Made by a program: the position numbers and the translations under genes. 64,000 bases of DNA from Symbiodinium sp. CCMP2592 (Eukaryota > Sar > Dinophyceae > Suessiales > Symbiodiniaceae), in assembly GCA_905221615.1 (NCBI GenBank), contig CAJNDT010006127.1:288001-352000 (forward strand), given 5' to 3'. How positions within the stretch are numbered: position 1 is the first letter of the stretch; each line of letters opens with the position of its first letter. The notes under the pieces are model-generated. The model was not told where the DNA came from, did not search any database, and worked only from the letters and a program-made list of their open reading frames with translations. Of this stretch, positions 1-64,000 are shown piece after piece.

Positions 1-251
1 GTCCCCTCATTAACTTGTCCCATTCCTTTGCTCTTCGATGCCACTTTCCCGATGGACTGCTTGAGGGACTCCGTGTTGAGGTCGTTGCAGGATCCGCGAC
101 CACTGAACCCGTATTGCGGAAATTCTCCGTCGACGTGGTCCCCCGGACAGAGTTCGCGTGTTAGGGTAGGCCGAATGCGCAATTGAAGGGTGTCCCGTGC
201 GATGCAACTACGTAATGCCTCGCGTTCCTTGGCCTGCAGTAGCTTGGACCC

Positions 252-1420
252 TCAATCTTGGTCCGGACGCATGCTATCTTCTGACCTGGAATTTTGAAGA
301 TAGTCATCTCGAGCGCTCCATCCTGCTCGAGCGGCATGTCGCACTGCTTGAAATAAGCACAGAGGGCAGAAAACCTGTTGAGCACGACATCGGGTGCCTT
401 GGATCCCCCATGCATCGGCCTGTGCCGCAAACATCTCGGCCAAGCGGGCGCGGTAGTGATCATGGAGCTCTCCATTGACCAACTCTTTGCAGTCTCTCCA
501 ACTCATGCTCCACCAATCCCGCATCTTCCCTTCTCTGACCAGCTCCCTCGCGGACCTGGGTCGGTCGTCATCATTGACGGCAGCCAAAACGGCCTCGCGT
601 CACAAGGATTTGTGAAACCAATTCCTCTTCTTGTTGCCTTTTCTTGGCAGCTGCTGCACGCTCTTCCTCTTCGGTAGCTTCCTTGATATCATAACGTGCA
701 CTCTCATCCTGCTGGCGGTCGGGATCCTCCTCCGGAGGTGGCGGAGGGGGAGGCGGAGGAGGCCGCTTATCGGTAGAGGAACTCGAAGTCCAGCCGTGAC
801 CCCAGTCTTTCTTTTGATAGGGCTTGTCTTTGGGCTTCCAATTTGGGTTCACCCACTTGTTCCAACCTTTGTTGGTATCCTTCTTCCAGGACTCTCCGCC
901 CTTCCACGACTCGCCTCCCTTCCATGGGGTCTGCTTCTTCCAAGACCCTTCCCATGTCTCTTCCTTTGCCGTCGGCGCTGCTGGCTCTGCTGCTCCGCTT
1001 GCGATCGGCACGCTAGGCATGGTAGGAAGACCCTGGGCATTCAGTGGGACTTGCACCCAAGCGTAGCCGGCGTAGCCCTGTGCCAGCCCCGTGGGGGGCA
1101 TCGCGGATGAACTTGCCGAAGCCTGCGGGGCATCCCTGGAGCGCTCACGTTTCCTGCCCCTCCGGTCTGACTCAGAGCAGCTGGCAGCTGCGACGGTGAC
1201 GGTCCCGCCTATCGCGACGCCGAGACCTCCTACGTCTGCTGCTTTCACTGAAGCTGCTCGATTCGCGCTTCCTGCGCCTCCCTTGTCCCGAAGGGTCGAT
1301 CATCCAGAAAGGAAACATGATGGGCTCTTCGCCTCTTGGACCCCGCAGCCTTTGCTGCTCTTTGCAATTCTTGCTTTTTTTTTTGGCCTTTGCAGTGTTG
1401 CTGCCGGAGGCTGTCCCCCC
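252..1420 (-). pseudogene. Decayed RS-rich / tryptophan-rich protein
   Basis: Read on the minus strand from about 1420, the frame gives a lysine-rich stretch, an RS-like tract (RRRKRESSSFSESSRRRR and following Arg/Asp/His residues), an Ala/Pro/Gly segment, a basic tryptophan-rich region with a GGESWK repeat, ten consecutive prolines near 740-770, and a Glu/Ala/Lys-rich helix ending near 590. The frame then slips, and 587-252 continues it with WRDCKELVNGELHDHYRARL. An earlier slip coincides with a perfect 7-bp tandem duplication (gcagctg at 1177-1183 and 1184-1190); removing one copy joins the RS tract to a second Arg/Ser/Glu-rich tract in frame. I infer a once-continuous basic, low-complexity, possibly RNA-binding or Gag-like protein that is now broken. 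No family was recognised. Confidence 0.4.
413..483. repeat. Inverted repeat partner of 3556-3626
   Basis: About 70 bp encoding the VNGELHDHYRARLAEMFAA part of the decayed protein recur in inverted orientation at 3556-3626, directly beside the spliced-leader relic. Only a few substitutions separate the copies. The pair could form a roughly 3.1-kb-spaced inverted repeat. Confidence 0.85.
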
Positions 1421-1629
1421 TCTTGAGCCGAGCAGAGAGTGACGACTCCCTTCTAGGACCCTTGTCCGCTTGCGAGCACAGTAACCGACGAACATACAAG
1501 CACTCTCTGTGCGGGCCTTCGTTCCCGCCCAGGACGTCACTTTGCTCTCATGGGTCACGGCCTGGCAGGGCGCTGTTGGACTCGTTACCCGACTCACCCA
1601 CTGACCGAAAGCACACTGAAAACTGAGGT

Positions 1630-2208
1630 TCAGGCGAAGAAGTAGCCCGATTTGGGCATGAGCTGACACATCTGAAGTGACACGGGCACCGGAGCCCCAG
1701 AACGCACGAGTAGTTTCGCGCATGCACGGGTCCTGTTCAACCTCGGTGGCGGTGCAGCTGGCTGCCACACTGCCATGAATACGTACTCGCCCGAGTCCTC
1801 GATGCCAGGGCGAGCCCTGACAGAGCTCGCGTCCCCGGACGGCACTGATCCTCTGCAGTCTGAAGAACTGTCCTCCAAGAGGTCCTTGCCAGGACTGCTA
1901 TCTTGGGCCGTAGCGAGAATCTCGGCAGAATCTGAACCCTCAGGAGGTTCCCTGTCAGCGCGCTTGGATGCTTTCTTCTCCTTAGTCCTTTTCTTCTTTT
2001 TGGAATTCTTATGTTTCTTCTTCTTCTTTGTAGCCTTCGGGGGTTGCGCTGGTAGCGGCTCGAAAGCCGAACTCCACGAAGACAAATCGGAGTCTACCTC
2101 GGCGAATGTTTCCCCTAGATTCCTAGATTGTCCTCTTCCATGTCTCCTGAGAAGGCATGGCTGCGAACCACAAAACAGCACTGTTCGAACGTTCAAAGGT
2201 CGAGGCAA
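1630..2208 (-). CDS. Hypothetical lysine-rich ORF
   Basis: This is an open minus-strand frame of about 190 codons without an ATG at its upstream end (the first start-like codon is TTG), so it is probably an exon-like or decayed segment. It has a nuclear-localisation-like lysine block (TKKKKKHKNSKKKKRTKEKK) followed by an acidic Ser/Asp-rich region. It lies between the RS-rich pseudogene and the spliced-leader relic and reads in the same direction, so all may derive from one transcript. No family was recognised, and the frame could be open only through base composition. Confidence 0.3.
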   Translation of the reverse strand: MPRPLNVRTVLFCGSQPCLLRRHGRGQSRNLGETFAEVDSDLSSWSSAFEPLPAQPPKATKKKKKHKNSKKKKRTKEKKASKRADREPPEGSDSAEILATAQDSSPGKDLLEDSSSDCRGSVPSGDASSVRARPGIEDSGEYVFMAVWQPAAPPPRLNRTRACAKLLVRSGAPVPVSLQMCQLMPKSGYFFA

Positions 2209-2591
2209 CGAGGCCTCAGCTGCAACAACTGTCCTGTAAGCACATCCTCGGACTTATTACCTGTCTCTGCAGCAAACGAAATTCTGTCAATGCAAGGGTT
2301 TGAATGCAAACCCGGCCATGCTCTCAGAAAGTGTTGCAGTTCTTTCGAACCACAAGCAAATTGAAGAGACCGGCAACTGGCGGCAAACACAAATGTTGTG
2401 GCCCTCGTGCACTCGTGCAATTCCAACTGGAAACCAGCGGCTATACAAGACATCCCGACTCACATTGACATGCATCTCTGTTTTCATGCTTCATCTCTGT
2501 GGCGGGGCAACAGGAACTTCTCAGTTCTGAAGATCCGGGACGAAGGACGTCCCCTGCTGGTAAATGGACCGAGCGGGTGGCGGGCCCTGCT

Positions 2592-2783
2592 TCATTCCCG
2601 CCACCACAACCACCACCAGACTCCATTTGTTACTTTCCAGCACCATTTCCAGGTGGGGGGCGGCCGAATTGGAGACCTGGACCTCTCAGCTCTGTCTTTC
2701 CCCCCATTGCTCCAAGAACTGCGCTCGTTGCTGCCTTGCTCTCTCGCAGGGGATGGTGTCGCTTGGCGACCTCGTTTGCCCAT
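2592..2783 (-). CDS. Short basic ORF, possible 5' exon or fragment
   Basis: From an ATG at 2783 the minus strand encodes about 63 residues: a basic Arg/Ser/Pro-rich start (MGKRGRQATPSPAREQ, then RSRSPIRPPP) and a tryptophan-rich end. Composition resembles the basic, Trp-rich segments downstream at 252-1420, so both may be parts of one degraded retroelement or retrogene. Function is unknown. Confidence 0.25.
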   Translation of the reverse strand: MGKRGRQATPSPAREQGSNERSSWSNGGKDRAERSRSPIRPPPTWKWCWKVTNGVWWWLWWRE

Positions 2784-2967
2784 GACTACGGGAGGAGGCG
2801 TGCGTCTATGAACTCGCTGGAGATGCTGGCTTGAGAGAAAAACAAACTTGAGGCATTTAAACACGATTCGCCTCTGCATCTTCGGGCTTGTTTCTTGCGT
2901 TCAACCAGGAAGCGAATGCCGAGGCTATCGCCGAGTCCTCATCATAGGTGGAGCGTGCACCACACAC

Positions 2968-3420
2968 TCAACTTGCACTACGGGCAACCTGCACTACGCT
3001 GGTGGACTTCCAAAAGTTGAAGCACCTGGCGAGCAGCACCTGATCCTCCAAAACTGACAGACGATCCATCACTGAGTTCAAAAGCCAATTAGTGCGCAAA
3101 GAGATCCTGAAGATTTGAAGCTGCGTGCTGTGCGCATGCCTGCCCACCACACTCAGTGTGTCGGTACTCCAGGAATGATCACTGGCCACTTCACCAGTCA
3201 GCTCTGGGACTGCCGCGGATTGTTCGCCCATCTTGAGGCCTATCACACAGAGTAGAGTGCTCCAAGAATTAAGCCACATCTGACTTATTCTCCCACGCTC
3301 TGAGACACACACGGGTGGGATTTGATCGGTCCTGTAAACATGCTTCGCCTCACGAAAGATTGGCCTGCAGTCCAAGATACAGACCAATAGATACAATCTC
3401 ACTCTGAGGAGGCAACACAT
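2968..3420 (-). CDS. Hypothetical ORF downstream of a spliced-leader relic
   Basis: This is a 150-codon minus-strand frame opening with ATG at 3420. The first 20 residues are hydrophobic and cysteine-rich (MCCLLRVRLYLLVCILDCRP), a possible signal anchor; the rest is unremarkable. It starts 116 nt downstream of the spliced-leader relic at 3536-3556, as expected if a trans-spliced mRNA had been reverse-transcribed and reinserted. No homologue was recognised, and the frame could be fortuitous. Confidence 0.3.
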   Translation of the reverse strand: MCCLLRVRLYLLVCILDCRPIFREAKHVYRTDQIPPVCVSERGRISQMWLNSWSTLLCVIGLKMGEQSAAVPELTGEVASDHSWSTDTLSVVGRHAHSTQLQIFRISLRTNWLLNSVMDRLSVLEDQVLLARCFNFWKSTSVVQVARSAS

Positions 3421-3479
3421 GAACCTTCATTAAGGTACCCGCTCCCTCCCCCTCTATTCCCGTAGCGCTTTGGCCACAA

Positions 3480-3681
3480 GAAAAATTTTTCACTCCCAGT
3501 TTTTGGGATGTGCAGGTTCTGTAAGCCGAAATTTTCTTGAGCCAAAATGGCTACGGTTGGTCAATGGGGAGCTCCATGATCACTACCGCGCCCGCTTGGC
3601 CGAGATGTTTGCGGCATAGGCCGATGAAGAATTTTTCACTCCCAGACTTTGGGATGCGCAGGTTCTGTAAGCCGAAATTTT
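3480..3681. repeat. Direct repeat pair flanking the spliced-leader relic
   Basis: The segment 3480-3535 (ttttcactcccag ... gcaggttctgtaagccgaaattttct) recurs with a few differences at 3627-3681. Between the copies lie the spliced-leader relic and the inverted coding fragment. It looks like a small duplication or a composite insertion. Confidence 0.8.
3536..3556 (-). other. Dinoflagellate spliced-leader (DinoSL) relic
   Basis: The minus strand reads CCGTAGCCATTTTGGC followed by TCAAG, which is the conserved core of the dinoflagellate trans-spliced leader, apart from its variable first base. The genomic SL gene has a donor GT straight after the leader; here the next bases are AAAATTTC, so this is a leader fossilised from a processed mRNA rather than an SL RNA gene. 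Confidence 0.85.
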
Positions 3682-4117
3682 CTCATCATAAAGATTCGAA
3701 AATTTTTCTCCCGAAAATAAAGGTTTGTACTTACAGCACGATTACCGGCAACTGCATAACCGGTGGTGGCACGCATGAAACTCCAGCCGTGTCTTTCCTT
3801 CCTCCACGGGCGCGGCGGTGGCACGGTATGTCTGCAGAGCCAGGTGTCCAACCGCCTCCTCAATCCGTTTTCGTTCCAAAACTTCCGGAGATCACGAATG
3901 GTATCCGGCGAGCAGCAGTGTGATGAAGATGTCAGAAGCTTCGTTCAAAAAGTCCTGTCCTTCCTCGCACCACGTTGCGTGTGCAGGCCATGAGCCAAGA
4001 GTGTAACAGTCTAGAAGATCCCTTTCAACCTCGCTGTCCCCGTCAAAGGCTCTCTAGAAGAGTGCATGGCTTTGGCTCTGAAGTCAACTTGTCCCACCAA
4101 GGCGAAAGAAGCACAAG

Positions 4118-4340
4118 TATACTCTGGAGGCCCCTTCACAACAGCCACCACAATCCTGACAATTTCCGGACCCAGAAGTGGGCTTGTTGGAAGCATTGCA
4201 GAATCTGAACCTCGCCGCCTGCTTCAGAAACTTCGATTATGTCTTGGCCTGCTCCGAACGCAGTCATGACTACACGAGCCATGCAGAGCATTGCCAAGAT
4301 CCGGCATCGCAGGAAATCTATGGGAAACCCATAGGAAACC
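4118..4340. repeat. Dispersed repeat also at 22092-22325
   Basis: About 220 bp starting actctggaggccccttcaca are nearly identical to 22092-22325 (direct), and a diverged inverted piece lies near 22990-23110. No coding potential is supported. A related but shorter start is at 20983-21070. Confidence 0.85.
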
Positions 4341-4625
4341 CCAGGAAACCATCGGAAACCAGACCGGAAACCTTCAGAAACCCTTAAGAGGGGACAGACT
4401 CACTTTTGAGGAGCATATCTATTTAGAATTCATGGGAAACCATAGCAGGCCATAACAAACATGTGGAAAACGCTGGGAAATCACAGGAAACCGCAGGAAA
4501 CGTGTGGGAAACCCACAGGAAACCACAGGAAACCATCGGAAACCAGACCGGAAACCGTCAGAAACCCCGTACAAGGAACAAACTCACTTTTGAGGAGCAT
4601 ATCTATCTAGAATTCGGGAACTAAA
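4310..4625. repeat. GGAAACC minisatellite-like repeat, left flank of YR element 1
   Basis: Irregular 10-13-bp units built on GGAAACC (ggaaacccat, ggaaaccaca, ggaaaccaga and so on) occur twice, each block followed by a gaggagcatatctat ... agaattc segment. The same repeats continue at 20540-20660 on the other side of YR element 1, showing the element landed inside this repeat. Confidence 0.85.
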
Positions 4626-4640
4626 GCAGACCACAACATT

Positions 4641-4696
4641 AATTTACTCCGTCGTTCTTCACACGCACACAATCTACGGCAGGCATAATCACCCCT
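4641..4696 (-). repeat. B2 terminal repeat of YR element 1 (internally deleted)
   Basis: It joins the first 20 bp of B1 (aatttactccgtcgttcttc) directly to its last 36 bp (acacgcacacaatctacggc and on), so about 230 bp are missing relative to B1. Confidence 0.8.
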
Positions 4697-4869
4697 CGGA
4701 CTAAACAGTCTACAATGCACATGGTGCTGCGGAGCACAGCCTGAGAGGCCCAAGGCAGGTGGAAGCCAAGCAAGAGCACATTCTCAAGTCGACAAGCCGG
4801 AGGCACCAGCGGCCCAAGAAGCAGTAGCAGCAAGGGTTTGCGTCATTATCACGGGGCGGGTGGGCGGGA
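4697..4869. other. Linker between B2 and A2 of YR element 1
   Basis: About 170 bp with no match seen elsewhere in the window and no supported gene. It corresponds in position to the 17-bp linker of YR element 2. Confidence 0.6.
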
Positions 4870-5107
4870 CAAAAATTTCTGCCCATGCCCATGTTGCATG
4901 CTGTTTTCACGTGCTCCCTTGAGCATGTCCTCGCGGCGGCGTACACCAGCATTCACAAGTTCAGGCTGCACGCAAGAAGTGTTCAAGGTTGCTCGAAACA
5001 TAAAATCACTTTGCAAATTTTCTTTCCAACTCAATCGGAAGAAGTAAAACTAACCTAGTTTTACAAAACAACATCGTAAATTAAAGCGCTATCAACCCGT
5101 TGACCGC
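4870..5107 (-). repeat. A2 repeat of YR element 1
   Basis: It matches A1 at 20299-20536 over about 238 bp with no difference seen by eye. It ends in gttgaccgc, followed by six bases and B1, which is the internal A-B junction expected from a circular intermediate. Confidence 0.9.
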
Positions 5108-5113
5108 CAGCTC

Positions 5114-5399
5114 AATTTACTCCGTCGTTCTTCCGATTGAGCAGAAACGGCAGTGCTAAAATAAAATGATTGGTGAATCTATATGCAGCGACCGATATAC
5201 ATAAATGTATTGCACAAATTCCTTCAGGAAGCCACACTCGCACTGTCTTCATTTTCACTGGTGACGTCGGGCAACACTCCAGTACCGACATGCTCAACCG
5301 CGGCTGCGATTGAGACACATCGTATGCGCAAGCAAGATTGGCCGTAAAGGGACTCAGCAGCCCACACGCACACAATCTACGGCAGGCATAATCACCCCT
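5114..5399 (-). repeat. B1 repeat of YR element 1
   Basis: This is the full-length B repeat (286 bp), starting 14 bp after the polyprotein stop on the minus strand. Its two ends are what remain in B2 at 4641-4696. Confidence 0.85.
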
Positions 5400-5413
5400 A
5401 ATTAACCGCAGTC

Positions 5414-6727
5414 CTATGCAAGAATGTCATCGAGCGTTTTTGCAATTGGGGTTGCCTTGATAGTTCGTGCTCTGGTCCTCATGGATTCGACCAGCTCTCT
5501 GGACAAAATGTCTGATGGGTTCGATGGGCTCGGAACGCGAGCTATCCAAGTGTTTAGGCCTGCCATGTCTTCCACCGCGAGGAGTAACTCGATGAGCATC
5601 TTGCCTGTGTCGTTTCTTGCCCTCCCCGAAATGCATACGTCTCGAGCACTATTATTATCCACGTAGGCAACTAATGCAGGATGCATGACCCGTTTGCGCC
5701 AAAGTACTATTGCAGCGATGTACGCCACAAGTTCCGCCTCGAAGATGATGGTTTTCTTCCTGGCGCTGCCGAGCTTTTCCATTTGTTTCTGATCTAGCTC
5801 ATACGAGAAGAAACTCAGCATCTCGCCCTCATGGTCATAGAGCACGCCGCCTATGCCGCACTTGGGGCCCTGAGCGCTTACCTCGTAGGCGGCGTCAGTG
5901 AAAATGTATCTCGGGGTGTGGGCTGGTCTCGCCAGCACACGTGGCTTTGAGTCCCTGAGAAGCAGTGCATACCGGTTCAAGGCAACAAGAGCGTCCTGCC
6001 CAAGTTTCGTTTGACCCGACACGATATGCGTATCCAATTCCTTAAGACAGAGCTTGCTGGCACGGCCAAAGACTTGGCCGTCGGCAAATTGTAACCGGCC
6101 CCTGAGTCGCTGTGCATCTCTGTTGCGCAGCTCATTGCTTTTGACCGCATCGGTAAGTGCAGCTAGAAGTTCTTGTACCCTGCTGTCGGTATTCCCAACC
6201 TCTACACGTCCGCTGCTAAAATGTTCCAAGTTAAACCTCACCCCCAATGATTCAAACGTGCTGCCAAAATCCTGCGCCTTCTTCCCCTCCTCCGCAAACT
6301 GCCACCCTAAGAGTCTAAAGAAGCGGGGAATGTGGTCGGCAGTGAAGGCACAATCTGATTGTCGTGCTAGCGTGGGGAAGTCGTCGAAGTAGCACGTCCA
6401 TAAGAAGCCCAGGTGGCATCCGAGCGTCCACACCGAGTGCACAGTCCTGAGAAAAGAGTGCACACTCCTTACCGCTCCGAAGGGCAAGGCTTTAAGGCGA
6501 TGCACTGAAGGCTGACCCGACTGCTCATCGTGGAACGCTACGTAAGCATCCTTTAGGGCATCCTCACTTAGGCCGAGCTGGCGGTAAGCGGCCTTAAGGT
6601 CATAACTTCTGCCTTTAAGTTTATCCCTAGGGAAGGATTCCAAGCATTGCAGCATCAAGCATGCCAGCACGTCTGTCGTGTGCGGTTGTGGTGATTCGCA
6701 TGCCTGCACGGCTGCATTCACAGAGCT
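5414..6727 (-). CDS. YR element 1 polyprotein, C-terminal part: reverse transcriptase and RNase H
   Basis: This encodes the catalytic RT and RNase H that copy element RNA into DNA. RT motif A is YDLKAAYRQLGL, motif B is ALPFGAVRSVHSF, and motif C is CYFDDFP with the Asp pair. RNase H follows with the acidic residues in IFTDAAYE, IIFEAELVA and VAYVDNNSA, and a C-terminal SNPSDILSRE. The frame begins at the LINE-A junction; its first codons (SSVNAAVQ) continue exactly from 13337-13349 on the other side of LINE-A, so there is no start codon of its own. Overall order matches DIRS-type RT-RH. The downstream B1 repeat begins 14 bp after the stop. Confidence 0.92.
   Translation of the reverse strand, partial: SSVNAAVQACESPQPHTTDVLACLMLQCLESFPRDKLKGRSYDLKAAYRQLGLSEDALKDAYVAFHDEQSGQPSVHRLKALPFGAVRSVHSFLRTVHSVWTLGCHLGFLWTCYFDDFPTLARQSDCAFTADHIPRFFRLLGWQFAEEGKKAQDFGSTFESLGVRFNLEHFSSGRVEVGNTDSRVQELLAALTDAVKSNELRNRDAQRLRGRLQFADGQVFGRASKLCLKELDTHIVSGQTKLGQDALVALNRYALLLRDSKPRVLARPAHTPRYIFTDAAYEVSAQGPKCGIGGVLYDHEGEMLSFFSYELDQKQMEKLGSARKKTIIFEAELVAYIAAIVLWRKRVMHPALVAYVDNNSARDVCISGRARNDTGKMLIELLLAVEDMAGLNTWIARVPSPSNPSDILSRELVESMRTRARTIKATPIAKTLDDILA
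6715..6727. repeat. Left target-site duplication of LINE-A
   Basis: cattcacagagct here is repeated exactly at 13337-13349. The two copies bracket LINE-A and lie in the RT gene of YR element 1. Confidence 0.93.
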
Positions 6728-7051
6728 TTCCTTCCTTCACCCGCAGCGCTGTCGTTGGTCAACGCCTCGCGTAGGCCCTAAGCGAGCACACGGTAGTTGT
6801 TGTGTGCCGGCAACTTCAAGTTGCTAGGGCACTCCGTGCCGAAGCACAAGAGCGAGTGCCTGCACGCCCGACACGAATGTACAGCGACGTGCACGCTACA
6901 GAAAACTAAGTACAAAGCTCGAGTCAAGGATCTAGAAAGGCATATGCGACAATGACAAAGAAGTACACTGTACAACTAACGGTTTTTACCGAGGTTCAGC
7001 GGGCTCAGACAGTAAGCAAAAAATGAAAGCATCATAGATGGACATGTCGCT
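6728..7051 (-). other. LINE-A 3' untranslated region
   Basis: No coding potential is supported. The extreme 3' end on the minus strand is purine-rich (ggtgaaggaaggaa), a simple repeat taking the place of a poly-A tail. Confidence 0.6.
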
Positions 7052-7905
7052 TCATGCAGTGCCGCCCTCGGCACTCTCCCAGACTCTGCGAAGAAAGACT
7101 GCATCACAATCTCGAGCATGAATGGTCGTATCACTGAGCTTGACAGCTTTGGCACTCTTACCATTGGTATGCGTATGCCATCCAGTCTTTTTGAGGCTCG
7201 TCCAGTAACGAGCGCCGAAATGACCATCGGAAGCAGAGCACAAGACCACAGATATTATGTGATATGTCACGGCATGCGTTGTAGTACCCTCCGCACTGAA
7301 GCACGGCACCTGAACTGTGGTTGGCGCTTTGCCTTCCTTAATCAGTCGCCACTCACCCGCTGCACTGTTGAGCCACCTGGGGGACATGACACAAAGCAGC
7401 TGCGGAGCTTGGACAAGAGCACAACGATCGTCCTGGATTCGCCAATCTGAGAAAAGAGCAGTCAATCCAGATCGCATGTATCATCATTGATTGTAGCCTG
7501 CAGGCATAGCGGGAGCCAGGTGTCACCAGCATGAGTACAAGTGCAAACGCCGTGATGAGAGGTTCTAGCCTCCCATCTGCCTTTCAGGGCCGGTGAGGCA
7601 GCCTTGGGTAATATGTGTTGGAGCCACCGCAAAACATCGGCCTTCTTAGGATCCCAACCTTGTAACGAGGATCGCCACGGAAGTGAGGATGCCAGCCTGA
7701 AAGAGGCGCCCAATGCAACGAAGGATTTGACGGCATGTGCAAGGGTTCCTGCTATGAACTCGATGTCATAATGGTCGGCTCCTGCCATAAGCCATGCTAT
7801 CATGCATGCCACCATATAGCCATGCCGATCGTGCAACGTGAACGGTGTAGCGAAGAGCCCTGCAGCCTTCAGCGGCGTAGCGCGGCCGCCATTTTGGCAA
7901 TCTGC
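7052..7905 (-). pseudogene. LINE-A C-terminal USP-like peptidase domain (decayed)
   Basis: Two overlapping frames (7905-7462, then 7477-7052) together resemble a ubiquitin-specific protease domain. The first contains a degraded Cys-box region (LHDRHGYMVACMIAWLMAG) in which the catalytic cysteine of the expected N-x-C-Y-x-N pattern is not present. The second contains LVQAPQLLCVMSPRW, a degraded His box (YHIISVVLCSASDGHFGAR) and a WHTHTNGKSAKAVKL segment where intact USPs have an Asp. The frame changes near 7470. The same layout is intact in LINE-C. The assignment rests on spacing and motif resemblance. Confidence 0.55.
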
Positions 7906-8864
7906 TGTGCCAATGGCTGTAGGTTCACCCGCTCGCCCCGAATGCGCACTCCCACGGTTCTCAAAGCTGCACTGCCCGTCAGGTCGCTCAGGATGTCGTG
8001 GGCTTGTTGTGCCTTGGTTCCTCTCATCGCCACCGACAGGATGAAAGGCATCGTGTCGCCCATGACCGATTCGGTGAGCTTTCGGGTGGAGTGAAATCGG
8101 TGAATGAGCCGTTCGGTCTCGGAATTCACCAACGCCTGGAGGTTGGTCGCTGCCCGCAATATCGTTGAGTGGCCCACGGGTGGTTTGCTCGGATCCAGCT
8201 CCAGCTGTCGGGTTTGCTGGTTCCATTGCTGAAAGTTCCAGTGCAGCTCGTCGACGCCCTGCACTTTCACCCATCCCTGTGCCTCCATCTTCTTGACCGT
8301 CTCCGCATCCTTGGTCATGATGTCCAGCCTCGCCATCCACTCCGCGAGGACGCACTTGATCAAGGCCACACGTAACGAGCTGGTCACGGTTGGTGGAGTT
8401 TTGTCTTTGCCTGCTTTCCACACTTGGGCCACCTTCCATAAGGGGGAGAGCATTCCCTGAGGGCCAGACTCCAGATGCAGCAGGAATTGCTTCTCCGTTC
8501 GAAGAAGCTGCAACTCTTCCTCTTGCTTCAGGGTCAGCCGACACAAAGCTTCCATCAGCCTCTCGAGATCCGCACGGTGCTGCGGCCGCCAACTGTGGTA
8601 ATCCCAGTCGTCGCGCTCCCAATTGTTCCAGCTTCCCCTGTTCTTTGCATCGCTGCCCCGTTGGCCCCCTTTGCCCTTGCCCAACTGTGATCTGTGGAGC
8701 GTCTTGTCTCCCATCGGCTCTTGCCTCGAACGTTTGCCCCGGTTGGGCATGTCGAGGTCCTCTGTCTCCCGCTCCGGCACTTCCTCGAGAGATCCCGCCT
8801 TGAGGTTCGCCAATGCCGGCAGGCAGTTGGCGAACACATCCTGAATCTCCGCATCGTAGGTCAT
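7869..8864 (-). CDS. LINE-A middle segment, charged helical region
   Basis: This roughly 330-codon minus-strand frame is in a different phase from the upstream RT frame. The RT-finger frame stays open here too, but there it encodes only low-complexity Gly/Arg/Gln sequence, so I take this frame as the authentic continuation after a slip near 8865-8880 (upstream ends LLQHALQICMR; here TYDAEIQDVFANCLPAL). It contains a basic segment with GKGKGGQRGSDAK, then predicted helices (LKQEEELQLLRTEKQFLLHL, ALIKCVLAEWMARL). Function is unknown; it may be a nucleic-acid-binding linker before the USP-like domain. Confidence 0.6.
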   Translation of the reverse strand: MTYDAEIQDVFANCLPALANLKAGSLEEVPERETEDLDMPNRGKRSRQEPMGDKTLHRSQLGKGKGGQRGSDAKNRGSWNNWERDDWDYHSWRPQHRADLERLMEALCRLTLKQEEELQLLRTEKQFLLHLESGPQGMLSPLWKVAQVWKAGKDKTPPTVTSSLRVALIKCVLAEWMARLDIMTKDAETVKKMEAQGWVKVQGVDELHWNFQQWNQQTRQLELDPSKPPVGHSTILRAATNLQALVNSETERLIHRFHSTRKLTESVMGDTMPFILSVAMRGTKAQQAHDILSDLTGSAALRTVGVRIRGERVNLQPLAQQIAKMAAALRR

Positions 8865-11800
8865 GCCTCATGCAGATTTGGAGTGCATGCTGCAGTAGAG
8901 GAACACATGTGTGCACGTGCTCGGCCTTCTTGCTGGATTTGGCCCCACACAGAGAGCAAGGAATCGAAACTGAGCCCACCCACGCTGCACAAAGAAGTTG
9001 CACTTTAGGCTGCATGTCACGCCAAAGCTCACTGTGCTGGCGTTGCATGTGCGTTTTGTAACGCTGTTTGGAAAGGTCTGCACGACAGATCTGACATGTA
9101 CCGAGCATTGGTTTTACCTCCTCAGCTGAAGGATAAGGCTCATCGCTCGGCGCCGTCATGTCAGCGGCATCCTTGGGACCTCCATTAACGAACCATGACA
9201 TTGCCAACTGAAACAAGGCCGGGCATGTGGCACGATGATCCCTGCCTTGTTGGGCCTTGTGTCCGCACCACTGACATGTCCCTTTGATGGGGGCAAGGTT
9301 GTTGGTGCACCACACTCGCAAACGAGAACTGTGCGCCTTCCATTCGTCCTTGTGGACGCGGCCGTAGTGGACCTTCATATAATTCTCATTGGGCAACCAT
9401 TGCCTGCACAACGCACACCGCTCGAGGAGCTCCTTTTTGAGGTCGTCATTCGGGGGGTTGAGCATGACCTCGGGAAACACAATTTCATCAGCAAGGACCT
9501 TGGCAAGCAGTGGGGGGTGGACGTCATCATAGCCAGCTCGCTCGGGGGCTTGGCATCGTCCAAGTTGCACATGTCGCTGTAATTCCTCCCATGTGCCGAA
9601 CTTGTGCCCGCAATTGATGCACTGCGGGAGGCCGTCCTTACCATGAAGTAGCCGATCGAAGCTCTCACCCTTGGCCTTGTTCTCGCCACTGCGATGGACC
9701 TTGGCACGATGTTGACGGAGTGATGCTGCCGTGGGGAAGCGTTCGCCACAATCAGGACAGGGCAAATCATCGGTGGCCCCCGTGTTGGAGGAGTCAGCCG
9801 CCAGTTCCTGTAAGCCGTGTAACACCTCAGTTTCATGGGCCAGCAGCGCGGCATCGAGCCTGAAGTCGCCGGGGGAAAGCTTGGCGCGAAGCTGCTCCGT
9901 TCGGTCCAAAGTGTTCCGTTGCCTGTCGATGAGAAGCTGCAGAGGAGTTGGCATTCCCAGGTTGAGCAGGAATTGAGCGTCAGACTCCAGTGTCAAATGC
10001 CGTGGCCGTCCAGCTATGGCCCGAAGTTGCCTGAGGAGTGCAACCCTAATGCATGAAGCACCTTTCTCAGTGAGTCCCGAGGCAGTGAGCGAGTAGAAGA
10101 CCGTGGGTAGCACATAGGCCTTCCAGAGTCTCAGCCGTTTCGCCAATGGCCACGTGCGTTTAGAGTGAAGATGCTGGCGAAGCCGGTTGTAAGTGGCAAT
10201 CCCTGCCTGGCAACGGTGCGTGGCATTAAGTTCTTCGAACCGACCAAAGGAGATGATGGCTCCAAGATATGTGTGCTGGGCCTTGACGGGTAAAGTGAGG
10301 TCCTGGTTCAGCCGAAGATGGTGCTTGCCCTCATGTTTTACAACGATCTTCCGACGATAGGCCTCGGCTTGAGGGCCCGCCAATTTGAGGAGAATAGCTG
10401 TTTTGTCCTTACTCACCGTGAGGCCTTGTTGTTCCAACAGGTTGATGATGGCCGTGGCTTCTGAGATCGCGGCCGCCACATCCTCTCGAGAGTGGAACGT
10501 CCACTTGAACAAGTTGTCATCGGCATATCCAATCAAGCGCTGCCTGCACCAATCAACCCCAAGCTGCTGCTCCAAAAGATGAGTGAGGTAAACAACCACA
10601 CAGTTCCATAACGAAGGTGATAGCCTGCACCCCTGACGGATCCCCCGGGAAGTCGGGAACGTTTGCGCGTGGCCTTCTTTCTGCACTACATAGCGAACGG
10701 AGTGAACCCATCGTAGCAAAAGGGAGCGAAGACTGAGGGGGACACCAATGTGAATCAGAGCCTGCTCCAGGAGGTCCCGGCCCACTCTGTCGAAGGCCTG
10801 CGTCAGGTCGATGCTCAGCAGCATGCCGCCAGCACATCCCTTTGCCTGGTGACCGGCAAACTTGTCGTAGAGGGATCTGTTCTGTGCCTGGCTGAGCGAG
10901 CGCACAGACTTGCAGTGGATAAAGGCGTGTCCAAGAGCTTGCTGCACCGATCTACCAGGTAGAAAGCCATATTGATGACGAGCTTCCATGTGGGGCAAGA
11001 TGTAGGTGTCGAGCTGCTTTCGGAGTAGTCCCGATACCGCCTTACCGACCGGGTCAAGTAAAGCAATCGGCCGGAGGTGCTCCGGTTTGTTCCCCGCCTT
11101 GTTGGCCTTCTGCAGAAAGGTGAGCCAGGCATCGGCCCAGGCAGTGGGTATGTGAGCGCCGCTAGAGCGCCATTCCTGAAGAAGTCCTCGTTCCAGGACC
11201 TGCGACACCGGCTCTGCGACACAGCTCCAAAGTGCATGAGGTGCGTAATGTGCCGGTGCAGCTTTGTTCGATGGCAGGCTTGCAAGGGCCTGTTGCACAG
11301 CATCCATTTCGAGGTCAAACGTCGTGGCAGACGGTGCCTGCACTGGGTCTTCGGCCGTTGTGACCTCTTTCCAGTACGATGCGAGTGCCTGGACTTCGGC
11401 CTGAGGCATAAGAATCGCCCCCGTACTCGAACGGAGCTGAGCTCTGGCCTTCGGTTGCTTGGGCACGTGCCTGCGCAGCAGAAAGAAGAGATGATCGATA
11501 CGTCCATGGTGATCCTGTGCCTCCGCATGCCGTAGAAGTTCATCAAAGCGATGTCTGCGAAGGAGCCGGCTGTTACGACGTACGATTTGGTGCAGCTGGT
11601 GAAACCGGGCTCTGCACCGCCAAGCCCGAAAGCAAGCTCGAAGACCTGAAGCACATTTCTGAAATTGTTGTCGGGCCAACCTGTACTGCAACCACATTTC
11701 CCTGATGGACCCTTCATGCTGTGCATCTTGCCATGGTGGGTGTAGCCCACTCGGTCTCACAATGTGGAAATGATCCCTGCTCGCCTTCATGAGAACTTGA

Positions 11801-13263
11801 TTCACACGATCAGGGCAGAAGTCATGCATAGCTTGGAGCTCCCTGGAGACTTGTGCCTTGAAGTCCTGAACATCTGGCCCATCTGCTGCGATCCTGTCGG
11901 CTAGGAGCTTACACTTCCACTGCGGCCAAGCGGGCTGGGGTCGCGGCCGAGCGAATTGGAATCGGCGGAAACGCACTGTTACAAGCACGGGTAGATGCCT
12001 GCCACCACCTCTCCAGCGAGCCACCGGAAAGGTCACTAGCATACGCGCCGATGAGCTGAGCGTAGGACCTTTGCGTCGCACCAGCACGTAGTCCAGGAAG
12101 GAGCGGGTTTTCTGCGAGTGATGTTCAAGTATGTGTGTGTAGCTGCCCTGCTTACCGAAGGTGTTCACTGCCTGCAAGCCGAAGTCGTGAAGGATGGCCT
12201 CGAAGTCCTGTGCATCCGCCGACGGGGTCGGGTTGTTCGAACTCATACCTGTGCCAAAGAACGGGGCTTTAGGCTGCACCACGGTATTAAAATCTCCACA
12301 TACCACAAGTTGATTGCCTCGGGGTAGCTGCCCCAAGGTTTGGCGGAGCGCTGCCCACACCTTCGATCGTTTGGCTAAGATGTCCGCTTCATTGCTCCAG
12401 CCACCCCATGCATGCAGATAGGCACCTACCACGTCCACCCATCCATGCTTATGTTGTGCCCGTACGTGGAGAAGTCGTCCTTCCATCACGTGGGAGTAGC
12501 GCACCGAACCATTATCAAAGACCGACCGTCTCAGCATGATCATAACCCCAGCCTGCGCCCGCGAGCTCGTAGCGTTCATGCCGCTCTGAACGCAAAGCCA
12601 GTCCCCCGCAAAGAACTCCGAACACTCCTTCATCCATGTCTCTTGGAGGCAGACAACATCGCAATCACAACCGCGCAACCACGTGTAGAACTCGTCCTTT
12701 AAGGTCGAGAACCCTCCGCAGTTCCAGTTTATCACCGTGATCGCAGCTGAAGCCTGGGAACGAGTGCCGGAATCAACGAGGGGCCTCTGTTCATGCTGTC
12801 CGCGGTTGGGTAGATACTGGGCTCTGAGCTCATGAGCTTGCATGATACGACCACGATAGCGAGCAAAGCCATCCCGACCTGCTCTTGCCAATGCTCGTTT
12901 GTATGCTCTCTTTCGGGAAAAACTGTAGCTGTTCTGGCCTTTAGCACAAAATTTCGCAGCATCGGGCGCCTTGTTGTCATCACGATGTGTGCTGCTCCTC
13001 AAAGACGTGTGCTTCGCCTCTGAACCCTCACCTCTGCTGTCTGGAGCACCCTGATGAGACCCAGACTTCACAGCCAGCGGACTTGGGACCGCTGCGGCCA
13101 CATCGAGATCATGCTGTAGGTTTGCTGCATCTGTTGAACTCTGAACATGTAAATTGCCAGAAAGCATGCCAAATAGTGAGAAAATCGTGAAAAGCATGTA
13201 AAGAATACCCATGAAAAGTGGCAATTGCAAAAGACAGAGGCAACGACGGCTGCTGGAAACCAT
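8865..13263 (-). CDS. LINE-A ORF: endonuclease, reverse transcriptase and six zinc fingers
   Basis: The frame opens with ATG at 13263. Residues 1-40 include a strongly hydrophobic stretch (LFMGILYMLFTIFSLFGML), unusual for a LINE. Residues about 170-430 form an APE-type endonuclease (INWNCGG, CLQETW, VVCGDFNTV, SFLDYVLVR, RHLPV). The RT spans about 690-980: LRPIALLDPVGKAVS, LLSIDLTQAFDRVG, SRGIRQGCRLSPSLWN and the catalytic IGYADDNLF near residue 913. From about 1168 to 1460 come six C2H2/C2HC-like fingers (for example CPDCGERF ... HRAKVH, CQICRADL ... HMQRQH). The frame stays open to 7462, but after about 8870 the likely protein lies in another phase. It would perform target-primed reverse transcription. 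Confidence 0.92.
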
Positions 13264-13336
13264 GCGAAGCTACGGCTACCGCTACCCCGCCCCAGCCCAC
13301 CACTCGCAGCAAAAACAGTCTCGGGCCGAGAGGCTT

Positions 13337-13349
13337 CATTCACAGAGCT
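13337..13349. repeat. Right target-site duplication of LINE-A
   Basis: Exact copy of 6715-6727. On the minus strand it encodes SSVN of the interrupted RT. Confidence 0.93.
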
Positions 13350-14362
13350 CCCCGACAAGTCATCTATTAGTCGCACCTTTTGGGATTCACCGGAACCCTG
13401 CGATAACCCAAACCTTCTACTGACCAAGGCCTCATCCTCCAAGTCACTAGGACTGATCGGCCCCTCCAACCAGCCCTTGTCATGCTCTTCGGCTGTTTTG
13501 CGTTTCACCTCCCGATCCAGCTCACCTTGTGATCGCACCGACTCCAAGACGTGCTTCCTGGATTGCGATGCTTTGCGATGGACCTCTTGCGGTGATGCCG
13601 AGGCAGGCTTGAATACTTGGGGGAACAAACCCGTGAGTGGCACTTGACCCACTAAATCAGTGCCGTTGATCATTTCTTCGACCACTTCCATATCCTCGTA
13701 GCCTATGTCCTGCAGGAGCTCCTTCCACAAGAGGATTTTCTTAGGCCCTAAGATGTCCCTTAGGTGGGCTGGCATCTCGGCTTTGAGTGCCGCCTCACTC
13801 TCCTCCAAGGCTGCCGCCCTGGCTTCCCACTGCTCGAACCACTTTTCCCTAAACTCAAGCAACTCTTTAGAAGACAAGGATCGGTTGAATTCTACAGCCT
13901 TTTGAAGTGCCCGCGGCAACGGAATTTTCAACAGTTTAGGGTGTCCCGCTTTGCATGCGGCCTGAACAAAAGCATCGGGGGAGTAGGGCACGCCCCACGC
14001 CTGTTCAAGAATGGGCTCAGCAGCACTCGGAGTCACGGCAGAATCGTTGACCCCCCTTTTAACCGACAGTGGTACAGTTCGAAGAAGTTGCGAATCGGCC
14101 GGAATGCGGCTGACAGAAGCAGAGCAGTCTGCGGGAGATCCCATGGTTTTGCAAGGCGGCCCATGGGGGCGCACGGAGCAGCATCTAGGGCTGACTTCGG
14201 CCCACGAACCAGCAGGACGGTGCAATGCTCTGGCACGAGAGCGGGAAATTTGGCCGCAGCAGGTTGAGGCCCAGAGGCCGCGCGGCAAGCAGACAACAAG
14301 CTAGCTGGCTTAGGCAAGGCGGAGGGAGGCTCCCATCCAGTCTGGACTAAGTGAGTCGCCAC
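13337..14362 (-). CDS. YR element 1 polyprotein, linker and start of reverse transcriptase
   Basis: This continues the polyprotein from the methyltransferase-like domain into the RT N-terminus. The upper part (14362 to about 14050) and the lower part (about 14050-13337) are in different phases, so at least one frameshift lies near 14040-14060 and another near 14350. The lower part aligns with YR element 2: VPYSPDAFVQAACK with VYRTPEQFVEEAKK, a charged helical segment, KGWLEGPISPSDLED with MGFLEGPYYDQSQIT, and RT motif 1 KVRLIDDLSGSSVN with KPRPIDNCLESQLN. It stops at the LINE-A insertion and resumes in frame at 6727. Confidence 0.8.
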
Positions 14363-14702
14363 ACAATGGGCGATGGCGGCGGCGGGTAGGCTGTTTCGGC
14401 TTTGGTTGCAAAGCCGGTGGGAGTAAGGCCCCAGGGCTCATGTCGATGTTCCGGTGACTGTCCGGGGCAAGAGCGCTGCAAGGATGAGAAGGCATCATGG
14501 CTGGCAGCCAGGGTCGTTCGCTTCGGGCGTGAGCCGCCGAACATGCAGTGGTCGAAGGAGGTGCGGAACGGGCAGAGATGCGCTATGCTCTGAAAAGGTG
14601 TTGTAGCCCAGAACCAAGATCGGTGCGGATTCTCGCAAACGAAGAGCACGTCACGACGGTGGCATTCCAGCGCGACTTTGGCCAAAAAGGCATTATAATG
14701 CA
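14347..14702 (-). pseudogene. YR element 1 methyltransferase-like domain, C-terminal half (frameshifted)
   Basis: One base out of phase with the preceding segment, this frame gives AFLAKVALECHRRDVLFVCE followed by NPHRSWFW, matching element 2 YAFTYRILRYCLERDIVVSLE with NPANSFLW. The ENP tripeptide corresponds to the ENV-type motif VI of C5 methyltransferases. Further on come FDHCMFGGSRPKRTTL and a PWG motif, both conserved with element 2. The slip lies near 14700, where the upstream frame meets TAA after VEAANAL. The domain is probably inactive in this copy. Confidence 0.7.
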
Positions 14703-15850
14703 TTGGCTGCCTCGACTCGTTGTTTATCGGAACCTTGAAGGTTTGGCAAGCCGTCGGGAAACTCGGAAGAGCGGAGGGGTGGCGGGGCGGGAATGGGCAC
14801 GCCTGAATCATCGCAGATCGGGATGTCCCGCGCACGGCTAGAGGTGCCACAAGGTGGGGCTGCTACCACAGCTGATAGCAGCGGATTGCATAGCCAGAAC
14901 ATGGCTAGATCCTGGCCATCTTGAGTGGTTAGATCCGCAATCAAGGGGGCACACGCCGCAGACTCGATGTGTTTGTGGTCAATGCCATGGGCCGTGACTC
15001 CCAGGCGGCGGAGGCAGGCCGTGACACGAGATGTGCCAGCGAAGAGCTCGAACACAACGGGAGTGGCCGGTGCCTTGAAGACGGGGCGCGGTATCGGCAC
15101 CATGGTCCCTTGTTGAATGACGTCACCTGTGGCCAGGTCGGGGGGGCTAAACCCTAGGGAAACCAATGTTGACTGATCAACCTCCGAAAGGGTCGCGAAA
15201 TCGCGGACTACAAACCCGGCTAAAACTACCCGGTAACCATCCCAAGGCATGGTGGCATGCCGCTGATGGGCATCAAAAGTGATACATGTATTAGAGAGCG
15301 GCAAAAGCTCACCGCACAAGTGCGCGTGGGGCAGCGGCCCTGCATGCTCACCTGAAGGGCTTTCGAGCCACAGCTGGCCTTCTTTGAAGGAGGACACCCC
15401 AATCAAGAAATTTGGGAATCCTTTGGCATTATTTCGGTCTGCGTGCAGCGGTGTGAGCACCTGAGCCATCAGGGCCAAGGAAGTGAACGGCAACTCGTGT
15501 CCCCAACTCTTAGCATAAGCGGCTAGCATCCGACACACGGTCGGAAATTCATGACACGTGCGGCGCAGCCCCAACATGGGGCCTTGGACATAGGCACCGA
15601 CACTGAAGGAAAAACTGGATTGGTAGGTGATGTCAGGATGTGATCTGGCGGGAGCTTCTGACGGCAACAAGCTTATGAGCTGTATTATGTCATCAGAAGT
15701 AATTCTAGGCTTACTGAGGCAAGCAGCTGCGAAATCCTCAGCGGTAGCATGCACTTGATCCTGTTGTGCACTGAGGTCTCCTGTCACGGTAGCTGCAGCT
15801 GAACAGTCATGGACGCGCTCAGCAGGATCATTAACCAAGACAGGATCGGT
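14693..15850 (-). CDS. YR element 1 polyprotein N-terminus: 2OG/Fe(II) dioxygenase-like and C5-methyltransferase-like domains
   Basis: The frame follows Gag directly after TGA (15853-15851) with no ATG; the first start-like codon is TTG at 15838. Counting from 15838, residues about 85-215 resemble the double-stranded beta-helix of 2-oxoglutarate/Fe(II) dioxygenases: LTPLHADRNN (H132, D134), FKEGQLWLE, then FDAHQRHATMPWDGYRVVL with H194 and R203. The HxDxxN pattern is like TET/JBP proteins. From about 262 comes a C5-methyltransferase-like fold: VVFELFAGTSRVTACLRRLG (SAM-binding motif I) and VVAAPPCGTSSRAR with the motif IV Pro-Cys pair. Both domains align with YR element 2. The frame ends by a slip before motif VI. 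Confidence 0.75.
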   Translation of the reverse strand, partial: TDPVLVNDPAERVHDCSAAATVTGDLSAQQDQVHATAEDFAAACLSKPRITSDDIIQLISLLPSEAPARSHPDITYQSSFSFSVGAYVQGPMLGLRRTCHEFPTVCRMLAAYAKSWGHELPFTSLALMAQVLTPLHADRNNAKGFPNFLIGVSSFKEGQLWLESPSGEHAGPLPHAHLCGELLPLSNTCITFDAHQRHATMPWDGYRVVLAGFVVRDFATLSEVDQSTLVSLGFSPPDLATGDVIQQGTMVPIPRPVFKAPATPVVFELFAGTSRVTACLRRLGVTAHGIDHKHIESAACAPLIADLTTQDGQDLAMFWLCNPLLSAVVAAPPCGTSSRARDIPICDDSGVPIPAPPPLRSSEFPDGLPNLQGSDKQRVEAANAL

Positions 15851-17077
15851 TCACGCTCCACCCGCGGCCGGACATTGGCCGATGGGGTGAGCTCCCTCGC
15901 ACTTGGCACACACGTGGGCCCTGTTGCAGTTGGGATGCGTGCATCCCTCCAGATTGTACGCGAAGCAGATGCGCTGCCCCTGCTTTGTCATTGGCTTGGC
16001 TCCTTTCTGTCGCAAAACCAAGGGCATAGGAATGCTGCTGGCATCCTGGGCGCCCTTACCCTTCCCCGTTTTGCCCTTGCCTGGCTGTTTGCCCTTGCCT
16101 GCGCCTTTACCCCCTTTGGAGCCCTCATGATTACGCCACTTATTTGCATTGTCAACGTTGGCTGTATTCTTTCGCTTGTGGCCCGCCGGCAGGGGGACAA
16201 GCAAGGAGGACACCGCGTAGGATTCAAGAGCGACATGAAGTGCACGGTCCATGTCACAGGTTCCATCCGGGTTGGCACGGGGTCTTTTGTTTTCCTCAAG
16301 CATATGCACCCAAACGGCCTTGTCTGCCTGAATCAACTGCTCGATGCCGACGCGCTGGTGGTTCGCTGGGGCCGGTCTGCGAAAGTGCATCATAAGCTTA
16401 GCCAGGTAGCTTTCATACGCACTGAGGCTGACGCAATGTGCCATGACATAAGCATACCCTCTGCGTTTAAACCCCTCAAGCAATGCCAACGCACCGTGAA
16501 CTGGTTGATCCGTTGTTTCTGCATGTTCACGCACTGCGATCTTCCCCGCCTCCACTTCAAGAACTTTCGACGGCTTATGGTGATTCAACAGCTCATGCTG
16601 GCGGGAAACACACTTCTTAATCGGAATGTGCTTGAAAACATTTTCGCGGTGTTGCTCACAAGTCAAGTCTAGCAATGAGTGTCCAGGCTCCATTGTTGAG
16701 TCGATGTGCAACCCAGGGTTAGCAGCCTTAAACATGGTCAAGCGTTGGGACTTTTCAGCCTCGGGTAACTTCTGTTTAGTGGTATTGTCTGGATCCAGGA
16801 TTGACTGACGAAGTGCACTGAGCTGAAGGGTTTGCGACTCGAACAACAGGCGCTTGAATGCAGCAACATCACCCAAGGACAGCCCAGGGAGATTCGCCTC
16901 AAGCCACTCCTTCAAGACCTCTTCGGACAGGTCTTGACCGGGAGTCCCAATAAGATGCGCTGTGGTCCCCAGCGTTCTAACCCCCAGACCCTCTAACTTG
17001 CCCACGGTTGGCTGACTCAAGTTGATCTCCTTGCATCGTCGTTGGAAGTGAGCCTCAGAATCAAGGATGGCAGTCAT
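15851..17077 (-). CDS. YR element 1 Gag-like protein
   Basis: A roughly 408-residue protein from ATG at 17077 (MTAILDSEAHFQRRCKEINL), chosen because element 2 Gag begins similarly with MASANLDSEAAFLDRA; an upstream GTG also lies in frame. The N-terminal two thirds are helical. The tail holds a lysine/glycine nucleocapsid-like tract (GGKGAGKGKQPGKGKTGKGKG) and a Cys/His module: CFAYNLEGCTHPNCNRAH followed by CAKCEGAHPIGQC. It presumably binds element RNA and forms particles. It ends in GGA GCG TGA and the polyprotein continues in the same frame, pointing to stop-codon readthrough. Confidence 0.8.
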   Translation of the reverse strand: MTAILDSEAHFQRRCKEINLSQPTVGKLEGLGVRTLGTTAHLIGTPGQDLSEEVLKEWLEANLPGLSLGDVAAFKRLLFESQTLQLSALRQSILDPDNTTKQKLPEAEKSQRLTMFKAANPGLHIDSTMEPGHSLLDLTCEQHRENVFKHIPIKKCVSRQHELLNHHKPSKVLEVEAGKIAVREHAETTDQPVHGALALLEGFKRRGYAYVMAHCVSLSAYESYLAKLMMHFRRPAPANHQRVGIEQLIQADKAVWVHMLEENKRPRANPDGTCDMDRALHVALESYAVSSLLVPLPAGHKRKNTANVDNANKWRNHEGSKGGKGAGKGKQPGKGKTGKGKGAQDASSIPMPLVLRQKGAKPMTKQGQRICFAYNLEGCTHPNCNRAHVCAKCEGAHPIGQCPAAGGA

Positions 17078-17363
17078 TGCGAAATGCACGTCGGACGAGA
17101 GACTTAAGCTAACGTGTTCTTAGTTTGCACCACATGTTTTCTGTTGTCTTGTTGTGACCAAGTCGCATGACGCTCAACATGTCAAGACTCTCAGCCGGGA
17201 CTGCGCGGGTGGTTCAGCAATGATACTCACATGCACTCCTAGGCTGCGCTCACAGACACTGCAAACCCTCAGCGAATACTGCGCACTCCGTCCGATTTCA
17301 CGGCATAAGTACCGTGAGCTGCTCAACTTTTGTGCCCTCGCACGAGTCCCCTTGGACAAGCCT

Positions 17364-18605
17364 CTAAAGGCCGGCAGCTACCCGTCTACAGTTGTGACAT
17401 GTGCCACTGACCTGCCCAAAACTTTTTGGGACGACATAATTCGATGTCCCAACTTTACCACATGCCAAAATGGCGTTTCCTCCCCCAGACCGTGCAATCA
17501 CGTAATGACATTTCTTGGACTTCACATGTACAAGTGAGTCTTTCAAGCCCCACGGCCAGTCCTGCTTTTGGACCTTTTGAGCGGGCTGCTCATCTTCAGA
17601 CGATGTTCCTGAGCTCTCAGCACTCTCGCTGTTGGATGAGGAGCTGGAATCCGAACTGATGTCCACAATCTCGCCCTGGCTCGGTATATCATCACAAGCG
17701 TCTGGCTCCGATTTAACCGCATCCTCAGACAGCTGGGGAAGTGCAGTGAAATACTCAGCACGTGAGTTGTCCGGTTTGAAGCGTCCTGAAGAGATGTCTC
17801 GAAGGACCTGCTCGAACTCCTTCACTGCCGATGTGGCTAAGTCGACGGCATAAATCGCCTGCGATCCGGCTGTGGCCGATGCATGTCTGCCTAACACTGA
17901 CCTCACTGGCTCGCTTACACCGTGCTTCGAACACCATGAGAGTGGAGTGCGTTTGAGCGAATGTGAGGAGATGCGCTTCAGGCGCTCTTCATCACACACA
18001 GGGCCCAATGCGATCCTCAAGAATGACGTAACCTCTGCTGCTCTGATCTCCCGCTTGGCCAGCATTTCACCATCTGCAGATATGGGGGCCTTCAGAAGCG
18101 GACCCTCAACTTTGCCTTGGACCTCCATGCCTACTGCGCTGAGAGCGTCGAGAGCCGCTGACACCCACTGGGTGCCAGTGACGCCCATTGCTGGGATCAG
18201 CACCGGGAGGAGCTTCTTGGATCGTGCCGTGACGCTGTTGGTCTTATGCATCCCGAGATACAAGACAACATACCCTGAAGAATCGTTGAACTCATGCTCA
18301 ATCCACTGAATGTCCGAAAGGTCGCTGTTCCTACAACGGCCATACAGGGCAAAAAGGCATCTGGCCGACATGGCACGATCGAAGCTGTGGGCTCCCCTAT
18401 CGTCCACCATGGTGTGCAATCGGCGTGTTTCACCCACTGTCAGCTCTTCAGCTTGGCGCAACCATTGAACTCCAACTGACATTAATTTGTTCGGCGATCC
18501 CACACACTCGCCGGCTCTGCAAGACGTCGTCCAAGTGGAAACCAAGCACATGATGAAGGAAACGCATCGCACTGAGGACCCCAGCCCCTTTCGAGGCAGC
18601 CGCAC
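17364..18605 (-). CDS. YR element 1 tyrosine recombinase, catalytic half
   Basis: This encodes the recombinase that would insert a circular DNA intermediate. Catalytic-type motifs are ALYGRCRNSDLSDI (first Arg), ISSHSLKRTPLSWCSKHG (His-x-x region with Lys where most recombinases have Arg), and RSVLGRHASATAGSQAIYAV (LGRH and the candidate nucleophilic Tyr). After an acidic serine-rich linker there is a C-terminal Cys/His module (KKCHYVIARSGGGNAILACG, then CHNCRRV) that is also present in element 2. Authentic sequence begins near 18480; the upstream 40 codons of this frame overlap the N-terminal half in another phase, so the gene is split by a frameshift. Confidence 0.85.
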   Translation of the reverse strand: MRLPRKGLGSSVRCVSFIMCLVSTWTTSCRAGECVGSPNKLMSVGVQWLRQAEELTVGETRRLHTMVDDRGAHSFDRAMSARCLFALYGRCRNSDLSDIQWIEHEFNDSSGYVVLYLGMHKTNSVTARSKKLLPVLIPAMGVTGTQWVSAALDALSAVGMEVQGKVEGPLLKAPISADGEMLAKREIRAAEVTSFLRIALGPVCDEERLKRISSHSLKRTPLSWCSKHGVSEPVRSVLGRHASATAGSQAIYAVDLATSAVKEFEQVLRDISSGRFKPDNSRAEYFTALPQLSEDAVKSEPDACDDIPSQGEIVDISSDSSSSSNSESAESSGTSSEDEQPAQKVQKQDWPWGLKDSLVHVKSKKCHYVIARSGGGNAILACGKVGTSNYVVPKSFGQVSGTCHNCRRVAAGL

Positions 18606-19425
18606 CCGCCTTTTTGAGGTCGGTCATATACGCCCACAGCACCGCCTCTGATAAGCAGTCCGAATCTGACGCGGGGCCGTTAAGGTACCATCTGAGAAAT
18701 GTGTTGAAGGCATTTGCACGCTTGTCTATTGTCCAAGGGGAGCGAGTACCGACGGCAGCCGTCACTGATTCTGGATCGACCTTCCCGCTGCGCAGCAGTG
18801 TACAAGGAACTAAGTTCTGGGGCACAAGCCGAATGCCCGCAACCAACTTACCTAAACTAACCTCCAAGACTTCAGCACGTCTTTCGCGGAAAGACAGGTT
18901 CTTAGTGGCTTTGATGGCCACCGCAAAAATTGGCTTACCTTGAAGATACACCTTGGCACTGACAGACACGTAGGTTGTCTCTTGATGGGCTGGCTCCTGG
19001 GCCACAAGGAGCTTTTTAGCAATCAAGGGCATCTTAGGTACTGTTGGCAGTGATGGCAGAGATTCGCTGAAAACGGAACGCATAGGGCCGCGCTCCCAAG
19101 GAAACTGCAGTTTGCTCAAGGATGGATTCGAGACCAACTCGGACGACACCACGGCAGCGACATCAACGAGCGGTGCTATCTCGGACTCGTGAAGGCTGGC
19201 AGCGAAAGTCCTGGTTACAGGAGGTGTGCTCAGGCTTTCATCTGAACCCACCGGTCGCCAAGAGGAGCTGGAACCGGCAGCGAGCTGCTCCAGGTGTTTA
19301 TCGAACTCACTCAAAAATCCTTCCTCGGTTTCAGCTACTTCCCTGTAATGCTTCCATTCTGCGGAAGCATCACATCCTTCTTGCTCTTCCCAAACATCCG
19401 GCTCCAAGTCTGGTGAGGGATCCAC
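18448..19425 (-). CDS. YR element 1 tyrosine recombinase, core-binding half
   Basis: This is the N-terminal portion of the recombinase, with an acidic serine-rich leader and then the helical core-binding region (WTIDKRANAFNTFLRWYLNG, EAVLWAYMTDLKKAGAAASK, SAMRFLHHVLGFHLDDVL). It corresponds to SAGTLTKRAGSLQRLVVQLY and LESLHFLHAIARFLHMDLEL in YR element 2. The frame runs out at 18448, just past the point near 18480 where the other phase takes over, implying an indel. No ATG is near 19425 (the first start-like codon is GTG), so it probably joined the segment 19488-19859 originally. Confidence 0.75.
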   Translation of the reverse strand: MDPSPDLEPDVWEEQEGCDASAEWKHYREVAETEEGFLSEFDKHLEQLAAGSSSSWRPVGSDESLSTPPVTRTFAASLHESEIAPLVDVAAVVSSELVSNPSLSKLQFPWERGPMRSVFSESLPSLPTVPKMPLIAKKLLVAQEPAHQETTYVSVSAKVYLQGKPIFAVAIKATKNLSFRERRAEVLEVSLGKLVAGIRLVPQNLVPCTLLRSGKVDPESVTAAVGTRSPWTIDKRANAFNTFLRWYLNGPASDSDCLSEAVLWAYMTDLKKAGAAASKGAGVLSAMRFLHHVLGFHLDDVLQSRRVCGIAEQINVSWSSMVAPS

Positions 19426-19487
19426 ATTTAGAGGTTCGGGTTGTCTCGAAGTGCTTGCCAGGCCTAAACCACAAGGAAATTGTAGGT

Positions 19488-19859
19488 CTACACCGCTAGC
19501 AACCGCAGGGGGAGTGGTGGAAACTCGGGTCGGGACTCCGGGGCCTCTCCACTGACCACACCACCGAGCGGTTGCTCGTTTGACGGCACAAGCTGTTCAG
19601 AAGGATCTAGAAGATTCTGCACGGATCCGGAGTCACTCATCGGCTCGACTGATAGTACAGGTGTAACTGCAACCCCTGGCACACGCTGGTCTGCTGGCAA
19701 AGTCGTTAAAGTCGCAACCTCTGGCACAAGTTGGTCCGAAGGTAAAACCGCAACCCCCTTATTATCCGAGGTGACGCACAGAGTGGCATCAGGCACTGAG
19801 TGGGCTGCCGCCGGCGGGCGGCCGGGCGTAGCCGGCGCACCTGTGGTGGAGTCAGACAT
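19488..19859 (-). pseudogene. YR element 1 recombinase N-terminal tail
   Basis: From ATG at 19859 the frame reads MSDSTTGAPATPGRPPAA, resembling the element 2 recombinase start MSDLAAQGAGVPTEP. It is a low-complexity Pro/Val/Ser region ending at a stop at 19488, about 60 nt before the next open segment in another phase. I take it as the frameshifted N-terminus. Its ATG overlaps the end of the upstream small ORF. Confidence 0.6.
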
Positions 19860-20226
19860 GACGATATTGCAGGGCGGGGTCACGCAAGGCAATGCGGTAG
19901 AATGACGTGCGGGCCGGATCTAGCACAAATGCAGCTGACTGCAGAAGGGCCCCTCGCGCACGAAAGGAAAGAAAATTAAGCAGCACGGCGCAGGGCCGAG
20001 GGCTGAATGTGATATCCCCGAGATCCACAAGAACCAAATCAGAAGTAGAAGTATTGGCACTGGCGGGACTGTTCGAGGCCGACGGCAGATAAGTCGGGCG
20101 CAAGCGATATTCCAAAACTGTAACCCTGAATTGCAAGGCAGCAATCTGATCCTGCAAGTCCTCTCGCAGCAAGCGGAGGTCCTCTGACAGCACGGCGCTG
20201 GGACCCACAGAGGTGGTGTCACTCAT
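19852..20226 (-). CDS. YR element 1 small ORF0, predicted coiled coil
   Basis: A 124-residue ORF from ATG at 20226, just inside the A1 repeat. Residues about 13-42 form a heptad-like coiled coil (SEDLRLLREDLQDQIAALQF and on); the rest is Ser/Ala-rich then hydrophobic. Its stop codon overlaps the recombinase start (reading CAT GTC TGA, with ATG inside CATG), an arrangement suited to termination-reinitiation. It could be a multimerising Gag-like or RNA-binding cofactor. No equivalent was found in element 2, where only about 220 nt separate A1 from the recombinase start. Confidence 0.5.
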   Translation of the reverse strand: MSDTTSVGPSAVLSEDLRLLREDLQDQIAALQFRVTVLEYRLRPTYLPSASNSPASANTSTSDLVLVDLGDITFSPRPCAVLLNFLSFRARGALLQSAAFVLDPARTSFYRIALRDPALQYRHV

Positions 20227-20298
20227 GAGGCACAAGGCCGAGGTCCCTAAGAGACTACTAGAAGTGTGGAATGACGATGTGAGTATGCAACACGAACA

Positions 20299-20536
20299 CA
20301 AAAATTTCTGCCCATGCCCATGTTGCATGCTGTTTTCACGTGCTCCCTTGAGCATGTCCTCGCGGCGGCGTACACCAGCATTCACAAGTTCAGGCTGCAC
20401 GCAAGAAGTGTTCAAGGTTGCTCGAAACATAAAATCACTTTGCAAATTTTCTTTCCAACTCAATCGGAAGAAGTAAAACTAACCTAGTTTTACAAAACAA
20501 CATCGTAAATTAAAGCGCTATCAACCCGTTGACCGC
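20299..20536 (-). repeat. A1 terminal repeat (5' end) of YR element 1
   Basis: Matches 4870-5107. It ends at gttgaccgc, beyond which the GGAAACC repeat flank begins (tagcaaggtgtggaaaacgc). Confidence 0.9.
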
Positions 20537-20660
20537 TAGCAAGGTGTGGAAAACGCTCGGAAACCTGGAGGAAACCGCAGGAAACCCATGGGAAACCCAT
20601 AGGAAACCACAGGAAACCAGCGGAAACCAGACCGGAAACCATCGGAAACCCCTATGAGGG
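20537..20660. repeat. GGAAACC repeat, right flank of YR element 1
   Basis: Continuation of the repeat seen at 4310-4625. The start gtgtggaaaacgctcggaaacc resembles 4460-4480, giving an approximate picture of the pre-insertion site. Confidence 0.8.
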
Positions 20661-20860
20661 GACAGATTCACCCTTTGAGCATTTGCAAAAGGTTAATGCA
20701 AACTGGAAGGGGGTGAACTGCACCGTCGACAGCACTCCACACTTCATCATCCCAGCCAATCGCAGTATTATTATACTTCCACTCGTGCCCAAAGGGTGAA
20801 CAAGTTCTTCCGGATCTGTGTTTTGGAGAGCACGCACGGCAAGACAAGAATGCTTTCACA
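20660..20860. repeat. Dispersed repeat, also at 22360-22545
   Basis: About 190 bp containing gaactgcaccgtcgacagca and gtgcccaaagggtgaacaag recur in direct orientation at 22360-22545 after a similar GGAAACC tract. No coding function is supported. Confidence 0.8.
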
Positions 20861-21116
20861 TTGCTGATGCACCTAAATTGAAGTCCTTATGTAACTGAGG
20901 TCTCAGGTATATGTATAGTTTATACTAATATGGCTAATATACTGATTACTATGTACAGTCATGTACAGCAGCTGCAGCAACTCTGGAGGCCCCTGCGCAG
21001 CAGTCACCAACATCCTGACAATTTCCGGACCCAGAAGTGGGCCCGTGGAAGGCGCTTCAGAATCTGAGTTTGCTTCAGCAGCGGTTCGTTGAGTCCGCCG
21101 CCGTGGCTGTGGCCGC
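20861..21116. other. Gene-free stretch
   Basis: AT-richer DNA followed by a diverged partial copy (20983-21070) of the repeat at 4118-4340. No gene is supported. Confidence 0.5.
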
Positions 21117-21225
21117 TCGGTGATTGGACGTGTCCAGCGTCAGGCATATATTTCCAAGGCAATCGAGAAGAACTGGAAAACCAGGTGTGGGCCCACAATG
21201 TTTGGAGCTTTCACAAGGTTTTCTC
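21117..21225. repeat. Inverted repeat partner of 23125-23232
   Basis: The region with gattggacgtgtccagcg and aaaaccaggtgtgggcccac recurs inverted at 23125-23232. A second inverted match pairs 21438-21496 with about 22600-22665. The arms enclose roughly 1.9 kb of unassigned DNA. Confidence 0.75.
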
Positions 21226-21539
21226 ATTACATTCATTACATTGAGGTCTGGGGCCGACCTTGTTGTCGTCGGCGACATGCTGCGCAACACGCAGGTGTCC
21301 CGCCCAAGTGGTAAGGCCGAGCGAGCCGGCCCGGCTGTTGTTGAGAGGCTCAAGGGTTGTGGCGTGCCCGCGAGCCGTGCAAGGGTTGTCAGGAGGCCGT
21401 TGCTCACATGTGATGATGACTTCGGCGACTTCGGGGCCTGCGCGGTTGGTTCAAGCCCCAGCAGATGTTCGCGAAACTTGCACTTGAAAAGATTTTCTCG
21501 GCCCTTTCTCGTGGAGACTCGCATACATTAGGTCTTGGT

Positions 21540-22090
21540 AGCCTCATCCTTTGCTGTCAATCACTTGGCAAGAACACATGCCGCAATTTGATTTTTTGAA
21601 CCGAAGATGCGTTCAAGACAAGCAGTGACTGGGTGCTACATTTTGGAGTTATCCAGCTGCATCTTGCTAACCAACTGGTAACATTGGACGGTATTCCTTG
21701 ATCCGCGTCCAGATTTTTGCGACTCCGACAACGAGCTCGAAAGTGGTTCCCCGCGAACAAATGCGGCCCCAAAAAATGGGGCCGTTTTCTGAACCTGCGG
21801 GAATTGTGCCAATATTAGATGGCTCCAATAACGGGTCCGAATTCTGGACCCGGTTTTGGCCCCGCTCTTTACCCGGAACTTTGCCCTTTTATTGAATTCT
21901 CAATTCACAAAGAACTTCAAAGAACGGCCGCCAACAGGTGTTGTGAAAGTCACAACCTCTCCTCTTTTTCAGCAGCCACAACAGCGACTACAGCTTGAGC
22001 ATCTTGATCTGCTGCAGATTCTGAGGCAACGACAGCACCGATATGGTGTAGCTGAGCTATGAAAATCAACAAACTAAAGAAGATCTCCCG
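21540..22090. other. Gene-free stretch
   Basis: No coding frame, repeat or RNA gene could be supported here. Short open frames on both strands look fortuitous. Confidence 0.5.
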
Positions 22091-22091
22091 G

Positions 22092-22365
22092 CACTCTGGA
22101 GGCCCCTTCACAACAGCCACCACAATCCTGACAATTTCCGGACCCAGAAGTGGGCTTGTTGGAAGCATTGCAGAATCTGAACCTCGCCGCCTGCTTCAGA
22201 AACTTCGATTATGTCTTGGCCTGCTCCGAACGCAGTCATGACTACACGAGCCACGCAGAGCATTGCCAAGATCCGGCGTCGCAGGAAATCTATGGGAAAC
22301 CCATAGGAAACCACAGGAAACCATCGGAAACCAGACCGGAAACCGTCGGGGAAACCCCTACCCTT
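22092..22365. repeat. Second copy of the 4118-4340 repeat plus GGAAACC units
   Basis: A direct, nearly identical copy of 4118-4340 continues into ggaaaccaca/ggaaaccatc units, as on the left side of YR element 1. It suggests the left flank family is dispersed. Confidence 0.85.
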
Positions 22366-22545
22366 TGAGTATTTCAAAAGTTCATGCAAAGGGAAGGGGT
22401 GAACTGCACCGTCGACAGCACTCCACACTTCATCATCCCAGCCAATCGCAGTATTTTGCTTCCACTCGTGCCCAAAGGGTGAACAAGTTCTTCCGGACCT
22501 GTGGTTTGGAGAGCACGCACGACAAGACAACAGAGGTCTCACGTG

Positions 22546-23640
22546 CAAACTTCTGTCGACTTTTCTGTACATATTAGTTTCCACGACAAAGAGCCAAGAC
22601 AGCTTTTCAAGTGCAAGCGTTGCGAACATCTGCAGGGACTTGAACCAACCGCGCAGGTCAGGCTAGGAGCAGTTGTAAGTTTCTTGCGCCGAAAAAAAGT
22701 AAGTCCCAGTGGGAACGGGCAAGATGACGTGAGTCAGTCAAACATGTAACATGTGACCAATCTTGGTGACTTGAATGCGTTGCTGATGTGAGCACGCTGC
22801 AGCTTCAAGAAGCCTTCTGGCATGCTCAACACGTTGGCTCAAGTGTGCCAGCAAGAAGAAAAGGACGGCTTACCGGAGAAGTCAGCATACTCGACTTTGC
22901 GCTTGAGTGCCAAAAGTGACAGTCACGTCAGTCTGCTCGCCTGCCATTCTTTTTTCTTCATGGGTAGACCTGGGCGGGCGCAGAACGGGTTCGCACACAG
23001 GATCTTGGCGACACTTTGCATGGCTCGTGCAGTCATGACTGCATTCGGAGCAGGCCAAGACATAGTTGAAGTTTCAAAGGCAGGTGGCAAGGTCAGATGC
23101 CCACTTCTGGGCTTGGAAATTCATGAGAAAACCTTGTGAAATCCAAAACATTGTGGGCCCACACCTGGTTTTCAAGTCCTTCTCGATTGCGGAAATATAT
23201 GTCTGACACTGGACACGTCCAATCGCCGAGCAGCCACAGTAGGGGAGCAGGAAAGGGCTAGGAGCCACGCGAAATGGCTTCCCCCCCGCGACGATAGCCT
23301 CACCGAGACAAGGGATAGCGCACAGACCGTTGTCGGTGCTGGCGAGTAGCCCGGCTGTTGTTGGACGGGTGACGGGGTGCCGGCTAGTCTTCCTCTAGCA
23401 AGGGCTTGGGAGAGACTGGCGGAGCATAGGTTTTTGGAGTGTCCTGGGGGGCCCGGGGGGTGAAACACTGAATGTTACACATCCAGGTGCCTGTCTGTTT
23501 CACGTATCACTTGCATGTATCCATGCCTGTTGCTCAAGGTTCTAGTGCAGTGGACTACAGCTGTGCGACTGTAGTAAAAGAGACACCTGAGTGCCTGTGT
23601 TCCTGTACGCCTAGCGAGGGGATACACGTCCAGGTTACAT
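22546..23640. other. Gene-free repeat-derived stretch
   Basis: Contains inverted relatives of nearby repeats (22990-23110 against 4118-4340; 23125-23232 against 21117-21225) and otherwise nothing I can assign. Confidence 0.5.
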
Positions 23641-23846
23641 CTCAACGTGGTAGCGGAGCACCCGGGAAACGGGAAGCTTCACACTTGTGGAGGTACCCGT
23701 TCGGTACTCTCTACACAGGTGGAGGCAACCGGAATACCCGGTGTGATTCACTCAGGTGAAGGTGACCGGAGTCTCTCCGGCACACTTCACTCAGGTGAAG
23801 ATAACCGGAAGAGGTTTCTCCCGGGGCTCGATCCAAGAACAGTGCA
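23641..23846 (+). other. Leader preceding the copia ORF, with short repeats
   Basis: Irregular repeats (cactcaggtgaaggtgaccg at about 23749, cactcaggtgaagataaccg at about 23788, with related ggtggaggcaaccggaat at about 23719) lie directly upstream of the copia start. This may be the copia leader or LTR-proximal sequence. No LTR ends or primer-binding site could be confirmed. Confidence 0.4.
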
Positions 23847-26810
23847 ATGGCTAGCCACTGTGCGACTATCTTTGAGCATGAAGGAGGAGATGAAGACTAC
23901 CTCCTCCACGGCAATGAATCTTTCGCGACTAATCATCGTCATCTCAATGAACTACACCGTCTTTCAGCTTTCCAGCAGGTGACCACCAAAGTACCTCCAT
24001 CTTACGATGGTAGAAGCAGTTGGTTTGCCTATGAAGATGCGATCGATGACTGGTGTGACATTACTGAGCTAGACAATGATAAGCGTGGACCAGCTTTGAG
24101 AAATCGGCTAGAAGGTGAAGCAGCAATCCACAAGAGGCTTCTCGACAGAGATCGCCTGAAGGACCCGAACAACGGAGTGAAGTACTTCAAGAGTTTCCTG
24201 CGGCCGCTTTTCGTGAAGGGAGCAGCGAATGTTTTCCTCTATCGCTTCCAGCAGTTCATGAACATGCACCGTGGGAATGGAGACATGCTTCGTTGGATTA
24301 CCAGGTTTCAACTCTCTGTTCAGAGAATGCAAGAAGCGTGGAACGATACTTATCTGCCGATCGAGGACCCGAACAATGCAGAGGTCAGAGCTTTCATAGC
24401 AGGACTTCCACCAGAAGAACAAGAAGGAATCACGCCAGTTCAGGCAATGGAGAGAGCCAACGAACGGCTCAGAGAGCAGCATGCTCGGACTATTCCGATC
24501 ACGGCCAATCTCGTTGCTTTGATTTTTGTCTCTCTGTCCGACTTGACGCAGGATCAGCGGCAGGTGTTGACATCGTTGATGGCGCATCGGAACCGAGTTC
24601 TAGCTGACTACAATACGACCGAACTGCGTGAAGTCTACCTGGAGATCTTCTGCACGACCAAGACTACCGTCGACAACCCACTCCTCGCTCCTTCGGGCCA
24701 CGGTGGCCGTAAGACGTTCCTTGTGATCGATGAAGGATTTCTGGACAATCACGAAGGCTACTGGGTCGAGGACGAGGAGGATGGCACGGAAGGTTTTCTC
24801 GAAGCGGATGAGGACGCCTTCTGGGTCTACGACGAAGAGAACTACTCATGGTTCCAGCGGCGTTTCCAAGGCTGCAAGATGAGGCGCGGATTCAAGGGCC
24901 ACCGCAAAGGCAAAGGAAAAGGTGGCAAAGGATCCAAAGGAAGGCGCTTCTTCAAAAGGAAGAAAGGCAGGTCACATCTTGCCGAAGAATCAGAAGCATG
25001 GCAAGCAGAAGGACAATGGCAAGATTACCAGTGGAACGATCAGTCCTGGGATGACTGGTCCTGGTACGAGTCTGAGGAATCCTATGCAGCCAAAGGAAAA
25101 GGAAAGAAAGGAAAGAAGGGCAAAGGAAAGAGCAAGTTTGGCAAGGATGGAAAAGATGGAAAGTCCGGAAAAGACGGACAGAGCCAGCTTGCTGATGCTG
25201 CCCCGAGCGGCACCACAGCCGCCACAACCTTCTTCGTTGAACATCTCAACACTCCGAACTTTTCTTTCATGGCCACCGAAGAGAAGATCAATGAGATCGA
25301 GGAAGCCTTCATCTCTCAGCCCTTGACGCCAACCGCGATGGTGTTGGACTTGGGATGTACGAGAGCAATGGCTTCGAGAGTGGCCGCACAGGACCTCATG
25401 GAGTTCTGTGACAAGAACCAGAACTGTGGCATATGGTACACCGTAGCTGAGACTACTTCTCAGTTCACTTTTGCCAATTCCGAGTCGACCAAGTGCAACC
25501 AGAAGTTGGTCATTTGCATGTACGACCGGGATTATGCAGTTCAATCCACAGAGTTCGACATTGTGGAACAAGGACATGTTCCCATTCTCATGTCTCTACC
25601 TCAGATGCGCAATCTTCGGTTCCAGTTCGAACTTCATCCGGAAAAGGCCTTGCTCAGCAGCCCTGTGCTGCGAATTAAGGATGTGAGGCTTAAGGTTGCA
25701 CCTAGCTCACACCTGGTACTTGATCTTCTGGAACTCAGTCAGTTGATGTGGAATGTGCGTTTCAGCAAGCATAAGAAGTCGAGCTTCCTCACCTACTTCT
25801 CCCACTGCGAGTACGGCTTCCATCAGAAGACCGAGGGATGCTGTTCTCATGAACAGGTACCCGACAATCTCGTGTTGGCGACAGATGATGAATGGGTGAT
25901 CAACGAAGCCGACATGGAAATGATTCGCATCCACAAGAAGATGAGAAGAGTCAAGTACGAACCCAAGGCGGGTTATGTGCCAATTCCGTTGGAGTATCTG
26001 GACACCAAGCGCAAGACGATCATGGAGTTCTCCAAGGGAAAGAGCGTTACTCAAGAAGATGACTGGCGTTCTTCTGAGCCTTCTTCAACAAGGACTACTG
26101 ATTCTTGGAAAGGCAAGACCATTTTCAAGATTCTGCCTGGTGGCATCGAGAGTAGAACCTCGGTGCCAGCTAAGTCCAAGGATCCAACCCGTGGAAAGGT
26201 AGGATCTCCAGAGGACATGGTTAGCGCAGGTAAGCCTGAAGACAGCTCGAAGAACACAGGAGCATCCGGAAGCTTTCCACAGGGAAAGGCACCGGCAAAG
26301 AGAAGGATTCGAGCCAAGGGAAGCTTTCCACAGGGAAAGGCACCCGAGGAACCGGCTCCTCCTCCTCTTGCTCCTGAGGATGATCCGGATCTTCAAGAGT
26401 ACGAACCTTCCGAACCGGGGGATGCAGATTTGCTTCCTCCGCAGGCCCCAGAGCCACAGTCGCTAGAACCTAGGAGGATCGCGCTTCCGTTGCCAGGCCA
26501 CGGGGTCTCAAGGGCTTCTCCGCAGTATCAGCGCATGTTGGAAAAGCTGAACAATGATGTTGAGCTTTACAAGTTGCATGTGAAGCATTACCACATGAGT
26601 CGACCGGCAGTGTGGAGGTTGCGCTTGAGCTTGGGGGCCCCCCAACAAAAGACCCGCGCACCTCCATCATCGGCCAGCACTGGGCGGCCCTCGGCAAAGT
26701 TTTGTGCGCGCTGCCGGACCGAGCAGCTCCAGCGGCAGGACCGGTGGAAGGTCATCTGCTCAGTTTCGACGCAAGACCAGCATGCTTGGTCTGCCAGGAG
26801 AGATCTATGA
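23847..26810 (+). CDS. Copia Gag-protease polyprotein
   Basis: From ATG at 23847. Residues about 40-290 are the helical Gag region (SYDGRSSWFAYEDAIDDWCD, FLYRFQQFMNMHRGNGDMLR). An acidic Trp/Tyr-rich stretch precedes a nucleocapsid-like tract of Lys-Gly repeats (HRKGKGKGGKGSKGRRFFKR; a second near residue 415-450), with no CCHC knuckle seen. The aspartic protease motif at about residue 498-507 is MVLDLGCTRAMASR, with Leu where Ser or Thr is usual after the catalytic Asp. The last authentic residues are near 26600 (ELYKLHVKHYHMS); after that the frame reads through inserted DNA to 26810. Confidence 0.85.
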   Translation: MASHCATIFEHEGGDEDYLLHGNESFATNHRHLNELHRLSAFQQVTTKVPPSYDGRSSWFAYEDAIDDWCDITELDNDKRGPALRNRLEGEAAIHKRLLDRDRLKDPNNGVKYFKSFLRPLFVKGAANVFLYRFQQFMNMHRGNGDMLRWITRFQLSVQRMQEAWNDTYLPIEDPNNAEVRAFIAGLPPEEQEGITPVQAMERANERLREQHARTIPITANLVALIFVSLSDLTQDQRQVLTSLMAHRNRVLADYNTTELREVYLEIFCTTKTTVDNPLLAPSGHGGRKTFLVIDEGFLDNHEGYWVEDEEDGTEGFLEADEDAFWVYDEENYSWFQRRFQGCKMRRGFKGHRKGKGKGGKGSKGRRFFKRKKGRSHLAEESEAWQAEGQWQDYQWNDQSWDDWSWYESEESYAAKGKGKKGKKGKGKSKFGKDGKDGKSGKDGQSQLADAAPSGTTAATTFFVEHLNTPNFSFMATEEKINEIEEAFISQPLTPTAMVLDLGCTRAMASRVAAQDLMEFCDKNQNCGIWYTVAETTSQFTFANSESTKCNQKLVICMYDRDYAVQSTEFDIVEQGHVPILMSLPQMRNLRFQFELHPEKALLSSPVLRIKDVRLKVAPSSHLVLDLLELSQLMWNVRFSKHKKSSFLTYFSHCEYGFHQKTEGCCSHEQVPDNLVLATDDEWVINEADMEMIRIHKKMRRVKYEPKAGYVPIPLEYLDTKRKTIMEFSKGKSVTQEDDWRSSEPSSTRTTDSWKGKTIFKILPGGIESRTSVPAKSKDPTRGKVGSPEDMVSAGKPEDSSKNTGASGSFPQGKAPAKRRIRAKGSFPQGKAPEEPAPPPLAPEDDPDLQEYEPSEPGDADLLPPQAPEPQSLEPRRIALPLPGHGVSRASPQYQRMLEKLNNDVELYKLHVKHYHMSRPAVWRLRLSLGAPQQKTRAPPSSASTGRPSAKFCARCRTEQLQRQDRWKVICSVSTQDQHAWSARRDL

Positions 26811-27192
26811 CAAGTACGACCGCATTGTCAAAGGCTGTCGTGTTTGCAGCACCTCAGTGCCTACGCCTCCGCGAGCCAGAATCGCAGGGTTAAGAGCATC
26901 ATCCTTCGGTGATCTCATTTTTGTTGATCACGAAGAAATCAAGTTCGGTACTAAAGCCTACTTGGCTTTGGTCATCATTGATGGTGCTTCAAATCTTCTG
27001 TGGGCTACGGCTCTCACAAGCCTGGAAGCGCCAGAGACTCTGGGAGCTTTTCGACAATGGACAGAGGAGAACAACTGCGTTCCTAAGGGAATCGTAGGAG
27101 ATCAAGCATTTTTCACGCCGCAGTTCATGTCTTACTACAAGTTTCCATGGCATTACTCCATATCCATGTGGACCACGGACTCCTTGGCCTAA
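26758..27192 (+). pseudogene. Copia integrase, N-terminal and central core
   Basis: The frame resumes after the insertion with AQFRRKTSMLGLPGEIYDKY and an HHCC-like cysteine pair (CRVC), the upstream His pair being in KHYHMS before the insert. The integrase core follows: DLIFVDHEEIKFG (first Asp), then KGIVGDQAFFTPQFM (second Asp). The phase changes near 27147, where one extra C separates YYKF from HGI, so this frame ends out of phase at 27192. Confidence 0.75.
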
Positions 27193-27841
27193 TCGAGCTG
27201 AGACCGCAGTGCGCCTCTTTAAGGGCACATGGGCCATTATGGCCAAGGCCTTAGCTGATGAAGGTTATGCAGAAAAGGTGACTGTTCGTCAAGCAGTCAA
27301 GAAAGTGGCATGGGCAAGAAATTGCCAGCTTACTGTCTCAGGCTATTCTCCTTTGGAGATAGCCACTGGAAGACGTCCACCAGACTTGTTTGACGTTGAG
27401 AACAGTTCTCCTGAACAGCTCTCGGCTGAACCTGCTGAGGAGGATCGAACCACTTTGGAACTTCAGAGGATTGCCATGCGGGCTCATCAAGAGGCCAGAC
27501 AATCACTCGACCTTCGGAAGGACCTTGCACGAAGAGTCATGCCGTCTGATGGTCCTTATTCGAAGGGTGACCGCGTGTTCGTTTGGCATAAGGATGAGTC
27601 GAAGAAGAAGTCTGAAGGAACCTGGGTCAGAGGCATAGTTGTGTCACAGGAAGGTGCCATGGTGTTGGTTGAAGTTCATCGCGCCGTTCTTCGGGTTAAT
27701 CAGTCGGTGTTCTCACGCCTTGAGCCGAACCTTCGAGCCTTGAGGGTTAGGGATGGGTTAAAGGGAAATCAAAAATCACTGGAAAACGCTGACGTCCAAT
27801 CATATCCACAATCACGAAGCTCCAAGCTAAAGCTCAAGTGA
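27150..27841 (+). CDS. Copia integrase, C-terminal part
   Basis: In the phase that takes over near 27150 the sequence reads HGITPYPCGPRTPWPNRAET, supplying the third catalytic acidic residue (Glu of NRAE), then the helix VRLFKGTWAIMAKALADEGY. SPLEIATGRRPPDL and a C-terminal DRVFVWHKDESKKKSEGTWV are typical of the copia integrase end, where target-capsule contacts occur. The frame stops at 27841 without an RT domain. The segment encoding SVFSRLEPNL is the site family at which LINE-B inserted. Confidence 0.75.
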
Positions 27842-28235
27842 AGACAAGCGGAATCAGCAATCGTTCAATCTCCAATCACTGCGCTTCAGAAGTGAGGCTG
27901 CCGAAGATGCCAGATGTTTTCAATCGGTGCGTCGAACTGATGCCTGTACCTCGAAGCGATGCGCCACATGTTCACATGACGGTCGCAGTTGCCTCGAGAC
28001 CCCCGGTGTGGGAGGGTGGGTCACAAAACAACTTGAGTCGTGACTCTGCAGTCGTAATCTCATTCACACTGTACAACCGATCATGCAGCACTGCATTGTT
28101 CAACAGAAAATCATTGGCTCCAAGTGAAAACTTCATGCACATCCGCATAAATGTGAAGCATCCAGAGCTGGTACGTTTTTCCCCCCCACCCCCCCTCAAG
28201 GCTTACGAACACACTTTTGGTAGGACCCAAGCAGC
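27842..28235. other. Copia-derived and unassigned DNA left of LINE-B copy 1
   Basis: Positions 27842-28005 match 45238-45395. 28006-28221 is unassigned. 28222-28235 (taggacccaagcag) resembles the 5' end of LINE-B (tcgggcccaagctg), as if a further LINE-B copy had been lost here. Confidence 0.6.
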
Positions 28236-28249
28236 GTGTTCTCACGCCT
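28236..28249. repeat. 14-bp junction repeat bounding LINE-B copies
   Basis: gtgttctcacgcct occurs here, at 27707-27720 inside the copia integrase, at 37679-37692 between the two LINE-B copies, and at 45103-45116 to the right of copy 2. Confidence 0.9.
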
Positions 28250-28807
28250 AACTGCGGTTCAGGCAAGACTCGGGCATCGCAACGAAGTCCCGATCTGCGT
28301 CCAGTAACGTCTTTGGTTGTCGGTGTGAGACCGAACCTAAAAGGTCAAACATGAAGCTACAAGCAGAGGACGTGTGACAACTGTACAATCCAAGGTGCTT
28401 GAAGCTGAGGCATGAGAGACCAAACAAAGAGTCGTTGAGGCCAGATTAGCCGAAACATGGGAAACTAAGGCTCAGGAGAGCCGAGAAGAAAAGTGAGCCT
28501 TTGGCTCGGGTTTGCTAGAAGGAGAGGTGCAGGGCTACACAGCAAGCACAAACTGCCTAGCGAGGGCCTAAGCAGCATCGAAGTGACGTGCGGAGCAGCT
28601 GTACACCTCTACGGCTTCAGATGGGCTCGACGTGGGAACTCAGAGGGACACAGCAGCGCGCCTCAGCCAGCAGCCCACGCCCCGCAGCACGCCACCGCAG
28701 CCAGCAGCCAGCGGCAGCAGCCAGAAGAAGTGGAGCAGCACGTAGTTCCCCGAGAGAGCCACCGTAGAAGCCGTCAACGATGCAAATGTTCAGTGTTGTA
28801 GCGAGTT
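28250..28807 (-). other. LINE-B copy 1 3' untranslated region
   Basis: About 560 bp, closely matching 37693-38060 of copy 2, with copy 2 lacking some blocks. It includes a run of cag/cagcag-type triplets near 28650-28740. No gene is supported. Confidence 0.6.
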
Positions 28808-31800
28808 TCACGGATCATCGTGAATGAGACGGGCCGGCAGCCTCGCACGAAGGTTCTGTGCCAAGACGTTGGAGGCACCAGCAGAAGCCAGGATGGCCCC
28901 CCGCTCCCAAAGCGCTGCACGATGAAGCTCTGCATGCCAGCTCACCCTGCCCGATCCACGAGCCCGGTGCTCGCGAATGCTGTTGGCCGCCGCATCGGCC
29001 CGTTCGTTAAGGTCCCTGCAGCGATCAGCCGTGAGGCCCCAGGGAGCAGTCCAGTTGGGCCGCCGACCATGTGCAGGAGTCCACGAAAGCTTGAGGTCCA
29101 AGCCACCGGCACTCACATCACGCAGTAGCCTCGCAGCCTTGTGAGCCAGGAGAGGCATAGAGCACGCCTCAGGTTGGGCCACAGCCTGGAGAGCAGAGCT
29201 GCAATCCACCAGGATGCCGACCTGACAGCCTGGGGCCAACTGTGCACGAGAGATCGCTTCGAAGAGGGTCGTCAAGGTGAGGAGCTCACATCGGAAGGCC
29301 GACTGGTCCTCACAAGCATCACCGAAGACGAAGGTGCCGTCGCCGCTTCCGAAGATCACGGCACAGCCGCCGACATCAAACTTAGCACTGCCATCGGTCG
29401 CGATGAGCAGACGCTCGCCCACAGTAGCGAAGTTGCGAAGATGCGCCACAATGCTCTGAAGGATGTTTTCAAAGTCCGAAGCTGCAGGAGCTGCAGGGTA
29501 CTCAGTGATTTCGGCCGCAAAGAGCCGTTCACCAGCACGGGTGGAAGGAGGTGCGAGACCTTGCCGCAATCCCGTCGTTGAGGCGCAACACCAGGTGAGA
29601 TGCGCCCGGCTGGGCTGCAAGAGGCCACAAACACACGCCGTGGTGTCGGGTGAGCTCATCTCCAGCCGTTTGCAGTGGTACCAGATGGAGCCGCCCGAGC
29701 CCAGTGCTGCAAGGCGAACTTCACGTGTAGGCTCAGCCGCGACTGCAAGGCGGTGACCTTCAAGCGCAAAACGAGCACTGCGAAGCGGGGCCCCCAGGCT
29801 GAGACCACGGGCCAACGTTGCATCATCGCGGTGGCCACGATTGCGGATCCGCCCACACGAATGCACGCCCTGCCACTTGTAGTGGTCCACAAGCCAGCGC
29901 TTGACCACATCAAAGGATTCCCAGCCAAGGTGGCACTGACGGAGGGTGCCCGAATCGTCGAGCCGTGCCAGGATGGCGCCATTGCCTTGGACCTGCCAGC
30001 CTAACCTTTGCACAACCGCCGCCGCACCAGGGAGGAAGCGACGCCAGTCACCACAAGCAACATCAAGCCCAGCCGTGTCGAGCCAGGCCGGGGGCCGAGC
30101 CTTAAAACGCCAGGCAGCCCGCAGGGATGCCCAGTCCGCCGCCCATTCAGGGTCCAAACTCCAGCCAAAGGAGGCACACAGCAAGACTTTAGGAGACTCG
30201 AAGGTGGCGTGCTTTTGCAGGACCGCACAAGTGGAGTGCCAGACGTCGCGCAAGCAGTCGCGGTCAGGGCAGGCGACACCACCAGCCCAAAACATGGCCG
30301 AGTGGACCAGTTGCAGCACAATGCGACGGAGCTGGGGCACCTCCCCTCCCAGGAGCTTGAGGAAGCGAAGGCGATGCAGGAGCAAGCGTGGGCTAAACTT
30401 AAGGAGCCCCAGGGCACCCTCCTGCATGTCGAGGGTGATGCCCAGCACCTTCAAAGTAGTCACGCGTGGGTAGCTCCTGGCACTGGCCCACTGATCGAAA
30501 GTCCCGACATCGGGTGGACACACCACAGCACACTTGCTGGCACGGCACTGGAAGCCGAAGGCTTGGTCAAAGGAGTCAGAAGCCCTCAATGCCACATCCA
30601 TGGCCCCAAGAGGGTCCGCACACGTGCAGGAAGGCCACAGCACCCGGTCGTCAATAAAGATGAGGCAGTCGGTGCGTCCCTTGGCAAAGGACTGGACCCA
30701 CATGGCCCAGATATGGCCGACCGCAACCGCGGCCATTGGGGAGAGTGGGCATCCCTGCGCCAGGCCCCGCGCCGGGCTGCCCCATGCACTGCTGGACCGG
30801 CCCTCGTGCAGAAAGAGCCTCGAGGCATCCTGGTAGAAGGAGGCTAAGAGCTCAGCGAGGCCAGCAGGAGCACCAAGGTGCCGGAGCACCATACCCACCG
30901 CCTGGACATCAAGAGAGTCGAAGAACCGTGTGAGGTCCTGCTGGCAAAAGACTTTGCCGCCGCTCTGCCACGCATGAAAAAGCCGGGCATGAGCGTCGCC
31001 CGGGCCTCTACATGGTGCACCGCCCAAGGTGTGGTGGCCCAGCCATGTGTCCATCCACGGCAGCACATTGCGAGAGATGCAGTGGGCACCCGCTCGCCAG
31101 ATGACAGGGCACAAGGCGATCGGTCGGTATTCATCCAGGCGCTTCGGCACCAGGGCAATCAGTGCCCGGCGCCAGAGTCGAGGAACGTACTTCGTGGAGA
31201 GCACCGCATTCCACAGAGTGGCCGCCGCTTCCCACCACGGCACTGGGAGGCGGAGCAGAAGCTCCGCTGACCATCGGTCAGGGCCCATCGCTTTCCGCAG
31301 CATTGCCTTGGTGGCCCGCATCAGAGCCTCAGCTTCGACCTGGAGCACAATGTCCGATTGCGGCCCGCCCGGGACACGGTCAAGGATGCGTTGCACGGCA
31401 TCGAAGTTGACAGGGGACTCCGGCTTCCAGTGCTGCAGCCACACTTTACCATGTTCCTCGACAATAGAGGCAGGGTGAACAGAGGAAGGGACACCAGCAT
31501 GGGCCTGAGGAGATTGCTCCATGGCCAACTGATGGTCAGCTTTGCGCTTGACCCAGGCGAGGGCACGAGAAGGATCCTCCTCAACACGGCAGCGCCACCT
31601 GTGCACTCTGGCCTCCGTCTCCTGCTGCTGAAGCTCAGCATGCAAATGGGAGATCACCTGGGTGGCACCTGCAAGGTTGGCAGCATGTATCACAGGGAGG
31701 TCGGGGAAAGTGGCACGAAGGAGCCCAGCCCGGCGGCCCACCGCACGCCACAGCTTCTGACAGTGGGGCTGTTGCCGCAGTTGGTGCAATTGCCCAAGCA

Positions 31801-32788
31801 ACTTGCGAGATGAACGGAGGGACTGGGACTCATGACCCTGGGGGCCGACACGATGGTGGGACTCGTGGCGGGCACAAGGGAGCCAGTGGTCGCTCCTGCG
31901 GGCACCGGAGGCATCGAAGAGCGAAGTGGCACCCAGCGTGCGCTCGGCCACGTCTGACAAGAAGGCCCAGGCTTCATCAAGAGCCCCACCTGCAATAGAA
32001 CTCTCAAAGTGTGCGGCATCCCAGACCCTACCAAAGTTAGACAGGATGTCTTCAGTGGCCGTGGCAGGGAGCTCACGAAACTTAGGCATGGAGAAGCTGT
32101 CGGCACGGCTCAGGCACCGCGTTTCGTAGAAGACGCACCCGTGGTCCGAAAGGTGCGGGCGTTCGAACTGCTTGACAGCCGTCGCAATGATTGACCAATG
32201 GGCCAGGCCAAAATCAATGCGCCGGGTGCGCGTGGGATTTGTTGGGCCGGCTTGGGTCCAGTCCGCCTCATCCAGAGACCGGAGCTCGCCATCGCACAAC
32301 AGCTGCACCACAGCTTGCTCAGACTGGTCAACATTGAAATCGCCGAGCAAGATGTAGGGGCCGCCGAAGGTCGCAGCTGCACGCCTAACCTCACCTAAGG
32401 CCTGGGCTGTGGCAGCTGGCTGACCAGGGAAACCGTAGAAGGCCACCACAAGGGTGATGCACTTGCTGCCAGCAGCCTGCATCTCAAAAGCACCTGCAGC
32501 ACAGCGCGCAGCCACATGAGGAGGGAGCTTAAGGTTCACCCGATGCATGGGGAGGGAGGCGACTAAGGCTACCCTATGCACACCCTTGGCAGCATCGATG
32601 TCGCTGAGAACAGCCCGATACCCATGGGCACGCCAGCGCTCACCAAAACCCTGGGCCGACAAAGGGTTGATGTCAGCCTCCTGGAGAGACAAGAGCTCAG
32701 CCCCACACGACTGGAGGAAGTCGGCACACAGGTCCACTTTGGAGATGGCCGTGCGGTTCGCATTGATGCTCAAAAGCTTGACGAACAC
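28808..32788 (-). CDS. LINE-B ORF2: endonuclease, reverse transcriptase, RNase H
   Basis: A 1,326-codon frame. Residues 1-225 form an APE endonuclease (LLSINANRT, LLSLQEADI, ILLGDFNVDQ, RRIDFGLAH, LSDHGCVF). RT occupies about 480-740: RPIALCPVIWRAGA, CQQDLTRFFDSLDVQAVG, ARGLAQGCPLSPMAAV and LIFIDDRVLW (FIDD in place of YADD, near residue 708). RNase H is at about 1125-1270 (IATDGSAKFDVGGC, FRCELLTL, VGILVDCSSALQ, LSWTPAHGRRPNW). The frame begins at GTG, not ATG, and overlaps the ORF1 end by 19 nt in the -1 phase, so translation may depend on frameshifting from ORF1. Confidence 0.92.
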   Translation of the reverse strand: MFVKLLSINANRTAISKVDLCADFLQSCGAELLSLQEADINPLSAQGFGERWRAHGYRAVLSDIDAAKGVHRVALVASLPMHRVNLKLPPHVAARCAAGAFEMQAAGSKCITLVVAFYGFPGQPAATAQALGEVRRAAATFGGPYILLGDFNVDQSEQAVVQLLCDGELRSLDEADWTQAGPTNPTRTRRIDFGLAHWSIIATAVKQFERPHLSDHGCVFYETRCLSRADSFSMPKFRELPATATEDILSNFGRVWDAAHFESSIAGGALDEAWAFLSDVAERTLGATSLFDASGARRSDHWLPCARHESHHRVGPQGHESQSLRSSRKLLGQLHQLRQQPHCQKLWRAVGRRAGLLRATFPDLPVIHAANLAGATQVISHLHAELQQQETEARVHRWRCRVEEDPSRALAWVKRKADHQLAMEQSPQAHAGVPSSVHPASIVEEHGKVWLQHWKPESPVNFDAVQRILDRVPGGPQSDIVLQVEAEALMRATKAMLRKAMGPDRWSAELLLRLPVPWWEAAATLWNAVLSTKYVPRLWRRALIALVPKRLDEYRPIALCPVIWRAGAHCISRNVLPWMDTWLGHHTLGGAPCRGPGDAHARLFHAWQSGGKVFCQQDLTRFFDSLDVQAVGMVLRHLGAPAGLAELLASFYQDASRLFLHEGRSSSAWGSPARGLAQGCPLSPMAAVAVGHIWAMWVQSFAKGRTDCLIFIDDRVLWPSCTCADPLGAMDVALRASDSFDQAFGFQCRASKCAVVCPPDVGTFDQWASARSYPRVTTLKVLGITLDMQEGALGLLKFSPRLLLHRLRFLKLLGGEVPQLRRIVLQLVHSAMFWAGGVACPDRDCLRDVWHSTCAVLQKHATFESPKVLLCASFGWSLDPEWAADWASLRAAWRFKARPPAWLDTAGLDVACGDWRRFLPGAAAVVQRLGWQVQGNGAILARLDDSGTLRQCHLGWESFDVVKRWLVDHYKWQGVHSCGRIRNRGHRDDATLARGLSLGAPLRSARFALEGHRLAVAAEPTREVRLAALGSGGSIWYHCKRLEMSSPDTTACVCGLLQPSRAHLTWCCASTTGLRQGLAPPSTRAGERLFAAEITEYPAAPAASDFENILQSIVAHLRNFATVGERLLIATDGSAKFDVGGCAVIFGSGDGTFVFGDACEDQSAFRCELLTLTTLFEAISRAQLAPGCQVGILVDCSSALQAVAQPEACSMPLLAHKAARLLRDVSAGGLDLKLSWTPAHGRRPNWTAPWGLTADRCRDLNERADAAANSIREHRARGSGRVSWHAELHRAALWERGAILASAGASNVLAQNLRARLPARLIHDDP

Positions 32789-35349
32789 GGCGAGGAGGGG
32801 ATTCGCATGGAGATGGCAAGCTTGGCAGCCGCGGCAGCACGGAGCACCTGGGAGCAGAAGTCGGGGTCACCTCCGGCACGCCGGGCCCACGCCTCGATGG
32901 CATCAAGTTTTTGGATCCGCTTCTGGGTGTTGCTCTGCGACTTGCACCGGCCCTCGCTATGCTGCTTGGCGGCAGCCAGGTCCCTGGTGCACTCACCGCA
33001 CCGGAGGCACTTCCAACCATGCTCAAGGAGGACATGCTTGACCCGGGTGCTGCGGTTCTCACACCTGGCTCGAGGCCACACAAAGAGCTGCATCTGGTCC
33101 CCAAAGCGAGGGGTCCTGACTTGAGCGAACACGGCCTTGGTGAGGTTGCGCTGGCGGCACCCTTTGGCATGCACCTGGCGATCCTTGGGCCCGGTTTGCG
33201 GGAGTGCCGTAAGACGCTGCCACTCAGCCTTGGAGACCTCGGGGTGGGCCTGTGCACGATGCTGGTTGCGCAGGGCATAGTAGGAGAATCGAGAAAGGTC
33301 CTTCCGAGTCTCATGCGTGATGCCCTTGTTGCAGAAAGGGCAACACCAGATGAACTGAGCCCTTGGGCCGCAGACCCGCGTGAGCTTGGGTCGCCCGATG
33401 TCCGCCTGCAGGCCCTGCCCCTCATGGGCGCGCTGGTAGTGGTTGTGGCGGATGTGGTAGTACTGGTGGTTGCTCGTGGCCTTGCGCTTGTAAGGGCACA
33501 AGTTGCACCGAAAGGTGAGGTCAGCCGGTGCCGTGGCATGGGCCAGCCAAGGGCAGCGCTTCGGGGGCACACGAGCTCGCTCAAACTCGGATTCATCGAA
33601 GGCCTCGATAGTGCCAGCAGAGGTGCAGGTGAAGACGGACGAAGTGCACAGCTCAACCGCCTTGCGCTTGGTGCCTGAGGGCCTTGCCTGGGCCGTGGCC
33701 TGTGATGACCTCGCCTGTGGCTCGCCCCTGGGCCTGGTCTGGGGACCATGCAATGCCTTTGCCTTGCACCTGGCACTGGGTGGGCACGGCCTGCACCTTT
33801 GCCTGCGACGACACCCGGCTGCCTGAAGACCTTGCCTGTGACACCTGTGACCTGGGCCGCACCTTGCAAAGAGGGCTGGGCTTCGATCGAGGGCCGCCCC
33901 GCAGCACTCCCCGAGGCGCTCGCCAGACGGATGCCGGGCGAGCCTGGGATTTTGCCCCTTCGCCTTCCATGACCGAGGTCCACTGAGAGGATGGCTGGGA
34001 TCGAAAACAGGCAGCAGAGGAGCAGTGAAGACCGATGGGGGCCCACGGCCACCTGCACGCAGCCCAAAGACGGGTCCAGCTGTGATCTGGGGATAGTCAC
34101 TGGGATACTTCTTGTGACCCTCAGGCGGGAGCATGAGATCAACGTGGTTATCCTCGTACCACAACACCAGCATCTTGGCAGCTTTGCTATGGAAGGCGTA
34201 AGGAGAAAAGTTGAGGCCCGCCGGCAGCACGACGATTTTGATGTCCAGCACACGGCCCAGGGCCCTCAGCTCGACATCCGAGCAGTATGCCCCCTCCTTC
34301 TCCATAAGAGTGAGGTAGGCCGGGAAGTCCCGGTCCTTGACCGGCTCACTGTCCGGCCCTTTGCCGTCCCATTCCTTCTCGTACTGGGTGGCGTGCCGGC
34401 GCATGTGTTCGACCATTTGCGCACGGAGCATGCGCGGGTGATTGGGCCGAGAGTCACCAAGCCATTGAAGGCCGAGGCTTAGTGCGTGCAGCACGCAGGC
34501 TCCGTCACGAGGGCATGCCTTGAGCTGGAGGTCACCTGGCTTGGTGCGCACCTCCTGCTTGACACGTTTCTGCTGGGGCACTTCCTTGCCGTCCTCGCCC
34601 GTAGCCAGCTCCCCCGTGGGAGGTTTGACGATGGTGGCAGCGACAGGCTGCTCGAGAGCAACGACCGGGACGGCCTTCGAGGCGAGAGGCTTCTGCTTCT
34701 TGGAGACGACACGGAAAGGTGCCAGCGTTGCCCACAAGGACAAGGGCTTCTCCTGATGCTCGACGACGAACGGCACCAGGTCCGTGTCTGCGGTTGCAGG
34801 TTGCCCGCGGAAGCGAAAGCAGGACCCGAGGCGAGTGCGCCGATGCGACAGGATGGTGTACTCAGTGAAGCGTGTGGCCAAGAGCTGGCCGACGGCATCC
34901 ACATCCCACTCGTGGGGCACACCATCGATGTGCCAGATGCGCACCGTTGCTTCTCCAGCTGCCATGGCACTTCGCCACGCCAATCGCCCCCCATTGACGA
35001 CCAAACCCAGGCTGGAAGCCTGGCGCAGGGCACGTTCAAAGTAGGCGTCCACCTTCTCGCCGGGGAGCTTCTCGATCCATTGGAGCTTCGCCCGGGGCCC
35101 TGAGGTGCGAGCGGCATCCACGAAGACACCGTCCTTGCCAGAGTGGGCCAGGATGCCCTCAATGTCTGCCTTCGGAATGCGAACAATGCCAAAGTACTGC
35201 TCATGAGTGTCGTTGCGCTGCTTTTCCAGGACCCAGGCAAAAGTGTCGAGCACCTTGATCCTTTGGGCCGCGACCCAGTCTACAGCGGCCTTGGAGGCGT
35301 TGCCCCCGAAAGCCTTCCAAGTGTCGGCTGAGGCGAACTGCTTTGGCAC
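32770..35349 (-). CDS. LINE-B ORF1: OTU-like cysteine peptidase with zinc fingers
   Basis: An 859-codon frame. Residues about 1-260 form an unassigned domain (PKQFASADTWKAFGG ...). Residues about 275-410 match an OTU deubiquitinase: KACPRDGACVLHALSLGL supplies D282 and C285 of the D-G-x-C motif, ERKEGAYCSDVEL-like sequence follows, and LWYEDNHVDLML supplies H402. After a low-complexity Pro/Ser/Ala linker come C2H2-like fingers (FRCNLCPYKRKATSNHQYYH, WCCPFCNKG ... HRAQAHPE) and CLRCGECTRDLAAAKQHSEG near the C-terminus. It may be a Gag-like RNA-binding protein that also cleaves ubiquitin. It is 82% or more shared with copy 2 by eye. Confidence 0.82.
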   Translation of the reverse strand: MPKQFASADTWKAFGGNASKAAVDWVAAQRIKVLDTFAWVLEKQRNDTHEQYFGIVRIPKADIEGILAHSGKDGVFVDAARTSGPRAKLQWIEKLPGEKVDAYFERALRQASSLGLVVNGGRLAWRSAMAAGEATVRIWHIDGVPHEWDVDAVGQLLATRFTEYTILSHRRTRLGSCFRFRGQPATADTDLVPFVVEHQEKPLSLWATLAPFRVVSKKQKPLASKAVPVVALEQPVAATIVKPPTGELATGEDGKEVPQQKRVKQEVRTKPGDLQLKACPRDGACVLHALSLGLQWLGDSRPNHPRMLRAQMVEHMRRHATQYEKEWDGKGPDSEPVKDRDFPAYLTLMEKEGAYCSDVELRALGRVLDIKIVVLPAGLNFSPYAFHSKAAKMLVLWYEDNHVDLMLPPEGHKKYPSDYPQITAGPVFGLRAGGRGPPSVFTAPLLPVFDPSHPLSGPRSWKAKGQNPRLARHPSGERLGECCGAALDRSPALFARCGPGHRCHRQGLQAAGCRRRQRCRPCPPSARCKAKALHGPQTRPRGEPQARSSQATAQARPSGTKRKAVELCTSSVFTCTSAGTIEAFDESEFERARVPPKRCPWLAHATAPADLTFRCNLCPYKRKATSNHQYYHIRHNHYQRAHEGQGLQADIGRPKLTRVCGPRAQFIWCCPFCNKGITHETRKDLSRFSYYALRNQHRAQAHPEVSKAEWQRLTALPQTGPKDRQVHAKGCRQRNLTKAVFAQVRTPRFGDQMQLFVWPRARCENRSTRVKHVLLEHGWKCLRCGECTRDLAAAKQHSEGRCKSQSNTQKRIQKLDAIEAWARRAGGDPDFCSQVLRAAAAAKLAISMRIPSSPCSSSF

Positions 35350-35402
35350 CTTAAAGTAGACGACTGCACTTTCAGTGGGTTTGATCTTGATGGACGTTTG
35401 GC

Positions 35403-37019
35403 TCAGGCCGGTGGGCTGCGGAGCATGGCCACTGGCACCTGCAGACGTGAGCTTCTGGACCTTAGCAGTCCTGAAGACCAGGCGATCCCCAATGGTGCCC
35501 GGATGCGCTGGGCCTCCTCATCCTTGGATAGGAAAACAAGCAGGGCCTTGAAGCTCAGCCCGCTCCCCCGCAGAATGTTCGTAGCAAGCGTGACCTGGTC
35601 GGCCGAAACAAAGACTACAAGTTCGAGGACCTTGCTGGCATCAGCCTTGTCAATGAACTCAGCTAGGGCAGCATACTCGACGACCGGAGCGTCCCAATCA
35701 GATTTTCGAAGCGTGAAGGCGCCTTCCGGAGCCTTGCGCCGGACGATCTGCCAGCCATCACCGGCTTCCTGCCCGCCTGCCTCACCGCAGCCGCCCTTGC
35801 CCTTGCCCCGGCGTTGACCTGAGTCGCCTGGGCCACCGCGCTGGGCCACCTTGGCTGGGCCAGACTTGTCTCCAGGCTTGCCCTTGCCTTTGGCTGCGCT
35901 CTGGCGGCCACCTGCACGCTCGCCGCCCGAAACGTCGGGGTTGCCACCTGGGTGGCTCGTGGCCTGCTTGGCCTTACGTTTCCTCTTGCGCCTGCCCTTT
36001 GGCTCAAGCTGCACGTCTGGATCACCGGACAGCCGGGCAGCAGCCAAGCCCCCGCCGAGATTGAGCGACGCCAGGGCCTGCTTTATTGCCTCGTCAACTG
36101 CCTTCTGGATCTGCTCCTTGATCGACTTCATGATGCTATCGCCAAGGCTATCCCCAAGGTTGCCAAGGTCAAGGTTGAAACCAGGGCCAGGGTGAGAGGC
36201 CTCGCCCAGGCGGCATCCCCTCTTCCAGTCATGGCACACACAAAGCATCGGCTCACCTGCAGGGGCCCGGCGGCCTGTCACACAGCACCTAGGTGCACAC
36301 TCAAACCCTAGGGGGCCTAGCGGCGCCGGGGCCGGCTGCTGGCGTCGCGGAGGACCTAGAACCCAAGAGGGGAAAGGGGGATGGCATCCAGCACCTCGGT
36401 TCGTAAGCTCAGCAGGGCCCGGGTGCGAAGCTTCGCCGAACCTAAACCCCAAATGCCAGTTCCAGGTAATCACTGCTGGTGGGCCTCGCGGACCCGGGTG
36501 CTTTGCCTCACCCACACGGACACCTTGCAGGAATGCAAAGCAGCGCTGGAGAGCAGGAAGCCCAAATTGCACACACACCGGGAGGCACTGAAGGGATTGC
36601 TGCACAGGCTGCACATGATCCACACTGGCACTAGGATAGGGCCGCCAAGAAAATCCGTGCCACAGCTCTGCTCGATCACACTGCCCACCTTGGGCCGTGG
36701 CGAGCCAGGGGGCCCCTACTCGAGGAAGTCCACACCTGCCGGTTCGCAAGAGGCAGGGGACTGACACTGACACAGGCCGCAGAGCTGCAGCACCGAGGCC
36801 ATGGCGGCAAGGAGAGCTACTCTCGGAGGGGGCCCCGAACGGGCCGGTCTTAGAAAACATGTTACCAAGGAGGCAGGGAGAGGCCGGGCTAGGTGGCTCT
36901 TTGTCCTTCCACGGATCTTCTTTGATTTTTCGCGGTTCTCGGGTCGGGGCCCTTACGCTACTACATTTGGCCGCCGGCTGCAAAGGAAGAGCAGCGTCGC
37001 CATGGTTGGTCGCCTCCAC
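35403..37019 (-). CDS. LINE-B leader protein with three GEAxHPGP motifs
   Basis: A 538-codon open frame containing RVGEAKHPGPRGPP, FRFGEASHPGPAEL and CRLGEASHPGPGFN, then an amphipathic helix (SIMKSIKEQIQKAVDEAIKQ), a basic tract (GRRKRKRKAKQATSHPG), a Gly/Lys-rich stretch and an ordered region (WQIVRRKAPEGAF, DKADASKVLELVVFVSADQV). The last 35 codons are out of phase: one G is missing at about 35507 compared with copy 2, and with it the frame would run on through TESAVVYFKVPKQF into ORF1. I infer one long ORF1 with the OTU domain in its second half. The true N-terminus lies at 37587. Confidence 0.7.
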   Translation of the reverse strand: MEATNHGDAALPLQPAAKCSSVRAPTREPRKIKEDPWKDKEPPSPASPCLLGNMFSKTGPFGAPSESSSPCRHGLGAAALRPVSVSVPCLLRTGRCGLPRVGAPWLATAQGGQCDRAELWHGFSWRPYPSASVDHVQPVQQSLQCLPVCVQFGLPALQRCFAFLQGVRVGEAKHPGPRGPPAVITWNWHLGFRFGEASHPGPAELTNRGAGCHPPFPSWVLGPPRRQQPAPAPLGPLGFECAPRCCVTGRRAPAGEPMLCVCHDWKRGCRLGEASHPGPGFNLDLGNLGDSLGDSIMKSIKEQIQKAVDEAIKQALASLNLGGGLAAARLSGDPDVQLEPKGRRKRKRKAKQATSHPGGNPDVSGGERAGGRQSAAKGKGKPGDKSGPAKVAQRGGPGDSGQRRGKGKGGCGEAGGQEAGDGWQIVRRKAPEGAFTLRKSDWDAPVVEYAALAEFIDKADASKVLELVVFVSADQVTLATNILRGSGLSFKALLVFLSKDEEAQRIRAPLGIAWSSGLLRSRSSRLQVPVAMLRSPPA

Positions 37020-37587
37020 TTCGGAAAGCCCAGCCAGCCCCGCATCCTCCTCAGTCTCGCAGCAGCCGGCCGCGTCGGCTCATCGTCCGCCCCAGCACCA
37101 GGTCGCCCACCAGAAGGCGGCAGCCCAGCTGCCACTTGCCCCGGCTGCCCCGCTGCTGCTGGACATTTGCATCGCGATAGGCCTCCGCCGGAGCAAGGCC
37201 AAAGTCCCCGTCAGCAAACCACAGGGTAGTGCTGGGAAATGTCCCATCGCCTGGAGGCGCCCACCCAAGGTGGTCGCCATCACACCGCTTTGTCAGCTGC
37301 TCGGTCCAGAGAAGAACGAGGGCTTCACGTTCACGAAAGAACTCATCCACAAGCACGCCGAACCCACAACTGCACTTGCATCCTCATCCTTTCCAGGAAG
37401 TCTTCGATGGAAGCATGCTCACCCTCAAGCATAGCTTTGAGAACATAGTTGCGCGGCGCAACTCCCCTGAACTTTCTGTAGCTGACAGGTAGGGTCAGCT
37501 GAGGAGGGACGTCGCGGCCTCCATGGCCACCAAATCCATCATCCTTTTCCGCTCAGCACCCACAGCGCCTCCCGAGGAAGGAGCCAT
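37019..37587 (-). pseudogene. LINE-B copy 1 leader N-terminus (frameshifted)
   Basis: ATG at 37587 begins MAPSSGGAVGAERKRMM as in copy 2 (45012), but indels break the frame within the first 100-150 codons (pieces at 37356-37051 and others). In copy 2 the same region is open and gives KFRGVAPRNYVLKAMLEGEH and EALVLLWTEQLTKRCDGD. Confidence 0.6.
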
Positions 37588-37678
37588 GGCACAGTCGAGA
37601 CAGACTTAGCCACCGAGCCTACCTACGGTGTTGTCCAGCTTGGAACTCGCGGAGTTCCTGTCTCGGGCCCAAGCTGCG

Positions 37679-37692
37679 TGTTCTCACGCCTA
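37679..37692. repeat. 14-bp junction between LINE-B copies 1 and 2
   Basis: gtgttctcacgcct, identical to the sequences at the outer borders, so each LINE-B copy is flanked by the same 14 bp. Confidence 0.9.
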
Positions 37693-38339
37693 ACTGCGGT
37701 TCAGGCAAGACTCGGGCATCGCAACGAAGTCCCGATCTGCGCGTCCAGTAACGTCTTTGGTTGTCGGTTGTGAGACCGAACCTAAAAGGTCAAACATGAA
37801 GCTGACAAGCAGAGGACATGTGACAGCTGTACAATCCAAGGTGCTTGAAGCTGAGGCATGAAAGACCAAACAAACTAGAGTGTTGAGGCCATATGAGCCG
37901 AAACATGGGAAACTAAGGCTCAGGAGAGCCGAGAAGAAAAGGAGGAGAGGTGCAGGGCTACACAGCAAGCGCAAACTGCCTAGCTTGCAGCATCGAATGG
38001 ACCTACAGCCTAGGAACCAACAACCGCAGCCAGCAGCCAGCCGCCAGAAGGAGGGAGCACCGTAGAAGCCAGTCACCACAAGCAACATCGTCCCTGCAGC
38101 CCAGCCGTGTCACGAGCCAGGATGCCGGGGGCGCACGAGAGACGCAGGCAGCCCGCAGGGATCGCCCAGCCGACCGCCACAGGCATCACCGAAGAACATC
38201 CAGCCAAAAGGGCGCCGACAGCAAACTTAGCAGGCCATCAAGGTGATGAGCAGACGCTCACCACAGTAGCACAAGTGCGAAGAGCCACAATGCTCTGAAG
38301 GGTGTTTTCAAAGTCCAAGCCTGCGGAGCTGCAGGGTAC

Positions 38340-38720
38340 TCAGTGATTTCGGCCGCAAAGGCCGTTCACCAGCAGGGTGGTAGGAGGTGCGAGACCTTGC
38401 CGCACTCCCGTCGTTGAGGAGCAACACCAGGGAGATGCGCTCGCTGGCTGCAAGAGGCCAGCACACGCCGTGGTGTCGGGTGAGCTCATCTCCAGCCGTT
38501 TGCAGTGGTACCAGATGGAGCCGCCCGAGCCCAGTGCTGCAAGGCGAACTTCACGTGTAGGCTCAGCCGCAACTGCGAGTCGGTGGCCTTCAAGTGCAAA
38601 CCGGGCACTGCGGAGTGGGGACCCAGGCACCGGCAACGTTGCATCATCGCGGTGGCCACGATTGCGGATCCGCCCACACGAATGCACGCCCTGCCACTTG
38701 TAGTGGTCCACAAGGTCCTG
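38340..38720 (-). pseudogene. LINE-B copy 2 RNase H-region remnant
   Basis: Corresponds to copy 1 about 29500-29900, the stretch between RT and RNase H (RSARFALEGHRLAVAAEPTR, CKRLEMSSPDTTAC), with several small deletions. The RNase H catalytic region further 3' is fragmentary. Confidence 0.75.
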
Positions 38721-38837
38721 ACTGGGAGTCGCGCCTGCCGGCTGCTCTGAAGCAGTGACAGCCAGGGGGGATGCCCCCGGCCCCTCGAGCACGGTGCGTG
38801 CCATGCCTGGCAGGGTCCAAGGAATCCAAGGTTGAGG

Positions 38838-40181
38838 TCAGGCTCGTGGGAACAGAGGACCACTGCAAAGCGGACGGCCCAGAACCACCGCAGGTGCCTG
38901 AGGAGATTGCTCCATGGCCAACTGATGGTCAGCTTTGCGCTTGACCCAGGCGAGGGCACGAGAGGGATCCTCCTCAACACGGCGACGCCACCTGTGCACT
39001 CTGGCCTCCGTCTCCTGCTGCTGAAGCTCGGCATGCAAATGAGAGATCACCTGGGTGGCACCTGCAAGGTTGGCAGCATGTATCACAGGGAGGTCGGGGA
39101 AAGTGGCACGCAGGAGCCCAGCCCGGCGGCCCACCGCACGCCACAGCTTTTGACAGTGGGGCTGTTGCCGCAGTTGGTGCAATTGCCCAAGCAACTTGCG
39201 AGATGAACGGAGGGACTGGGACTCATGACCCTGGGGGCCGACACGATGGTGAGACTCGGGGCGGGCACAAGGGAGCCAGTGGTCGCTCCTGCGGGCACCG
39301 GAGGCATCGAAGAGCGAAGTGGCACCCAGCGTGCGCTCGGCCACGTCTGACAAGAAAGCCCAGGCTTCATCAAGAGCCCCACCTGCAATAGAACTCTCAA
39401 AGTGTGCGGCATCCCAGACCCTACCAAAGTTAGACAGGATGTCTTCAGTGGCCGTGGCAGGGAGCTCACGAAACTTAGGCATGGAGAAGCTGTCGGCACG
39501 GCTCAGGCACCGCGTTTCGTAGAAGACGCACCCGTGGTCCGAAAGGTCCGGGCGCTCGAACTGCTTGACAGCCGTCGCAATGATTGACCAATGGGCCAGG
39601 CCAAAATCAATGCGCCGGGTGCGCGTGGGATTTGTTGGGCCGGCTTGGGTCCAGTCCGCCTCATCCAGAGACCGGAGCTCGCCATCGCACAACAGCTGCA
39701 CTACAGCTTGCTCAGACTGGTCAACATTGAAATCGCCGAGCAAGATGTAGGGGCCGCCGAAGGTCGCAGCTGCACGCCTAACCTCACCTAAGGCCTGGGC
39801 TGTGGCGGCTGGCTGACCAGGGAAGCCGTAGAAGGCTACCACAAGGGTGATGCACTTGCTGCCAGCAGCCTGCATCTCAAAAGCACCTGCAGCACAGCGC
39901 GCAGCCACATGCGGAGGAAGCTTAAGGTTCACACGATGCATGGGGAGGGAAGCGACCAGTGCCACCCTATGCACACCCTTGGCAGCATCAATGTCGCTGA
40001 GAACAGCCCGATAGCCATGGGCATGCCAGCGCTCACCAAAACCCTGGGCCAACAAAGGGTTGATGTCAGCCTCCTGAAGAGACAAGAGCTCAGCCCCACA
40101 CGACTGGAGGAAGTCGGCACACAGGTCCACTTTGGAGATGGCCGTGCGGTTCGCATTGATGCTCAAAAGCTTGATGAACAC
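38838..40181 (-). CDS. LINE-B copy 2 truncated ORF2: endonuclease without RT
   Basis: A 447-codon frame that retains the complete APE endonuclease (LLSINANRT, SLQEADI, LLGDFNVDQ, RRIDFGLAH, LSDHGCVF) and the following linker (ALAWVKRKADHQLAMEQSPQ), then ends in unrelated residues at the deletion. The start codon is GTG with a 19-nt overlap to ORF1, as in copy 1. A stand-alone endonuclease product is conceivable but not shown. Confidence 0.85.
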   Translation of the reverse strand: MFIKLLSINANRTAISKVDLCADFLQSCGAELLSLQEADINPLLAQGFGERWHAHGYRAVLSDIDAAKGVHRVALVASLPMHRVNLKLPPHVAARCAAGAFEMQAAGSKCITLVVAFYGFPGQPAATAQALGEVRRAAATFGGPYILLGDFNVDQSEQAVVQLLCDGELRSLDEADWTQAGPTNPTRTRRIDFGLAHWSIIATAVKQFERPDLSDHGCVFYETRCLSRADSFSMPKFRELPATATEDILSNFGRVWDAAHFESSIAGGALDEAWAFLSDVAERTLGATSLFDASGARRSDHWLPCARPESHHRVGPQGHESQSLRSSRKLLGQLHQLRQQPHCQKLWRAVGRRAGLLRATFPDLPVIHAANLAGATQVISHLHAELQQQETEARVHRWRRRVEEDPSRALAWVKRKADHQLAMEQSPQAPAVVLGRPLCSGPLFPRA

Positions 40182-42772
40182 GGCGAGGAGGGGATTCGCA
40201 TGGAGATGGCAAGCTTGGCAGCCGCGGCAGCACGGAGTACCTGGGAGCAGAAGTCGGGATCACCTCCGGCACGCCGGGCCCACGCCTCGATGGCATCAAG
40301 TTTTTGGATCCGCTTCTGGGTGTTGCTCTGCGACTTGCACCGGCCCTCGCTATGCTGCTTGGCGGCAGCCAGGTCCCTGGTGCACTCACCGCACCGGAGG
40401 CACTTCCAACCATGCTCAAGGAGGACATGCTTGACCCGGGTGCTGCGTTTCTCACACCTGGCTCGAGGCCACACAAAGAGCTGCATCTGGTCCCCAAAGC
40501 GAGGGGGCCTGACTTGAGCGAACACGGCCTTGGTGAGGTTGCGCTGGCGGCACCCTTTGGCATGCACCTGGCGATCCTTGGGCCCGGTTTGCGGGAGTGC
40601 CGCAAGACGCTGCCACTCAGCCTTGGAGACCTCGGGGTGGGCCTGTGCACGATGCTGGTTGCGCAGGGCATAGTAGGAGAATCGAGAAAGGTCCTTCCGA
40701 GTCTCGTGCGTAATGCCCTTGTTGCAAAAAGGGCAACACCAGATGAACTGAGCCCTTGGGCCGCAAACCCGCGTAAGCTTGGGTCGCCCGATGTCCGGCT
40801 GCAGGCCCTGCCCCTCATGGGCACGCTGGTAGTGGTTGTGGCGGATGTGGTAGTACTGGTGGTTGCTCGTGGCCTTGCGCTTGTAAGGGCACAAGTTGCA
40901 CCGAAAGGTGAGGTCAGCCGGTGCCGTGGCATGGGCCAGCCAGGGGCAGCGCTTCGGGGGCACACGAGCTCGCTCAAACTCGGATTCATCGAAGGCCTCG
41001 ATAGTGCCAGTAGAGGTGCAGGTGAAGACGGACGAAGTGCACAGCTCTACCGCCTTGCGCTTGGTGCCTGAGGGCCTTGCCTGGGCCGTGGCCTGTGATG
41101 ACCTCGCCTGTGGCTCGCCCCTGGGCTTGGTCTGGGAACCATGCAATGCCTTTGCCTTGCACCTGGCACTGAGTGGGCCCGGCCGGGAAAGGGCCTGCAC
41201 CTTTGCCTGCGACGGCACCCGGCTGCCTGAAGACCTTGCCTGTGAAACCTGTGACCTGGGCCGCCTACCTTGCAAAGAGGGCTGGGCTTCGATCGAGGGC
41301 CGCCCCGCAGCACTCCCCGAGGCGCTCGCCGGGATCGAGGTGGTCCAGACGGATGCCGGGCGAGCCTGGGATTTTGCCCCTTCGCCGTCCATGACCGAGG
41401 TCCACTGAGAGGAAGGCTGGGATCGAACACAGGCAGCAGAGGAGGCAGTGAAGACCGATGGGGGCCCACGGCCACCTGCACGCAGCCCAAAGACGGGTCC
41501 AGCTGTGATCTGGGCATACTCACTTGGATACTTCTTGTGACCCTCAGGCGGGAGCATGAGATCTACGTGGTTATCCTCGTACCACAACACCAGCATCTTG
41601 GCAGCTTTGCTATGAAAAGCGTAAGGAGAAAAGTTGAGGCCCGCCGGCAGCACGACGATTTTGATGTCCAGCACACGGCCCAGGGCCCTCAGCTCGACAT
41701 CCGAGCAGTACGCCCCCTCCTTCTCCATAAGAGTGAGGTAGGCCGAAAAGTCCCGGTCCTTGACCGGCTCACTGTCCGGCCCTTTGCCGTCCCATTCCTT
41801 ATCGTACTGGGTGACATGCCGGCGCATGTGTTCGACCATTTGCGCACGGAGCATGCGCGGGTGATTGGGCCGAGAGTCACCAAGCCATTGAAGGCCGAGG
41901 CTTAGTGCGTGCAGCACGCAGGCTCCGTCACGAGGGCATGCCTTGAGCTGGAGGTCACCTGGCTTGGTGCGCACCTCCTGCTTGACACGTTTCTGCTGGG
42001 GCACTTCCTTGCCGTCCTCGCCCGTAGCCAGCTCCCCCGTGGGAGGTTTGACAATGGTGGCAACGACAGGCTGCTCGAGAGCAACGACCGGGACGGCCTT
42101 CGAGGCGAGAGGCTTCTGCTTCTTGGAGACGACACGGAAAGGTGCCAGCGTTGCCCACAAGGACAAGGGCTTCTCCTGATGCTCGACGACGAACGGCACC
42201 AGGTCCGTGTCTGCGGTTGCAGGTTGCCCGCGGAAGCGAAAGCAGGACCCGAGGCGAGTGCGCCGATGCGACAGGATGGTGTACTCAGTGAAGCGTGTGG
42301 CCAAGAGCTGGCCGACGGCATCCACATCCCACTCGTGGGGCACACCATCGATGTGCCAGATGCGCACCGTTGCTTCTCCAGCTGCCATGGCACTTCGCCA
42401 CGCCAATCGCCCCCCATTGACGACCAAACCCAGGCTGGAAGCCTGGCGCAGGGCACGTTCAAAGTAGGCGTCCACCTTCTCGCCGGGGAGCTTCTCGATC
42501 CATTGGAGCTTCGCCCGGGGCCCTGAGGTGCGAGCGGCATCCACGAAGACACCGTCCTTGCCAGAGTGGGCTAGGATGCCCTCAATGTCTGCCTTCGGAA
42601 TGCGAACAATGCCAAAGTACTGCTCATGAGTGTCGTTGCGCTGCTTTTCCAGGACCCAGGCAAAAGTGTCGAGCACCTTGATCCTTTGGGCCGCGACCCA
42701 GTCTACAGCGGCCTTGGAGGCGTTGCCCCCGAAAGCCTTCCAAGTGTCGGCTGAGGCGAACTGCTTTGGCAC
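40163..42772 (-). CDS. LINE-B copy 2 ORF1: OTU-like cysteine peptidase with zinc fingers
   Basis: An 869-codon frame closely similar to copy 1. The OTU motifs are unchanged (CPRDGACVLHAL with C285; WYEDNHVDLML), as are the C-terminal fingers. Differences cluster in the low-complexity linker, where copy 2 reads through residues that copy 1 has in a partly different phase (about 33840-34020 against 41230-41420). Preservation of this ORF while ORF2 has been gutted is notable, though a recent duplication explains it too. Confidence 0.82.
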   Translation of the reverse strand: MPKQFASADTWKAFGGNASKAAVDWVAAQRIKVLDTFAWVLEKQRNDTHEQYFGIVRIPKADIEGILAHSGKDGVFVDAARTSGPRAKLQWIEKLPGEKVDAYFERALRQASSLGLVVNGGRLAWRSAMAAGEATVRIWHIDGVPHEWDVDAVGQLLATRFTEYTILSHRRTRLGSCFRFRGQPATADTDLVPFVVEHQEKPLSLWATLAPFRVVSKKQKPLASKAVPVVALEQPVVATIVKPPTGELATGEDGKEVPQQKRVKQEVRTKPGDLQLKACPRDGACVLHALSLGLQWLGDSRPNHPRMLRAQMVEHMRRHVTQYDKEWDGKGPDSEPVKDRDFSAYLTLMEKEGAYCSDVELRALGRVLDIKIVVLPAGLNFSPYAFHSKAAKMLVLWYEDNHVDLMLPPEGHKKYPSEYAQITAGPVFGLRAGGRGPPSVFTASSAACVRSQPSSQWTSVMDGEGAKSQARPASVWTTSIPASASGSAAGRPSIEAQPSLQGRRPRSQVSQARSSGSRVPSQAKVQALSRPGPLSARCKAKALHGSQTKPRGEPQARSSQATAQARPSGTKRKAVELCTSSVFTCTSTGTIEAFDESEFERARVPPKRCPWLAHATAPADLTFRCNLCPYKRKATSNHQYYHIRHNHYQRAHEGQGLQPDIGRPKLTRVCGPRAQFIWCCPFCNKGITHETRKDLSRFSYYALRNQHRAQAHPEVSKAEWQRLAALPQTGPKDRQVHAKGCRQRNLTKAVFAQVRPPRFGDQMQLFVWPRARCEKRSTRVKHVLLEHGWKCLRCGECTRDLAAAKQHSEGRCKSQSNTQKRIQKLDAIEAWARRAGGDPDFCSQVLRAAAAAKLAISMRIPSSPCSSSF

Positions 42773-42920
42773 CTTAAAGTAGACGACTGCACTTTCAGTG
42801 GGTTTGATCTTGATGGACGTTTGAGCATGGCCACTGGCACCTGCAGACGTGAGCTTCTGGACCTTAGCAGTCCTGAAGACCAGGCGATCCCCAATGGTGC
42901 CCGGGATGCGCTGGGCCTCC

Positions 42921-43688
42921 TCATCCTTGGATAGGAAAACAAGGCAGGGCCTTGAAGCTCAGCCCGCTCCCCCGCAGAATGTTCGTAGCAAGCGTGACCT
43001 GGTCGGCCGAAACAAAGACTACAAGTTCGAGGACCTTGCTGGCATCAGCCTTGTCAATGAACTCAGCTAGGGCAGCGTACTCGACGACCGGAGCGTCCCA
43101 ATCAGATTTTCGAAGCTTGAAGGCGCCTTCCGGAGCCTTGCGCCGGACGATCTGCCAGCCATCACCGGCTTCCTGCCCGCCTGCCTCACCACAGCCGCCC
43201 TTGCCCTTGCCCCGGCGTTGACCTGAGTCGCCTGGGCCACCGCGCTGGGCCACCTTGGCTGGGCCAGACTTGTCCTCAGGCTTGCCCTTGCCTTTGGCTG
43301 CGCTCTGGCGGCCACCTGCACGCTCGCCGCCCGAAACGTCGGGGTTGCCACCTGGGTGGCTCGTGGCCTGCTTGGCCTTACGTTTCCTCTTGCGCCTGCC
43401 CTTTGGCTCGAGCTGCACGTCTGGATCGCCGGACGGCCGGGCAGCAGCCAAGCCCCGGCCGAGATTGAGCGACGCCAGGGCCTGCTTAACTGCCTCGTCA
43501 ACTGCCTTCTGGATCTGCTCCTTGATCGACTTCATGATGCTATCGCCAAGGCTATCCCCAAGGTTGCCAAGGTCAAGGTTGAAACCAGGCCCAGGGTGAG
43601 AGGCCTCACCCAGGCGGCATCCCCTCTTCCAGTCGTGGCACACACAAAGCATCGGCTCGCCTGCAGAGGCCCGGCGGCCTGTCCACAC
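42921..43688 (-). CDS. LINE-B copy 2 leader protein, C-terminal part
   Basis: A 255-codon frame including the third GEASHPGP motif, the amphipathic helix IMKSIKEQIQKAVDEAVKQA, the basic tract and the VVFVSADQVTLATNILRGSG region. It ends prematurely at FPIQG because copy 2 has one extra G near 42944 relative to copy 1. At the next position (about 42905) copy 2 has the base that copy 1 lacks, so each copy is broken at a different point. Confidence 0.7.
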   Translation of the reverse strand: MWTGRRASAGEPMLCVCHDWKRGCRLGEASHPGPGFNLDLGNLGDSLGDSIMKSIKEQIQKAVDEAVKQALASLNLGRGLAAARPSGDPDVQLEPKGRRKRKRKAKQATSHPGGNPDVSGGERAGGRQSAAKGKGKPEDKSGPAKVAQRGGPGDSGQRRGKGKGGCGEAGGQEAGDGWQIVRRKAPEGAFKLRKSDWDAPVVEYAALAEFIDKADASKVLELVVFVSADQVTLATNILRGSGLSFKALPCFPIQG

Positions 43689-43978
43689 TCAAACCCTAGG
43701 GGGCCTAGCGGCGCCGGGGCCGGCTGCTGGCGTCGCGGAGGACCTAGAACCCAAGAGGGGAAAGGGGGATGGCATCCAACACCTCGGTTCGTAGGCTCAG
43801 CAGGGCCCGGGTGTGAAGCTTCGCCGAACCTAAACCCCAAATGCCAGTTCCAGGTAATCACTGCTGGTGGGCCTCGCGGACCCGGGTGCTTTGCCTCACC
43901 CACACGGACACCTTGCAGGAATGCAAAGCAGCGCTGGAGAGCAGGAAGCCCAAATTGCACACACACACCGGGAGGCAC
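43532..43978 (-). CDS. LINE-B copy 2 leader protein, central part with two GEAxHPGP motifs
   Basis: A frame carrying VRVGEAKHPGPRGPP and RFGEASHPGPAEPT, corresponding to the centre of the copy 1 leader. It loses phase near 43685, where copy 1 has an additional 20-30 bp, and the third motif continues in another frame. Confidence 0.6.
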   Translation of the reverse strand: MPPGVCVQFGLPALQRCFAFLQGVRVGEAKHPGPRGPPAVITWNWHLGFRFGEASHPGPAEPTNRGVGCHPPFPSWVLGPPRRQQPAPAPLGPLGFECGQAAGPLQASRCFVCATTGRGDAAWVRPLTLGLVSTLTLATLGIALAIAS

Positions 43979-45012
43979 GGAAGGGATTGCTGCACAGGCT
44001 GCACATGATCCACACTGGCACTAGGATATGCATGCGCTTGCGGCACCGTCCAGATGGGGCCGCCAAGAAAATCCGTGCCACAGCTCTGCTCGATCGCACT
44101 GCCACCTTGGGCCGTGGCGCCCAGGGGGCCCCCGAGGAAGTCCACACCTGCCGGTTCGCAAGAGGCAGGGGACTGACACTGACACAGGCCGAGAGCTGCA
44201 GCACCGAGGCCATGGCGGCAAGGAGAGCTACTCTCGGAGGGGGCCCCGAACGGGCCGGTCTTAGAAAACATGTTACCAAGGAGGCAGGGAGAGGCCGGGC
44301 TAGGTGGCTCTTTGTCCTTCCACGGATCTTCTTTGATTTTTCGCGGTTCTCGGGTCGGGGCCCTTACGCTACTACATCTGGCCGCCGGCTGCCAAGGAAG
44401 AGCAGCGTCGCCATGGTTGGTCGCCTCCACTCCGGGAGGCCCAGCCAGCTCCGCATCCTCCTCAATCTCGCCAGCAGCCGGCTGCGTCACCAGCTCAGCG
44501 TCCGCACCAGCACCAGGTCGCCCACCAGAAGGCGGCAGCGCTGCTGCCACTTGCTCCCGGCTGCCCCGCTGCTGCTGGACACTTGCATCGCGATAGGCCT
44601 CCGCCGGAGCAAGGCCAAAGTCCCCGTCAGCAAACCACAGGGTAGTGCTTGGGAAATGTCCCATCGCCTGGAGGCGCTCCACCCAAGGGGGGTCGCCATC
44701 ACACCGCTTTGTCAGCTGCTCGGTCCAGAGAAGAACGAGGGCTTCACGTACACGAAAGAGCTCATCCACAAGCACAGCCGATCCCACAACTGCACTGGCA
44801 TCCTCATTGAGCCTTTCCAGGAAGTCTTCGATAGAAGCATGCTCACCCTCAAGCATAGCTTTGAGAACATAGTTGCGCGGCGCAACTCCCCTGAACTTTC
44901 TGTAGCTGACAGGTAGGGTCAGCTGAGTACTCGACGTCGCGGCCTCCATGGCCGCCAAATCCATCATCCTTTTCCGCTCAGCACCCACAGCGCCTCCCGA
45001 GGAAGGAGCCAT
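43858..45012 (-). CDS. LINE-B copy 2 leader protein, N-terminal part
   Basis: A 384-codon frame from ATG at 45012, 90 bp inside the element's 5' end. It includes a folded-looking segment (SYRKFRGVAPRNYVLKAMLE, VVGSAVLVDELFRVREALVL) followed by Ala/Gly/Pro-rich low-complexity sequence. It goes out of phase near 43980, upstream of the first GEAxHPGP motif. No family was recognised. Confidence 0.65.
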   Translation of the reverse strand: MAPSSGGAVGAERKRMMDLAAMEAATSSTQLTLPVSYRKFRGVAPRNYVLKAMLEGEHASIEDFLERLNEDASAVVGSAVLVDELFRVREALVLLWTEQLTKRCDGDPPWVERLQAMGHFPSTTLWFADGDFGLAPAEAYRDASVQQQRGSREQVAAALPPSGGRPGAGADAELVTQPAAGEIEEDAELAGPPGVEATNHGDAALPWQPAARCSSVRAPTREPRKIKEDPWKDKEPPSPASPCLLGNMFSKTGPFGAPSESSSPCRHGLGAAALGLCQCQSPASCEPAGVDFLGGPLGATAQGGSAIEQSCGTDFLGGPIWTVPQAHAYPSASVDHVQPVQQSLPCLPVCVCNLGFLLSSAALHSCKVSVWVRQSTRVREAHQQ

Positions 45013-45102
45013 GGCACAGTCGAGACAGACTTAGCCACCGAGCCTACCTACGGTGTTGTCCAGCTTGGAACTCGCGGAGTTCCTGTCTCGGGCCCAAGCT
45101 GC

Positions 45103-45395
45103 GTGTTCTCACGCCTTGAGCCGAACCTTCGAGCCTTGAGGGTTAGGGATGGGTTAAAGGGAAATATAAAATCACTGGAAAACGCTGACGTCCAATCATA
45201 TCCACAATCACGAAGCTCCAAGCTAAAGCTCAAGTGAAGACAAGCGGAATCAGCAATCGTTTAATCTCCAATCACTGCGCTTCAGAAGTGAGGCTGCCGA
45301 AGATGCCAGATGTTTTCAATCGGTGCGTCGAACTGATGTCTGCCTCGAAGCGATGCGCCACATGTTCACATGACGGTCGCAGTTGCCTCGAGACC
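45103..45395. repeat. Copia fragment repeated from 27707-28005
   Basis: Resumes the copia integrase end (cgccttgagccgaaccttcg) directly after LINE-B copy 2 and runs about 290 bp with few differences. With 27707-28005 it brackets the two LINE-B copies. Confidence 0.9.
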
Positions 45396-46264
45396 TCCCC
45401 CGAAGGAAGGCAGCCAGTCCGACATGTGAAGATCACCAAGGTGTTTTGCTCGTCTCCTTCTCCCGGCGAGACATCGCCGACTCCCTCGAGACCAATCGCT
45501 GCAAGCTGACACGCGAATCCAAGAAAGCACTCCTGGAGTGGACCATGCGAAGGAAAATGTCAAGCAGCAGATCGTCCAGCTTCAAAGGAACCCTCAGCTC
45601 CGGGCAGAATCCTGATGTTGTCGTGCACCCCCGCTGTCTCCTTTCCCAGATGATCAAATACTTTCAGCGCCGCAAGCGAGGCCAGCATCTCTGCACTCGT
45701 CGATGCCCACTGGCTGGCATTCGCATTCAGTGCAGCATGCGCATGGAAGTCTGCCAGGCCCAGTGCTTCCTTTGCAAGGGGTGCCACGCCCACCCACATC
45801 AGTGCCGGGCCCAGGAGGCTCAGCGAGACCAGTCGTGGGCCTTTCGCGCCCAGAGTCGCAGCAGCACCGCTGCATAATCCGCTTCCCCGCCCAGATTTAG
45901 TCGTGTAGGCTGGGATTGTGGTCCTTCACCAAACCCCGTTCCCTTCAGGGCAGCTGACTATCAGGCCTCGGCCCCTGGAGATGTCCAATACAGTGGCAAT
46001 CAATGCACCTTCTGCATGATGCACCGGCTCGGAGTTTCAGCTCGATCAATGAGGGTCATGCAAAGCAGTTTGAGCAGGGCAAGATCATTTGGGAAATGCT
46101 CAAGCCCAGGCTGCTGCCAATCTCAGATTGTCTTACAGACTTGTCAGGTTCCTTTCACGGCGACGTGCTTGAGAAGCTTTGCTGGTCATGCACAAAGAGG
46201 GCAGCCAAGTAGGCAACTTAAGGCAATGCGCTGGGCACGCAAGGCACTCGCTGTCCGCCTTCCT
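45396..46264. other. Unassigned stretch
   Basis: The minus strand has short open frames (for example 45799-45560 with HAALNANASQWASTSAEMLA) that look protein-like but match nothing I recognise. They may be a copia or LINE remnant. No other feature is supported. Confidence 0.4.
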
Positions 46265-46473
46265 GTGAAAAACAGAGCGCGCAGCACTCGGTCTTTTTCT
46301 TGAGCCAAAGCGGAGTCGCGTCGGACTCTAACTGACAGTGAAACACGCAGCTGTCTGTCTCCAAGCAAAACACAACAAGTACTAACGAAACGAGACGAAA
46401 CGAACGTGCAGTCACTTTCTAACTCAAAAGCACTCCTAACAGCTTCAGGCATGCCGAAAACATCAGGACCTTG
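46265..46473. repeat. Direct repeat, second copy at 47487-47697
   Basis: About 210 bp (gaaaaacagagcgcgcagca ... catgccgaaaacatcaggac) recur with few changes at 47487-47697. The neighbouring segments 46730-46900 and 47200-47375 are also related, so a roughly 1.2-kb unit seems to be duplicated with divergence. Confidence 0.85.
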
Positions 46474-47486
46474 GGATTTTCGACCCTCGCACGCCCTTTT
46501 GGGTCCGGAGCGGAGCTCTACGGGTAGTCAGGGTGAAACTGGAGCCTACCGCACACCTTTCTGGGAGAAACTCGCCAGAACGGGTGCCCAAAAGAAAGTC
46601 TGGGTTTTACTCGAGGGAGGTGCTCAACCTTGAAACCAGACAGACCTATGGGAAGAAACTCACCCACTGCAGAAGAAAACTCACCGTATTGGATGCCTTG
46701 AGAAGGTGGAAAAGTCTCACCTGCTTCGTTGTGGGACTAGCGGAGAAACTCACCCTGTCTTCAAACTGAACTTTGTAAGGGGAGAAACTCACCCTTGAGC
46801 GTTTGACTATTGCATCTCACTATGAGTTTACCGGTCAACCATTACATCCAATGCCTCAAAGCGGTCGTGGTAGAACTGGAGGCTTTCGAAGTGTTAATGG
46901 CGCCTGGAGCCACATTTGCCTTTAGTTCTGGTGCCACACGGCTCTAGTCGCAAGCAGGGCTTCATCTTCTCGACTTTGGCGAAAGCAATCTGGGCATTTC
47001 CTACAACACTTCTGCAGAGCCTTACCCCGCAGCGCAGTTTTACGACCTACTCAGCTGGAAAACAATCCTGCCTGGACCACAAATAGCAGGGTTTCCACAG
47101 TCTTGCCCAAAAAGCATGCTCTTTGCATTGCACGCTGGATCCATACTGTCTGCTCTGGCATTTCCAAAGAAGCTTTGAGAAGGTGGAAAAGCTTCATCTG
47201 CTTCGTTTTGGAGAGAAACTCACCCTGTCTTCAACTAACTGGGGAGAAACACTCTTAAGCGCTTGACTGTTGCATCTCACTTTTTCAGCTCGTCACTGCT
47301 CAAAAATTGGTCGTCTGGAGAGTTTACGTCAACCATAACACCCAAAGCTTCAAAGCGGTTGTGGTAGAACTGGCTTTCACTTGCAAGAGTAGCGAAAGCC
47401 TTCTCTGCATCTTTGGAAATGCCAGAACAGACAGTATGGATCCAGCGTGCTGCTTTTTGGGCAAGACTGTGAAATCCTGCCATTTG
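46474..47486. repeat. Gene-free repeats with GAGAAACTCACC units and a hairpin-forming pair
   Basis: Multiple ggagaaactcaccct units lie at 46560-46800 and 47210-47250. An inverted pair, 47088-47166 and 47418-47486 (ccacagtcttgcccaaaaag against its complement), could fold. No gene is supported. Confidence 0.65.
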
Positions 47487-47717
47487 TTGTGAAAAACAGA
47501 GCGCGCAGCACTCGGTCTTTTTCTTGAGCCAAAGCGGAGTCGCGTCGGGCTCTGACTGACAGTGAAACACCTTGCAGCTGTCTGTCTCCAAGCAAAACAC
47601 TTCAAGCACTAACGAAACGAGACGAAACGAACGTGCAGTCACTTCCTAACTCAAAAGCACTCCTCACAGCTTCAGGCATGCCGAAAACATCAGGACATCC
47701 AAGGTCAAATGGGATTT

Positions 47718-47996
47718 TCACGCTCGAGCGGTCGGTCCGCTGGGCTGAGCCCAGTTCGAGTCAGGGTGAGACGAAGTTTGAGGGGAGTCACCTCACCCTG
47801 AGTTCTGAGCCTAGTCCACTTTGGGAGCGGCGAGTTTCTCTAGACCAGTCTGACATCAGGTGATGTCCTTAAACAGCACCCTCGGCACAGACTGGTCGAG
47901 CTCACCTGCCTACTGCGGTTGCCCTCAGCCTACCTTCCAAGGAGTCTCCTCACTTTGAGCTAGGCGGCAACAAAAGGGGTGCAAGGGAGGTATCTC
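47718..47996. repeat. Left flank of YR element 2 (LINE-C 3' region copy)
   Basis: Matches 57923-58202 closely. The match ends at ggtatctc, where YR element 2 begins; in the uninterrupted copy ggtgtctc is followed by aaccttgtagc. Confidence 0.9.
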
Positions 47997-48293
47997 TTCT
48001 TTGTGGTGTGGTGGTTTTCAAGCTCCTATAAATCTTCTTCGTTCTCACCGGGGGAAAATCTTATAGCCCCATTCATACTATAACATAAATGTCAATATGT
48101 CTCAGCAAATATGTTGACCTCTTAGAGGTCTATAAATTATGAAATCTTCCAATCACAATATACATATTTGAAAAGGGATCGGTCCTTTCTTCTTTCAAGC
48201 GATCTGGGGTCTCACGAGGCTGCGCTGCTGCACCAAAAAGGTTTGAAGTCTCCCGGCCACTCTCACTGTGGCCTTCAAGCGAGCCCCAAACCC
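47997..48293 (-). repeat. B2 terminal repeat of YR element 2
   Basis: 297 bp matching B1 at 48526-48822. It contains the palindrome gacctcttagaggtc at 48116-48130. Confidence 0.92.
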
Positions 48294-48310
48294 GGGTGGG
48301 CTGGGAGGGC
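48294..48310. other. Linker between B2 and A2 of YR element 2
   Basis: 17 bp (gggtgggctgggagggc) present only between these two repeats. Confidence 0.7.
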
Positions 48311-48525
48311 AAAAAAATTTTTCTCTCGCCCTTGAGGAGCAGCGCAGCCATAGAACAATTCTCAACAAGTCCATGCTTCGCACGTGAAAAATTTTCTTCA
48401 ACACTAAACAAATTCTTCAAAGAGAGCATGTATAAAATCATGCACCATGAGCTCTAGAAAACCCGCACTCTCCCCGTGCTGACCACCCCCCAAAAGAAAG
48501 ACTAGTCGGCACGCCGAAGACGCCC
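48311..48525 (-). repeat. A2 repeat of YR element 2
   Basis: 215 bp matching A1 at 56755-56969, ending gacgccc immediately before B1. This A-B junction is the one expected in a circular intermediate. Confidence 0.92.
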
Positions 48526-48822
48526 TTCTTTGTGGTGTGGTGGTTTTCAAGCTCCTATAAATCTTCTTCGTTCTCACCGGGGGAAAATCTTATAGCCCCA
48601 TTCATACTATAACATAAATGTCAATATGTCTCAGCAAATATGTTGACCTCTTAGAGGTCTATAAATTATGAAATCTTCCAATCACAATATACATATTTGA
48701 AAAGGGATCGGTCCTTTCTTCTTTCAAGCGATCTGGGGTCTCACGAGGCTGCGCTGCTGCACCAAAAAGGTTTGAAGTCTCCCGGCCACTCTCACTGTGG
48801 CCTTCAAGCGAGCCCCAAACCC
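48526..48822 (-). repeat. B1 repeat of YR element 2
   Basis: 297 bp, identical by eye to B2, starting 9 bp after the polyprotein stop. The palindrome copy is at 48645-48659. Confidence 0.92.
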
Positions 48823-48831
48823 CAGATCATC

Positions 48832-51800
48832 TCACGCTCGGTTGAAGGCCTGGATTCTTCCAACAAGCTCTTCAAGTCTCGAGAAGGGTTGCACACAAGA
48901 TGCTCCGACCGTCACCAAAGACTCCTCTCCTTGGTCTCTCGACGGCGCATCCCCCGGATTGGAGTAGGATGGGACTCTGCAACCCCACCACATGGATGGC
49001 CATTCTCTGTCGAGCTCAGAGAACACTCGGGCTAAAGTGTGCATGGCCCAACTGCGGCTGGCGCCCTTGATCATGACACCTCTGGTTGCATCGTTGTCCA
49101 CCCACCACACTATGCGGCGAGACGACACAAGAGCATTCAGCTGCAGCAGGGAAGCTAGCACAGCAAACATCTCGATCTCGCAGATGAGCTGCTCTCCTAC
49201 CTCTGCTTTCCAAGATTCAAGCAACTGCGACGGGACCTTTCCTGTGAAGACCCAGCCCGTTCCACTGAAGCAATCATGGGCGGCTAGACCAATGCCTCCA
49301 ACATCAGCTTCCCACGATCCGTCGGTCCAAAGATGGATGATGTCAGTTATCATCGCACAGCTCAAGACTCTAGGGTTCTCGTGCTTCAGCAAAGAAACGG
49401 TGTGTTTGCAAAAGTCACTAAGGTCCCTAGGACTAAAGTGCAGACCCCCAACAATCCTCGCAAGAATGTGCGACGCATGCTTCAGCGATCGGCCTGCGTA
49501 AAAGCCCGAGGCGTACTGCAACAGGCCTTGGATGACCTGAGCCTCGTGTCGTCGGATTTCTCCTTTCAAGCTGATCTCCTGAAGACGGTCAACAATCCTC
49601 TCTATCCTGCCCTGTTTGTTGGCTAAGACTACAGTACCCTTAGCAAGATCACCTAAACCCAAATGCATACCAAGGACGTCGAAGTCCGATGCAAAGGGTC
49701 GTCCTTTCGCGCCCGTCTTGGCGTGACGCCAACCTAGGGCGTCCAAAAACGCACTCGCCGCGGTGTCGGCGTTGTCCGCACTTCCTGCCGGCGACATCAG
49801 AGGATAGTCATCAAAGAAGACGGCAGCTGGTATACATAGAAGTTTGTTCAAGAGAAACCACAAGGCTCTAGAAACCCTATTGAAGGCATAAACCGCTGCA
49901 GTACTGCCGAACATCAGTGAGTTCGAAACATATAGGGCATCCTTTCCATCCGATTGCCTAACTGCAATCACTGAAAGAGGTCGGTGGCTCGGATGGATAG
50001 CAAGTTGTTTGTACGCTTTACTGAGGTCAAGGGTTTTGCCCTTCCACTCCGATGCATCCTTGTGCGCTCGGCCTTCGCTCACTTCCCTCGCTACGTGGAG
50101 GGCCATGGCTGAGATGTAGTCCGAATCTTGCAACCGCAGGTGAATGCTGGAGCTGTAGCCCGCGTTTAATTGGGATTCCAAGCAGTTGTCTATGGGTCTG
50201 GGTTTTAGCTCTGCCCCCTGAAGCAAAACAAACCTTCTGATGACTGTCCAATCGTTGGTTCCCAACAATTCCGTAATCTGGCTCTGATCATAGTAGGGGC
50301 CCTCCAAAAAGCCCATGGCCACTTCCTCATCCGTGGCCTCCTTCAAGATCCGGGCCTCCTCCGGGTCTACCCTTTCGAACTTACTCAACAAGGACTTTCG
50401 TCTGGTGGCCGCTGAGGCCATGAGCTCCGTCTCTGTCAAGAAAGCGGGGACAAACTTACGATCAAAGCATTCTGGGCATTGGGAAGTCCCGACCAACCTT
50501 ACCCCTTCCTTTAAGAAACCGATGACTTCGAGATCGTCGTAGCCCTCGGACTTGAGTAAAGATTCCAACGCCAAGATGGATTTGCCGCTCATAACCTTAG
50601 CCACTGCCGGGTGCATGGCCTTGTGAAGCTCCGCCTCAGCATCACTGCATCTCTTCACCTCCTGCTTCACTCGAGCCACCGCCAAGTTTCGCTTCAAGAC
50701 TATGAGCCTCGGGTCTTTAGTCAAGTTTTCTTTCAAGGCAAACAACGTGGCTTTCTCAAGCGGGTTTGAAGAATCTACTGGATGAATGACCTTCTTAGCC
50801 TCCTCTACAAACTGTTCAGGAGTCCTGTATACCCCAACCCTAACCCGGTCACCAACCTTCTCAGCTGGATCCCGTGAACTAATCGGGGTATTGGCCTCCG
50901 AGATGGTCCCTCTCAAAGGGGTGTTACTGGTGGGCTTTGAGGCCTCTGGGATGGTCCCTCCCAAAGGGGTGTTAGGATTGGGATCAGTGGAAGCTCGAAG
51001 CTCCTCACCCCCGATGCTGCGCAAGAGCTTGAAGTGTTTTTGTGATTTGAATGCAACGGCCGGCATAGTAATTACAGACTGGTATTCGGAAACCAGCGGC
51101 TGATGACGCTTGTTTTGTCGGCCCAACATTGCCAACGAGAGGTCCTTAGGGGATGGGCGACGACACAGGTTGAGGCCTAGCGACAAAGCTTTGCGCTCCA
51201 CACAAGAAGCGAAGCGAGAGGCAAACAATGCTGGGTAGGCTGCCTCATCCTTCGTGGCATACCGAATGGATCCAAACTCAACAATTTGTCCCCAAGGTTT
51301 GTGCATGTGCTTTCCATCGCAAAGCGCACGCAACGGCTCGAAGCAGCCAGGCGTTGCAAGCAACTTTGTGCGTTTGGGGCGAAAGCCCCCATGGCAGCAC
51401 AAGTCAAAGATGATTGACTGCAGTCTGGGAAGGATACGGTGAGCAACCCCTTGCGGCTCAAAAGCTTGCAACACCTCCCATAGGAAACTATTTGCGGGAT
51501 TCTCAAGACTGACCACTATGTCGCGCTCCAGGCAATATCGCAAAATGCGATATGTGAAGGCATACAAACGGTTTGCCAACTTTACACGAGTGGCCTCAAC
51601 TGATCCAGGCTTTAAGGAGGGCAGGCCAAGCGGGAACTCACTACTTCTAAGAGGTTGGGGTCCCGGCTGTCCATTGTACAAAGGTCTGCCTCTGGCCTTG
51701 CTGCTGGTCCCGCATGGGGCGCCCAAATGTATTGCGAACGGGCGCTGTGTCTCAAGAAATTCCCAGAACAAAGCTTGCCCTGAATCTGTTGCCAAATCAA

Positions 51801-52641
51801 GCTGCGAAATGGGCACATGAGAATCGCAATGATGTTGGTCGAAACTGTGGACAACGAATCCGCACTGCATCAGGGCCCGGGACAACAAGCCTTTGCCTGC
51901 GAAAACCTCAAACACCATGGGTGGCCGTTCTCCCAGCTGCGCCGTTTGCACAGGCAACGGCACCTCAGGAGGTAGCACGAAGTTCAATTGGTGCGCTGCC
52001 TCCACATCCTTCTGTTCTAATTTTTCAAGTTGCTGCACCACCCAAGTGATTAGCACAACTCTTCGACCTGACCAAGGTTCAGTTTCGTGGTATTTAGACC
52101 AAGCGTCAAAGAGAAGCGGCTCGTCCTCAATTTCGTGAACCGCTCCAACCAGCTCTTTAGAATTGAAGACTCGAACATCGTCCCCAGGGCCCTCGATCCA
52201 CAAGCCCCCCTCCTTAAAATCACTCAAGCGAAAAACTGCATTAGGCCACTGCGCGTTGCGGCCGTCACGATGCAAAGGCGTGAGACTGTTTGCAAAAATG
52301 CCACATGTGGAGAAAACATGACCTGGAAGACGCTCCTGCACAAAGCGGGTCATGACACGACTTGCATACGGAAACTCTGCACACTCCTTACGCAACCCAC
52401 GGAATCCACCTTGGGAATAACAGCCGGTTACGAAGGACTGTTTCACGTCCCTTTGACCCTTCTGAAGATTTCCCTGAGGAAGCATATCAAACAAGGTCAA
52501 CAGATCAGCACTTGAGATTTGGCCCGGTTTACTCAAACGGGCCTTGGACCACCCCTCAGCATCAGGGACCAGCAGGTCCCCAGTTTGCAATGCGCCCCCT
52601 TCGCTCCCTCCACTGATGGGCGCACTCAATGGGAGGGACCT
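48832..52641 (-). CDS. YR element 2 polyprotein: dioxygenase-like, C5-methyltransferase-like, reverse transcriptase, RNase H
   Basis: Open in the Gag frame straight after the Gag TGA (52644-52642); no ATG begins it (first start-like codon TTG at 52629, residue 1 here). Residues about 90-200 form a 2OG/Fe(II) dioxygenase-like fold: LTPLHRDGRN (H120, D122), FKEGGLWIEG, FDAWSKYHETEPWSGRRVVL (H181, R189/R190). Residues 239-475 form a C5-methyltransferase-like fold: MVFEVFAGKGLLSRAL, HLGAPCGTSSKAR (C306), VSLENPANSFLW, CCHGGFRPKRTKLL. A charged linker follows, with a short repeat (NTPLGGTIPEA, NTPLRGTISEA) near 553-580. RT: KPRPIDNCLE (811), KTLDLSKAYKQLAI (D868), VFFDDYP (D940, D941). RNase H: WTDGSW (D1103), EIEMFAVL, WVDNDATR (D1178), GDAPSRD. 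All catalytic-type residues are present. Confidence 0.88.
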   Translation of the reverse strand, partial: RSLPLSAPISGGSEGGALQTGDLLVPDAEGWSKARLSKPGQISSADLLTLFDMLPQGNLQKGQRDVKQSFVTGCYSQGGFRGLRKECAEFPYASRVMTRFVQERLPGHVFSTCGIFANSLTPLHRDGRNAQWPNAVFRLSDFKEGGLWIEGPGDDVRVFNSKELVGAVHEIEDEPLLFDAWSKYHETEPWSGRRVVLITWVVQQLEKLEQKDVEAAHQLNFVLPPEVPLPVQTAQLGERPPMVFEVFAGKGLLSRALMQCGFVVHSFDQHHCDSHVPISQLDLATDSGQALFWEFLETQRPFAIHLGAPCGTSSKARGRPLYNGQPGPQPLRSSEFPLGLPSLKPGSVEATRVKLANRLYAFTYRILRYCLERDIVVSLENPANSFLWEVLQAFEPQGVAHRILPRLQSIIFDLCCHGGFRPKRTKLLATPGCFEPLRALCDGKHMHKPWGQIVEFGSIRYATKDEAAYPALFASRFASCVERKALSLGLNLCRRPSPKDLSLAMLGRQNKRHQPLVSEYQSVITMPAVAFKSQKHFKLLRSIGGEELRASTDPNPNTPLGGTIPEASKPTSNTPLRGTISEANTPISSRDPAEKVGDRVRVGVYRTPEQFVEEAKKVIHPVDSSNPLEKATLFALKENLTKDPRLIVLKRNLAVARVKQEVKRCSDAEAELHKAMHPAVAKVMSGKSILALESLLKSEGYDDLEVIGFLKEGVRLVGTSQCPECFDRKFVPAFLTETELMASAATRRKSLLSKFERVDPEEARILKEATDEEVAMGFLEGPYYDQSQITELLGTNDWTVIRRFVLLQGAELKPRPIDNCLESQLNAGYSSSIHLRLQDSDYISAMALHVAREVSEGRAHKDASEWKGKTLDLSKAYKQLAIHPSHRPLSVIAVRQSDGKDALYVSNSLMFGSTAAVYAFNRVSRALWFLLNKLLCIPAAVFFDDYPLMSPAGSADNADTAASAFLDALGWRHAKTGAKGRPFASDFDVLGMHLGLGDLAKGTVVLANKQGRIERIVDRLQEISLKGEIRRHEAQVIQGLLQYASGFYAGRSLKHASHILARIVGGLHFSPRDLSDFCKHTVSLLKHENPRVLSCAMITDIIHLWTDGSWEADVGGIGLAAHDCFSGTGWVFTGKVPSQLLESWKAEVGEQLICEIEMFAVLASLLQLNALVSSRRIVWWVDNDATRGVMIKGASRSWAMHTLARVFSELDREWPSMWWGCRVPSYSNPGDAPSRDQGEESLVTVGASCVQPFSRLEELVGRIQAFNRA

Positions 52642-53829
52642 TCAGGCACCAGCCTTCGGGCAGCTGGTGTACGGATGATTTCCGAAGCAACCCTTTTTCC
52701 AACACTTGTGGTAGCCCTTTATGCACCGGCCTTGCTTACAGGTATTCTTGCAACCGTGCGTGTTATAAGCGAAACACAAAGGCTTGTTGGCATCATCTTT
52801 GGTCACACAACCCTCCGGCAAATCTAACTTTGAACCTGTCGCGACCTTGCCCTTGTTCCCCTTGTCCTTTCCCTTCTTGCCTTTGCCATCTCCCTTGGGA
52901 GGGGTCCAAGGTACATGCGGGATTACAAGGTTCTGCAAGGGTGCCAAATACTGCATGATGTCAGGGCTCCTAGACAGTCTACTGATCTCCGCGTCCAAAG
53001 CAGGGGCCGCCCCTGGCGAGGCCGTTAAACGTCCCATGAGGTTGTTGCTTGCAAGAATAAACATCTGCTTATCTGCCTCAATGATTTGCGAAAGCGTGAC
53101 ACCCTGAAAGCCCTTCGGCTGCGCTCTCTGAAGAACCGAAAACAAGAATTGAACATGTTCCTCCATGACCCTGAAGCTTGCAAGGTTCGCCAAATCGAAG
53201 GCTAAGGAGCGGCGGCTCCAAGCCTGGCGCAACCTCATCTCGGATGAAACGTCACATGTCTGATCTGCTGATTTCGTTGCAATCTTCAGGTTGTTGTCGG
53301 CATCAATGTTTATGCTGCTGTCCCTCTTCAAGCACTGTGCTTCCTGCGCCCGACTAATCCACTTGCTGGGAACGTGATACTGCAACACACCTGTTTCAAG
53401 CATTTCCACGCACAGGTCTACACACGAGTTGGCTGGCCGGGTTTCAGGAGTGAAAACCAAACCTCCCAGAGACCTCTCCTGCCTAGCCTGCCTATCCAAG
53501 CGTTCCGCCGCTGCAAGCTTCTTAGGATGTCCTTCCACGCCGGGCTCGATGCGGGTACGAACTTCTTCAATTGCCATGCTCACTCCTTCGAAAAGGAGCC
53601 GACGGAGGCTGGCTTTCTGAAAACCAGACGGTCTCATGCCCAATCCATCAATCCAGTTGTCCACGGCCTCGTCGGTGAGGGTCGTTGGTGTAGCAGACAC
53701 TGCGAAGGCCAGGCGGCCAAAGGTGTTGAAGCTGTTGTTCAAGAGTCCTGTAAGGGTTTCCTCGGACAGTCCGATCTTCCTAGCGCGGTCCAAGAAAGCT
53801 GCTTCCGAGTCAAGGTTCGCAGAAGCCAT
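52642..53829 (-). CDS. YR element 2 Gag-like protein
   Basis: About 395 residues from ATG at 53829 (MASANLDSEAAFLDRARKIG), chosen by similarity to the element 1 start; an upstream GTG frame to 53889 is also open. It is mostly helical, with a Lys/Gly nucleocapsid-like tract (GDGKGKKGKDKGNKGK) and a Cys/His-rich end: CFAYNTHGCKNTCKQGRC, then HKCWKKGCFGNHPYTSC. It probably packages element RNA. It terminates in a single TGA, after which the polyprotein continues in phase, the same arrangement as in YR element 1. Confidence 0.85.
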   Translation of the reverse strand: MASANLDSEAAFLDRARKIGLSEETLTGLLNNSFNTFGRLAFAVSATPTTLTDEAVDNWIDGLGMRPSGFQKASLRRLLFEGVSMAIEEVRTRIEPGVEGHPKKLAAAERLDRQARQERSLGGLVFTPETRPANSCVDLCVEMLETGVLQYHVPSKWISRAQEAQCLKRDSSINIDADNNLKIATKSADQTCDVSSEMRLRQAWSRRSLAFDLANLASFRVMEEHVQFLFSVLQRAQPKGFQGVTLSQIIEADKQMFILASNNLMGRLTASPGAAPALDAEISRLSRSPDIMQYLAPLQNLVIPHVPWTPPKGDGKGKKGKDKGNKGKVATGSKLDLPEGCVTKDDANKPLCFAYNTHGCKNTCKQGRCIKGYHKCWKKGCFGNHPYTSCPKAGA

Positions 53830-54009
53830 GACACACCCAGATTCCGCGATCTCACGAACAAAGAACTGACAGAGGTCCCCCCCTTGCACTAGATAATCCC
53901 CTCATCAGAACTTCAAAGACGCATGATCATGTTTCTCTAGTGCGTTCAAGCAAGACTGCCTCGAAGCTGGAGCCAGATGCCATTGGACTTGCAATCGAGC
54001 TCTCACCCA

Positions 54010-54345
54010 GCTCCCCTCTCTCTGGCACCGCTTCCAGGTGCCAGGGGCAGTAGCATCTGCATGACAAGTACGCATATTGCACCGCTCCCAGGCGCCAAGG
54101 CAGTAGCCTCTGCATGACAAGTACGCATATTCTCCCCAATCCCCTCTCTCTGGCACCGCTCCCAGGCGCCAGGGGCAGTAGCATCTGCATGACAAGTACG
54201 CATATTCTTCCGAATCCCCTCTCTCTGGCACCGCTCCCAGGCGCCAGGGGCAGTAGCATCTGCATGACAAGTACGCATATTCTTCCGAATCCCCTCTCTC
54301 TGGCACCGCTCCCAGGCGCCAAGGGAATAGCATCTGCAGACACAA
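54010..54345. repeat. 75-bp tandem repeats between recombinase and Gag genes
   Basis: Three full units of 75 bp (anchors cccctctctctgg at 54141, 54216 and 54291), one shortened unit and a diverged one near 54013. Unit landmarks are catctgcatgacaagtacgc and gcaccgctcccaggcgcc. Because 75 is divisible by 3, all phases stay open across the array; I do not regard these frames as genes. It is absent from YR element 1. Confidence 0.9.
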
Positions 54346-54363
54346 GTGCGCATATCCTCTGCC

Positions 54364-56535
54364 TCACTCGTTCATGGCTCTCGTACATTGCATGCATACA
54401 TCGGGATCTTCAGTCCCAACTCCAGAATATCTGGAGTATCTCGAAGTGCACAAACGACCACAGTAAAAGAAGCCTGAATCCCGAAGACAATGCGCAATGC
54501 CTGATATACTATGAATCCGGCACTGAGAAACATCGACATTAGCAAACGGCACTCTCACTGCAGGTTGGCCTGGAAGCTCAAAGGGCCCGTCGGCCTCAGC
54601 ATCATCAGCCGAGTCCTCCGACTCGCCCTCAAACCCAGCCAACTGCTCTGCGGCCGCCTCATCCCGCGCTCCTGCACCCAGGCCTTGACCTTCCTCAGCC
54701 GCAGCCAAGGCATCAGCAACTTGTAGCACTCTGTCTGCAGGCGCGAGATCTGGCTGAAAAGCTCCGCTTCGGATCGAGCGGTAAAGAGCTAAAAGCTTGC
54801 CGATCAAACTCGTATAAGCCTCGCGGCTATAAGTCACCATACTTTTGACCCCCGGTACAATATGGTGACCCAACAGGAGACGTTCTCCTTTGCTCAGGCG
54901 CACCACTGTTGATCGAGAAGCCCACGTAAGCAGGGTGACCTTCAAAGAATGTGTTCCCAGAACTTGTCCCTCCGATTCAGAGCCTTCCAAAATCTCCGCT
55001 AAGTAGGAAGACGCCTCACCAGCTCCCATAGGCGTGGAGCCCCACTCATCCAGTCGCTGAGACCTTGTAGGGAGGCAAAAGCCATCCGGTCCAGCACCGA
55101 ACGTGAGCCTACACTGGCGTCTGGCTTCAATCCACAAGCGCGCCCAAGAGCATTCAGTAAGCCCCTGCGCCAGCGCCGCGTATGGTGTAAATTTTGTTTT
55201 GGCTTCCTTGCTCAAAGACGTCTTGCTTCCCAGAGCATCCCCAAAAAGAATCTGGCTCTCTCCCGTGCCCAGCAGCTCCAAAAGCTTTAGTTTCTGGGAA
55301 TCCTTCCAGCGACAAACGGCATGCACGCAAAATAAAATCTGTCCCAAGATACATTGAGCAACCGGGCCAGCTCTCACCATTGCTTCTTCAAGTCGCCGCA
55401 CCTGGAAGCATGTCAGCGGATCACGCTGCTCCAACGGCGCCTTTGACATAAAGCATGAATGAGCAACACCCTTGCATCTAGCAGAGATCACCAGCTCCAA
55501 ATCCATATGCAAAAATCTTGCAATGGCATGAAGAAAATGTAAACTCTCCAACATGTGAGCTGGTGATGTTGCCCCACAACCTTCCTCACGCAATGTGGTC
55601 AAAGCAGAATACAAGTCTGCCTCCTCCATGCGCCACGGAGAAGCCACCCCTTGCTTATAAAGTTGAACCACCAGCCTCTGCAAAGAGCCAGCCCTTTTGG
55701 TGAGCGTACCAGCCGATTTTGAACTGAAAGCATCGCTAAAACTCGCTGCAATGATCTCCTCCGTCTCAAGAGCACCCGTTTTCTGCACTAAGCTTTTACC
55801 CAGAGCCGTAGCCAAAGGGTCCAGGAGCACCACAGCTTTAAGCTTCTTCAGAGCATGATTTCTCTCATCTTCATCCGACCTCTGAATGCGCACTCCCTTC
55901 AGTCGTCGCTCAATGGTCCAAGGCACATGGGCTGCCTCTTCCCCTCCGTAGCTCTCTTCCGGCTTCGGAAAGTTTAAAGTCTCTCGCACACCAACGGATG
56001 GAAGGAAAGCAGCACTCGCCCAAGCATGAAGTGAAGAGCTACCCGACTTCCGGTTAAAGGCCGGATGGCTCTCCCACGCCTGCCTTGGTCGTTCCAGCCT
56101 TAGCCTCTTGAAGGAGCTGTGAGCAGCCAATCTGGAAAACGAGAAATCAGAGACCTCATGCAAGGGATTCTCGCTCTCTCTGCCGATTCGCAAGCAGTCA
56201 CCGTCATCTTCCCTGTCCACTCCCAGTCCAGGCGAAAACTCACTGGGAGCGATACTATGATCCTCGTCCCTGATCCCTCTGTACCACTCACTCTCATCAG
56301 CAGCCGAATCTTCAGGAAGAAAATTTAAATCTTCAGACTCCGGGATGTTGTCGTCCGCCTCGCTAGGCAGAGGCCGCTCATCAATCAAGTGCCACATGGA
56401 CACGCGGCTTTCAGAAGACATGGACTCTCCCACCGGCAAATGGCAGCCCGACGGTTCAGCCGCCTCTCTCCCCTGATGAATCGGCCCGGCGGGCTCTGTC
56501 GGAACACCTGCGCCCTGTGCAGCAAGATCACTCAT
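54364..56535 (-). CDS. YR element 2 tyrosine recombinase
   Basis: About 723 residues from ATG at 56535 (MSDLAAQGAG); a GTG frame continues to 56550. The N-terminal 230 residues are acidic and low-complexity. The core-binding helices (SAGTLTKRAGSLQRLVVQLY) precede the catalytic region: HAVCRWKDSQKLKLLEL (first Arg, about residue 407), GTHSLKVTLLTWASR (His with Lys in place of the usual second Arg, about 528), LLLGHHIVPGVKSMVTYSRE (LGHH and the candidate nucleophilic Tyr, about 568). A C-terminal Cys/His module (CRIHSISGIAHC ... YCGRLC ... CMQC) is shared with element 1. It would integrate circular DNA; its position upstream of Gag is unusual. Confidence 0.9.
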   Translation of the reverse strand: MSDLAAQGAGVPTEPAGPIHQGREAAEPSGCHLPVGESMSSESRVSMWHLIDERPLPSEADDNIPESEDLNFLPEDSAADESEWYRGIRDEDHSIAPSEFSPGLGVDREDDGDCLRIGRESENPLHEVSDFSFSRLAAHSSFKRLRLERPRQAWESHPAFNRKSGSSSLHAWASAAFLPSVGVRETLNFPKPEESYGGEEAAHVPWTIERRLKGVRIQRSDEDERNHALKKLKAVVLLDPLATALGKSLVQKTGALETEEIIAASFSDAFSSKSAGTLTKRAGSLQRLVVQLYKQGVASPWRMEEADLYSALTTLREEGCGATSPAHMLESLHFLHAIARFLHMDLELVISARCKGVAHSCFMSKAPLEQRDPLTCFQVRRLEEAMVRAGPVAQCILGQILFCVHAVCRWKDSQKLKLLELLGTGESQILFGDALGSKTSLSKEAKTKFTPYAALAQGLTECSWARLWIEARRQCRLTFGAGPDGFCLPTRSQRLDEWGSTPMGAGEASSYLAEILEGSESEGQVLGTHSLKVTLLTWASRSTVVRLSKGERLLLGHHIVPGVKSMVTYSREAYTSLIGKLLALYRSIRSGAFQPDLAPADRVLQVADALAAAEEGQGLGAGARDEAAAEQLAGFEGESEDSADDAEADGPFELPGQPAVRVPFANVDVSQCRIHSISGIAHCLRDSGFFYCGRLCTSRYSRYSGVGTEDPDVCMQCTRAMNE

Positions 56536-56754
56536 ATCAAGGCTGGGCACAGAAGAAGCTAAAACGGATTTGCCAGCTTACGCGAAGCAGTTGCAGGCGC
56601 TCGACAGAGAAAAGGCAGGCCCAAATCAAGCTGGCAGCGTCTCTCAGCTGAGTTGTTCTGGCCAAAGCGGCCTGCATGGCTGGGCCCACCTCTATCAAAA
56701 GCACTGGATTAGGGGCTCGGAACCTGCTAGACAGATGTCAGCCCCCAGTCTGAA
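56536..56754. other. YR element 2 5' leader
   Basis: About 220 bp between A1 and the recombinase ATG. No equivalent of the ORF0 of element 1 is evident. Confidence 0.5.
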
Positions 56755-56969
56755 AAAAAAATTTTTCTCTCGCCCTTGAGGAGCAGCGCAGCCATAGAAC
56801 AATTCTCAACAAGTCCATGCTTCGCACGTGAAAAATTTTCTTCAACACTAAACAAATTCTTCAAAGAGAGCATGTATAAAATCATGCACCATGAGCTCTA
56901 GAAAACCCGCACTCTCCCCGTGCTGACCACCCCCCAAAAGAAAGACTAGTCGGCACGCCGAAGACGCCC
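56755..56969 (-). repeat. A1 terminal repeat (5' end) of YR element 2
   Basis: 215 bp matching A2. The outer end gacgccc abuts aaccttgtagc of the interrupted LINE-C region. Confidence 0.92.
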
Positions 56970-57922
56970 AACCTTGTAGCTTCTCCAAGTCCACGGAGTC
57001 TCCTCACGTTGTTGGCTTGTAGAGCAAGGGAGTAACCTCACCTTGAGCAGACTTAGGCTTGTGACCAAATTGGCTCGTTGAATTAAAGCTGGAAAGGGGA
57101 GTCTCCTCACCCTGGAGCGGCTTGCAAGCTTAAGGGAGTCACCTCACCTTAAGACCCTTCAAGGGGTTTCTCAACTTGTTGGGGTGTCCAAACTTGGGAT
57201 CGGAACGAGCTGCCAGGTTGTATCATCCGGATTGCTCCAAGGGTTGCTCAGGGGAATGACCATACCAACCCTGTAGCACAAAGGGAGGTAGGTTAAGAAC
57301 CCCGAGTCCTTTAAACCCTCGAAGTGGTGCGGGAAGTCCTGGAGGCGGTGGAGGAAGACCTTGGCCAAAACCTCGGGGGAGCCATAGAGATGGATTTGTT
57401 CTTCCACCCATGGCCCAAACATTTCATGTTTGGCACATAGGCCAAGGAGCCCCTTGGTTGCCGCCTTTCCAGGCCAGTGCTTGTGCTGCGCTTCTCTCCA
57501 GCGGCCCCCGTCGTACAAACAAACCTGCACGTAGTCGGCCGAGCGCAGCTTTGCACTTTGGAGCGCCATGTTCTCGGCGCGTGTGCGCGCCAAGGTCGGG
57601 AGGGCCCAACCTACGTTGTGCTCCCCAAGATCCGACAAGCGGATATGGCAGGCACACAAAAACGCGACCACACTTAACAAGGCCAGGAGGTCCGGGACAT
57701 CAAGTGTCCTAAGCCTTCCCTGCGGAGAAGCCACAGGGATGACCCGCCTGTAGAAAACCGCGCGGGCACGAAGGGAAAAACCCCGGCCATGGCCATTCTC
57801 TGACAAGGTGAGCAGGACTTCACCAGAGGACCCCGGTCGAGGAATAAAGGTGAAATCTCTGGATAATCCCTCCAGAAAAATCTGCTCCTGGTCCATGGCC
57901 TCGGCGAGCCCCAGCTTGAAAA
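56970..57922. repeat. Right flank of YR element 2: duplicate of 58203-59150
   Basis: Near-identical to 58203-59150. Together with 47718-47996 it makes a roughly 1.23-kb unit that was tandemly duplicated before YR element 2 inserted. It contains several ggagtctcctcac / ggagtcacctcacc motifs. Confidence 0.9.
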
Positions 57923-57926
57923 TCAC
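57171..57926 (-). pseudogene. Duplicate of the LINE-C ORF2 C-terminus (5'-truncated)
   Basis: About 250 codons almost identical to the C-terminal part of 58403-59650 (KLGLAEAMDQEQIFLEGLSR to LVPIPSLDTPTS). Only the first two residues differ, because the duplication boundary lies there. Without the upstream part it is a fragment. Confidence 0.85.
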
Positions 57927-58202
57927 GCTCGAGCGGTCGGTCCGCTGGGCTGAGCCCAGTTCGAGTCAGGGTGAGACGAAGCTTTAGGGGAGTCACCTCA
58001 CCCTGATTTGGGAGCCTAGTCCACTTTGGGAGCGGCGAGTTTCTCTAGACCAGTCTGACATCAAGTGATGTCCTTAAACAGCACCCTCGGCACAGACTGG
58101 TCGAGCTCACCTGCCTACTGCGGTTGCCTTCAGCCTACCTTCCAAGGAGTCTCCTCACTTTGAGCTAGGCGGCAACAAAAGGGGGTGCAAGGGAGGTGTC
58201 TC
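57923..58202. repeat. LINE-C 3' region, uninterrupted copy (empty site of YR element 2)
   Basis: Continuous with 58203 onward. The position equivalent to the insertion is ggtgtctc|aaccttgtag near 58202/58203. Confidence 0.88.
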
Positions 58203-58402
58203 AACCTTGTAGCTTCTCCAAGTCCACGGAGTCTCCTCACGTTGTTGGCTTGTAGAGCAAGGGAGTAACCTCACCTTGAGCAGACTTAGGCTTGTGACCA
58301 AATTGGCTCGTTGAATTAAAGCTGGAAAGGGGAGTCTCCTCACCCTGGAGCGGCTTGCAAGCTTAAGGGAGTCACCTCACCTTAAAACCCTTCAGGGGTT
58401 TC

Positions 58403-59650
58403 TCAACTGGTTGGGGTGTCCAAACTTGGGATCGGAACGAGCTGCCAGGTTGTATCATCCGGATTGCTCCAAGGGTTGCTCAGGGGAATGACCATACCAA
58501 CCTTGTAGCACAAGGGGAGGTAGGTTAAGAACCCCGAGTCCTTTAAGCCCTCAAAGTGGTGCGGAAAGTCCTGGAGGCGGTGGAGGAAGACCTTGGCCAA
58601 AACCTCGGGGGAGCCATAGAGGTGGATTTGTTCTTCCACCCATGGCCCAAACATTTCATGTTTGGCACATAGGCCAAGGAGCCCCTTGGTTGCCGCCTTT
58701 CCAGGCCAGTGCTTGTGCTGCGCTTCTCTCCAGCGGCCCCCGTCGTACAAACAAACCTGCACGTAGTCGGCCGAGCGCAGCTTTGCACTTTGGAGCGCCA
58801 TGTTCTCTGCGCGTGTGCGCGCCAAGGTCGGGAGGGCCCAACCTACGTTGTGCTCCCCAAGATCCGACAAGCGGATATGGCAAGCACACAAAAACGCGAC
58901 CACACTTAACAAGGCCAGGAGGTCCGGGACATCAAGTGTCCTAAGCCTTCCCTGCGGAGAAGCCACAGGGATGACCCGCCTGTAGAAAACCGCGCGGGCA
59001 CGAAGGGAAAAACCCCTGCCATGGCCATTCTCTGACAAGGTGAGCAGAACTTCACCAGAAGACCCCGGTCGAGGAATAAAGGTGAAATCTCTGGATAGTC
59101 CCTCCAGAAAAATCTGCTCCTGGTCCATGGCCTCGGCGAGCCCCAGCTTGAGGACCTGAACTTCGGCTCCAAGTCCCCATTGAGCCGGGGGCTCCAAGGT
59201 GACACGACTGCCACCTACCCCCAATACGGCCCATACCCCTCCATGCTCGTCCTCCAGCTCCGCCGGAGTGTAAGTAGTCCAAGGCGTGCCAGACGTGCCT
59301 TTTTTGTTTAGGGACACGCCTCGGAGGGATCTCGGGATCTTCAGGGGCTGCTTGAAAAGAAGCTCCAAGGGAACCTCCGGACCTGGTTCCCCTCTGATGT
59401 CCTCGCCCTTGATTCCCGGATCTGGGCCTGAATGGGACTCGGCTGGGGATGGAGCCTCCTCCGAAAACTTGGTGGTGGCCGGTGAGTTTGCCTCAACCTG
59501 GTCACTGGGGACAGGATCTGGATGAGGTGAGGGTTCCTCAACCTGCTCAGGCACCAAAGAAGAGGCTGGCTCAGGTGAGATCTTCTCAACCTGTGTTTTG
59601 GAAGGCCGGGCCTTCTGTATCCGGCTTGGGCGCCGGTGAGGTAACCTCAA
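58403..59650 (-). CDS. LINE-C ORF2, C-terminal part (unknown domain)
   Basis: A 415-codon frame whose first 20 codons are probably out of phase. It continues the Pro/Glu/Ser repeat region (SKTQVEKISPEPASSLVPEQ) and then encodes an apparently ordered domain of about 280 residues: GVWAVLGVGGSRVTLEPPAQ, DFTFIPRPGSSGEVLLTLSE, ARAVFYRRVIPVASPQGRLR, LLALLSVVAFLCACHIRLSD and QVCLYDGGRWREAQHKHWPG. The hydrophobic LLALLSVVAFLCACHI could be a buried helix or membrane segment. The family is unknown. The last 250 codons are duplicated at 57171-57926. Confidence 0.7.
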   Translation of the reverse strand: MRLPHRRPSRIQKARPSKTQVEKISPEPASSLVPEQVEEPSPHPDPVPSDQVEANSPATTKFSEEAPSPAESHSGPDPGIKGEDIRGEPGPEVPLELLFKQPLKIPRSLRGVSLNKKGTSGTPWTTYTPAELEDEHGGVWAVLGVGGSRVTLEPPAQWGLGAEVQVLKLGLAEAMDQEQIFLEGLSRDFTFIPRPGSSGEVLLTLSENGHGRGFSLRARAVFYRRVIPVASPQGRLRTLDVPDLLALLSVVAFLCACHIRLSDLGEHNVGWALPTLARTRAENMALQSAKLRSADYVQVCLYDGGRWREAQHKHWPGKAATKGLLGLCAKHEMFGPWVEEQIHLYGSPEVLAKVFLHRLQDFPHHFEGLKDSGFLTYLPLCYKVGMVIPLSNPWSNPDDTTWQLVPIPSLDTPTS

Positions 59651-60293
59651 CCTGGGAGCTTTGGGCAGGCTCCTGCTTAGGAGAGGTCAGTACCTCTTCC
59701 TGCTCATGCTCCAAGGGAGAGGCCGGTTCAGGCGAGACCTTCTCAACCTGGGTCGTGGCGGCCGGGCCTGGATCACCAGCATCTGTATCCGGCTTAGTTG
59801 CCGGTGAAGGAACCTCAGTCTGAGAACTCTGGGCAGGTTCCTGCTTAGGAGAGGTCAGCACCTCATCCTGCTCAGGCCCCAAAGGAGGGGTTGGTGCAGG
59901 CGAGACCTGCTCAACCTGGGTTGTGGAGGCTAGGTTAGAAGGCGAGGGCACCTCAGCCTGCAGATTGGAACCGGAGGCTCTTGGCGAGGCCTCCTCAGCC
60001 TGGGCCTCTGTGCGTTGCCGCTTTGGCGGGGGTGGTGGTGGGGTTCGGGCTACCCCCGGCTTGGGTGCGGCTTTTGGCCTCGTGATAGGGGCCTTGGGAC
60101 CAGAAGCCGGAGGTTCCCGGTCGGTACCTGAATGCTGGCTTTGCCTGGAGTACCTTGATCTCGAAATAGCAGCAGGTTTGCCCTCACTAAAACGATGCTG
60201 CAAGAGGGCCTGGTACCGCTGTTCCGTTACCGGGTCCTCGAAAGGGGCATTCTGCCCCTTCCCTGGCTTTTTCTTCCCTTTTCCTTTACCCAT
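59586..60293 (-). CDS. LINE-C ORF2, N-terminal part with 58-residue-type repeats
   Basis: ATG at 60293, 27 nt after the ORF1 stop, opens a strongly basic start (MGKGKGKKKPGKGQ). A Pro-rich region with six consecutive Pro and a basic KRQRTEAQ is followed by two repeats of about 58 residues (TTQVEQVSPAPTPPLGPEQD and TTQVEKVSPEPASPLEHEQE, each followed by EVLTSPKQEPAQSSQ). A third begins in the next frame after a one-base slip near 59600. It was probably continuous with 58403-59600 originally. It is possibly a Gag-like nucleic-acid-binding protein. Confidence 0.65.
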   Translation of the reverse strand: MGKGKGKKKPGKGQNAPFEDPVTEQRYQALLQHRFSEGKPAAISRSRYSRQSQHSGTDREPPASGPKAPITRPKAAPKPGVARTPPPPPPKRQRTEAQAEEASPRASGSNLQAEVPSPSNLASTTQVEQVSPAPTPPLGPEQDEVLTSPKQEPAQSSQTEVPSPATKPDTDAGDPGPAATTQVEKVSPEPASPLEHEQEEVLTSPKQEPAQSSQVEVTSPAPKPDTEGPAFQNTG

Positions 60294-60319
60294 CTTGGAG
60301 CCAAAAGCTGCGAGAAGGC

Positions 60320-63300
60320 TCAGACATGGAGGGTTAGCAAAACCAGGTACGAGTAGCACTTAGACCAGGCTACATCTGCAGGCTTGGCGCAAACAGCACC
60401 TACCCCATCATCAGTAATAAGCTTGGAGGGGAGAAGTAAAGTACGATAATGTCCAGAGGTCGGGGAGTTGCCTAAATGCGAGACCACGGCCTTGGGGTAG
60501 TAACGAAGAAGTTCCCCATCCAATCCCTCAAGCACACAAGGATCCTCAAAACCAACTGGGTTCTCGAGCCTCCGAAAACCCCCCCCTTCCCTAACAAACC
60601 TCAAAAGCTGCAATGCAATCAAAGGCGGGTGAGTAAGGATTTTCACTTCTCCACCTTGTTGCCAACTTGCCAGGAGTTCCCTCATAGAGACTTCGTGCTC
60701 CGGGAGGTGAAGAGGAAGTGGGAAAAAGTTACCCTCGTGGTGAGGTGCATTGGGAGCACGAGCTCTCCATGAAACGCAAGAGAGGTCACGGGGAAGCCCC
60801 GAAGAAAGGTGCATGAGAAGTTGACAAACATCATGCTGGCTGTTTGGGGATTCCCATCGACCCTGGCCTGCAACTAATCTCTTCCAAACCAGGGACTGCC
60901 ACAGCTCGACTTTGCGTTGATCTTTCAACCATCGCAGAATGCCCTGGATGGGGGATCCAGCAAAGGGGCTGGAGGCATCAAGGAGCAGGTCAATCCAAAA
61001 GAAACCAACCACCAAAGAATTGGTGTAACAATGATTGGATGGATTTTGGAACTTCACCTTGCGAACAATGGAGCCAGCAGCCCTTAAGTCTCCAAGCTCT
61101 GGGCTACCAGGATCCCGGTGATCGCGGACAGCAGGAGAGGGAGGCTCAATCCTGACCATGTTCTGCAAGGGAGGGTCATCGGAAGTGAGAGTTTGCAGGG
61201 GAGTGGCCTCAACCCTGTTAAGTGGTGTTGCAAAGAAGTTGCTAAGGTTTCGGGCTTTTGGGAGGGTCTCCTTAGAAAGCTTGCTAGCCTTCTTGGAGGC
61301 AGGTAGTGACTCCGGAACCCCTACACCACTTAACAGACTCTTGGTGAACTTAGTCAGTTTGTTAGTGTGTTTACGGGTCACACACAGGGACTGGAGGAGC
61401 CCCGGGACTTTCTTTGCCCGCGCTGGCAAAATGCCTTCACACACTTTACACTGCCAAGCTTTGCCTATGGAAACAAGCTGATGGGAGGAGTGACAGGCCA
61501 GGTGCTCCGGGGGACGACCTTCCCCTCCCAGGCACGGCTGTGCAAGGACCTGCTGGAACAGTGAAGGGGGGTCCACTTGCTGCAGGTAAAGGCCACATTT
61601 CCCACACATGGCTGTGAGGTTCGTAGGGTGCTGACTCCGAATTTCCCACTGGTGTCCCTGCGGAGAGACGGTTTGGCTGACGAGTTGCTCAATCTGCTGC
61701 CTTTTGTTAAGGGTTGGAGGTTTTGGCTGGCGCTTGCAGAAAATAGTCTTCTTATCCTGCGTAGTAATCAAAATCTCCGCCCTCTGACTAAGTAGCTGGG
61801 AAAGGGTGGAAACCAGCGTGTCAACTTGCCTGACTTGCTTTCTGGCATCAGGGTGCAAAGCTTGGTCAGCCCTGGACCCGGCAAGTTGGTCAGCTTCCTG
61901 ATTCAAATGCCAACGCCAAACCTCATCTTTTCCAAACTTTTCAGCAAATTTTCCTACATCCAAGTGGGCCTTGACCCAATGAAGGTGTTGTGGGGATATG
62001 TTCTGCCATTGGGGTTTCCAAAACATGGAATGCTTGGATGTTACCGCTCTAGCTGCGGCCTGCTTGCAAGCTATCCGAGAATCTGTAGTAAGATCCTTCA
62101 GGCCCGGGCAAAGCTCATGGGCCTTGACAATGGCATGGACCTCCCCATCTAGAACCGTGGCCGGCCGAGGCAAAACCCCGCTCGCAGTTGCGATAACTGT
62201 GATGCTTTGGCCCGTTTTACGTGCTAGAATCACAGCCCATCCAATGGTCCTCAATCTGGGATCGGAAGAGAATTTTCCACCACTGGCATCGGTGCCAATG
62301 ACAAAATCCGAGTCCCAGGGCTGTGACGGCCAGGTGCCCGCATACCTATCCTCAGCGTTCTGAAGTGGCGAGGAGACGTAGGCAAGAGGGGGAAGGGCTC
62401 GCAACCAAAGGCAGGGCGCAGGATGGGACTGACGCATTTGTTCAAGATGCCGGGGAAGCTTTGGCTGTCTGGCCCATCTGGGGCAGTCCCACAGCACATG
62501 TTGTAGTGTGTTTTCTGACTCAAGGCCCCGATCCTTACAGTAAGGGCACTTGGGGTGGCCACCACTTCCCGCATGCACAACTGCACCTTGCCAGATTGAC
62601 CGGTAGAAGGTCAGACGTTTGGTCTTCTTTAAAGCAATGCGGCGATGAATTGTAAAATCTACACCATCCTGAGCTCCTTGACCACCATGTTGGCCAGAGA
62701 TGGCTGGCCATCTTTCGCCCTTGATGGTAGACCGAATCTTGCGCCGCAGCTCCTGAAAAAGAAAGGGGCTGAAGTCAACGGGCCAGGGGTGGCCATCAAT
62801 ATGCCAGACTTCCGGGGACTGGACATCCCATCCCATGTCTCTGGCATACTGAATCATGGCCGAAATGGGTCCGGCAACGATTTTCCAAGGGTGAGGCGAA
62901 GCCTCCAACCTGGATTTGACCAAGGGCCAGGACCTCTGAACTTCCTCCCAAATGGAAGGAGAACGGCCCAGAATACGAAGAAAAACTTGCAAATGCTCAC
63001 AAATGATCTGCTCTCGGGGATCCGGAAATCTGTGGGAGAACATCTCCAAGACGGTCAGGGTTCCTCCAAGATGTTGGCGTCCTAAGCTACCAGCCAGCAC
63101 AGCGCGGTGCCATTTCAACCGTTTGGGGCTAACACCCTGTGCCTGATGGCCATAGGTGGCACATGTCATGATGGATCCGCGCACAACCCTCGTGCGTGAA
63201 CAATGCGAATCAACACCTAAAGCACGAAGGCGCTTGTGGCGGCCTTGCGCCTTCTTGTGCCTGCCCAGAGAGGTGGCAAGCCTGCGGCGTCTGCCAGCAT

Positions 63301-63991
63301 TGCTGTCAACCCCTAAGTCTTTGGCTAACAGAGTAATGCCAGGATCTTGGTCCGAACGCAGACGCGCAAGAACTTGAGAGGTGGCAGAATCTGAGCAAAG
63401 AAACTTGGTTTTCTCCAAGGAAACCTGAAGATTTCGTTCCGCAAGAGAATCTCGCAGTATACGAAATGTCTTGAGGGCTTTGTGAGCTGTGTTAGAAGCA
63501 GTGGACCCTACCACGTCAGCCGAAATGTCATCCAGCCACTGGTCTATGTTGTGAGTGAGGCCAGTAGCCTGAAGGTCCCTGATTGGGACAAACAAAGCCA
63601 GTTTCGAAACCACCGGCGCAACAGGGCAACCCTGAAGCAACCCTACTGTGGGAATTATTCCCGGCGAAACCGAATTTTCGGCTGAGACAAATCGTGTCCC
63701 ACCATAAATTTGAAGGGAAAGCTCCAAAAGCAAAGGTGGGAACTGCAGCAGGAGTCCGGTGTCGACTACCGAGGCCCAAACTACACAATCATAGAAGCCT
63801 TTGATATCAAGAAAGAGTCCTACAAAGTGTTTGGACTGAGTTCGGGAGGCTTCGGCCCACAGCAACCGGCGGATGCCGATGTCTAGAGAAGTTCGACCTG
63901 GCACTGCGGCATCCCAAGGAGCCAGGGCCTGGTAGGAGACCGTCCACTCTTGGATCAGGGACCACCTGGCTCTGCAGTAGTCCCTCCACAA
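60320..63991 (-). CDS. LINE-C ORF1: reverse transcriptase, RNase H and USP-type deubiquitinase (partial)
   Basis: 1,223 codons are visible; the N-terminus lies beyond the window. RT: FLDIKGFYDCVVW (about residue 60), VGLLQGCPVAPVVSKLAL, NIDQWLDDISADVV (LDD, about 153). A Cys-rich ZnF-like CPYCKDRGLESENTLQHVLW follows. RNase H at about 570-720: VIGTDASGGKF, VLDGEVHAIVK, LTTDSRIACKQ, HWVKAHLD. A CGKCGLY ... CKVCEG module precedes the C-terminal USP domain: KFQNPSNHCYTNSLVVGFFW (Cys988 in the Cys box), ALQLLRFVREGG, AVVSHLGNSPTSGHYRTLLL (His1181), then KLITDDGVGAV (candidate Asp). All three catalytic-type residues are present. It would couple reverse transcription with ubiquitin removal from some unknown target. 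Confidence 0.88.
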   Translation of the reverse strand: MWRDYCRARWSLIQEWTVSYQALAPWDAAVPGRTSLDIGIRRLLWAEASRTQSKHFVGLFLDIKGFYDCVVWASVVDTGLLLQFPPLLLELSLQIYGGTRFVSAENSVSPGIIPTVGLLQGCPVAPVVSKLALFVPIRDLQATGLTHNIDQWLDDISADVVGSTASNTAHKALKTFRILRDSLAERNLQVSLEKTKFLCSDSATSQVLARLRSDQDPGITLLAKDLGVDSNAGRRRRLATSLGRHKKAQGRHKRLRALGVDSHCSRTRVVRGSIMTCATYGHQAQGVSPKRLKWHRAVLAGSLGRQHLGGTLTVLEMFSHRFPDPREQIICEHLQVFLRILGRSPSIWEEVQRSWPLVKSRLEASPHPWKIVAGPISAMIQYARDMGWDVQSPEVWHIDGHPWPVDFSPFLFQELRRKIRSTIKGERWPAISGQHGGQGAQDGVDFTIHRRIALKKTKRLTFYRSIWQGAVVHAGSGGHPKCPYCKDRGLESENTLQHVLWDCPRWARQPKLPRHLEQMRQSHPAPCLWLRALPPLAYVSSPLQNAEDRYAGTWPSQPWDSDFVIGTDASGGKFSSDPRLRTIGWAVILARKTGQSITVIATASGVLPRPATVLDGEVHAIVKAHELCPGLKDLTTDSRIACKQAAARAVTSKHSMFWKPQWQNISPQHLHWVKAHLDVGKFAEKFGKDEVWRWHLNQEADQLAGSRADQALHPDARKQVRQVDTLVSTLSQLLSQRAEILITTQDKKTIFCKRQPKPPTLNKRQQIEQLVSQTVSPQGHQWEIRSQHPTNLTAMCGKCGLYLQQVDPPSLFQQVLAQPCLGGEGRPPEHLACHSSHQLVSIGKAWQCKVCEGILPARAKKVPGLLQSLCVTRKHTNKLTKFTKSLLSGVGVPESLPASKKASKLSKETLPKARNLSNFFATPLNRVEATPLQTLTSDDPPLQNMVRIEPPSPAVRDHRDPGSPELGDLRAAGSIVRKVKFQNPSNHCYTNSLVVGFFWIDLLLDASSPFAGSPIQGILRWLKDQRKVELWQSLVWKRLVAGQGRWESPNSQHDVCQLLMHLSSGLPRDLSCVSWRARAPNAPHHEGNFFPLPLHLPEHEVSMRELLASWQQGGEVKILTHPPLIALQLLRFVREGGGFRRLENPVGFEDPCVLEGLDGELLRYYPKAVVSHLGNSPTSGHYRTLLLPSKLITDDGVGAVCAKPADVAWSKCYSYLVLLTLHV

Positions 63992-64000
63992 AACGTGAGT

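Follow-up and report, generated by a model that had tools for sequence, protein, structure and literature searches.

The TET/JBP-carrying transposons of fungi were surveyed in 2025, in a study by Kojima. These mobile elements likewise carry a TET/JBP-type oxygenase but are DDE transposons and Helitrons, whereas in the element described here the oxygenase is fused to a reverse transcriptase (RT) and stands beside a C5-methyltransferase-like domain; no retrotransposon with a TET/JBP enzyme was reported in the survey (PMC12730594). Phage cassettes pair the same two enzyme types, a C5-methyltransferase and a TET/JBP enzyme, although as separate genes accompanied by glycosyltransferases and not as one polyprotein with RT (PMC12730594). 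The SymbioDIRS-Dnmt3 elements of dinoflagellates are DIRS-like, with A-coding-B-A-B repeats and an ORF order that also varies from element to element, and have in common with our element a tyrosine-recombinase-type ORF and a cytosine-methyltransferase-type domain in Pol (de Mendoza et al., 2018, PMC5890265). In those elements the methyltransferase groups with Dnmt3, DNMT genes having been counted by PF00145, whereas our element shows no PF00145 match at E<=5; the words 'TET', 'dioxygenase' and 'hydroxymethyl' do not occur in the main text of that paper (PMC5890265). DIRS, Ngaro and VIPER elements share with ours split repeats of the form A1...B1A2B2 and have the tyrosine recombinase (YR) and RT/RNase H that ours is predicted to encode, but they differ from its recombinase-gag-pol order, its same-frame gag-TGA-pol arrangement and its two DNA-modification-type domains N-terminal to RT (PMC6681497).

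The host, Symbiodinium, is a coral-symbiont alga. The window, by which we mean the whole stretch of 64,000 nucleotides analysed, contains no tRNA genes or Rfam families in its 64 kb; the element on its reverse strand is a recently active tyrosine-recombinase retrotransposon (Table 1). Retrotransposons of the YR class (DIRS/Ngaro) are known to insert without target duplication, as did this one, judging from a paralogous empty site; the flanks of the copies differ. The window element has the split direct repeats A1 ... B1-A2-B2, and the exact abutment of A2 and B1 is, as expected, what a former circle junction predicts. A1 together with B1-A2-B2 was found in eight of the 11 fetched loci of the same family (family 1), the A1 match being partial in two of the eight (L012 and L013); at L015, L016 and L019 a contig end cuts the locus and B1-A2-B2 only is seen.

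Table 1. Features of the retrotransposon and its surroundings, in positions of the window; residues of Pol are counted from the TTG at 52629.
Feature	Position	Strand	Remarks
Complete YR (DIRS/Ngaro-like) retrotransposon	47997..56969	-	8973 bp; Symbiodinium sp. CCMP2592
Element 5' end GGGCGTCTTCGG	56969	-	repeats, paralogous empty site, other copies' ends
Element 3' end CACCACAAAGAA	47997	-	repeats, paralogous empty site, other copies' ends
Repeat A1, 5' terminal	56755..56969	-	about 99% identity with A2
ORF 1, tyrosine-recombinase-like	54364..56550	-	728 aa; CRWKDS, SKTS, HSLK, GHH, TYSREA
75-bp tandem repeats	54003..54356	-	between ORF 1 and gag
gag-like ORF	52642..53889	-	415 aa; Cys/His knuckle-like C terminus
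Single in-frame TGA	52642..52644	-	separates gag and pol, both in the same frame
pol open frame	48832..52641	-	1269 codons after TGA
pol from first TTG	48832-52629	-	1265 aa; frame open from 52641, after in-frame TGA
TET/JBP-like 2OG/Fe(II) dioxygenase	51964..52557	-	residues 25-222; H120, D122, N125, H181, R190
C5-methyltransferase-like domain	51172..51924	-	residues 236-486
RT core	49732..50094	-	residues 846-966, FFDD at 938; Pfam RVT_1 E 8.1e-5, below Pfam cut-off
RNase H-like region	48934..49326	-	TDGS (1102), DNDATR (1178), to DAPSR (1227); motifs read
Repeat B1	48526..48822	-	100% identity with B2
Repeat A2	48311..48525	-	adjoins B1 without gap
Repeat B2, 3' terminal	47997..48293	-	
Paralogous copy of flanks without element (empty site)	58140..58265	.	
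Element 2, diverged, same kind (recombinase-gag-TGA-pol)	4641..20540	-	ends approximate

The motifs of ORF 1 contain an Arg, Lys, His-x-x-Lys, His and Tyr like those of a tyrosine recombinase, and no Pfam integrase match was found for it. Seven sequences were aligned, and in the five whose sequence spans the core these residues (Arg, Lys, both His and Tyr) are in register; the five are yr1, P0012 (a near-copy of yr1), P0025, P0049 and element 2, the diverged second element of the window. His-x-x-Arg is usual in the recombinases of DIRS/Ngaro/VIPER elements; here HxxK stands where the R...HxxR...H...Y pattern has HxxR. The gag-like ORF has no Pfam match, and among the three ORFs of the element Pfam reveals no glycosyltransferase. 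Same-frame gag-TGA-pol with one TGA recurs in all six families examined. As to an RNA structure acting as readthrough signal behind the TGA, no fold is common to the five elements (z-scores: window -0.81; L020 -0.41; L022 0.09; L024 -1.71; element 2 -2.83, with 4 of 200 shuffles equally good), the folded stretches of L020 and L022 starting 34 and 66 bases past the stop and not adjoining it.

The pol frame combines a dioxygenase, a C5-methyltransferase-like domain, RT and RNase H. Reading of the sequence, its relatives and its copies confirmed the proposal of the first-pass annotation that one real open frame carries LTPLHRDGRN, FKEGGLWIEG, YHETEPWSGRR, FEVFAGKG, GAPCGTSS, ENP and FRPKRT, and supports the placement of RT and RNase H, whose FFDD and TDGS are present, in the same frame as both extra domains, as well as a dinoflagellate origin. 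Features beyond that annotation are the ends and split repeats of the element, the recombinase and gag ORFs upstream of pol, the TGA that divides gag from pol, and element 2. Matches at E<=1e-3 were obtained with 58 of 8000 scored candidate proteins. These protein matches, the near-invariant catalytic residues, the copies at 97-100% and the dN/dS values rule out a chance or mosaic frame. RVT_1 matches at E<=5 in 21 of 30 relatives, and the RT_RNaseH profile weakly in two of the 30. Among IMG/VR loci, 26 stretches fit a pattern for pol, of which none encodes a relative, and none was found for the recombinase.

The AlphaFold2 model of the dioxygenase (mean pLDDT 93.3) has the double-stranded beta-helix of 2OG/Fe(II) enzymes, a fold-level agreement with the dioxygenase proposed in the first-pass annotation; a TET/JBP type is compatible with this fold and is supported by the motifs and by the Tet_JBP match of a sister family. 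In each comparison with PDB folds the 50 listed matches are 2OG-type oxygenases, by title or known identity, and a named viral fold match is the JBP1/TET of a phage. The HxDxxN...H...R pattern hardly varies: in homologue rows with a letter at the position, drawn from 51 hits, H120 and D122 are kept in 42/42, H181 in 38/39 and R190 in 37/38, and the HxD...H ligands and distal Arg are intact in all 18 aligned pol rows of the own genome. The Tet_JBP profile (PF12851) does not match the window copy, nor L020, L022 or L024, and it matches one of 11 dioxygenase domain pieces (E 0.0055); sister-family domains score 4.2e-7 (29.8 bits, L026) and 5.5e-7 (29.4 bits, L028), against a Pfam cut-off of 34.9. 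Across the 1.1-Gb genome four matches were obtained at E<=1e-3 (best 2.2e-4, from the frame whose domain by itself scores 4.2e-7), all in pol frames of this element type, in a search that would miss an intron-rich host gene and with a profile that also misses the window's own copy. Against the PDB, the window oxygenase sequence has no match, and its profile reaches two chains, both unrelated (best 0.005).

In TET2, whose substrate is 5mC, the Asn of HxDxxN touches the base. TET2 is also the nearest by sequence among solved chains to the His-x-Asp-x-x-Asn block of L026 (E 0.14). The fold scores of AlkB, NMAD-1, FTO and P4H are tied with that of NgTET1, and Asp_Arg_Hydrox matches one of the 11 dioxygenase members weakly (0.0089), as might be anticipated if the enzyme acted, AlkB- or prolyl-hydroxylase-like, on RNA or protein and, for example, repaired or marked the element's genomic RNA. 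Such a substrate is very unlikely, however: at E<=1, L026 and L028 match no Pfam profile other than Tet_JBP, and the partner is a C5-methyltransferase by fold. The listed fold matches of the partner are DNA enzymes, but DNMT2, which shares the fold, methylates tRNA.

This partner carries motif I FEVFAGKG, motif IV P305-C306 and motif VI E376-N377-P378, and its AlphaFold2 model (mean pLDDT 90.8) has the C5-methyltransferase fold by fold matches, so that the domain named in the first-pass annotation holds at fold level. Homologue rows with a letter have the catalytic Cys in 145/149, Glu in 147/150 and Asn in 148/150, and PHROG DNA methyltransferases match the methyltransferase pieces in 8/13 and 6/13 members; tblastn found no phage relatives of the domain. 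A profile of the domain searched against the PDB placed an unrelated potassium-uptake protein (0.0029) ahead of DNMT2 (0.036), with the cytosine-specific methyltransferase 3g7u at 1.3. At E<=5, PF00145 finds no match in any of 30 pol proteins or of the 13 pieces of the domain, which rules out a Dnmt3 identity; the methyltransferase is therefore not the reported SymbioDIRS-Dnmt3.

Family 1, L022/L023, L026-L029 and element 2 retain the catalytic Cys; in two related families (L020/L021 and L024/L025) Ala takes its place and the dioxygenase residues are intact. The idea that such elements both methylate and oxidise therefore fails as a general rule. The Cys-less families, which retain both domains, would suit a JBP-like enzyme that makes 5hmU from thymine, with the methyltransferase-like domain mainly a DNA-binding or base-flipping partner and no methylate-then-oxidise pair; so would the purifying selection on the L024/L025 methyltransferase (dN/dS 0.101) beside an intact oxygenase, and the presence of 5hmU in dinoflagellate DNA, where it is enriched on repeats in Breviolum (PMC11071213). 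We regard this as a tenable but rather unlikely reading, in view of the families that keep the Cys, its near-constancy among the homologues and the proximity of the L026 block to a 5mC enzyme.

Pol residues 1-1265 have matches of 97-100% at twelve sites of this genome, counting the window. Family 1 is not a fossil, since the pol frame is unbroken in 10 more copies (L010-L019) and the pairs listed are 99.7-99.9% identical; L009 has one internal TAA. The pol of element 2 also carries dioxygenase and methyltransferase-like parts, and element 2 is interrupted by a LINE-like ORF (7462-13263). Both extra domains show dN/dS near 0.1 (two informative pairs); the 0.390 of L020/L021 comes from five synonymous and six other changes, too few differences to judge. 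CpG depletion was uninformative as a methylation footprint. On the RT tree, oxygenase presence changes at least seven times among 43 labelled rows of 49, a count that may be too high because gene-model artefacts seem to lie behind some of the 'absent' labels (P0010, P0049), and a single gain or loss is unsupported. This patchiness and the Cys-to-Ala replacements would be compatible with extra domains that are inactive passengers, kept for Pol folding or for RNA/DNA binding, but where the domain is present its metal and 2OG ligands are near-invariant and dN/dS is low, and we hold that explanation to be highly improbable.

Because pol holds a TET-like oxygenase together with a cytosine-methyltransferase-like domain, the element is a candidate for chemical editing of its own or host DNA, and the dioxygenase probably oxidises a 5-methylpyrimidine in DNA. 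Normal termination would yield Gag and readthrough of the single TGA Gag-Pol, which would copy the RNA via the split repeats into circular double-stranded cDNA for insertion by the recombinase without target duplication. While the cDNA is being made, or afterwards, it may be the target of the enzyme pair at the N terminus of Pol. The C5-methyltransferase-like domain would bind this DNA, methylating cytosine in Cys-keeping families, and the dioxygenase would hydroxylate the 5-methyl of 5mC or thymine, giving 5hmC or 5hmU. The oxidised bases may serve as the element's mark, avoiding or overriding host silencing or degradation. Alternatively, by analogy with what has been proposed for the TET-carrying fungal DNA transposons (PMC12730594), the dioxygenase might act in trans and strip host 5mC from integrated copies, the Symbiodinium host having CG methylation (PMC5890265). 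This is unlikely, as an oxygenase inside Pol is expected to be packaged, or low in amount via readthrough, and a neighbouring methyltransferase adding 5mC would counteract it, except in the Cys-less families.

Within the literature searched, and compared with the fungal elements (PMC12730594), this would be the first retroelement known with a TET/JBP-type oxygenase, which forms a single chain with a methyltransferase-like domain and a reverse transcriptase. Chemical marking of cDNA during its synthesis is thereby suggested, and the element offers a concrete, expressible candidate enzyme for 5-hydroxymethyluracil in dinoflagellates, for which the main text of the 2024 5hmU map contains neither 'JBP' nor 'dioxygenase' (PMC11071213). 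A speculative and quite improbable extension is that the oxidised pyrimidines of dinoflagellate DNA (5hmU, perhaps 5hmC) stem chiefly from such retrotransposon-encoded enzymes; it is favoured by the confinement of Tet_JBP matches at E<=1e-3 in the genome to these pol frames and by the preference of 5hmU for repeats in Breviolum (PMC11071213), and weakened by the blindness of the search to intron-rich host genes and of the profile to the window's own copy. If true, the peculiar base of dinoflagellate chromosomes would come from a system with which a mobile element marks itself.

The open frame described in the first-pass annotation is present and lies on the minus strand, running over 1265 amino acids from its first TTG (52629), where our residue numbers begin, with four more codons back to the preceding stop, and every motif quoted for it is found there. 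Its closest homologue among the proteins scored, at 97% identity, also belongs to Symbiodinium sp. CCMP2592. This pol frame, in which a TET/JBP-like dioxygenase domain (hereafter oxygenase, residues 25-222) and a methyltransferase-like domain (residues 236-486) precede RT and RNase H, is the third and last ORF of a complete retrotransposon, whose anatomy is that of a YR retrotransposon of the DIRS/Ngaro type (see table).

Features of the window element and of the rest of the window
Feature	Position	Strand	Remark
Repeat A1	56969-56755	-	window element, first in minus-strand order
Recombinase-like ORF	56550-54364	-	after A1
75-bp tandem repeats		-	window element, between recombinase-like and gag-like ORFs
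Gag-like ORF	53889-52642	-	before pol
TGA between gag and pol	52642-52644	-	window element
pol	52641-48832	-	after gag-like ORF
Methyltransferase-like domain	51172-51924	-	in pol
Repeats B1, A2, B2, in that order	48822-47997	-	after pol
Tandem duplication of a host or repeat unit	56969-59151		split by window element
Element 2 (order recombinase, gag, TGA, pol; its pol holds dioxygenase and methyltransferase-like regions)	4641-20540	-	diverged
TGA between gag and pol	15851-15853	-	element 2
LINE-like ORF	7462-13263		interrupts element 2
A repeats of element 2	20298-20540 and 4869-5111		99.6% identity
LINE-like units (two)	28808-37019 and 38838-45012	-	Exo_endo_phos; one also with RVT_1
Spliced-leader sequence	3536-3556	-	exact, 21 bases

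Repeats B1 and A2 abut without a gap, as in a circle junction. The element splits a tandemly duplicated host or repeat unit of ~1.23 kb, of which the other copy, lacking the element, provides an empty site; its alignment with the joined flanks shows no target duplication, the last few flank bases being undecided in this comparison, and the end points of the element were taken from the comparison of family-1 loci (copies of the window element). A1 and B1-A2-B2 occur in 8 of 11 such loci (A1 partial in L012 and L013), the contig edge being reached before A1 in the other three. The termini GGGCGTCTTCGG and CACCACAAAGAA are invariant across family-1 loci, and the flanks differ between loci except for one 3' flank common to L015-L019, which may thus represent a single insertion. 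In the recombinase-like ORF, Arg, Lys, two His and Tyr line up with the corresponding residues of its relatives, and the ORF shares with them a His-x-x-Lys at the position of the usual tyrosine recombinase motif, His-x-x-Arg; no integrase match to it was obtained in a Pfam search.

The organism's own genome (1,098,105,373 bases, 5383 contigs) contains at least 43 matches to pol, 12 of which, including that of the window, cover residues 1-1265 in full; 11 of these 12 are free of internal stops and one has a TAA. The pol DNA of each of L010 to L019 differs from that of the window by ~4%, and among themselves these copies are 99.71-99.92% identical (in the 15 of 45 pairwise comparisons listed). 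Family 1 has thus been mobile in the recent past. The same genome also holds further families, which have long open frames and 35-45% identity. In element 2, the diverged element of the same kind in the window, B2 appears by eye to have an internal deletion relative to B1. The two LINE-like units of the window lie beside an ORF that encodes an OTU-like cysteine protease domain. The exact dinoflagellate spliced-leader sequence, of which no chance occurrence is expected, marks the organism as a dinoflagellate; its presence in genomic DNA is possibly a retrogene relic.

Gag and pol share one frame with a single TGA between them, not only in the window element and element 2, but also in 17 of 17 loci L009-L025 and all four loci L026-L029; at the loci looked at, this stop is always TGA and never TAA or TAG. 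These loci make up six families (family 1, L020/L021, L022/L023, L024/L025, element 2 and L026-L029), between which the N-terminal parts of pol are 31-41% identical. The first in-frame ATG after the TGA lies at codon index 52 in the window element, 91 in element 2, 120 in L024 and 117 in L025, and none occurs within the first 300 codons in L020 and L022. No RNA structure common to the gag-pol junctions was seen. UGA readthrough would be the simplest account of how Pol is made, and these elements are a candidate system for it in dinoflagellates.

The C5-methyltransferase fold proposed for the methyltransferase-like region is borne out in a structure predicted from residues 236-486 with 12 relatives (pLDDT 90.8). 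The best 47 rows of a Foldseek search with this model are C5-methyltransferases, as are 50 of 50 among the matches listed in a comparison ranked by Z, headed by M.HhaI (Z 13.2, rmsd 3.6, 202 aligned). Two PHROG DNA methyltransferase families match 8/13 and 6/13 domain members, the window piece not among them, and PF00145 matches 0 of 30 pol proteins and 0 of 13 domain pieces; by contrast, in the cytosine methyltransferases reported in 2018 from dinoflagellate DIRS-like and LINE elements, those of the DIRS-like elements are described as Dnmt3 type (PMC5890265). Across 164 matches to the domain, the rows with a letter retain Pro305 (134/149), Cys306 (145/149), Glu376 (147/150) and Asn377 (148/150). 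The motif IV Cys is present in family 1, L022, L023, L026-L029 and element 2, with Ser replacing the preceding Pro in L014. In L020, L021, L024 and L025, Ala stands instead of this catalytic Cys (PPAGTAS, VPAGSAS), while ENP (motif VI) and all five oxygenase residues are intact. Near the end of the domain lie conserved Cys411, Cys437, His441 and His443, the two His being less conserved (87/125 and 79/125 rows with a letter); they could form a candidate metal site replacing the usual target-recognition part.

Both domains occur in 22 of the 58 homologous proteins, some of which are truncated, the methyltransferase-like domain alone in 34 and the oxygenase alone in two. On the RT tree (49 rows, 43 labelled) oxygenase presence requires at least seven changes, some 'absent' rows resembling gene-model artefacts. 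In this dinoflagellate pol, the methyltransferase-like domain looks to be a regular component, and the oxygenase a widespread one that is repeatedly lost or gained. Between the pol copies of the window and L010, pairwise dN/dS (Nei-Gojobori, per domain) comes to 0.146 in the oxygenase (from 18 synonymous and 10 other changes), 0.098 in the methyltransferase-like domain and 0.039 in RT; the corresponding values are 0.116, 0.101 and 0.058 for L024 and L025, and, in closer pairs with a handful of changes, 0.363, 0.390 and 0.035 (L020/L021) and 0.045, 0.164 and 0.071 (L022/L023). Between families dS is mostly saturated. These dN/dS values indicate that both domains are constrained, somewhat less than RT.

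In Breviolum minutum, host 5hmU is reported to be enriched over repeats, in a paper whose main text contains neither 'JBP' nor 'dioxygenase' (PMC11071213). Our search of the open-licence PMC literature, mostly titles and abstract openings, found no prior report of a fusion of oxygenase, methyltransferase-like domain and RT. We propose that, as part of Gag-Pol, a pair of enzymes fit for marking the C5 position of pyrimidines in DNA would be delivered to where reverse transcription takes place. Families with the intact Cys could methylate cytosine and then oxidise it; in those with Ala, the oxygenase would have to act on thymine or on methylcytosine made by the host. Since it is the common denominator among the families carrying both domains, oxidation, as a predicted activity, is the better bet for the function under selection in them.
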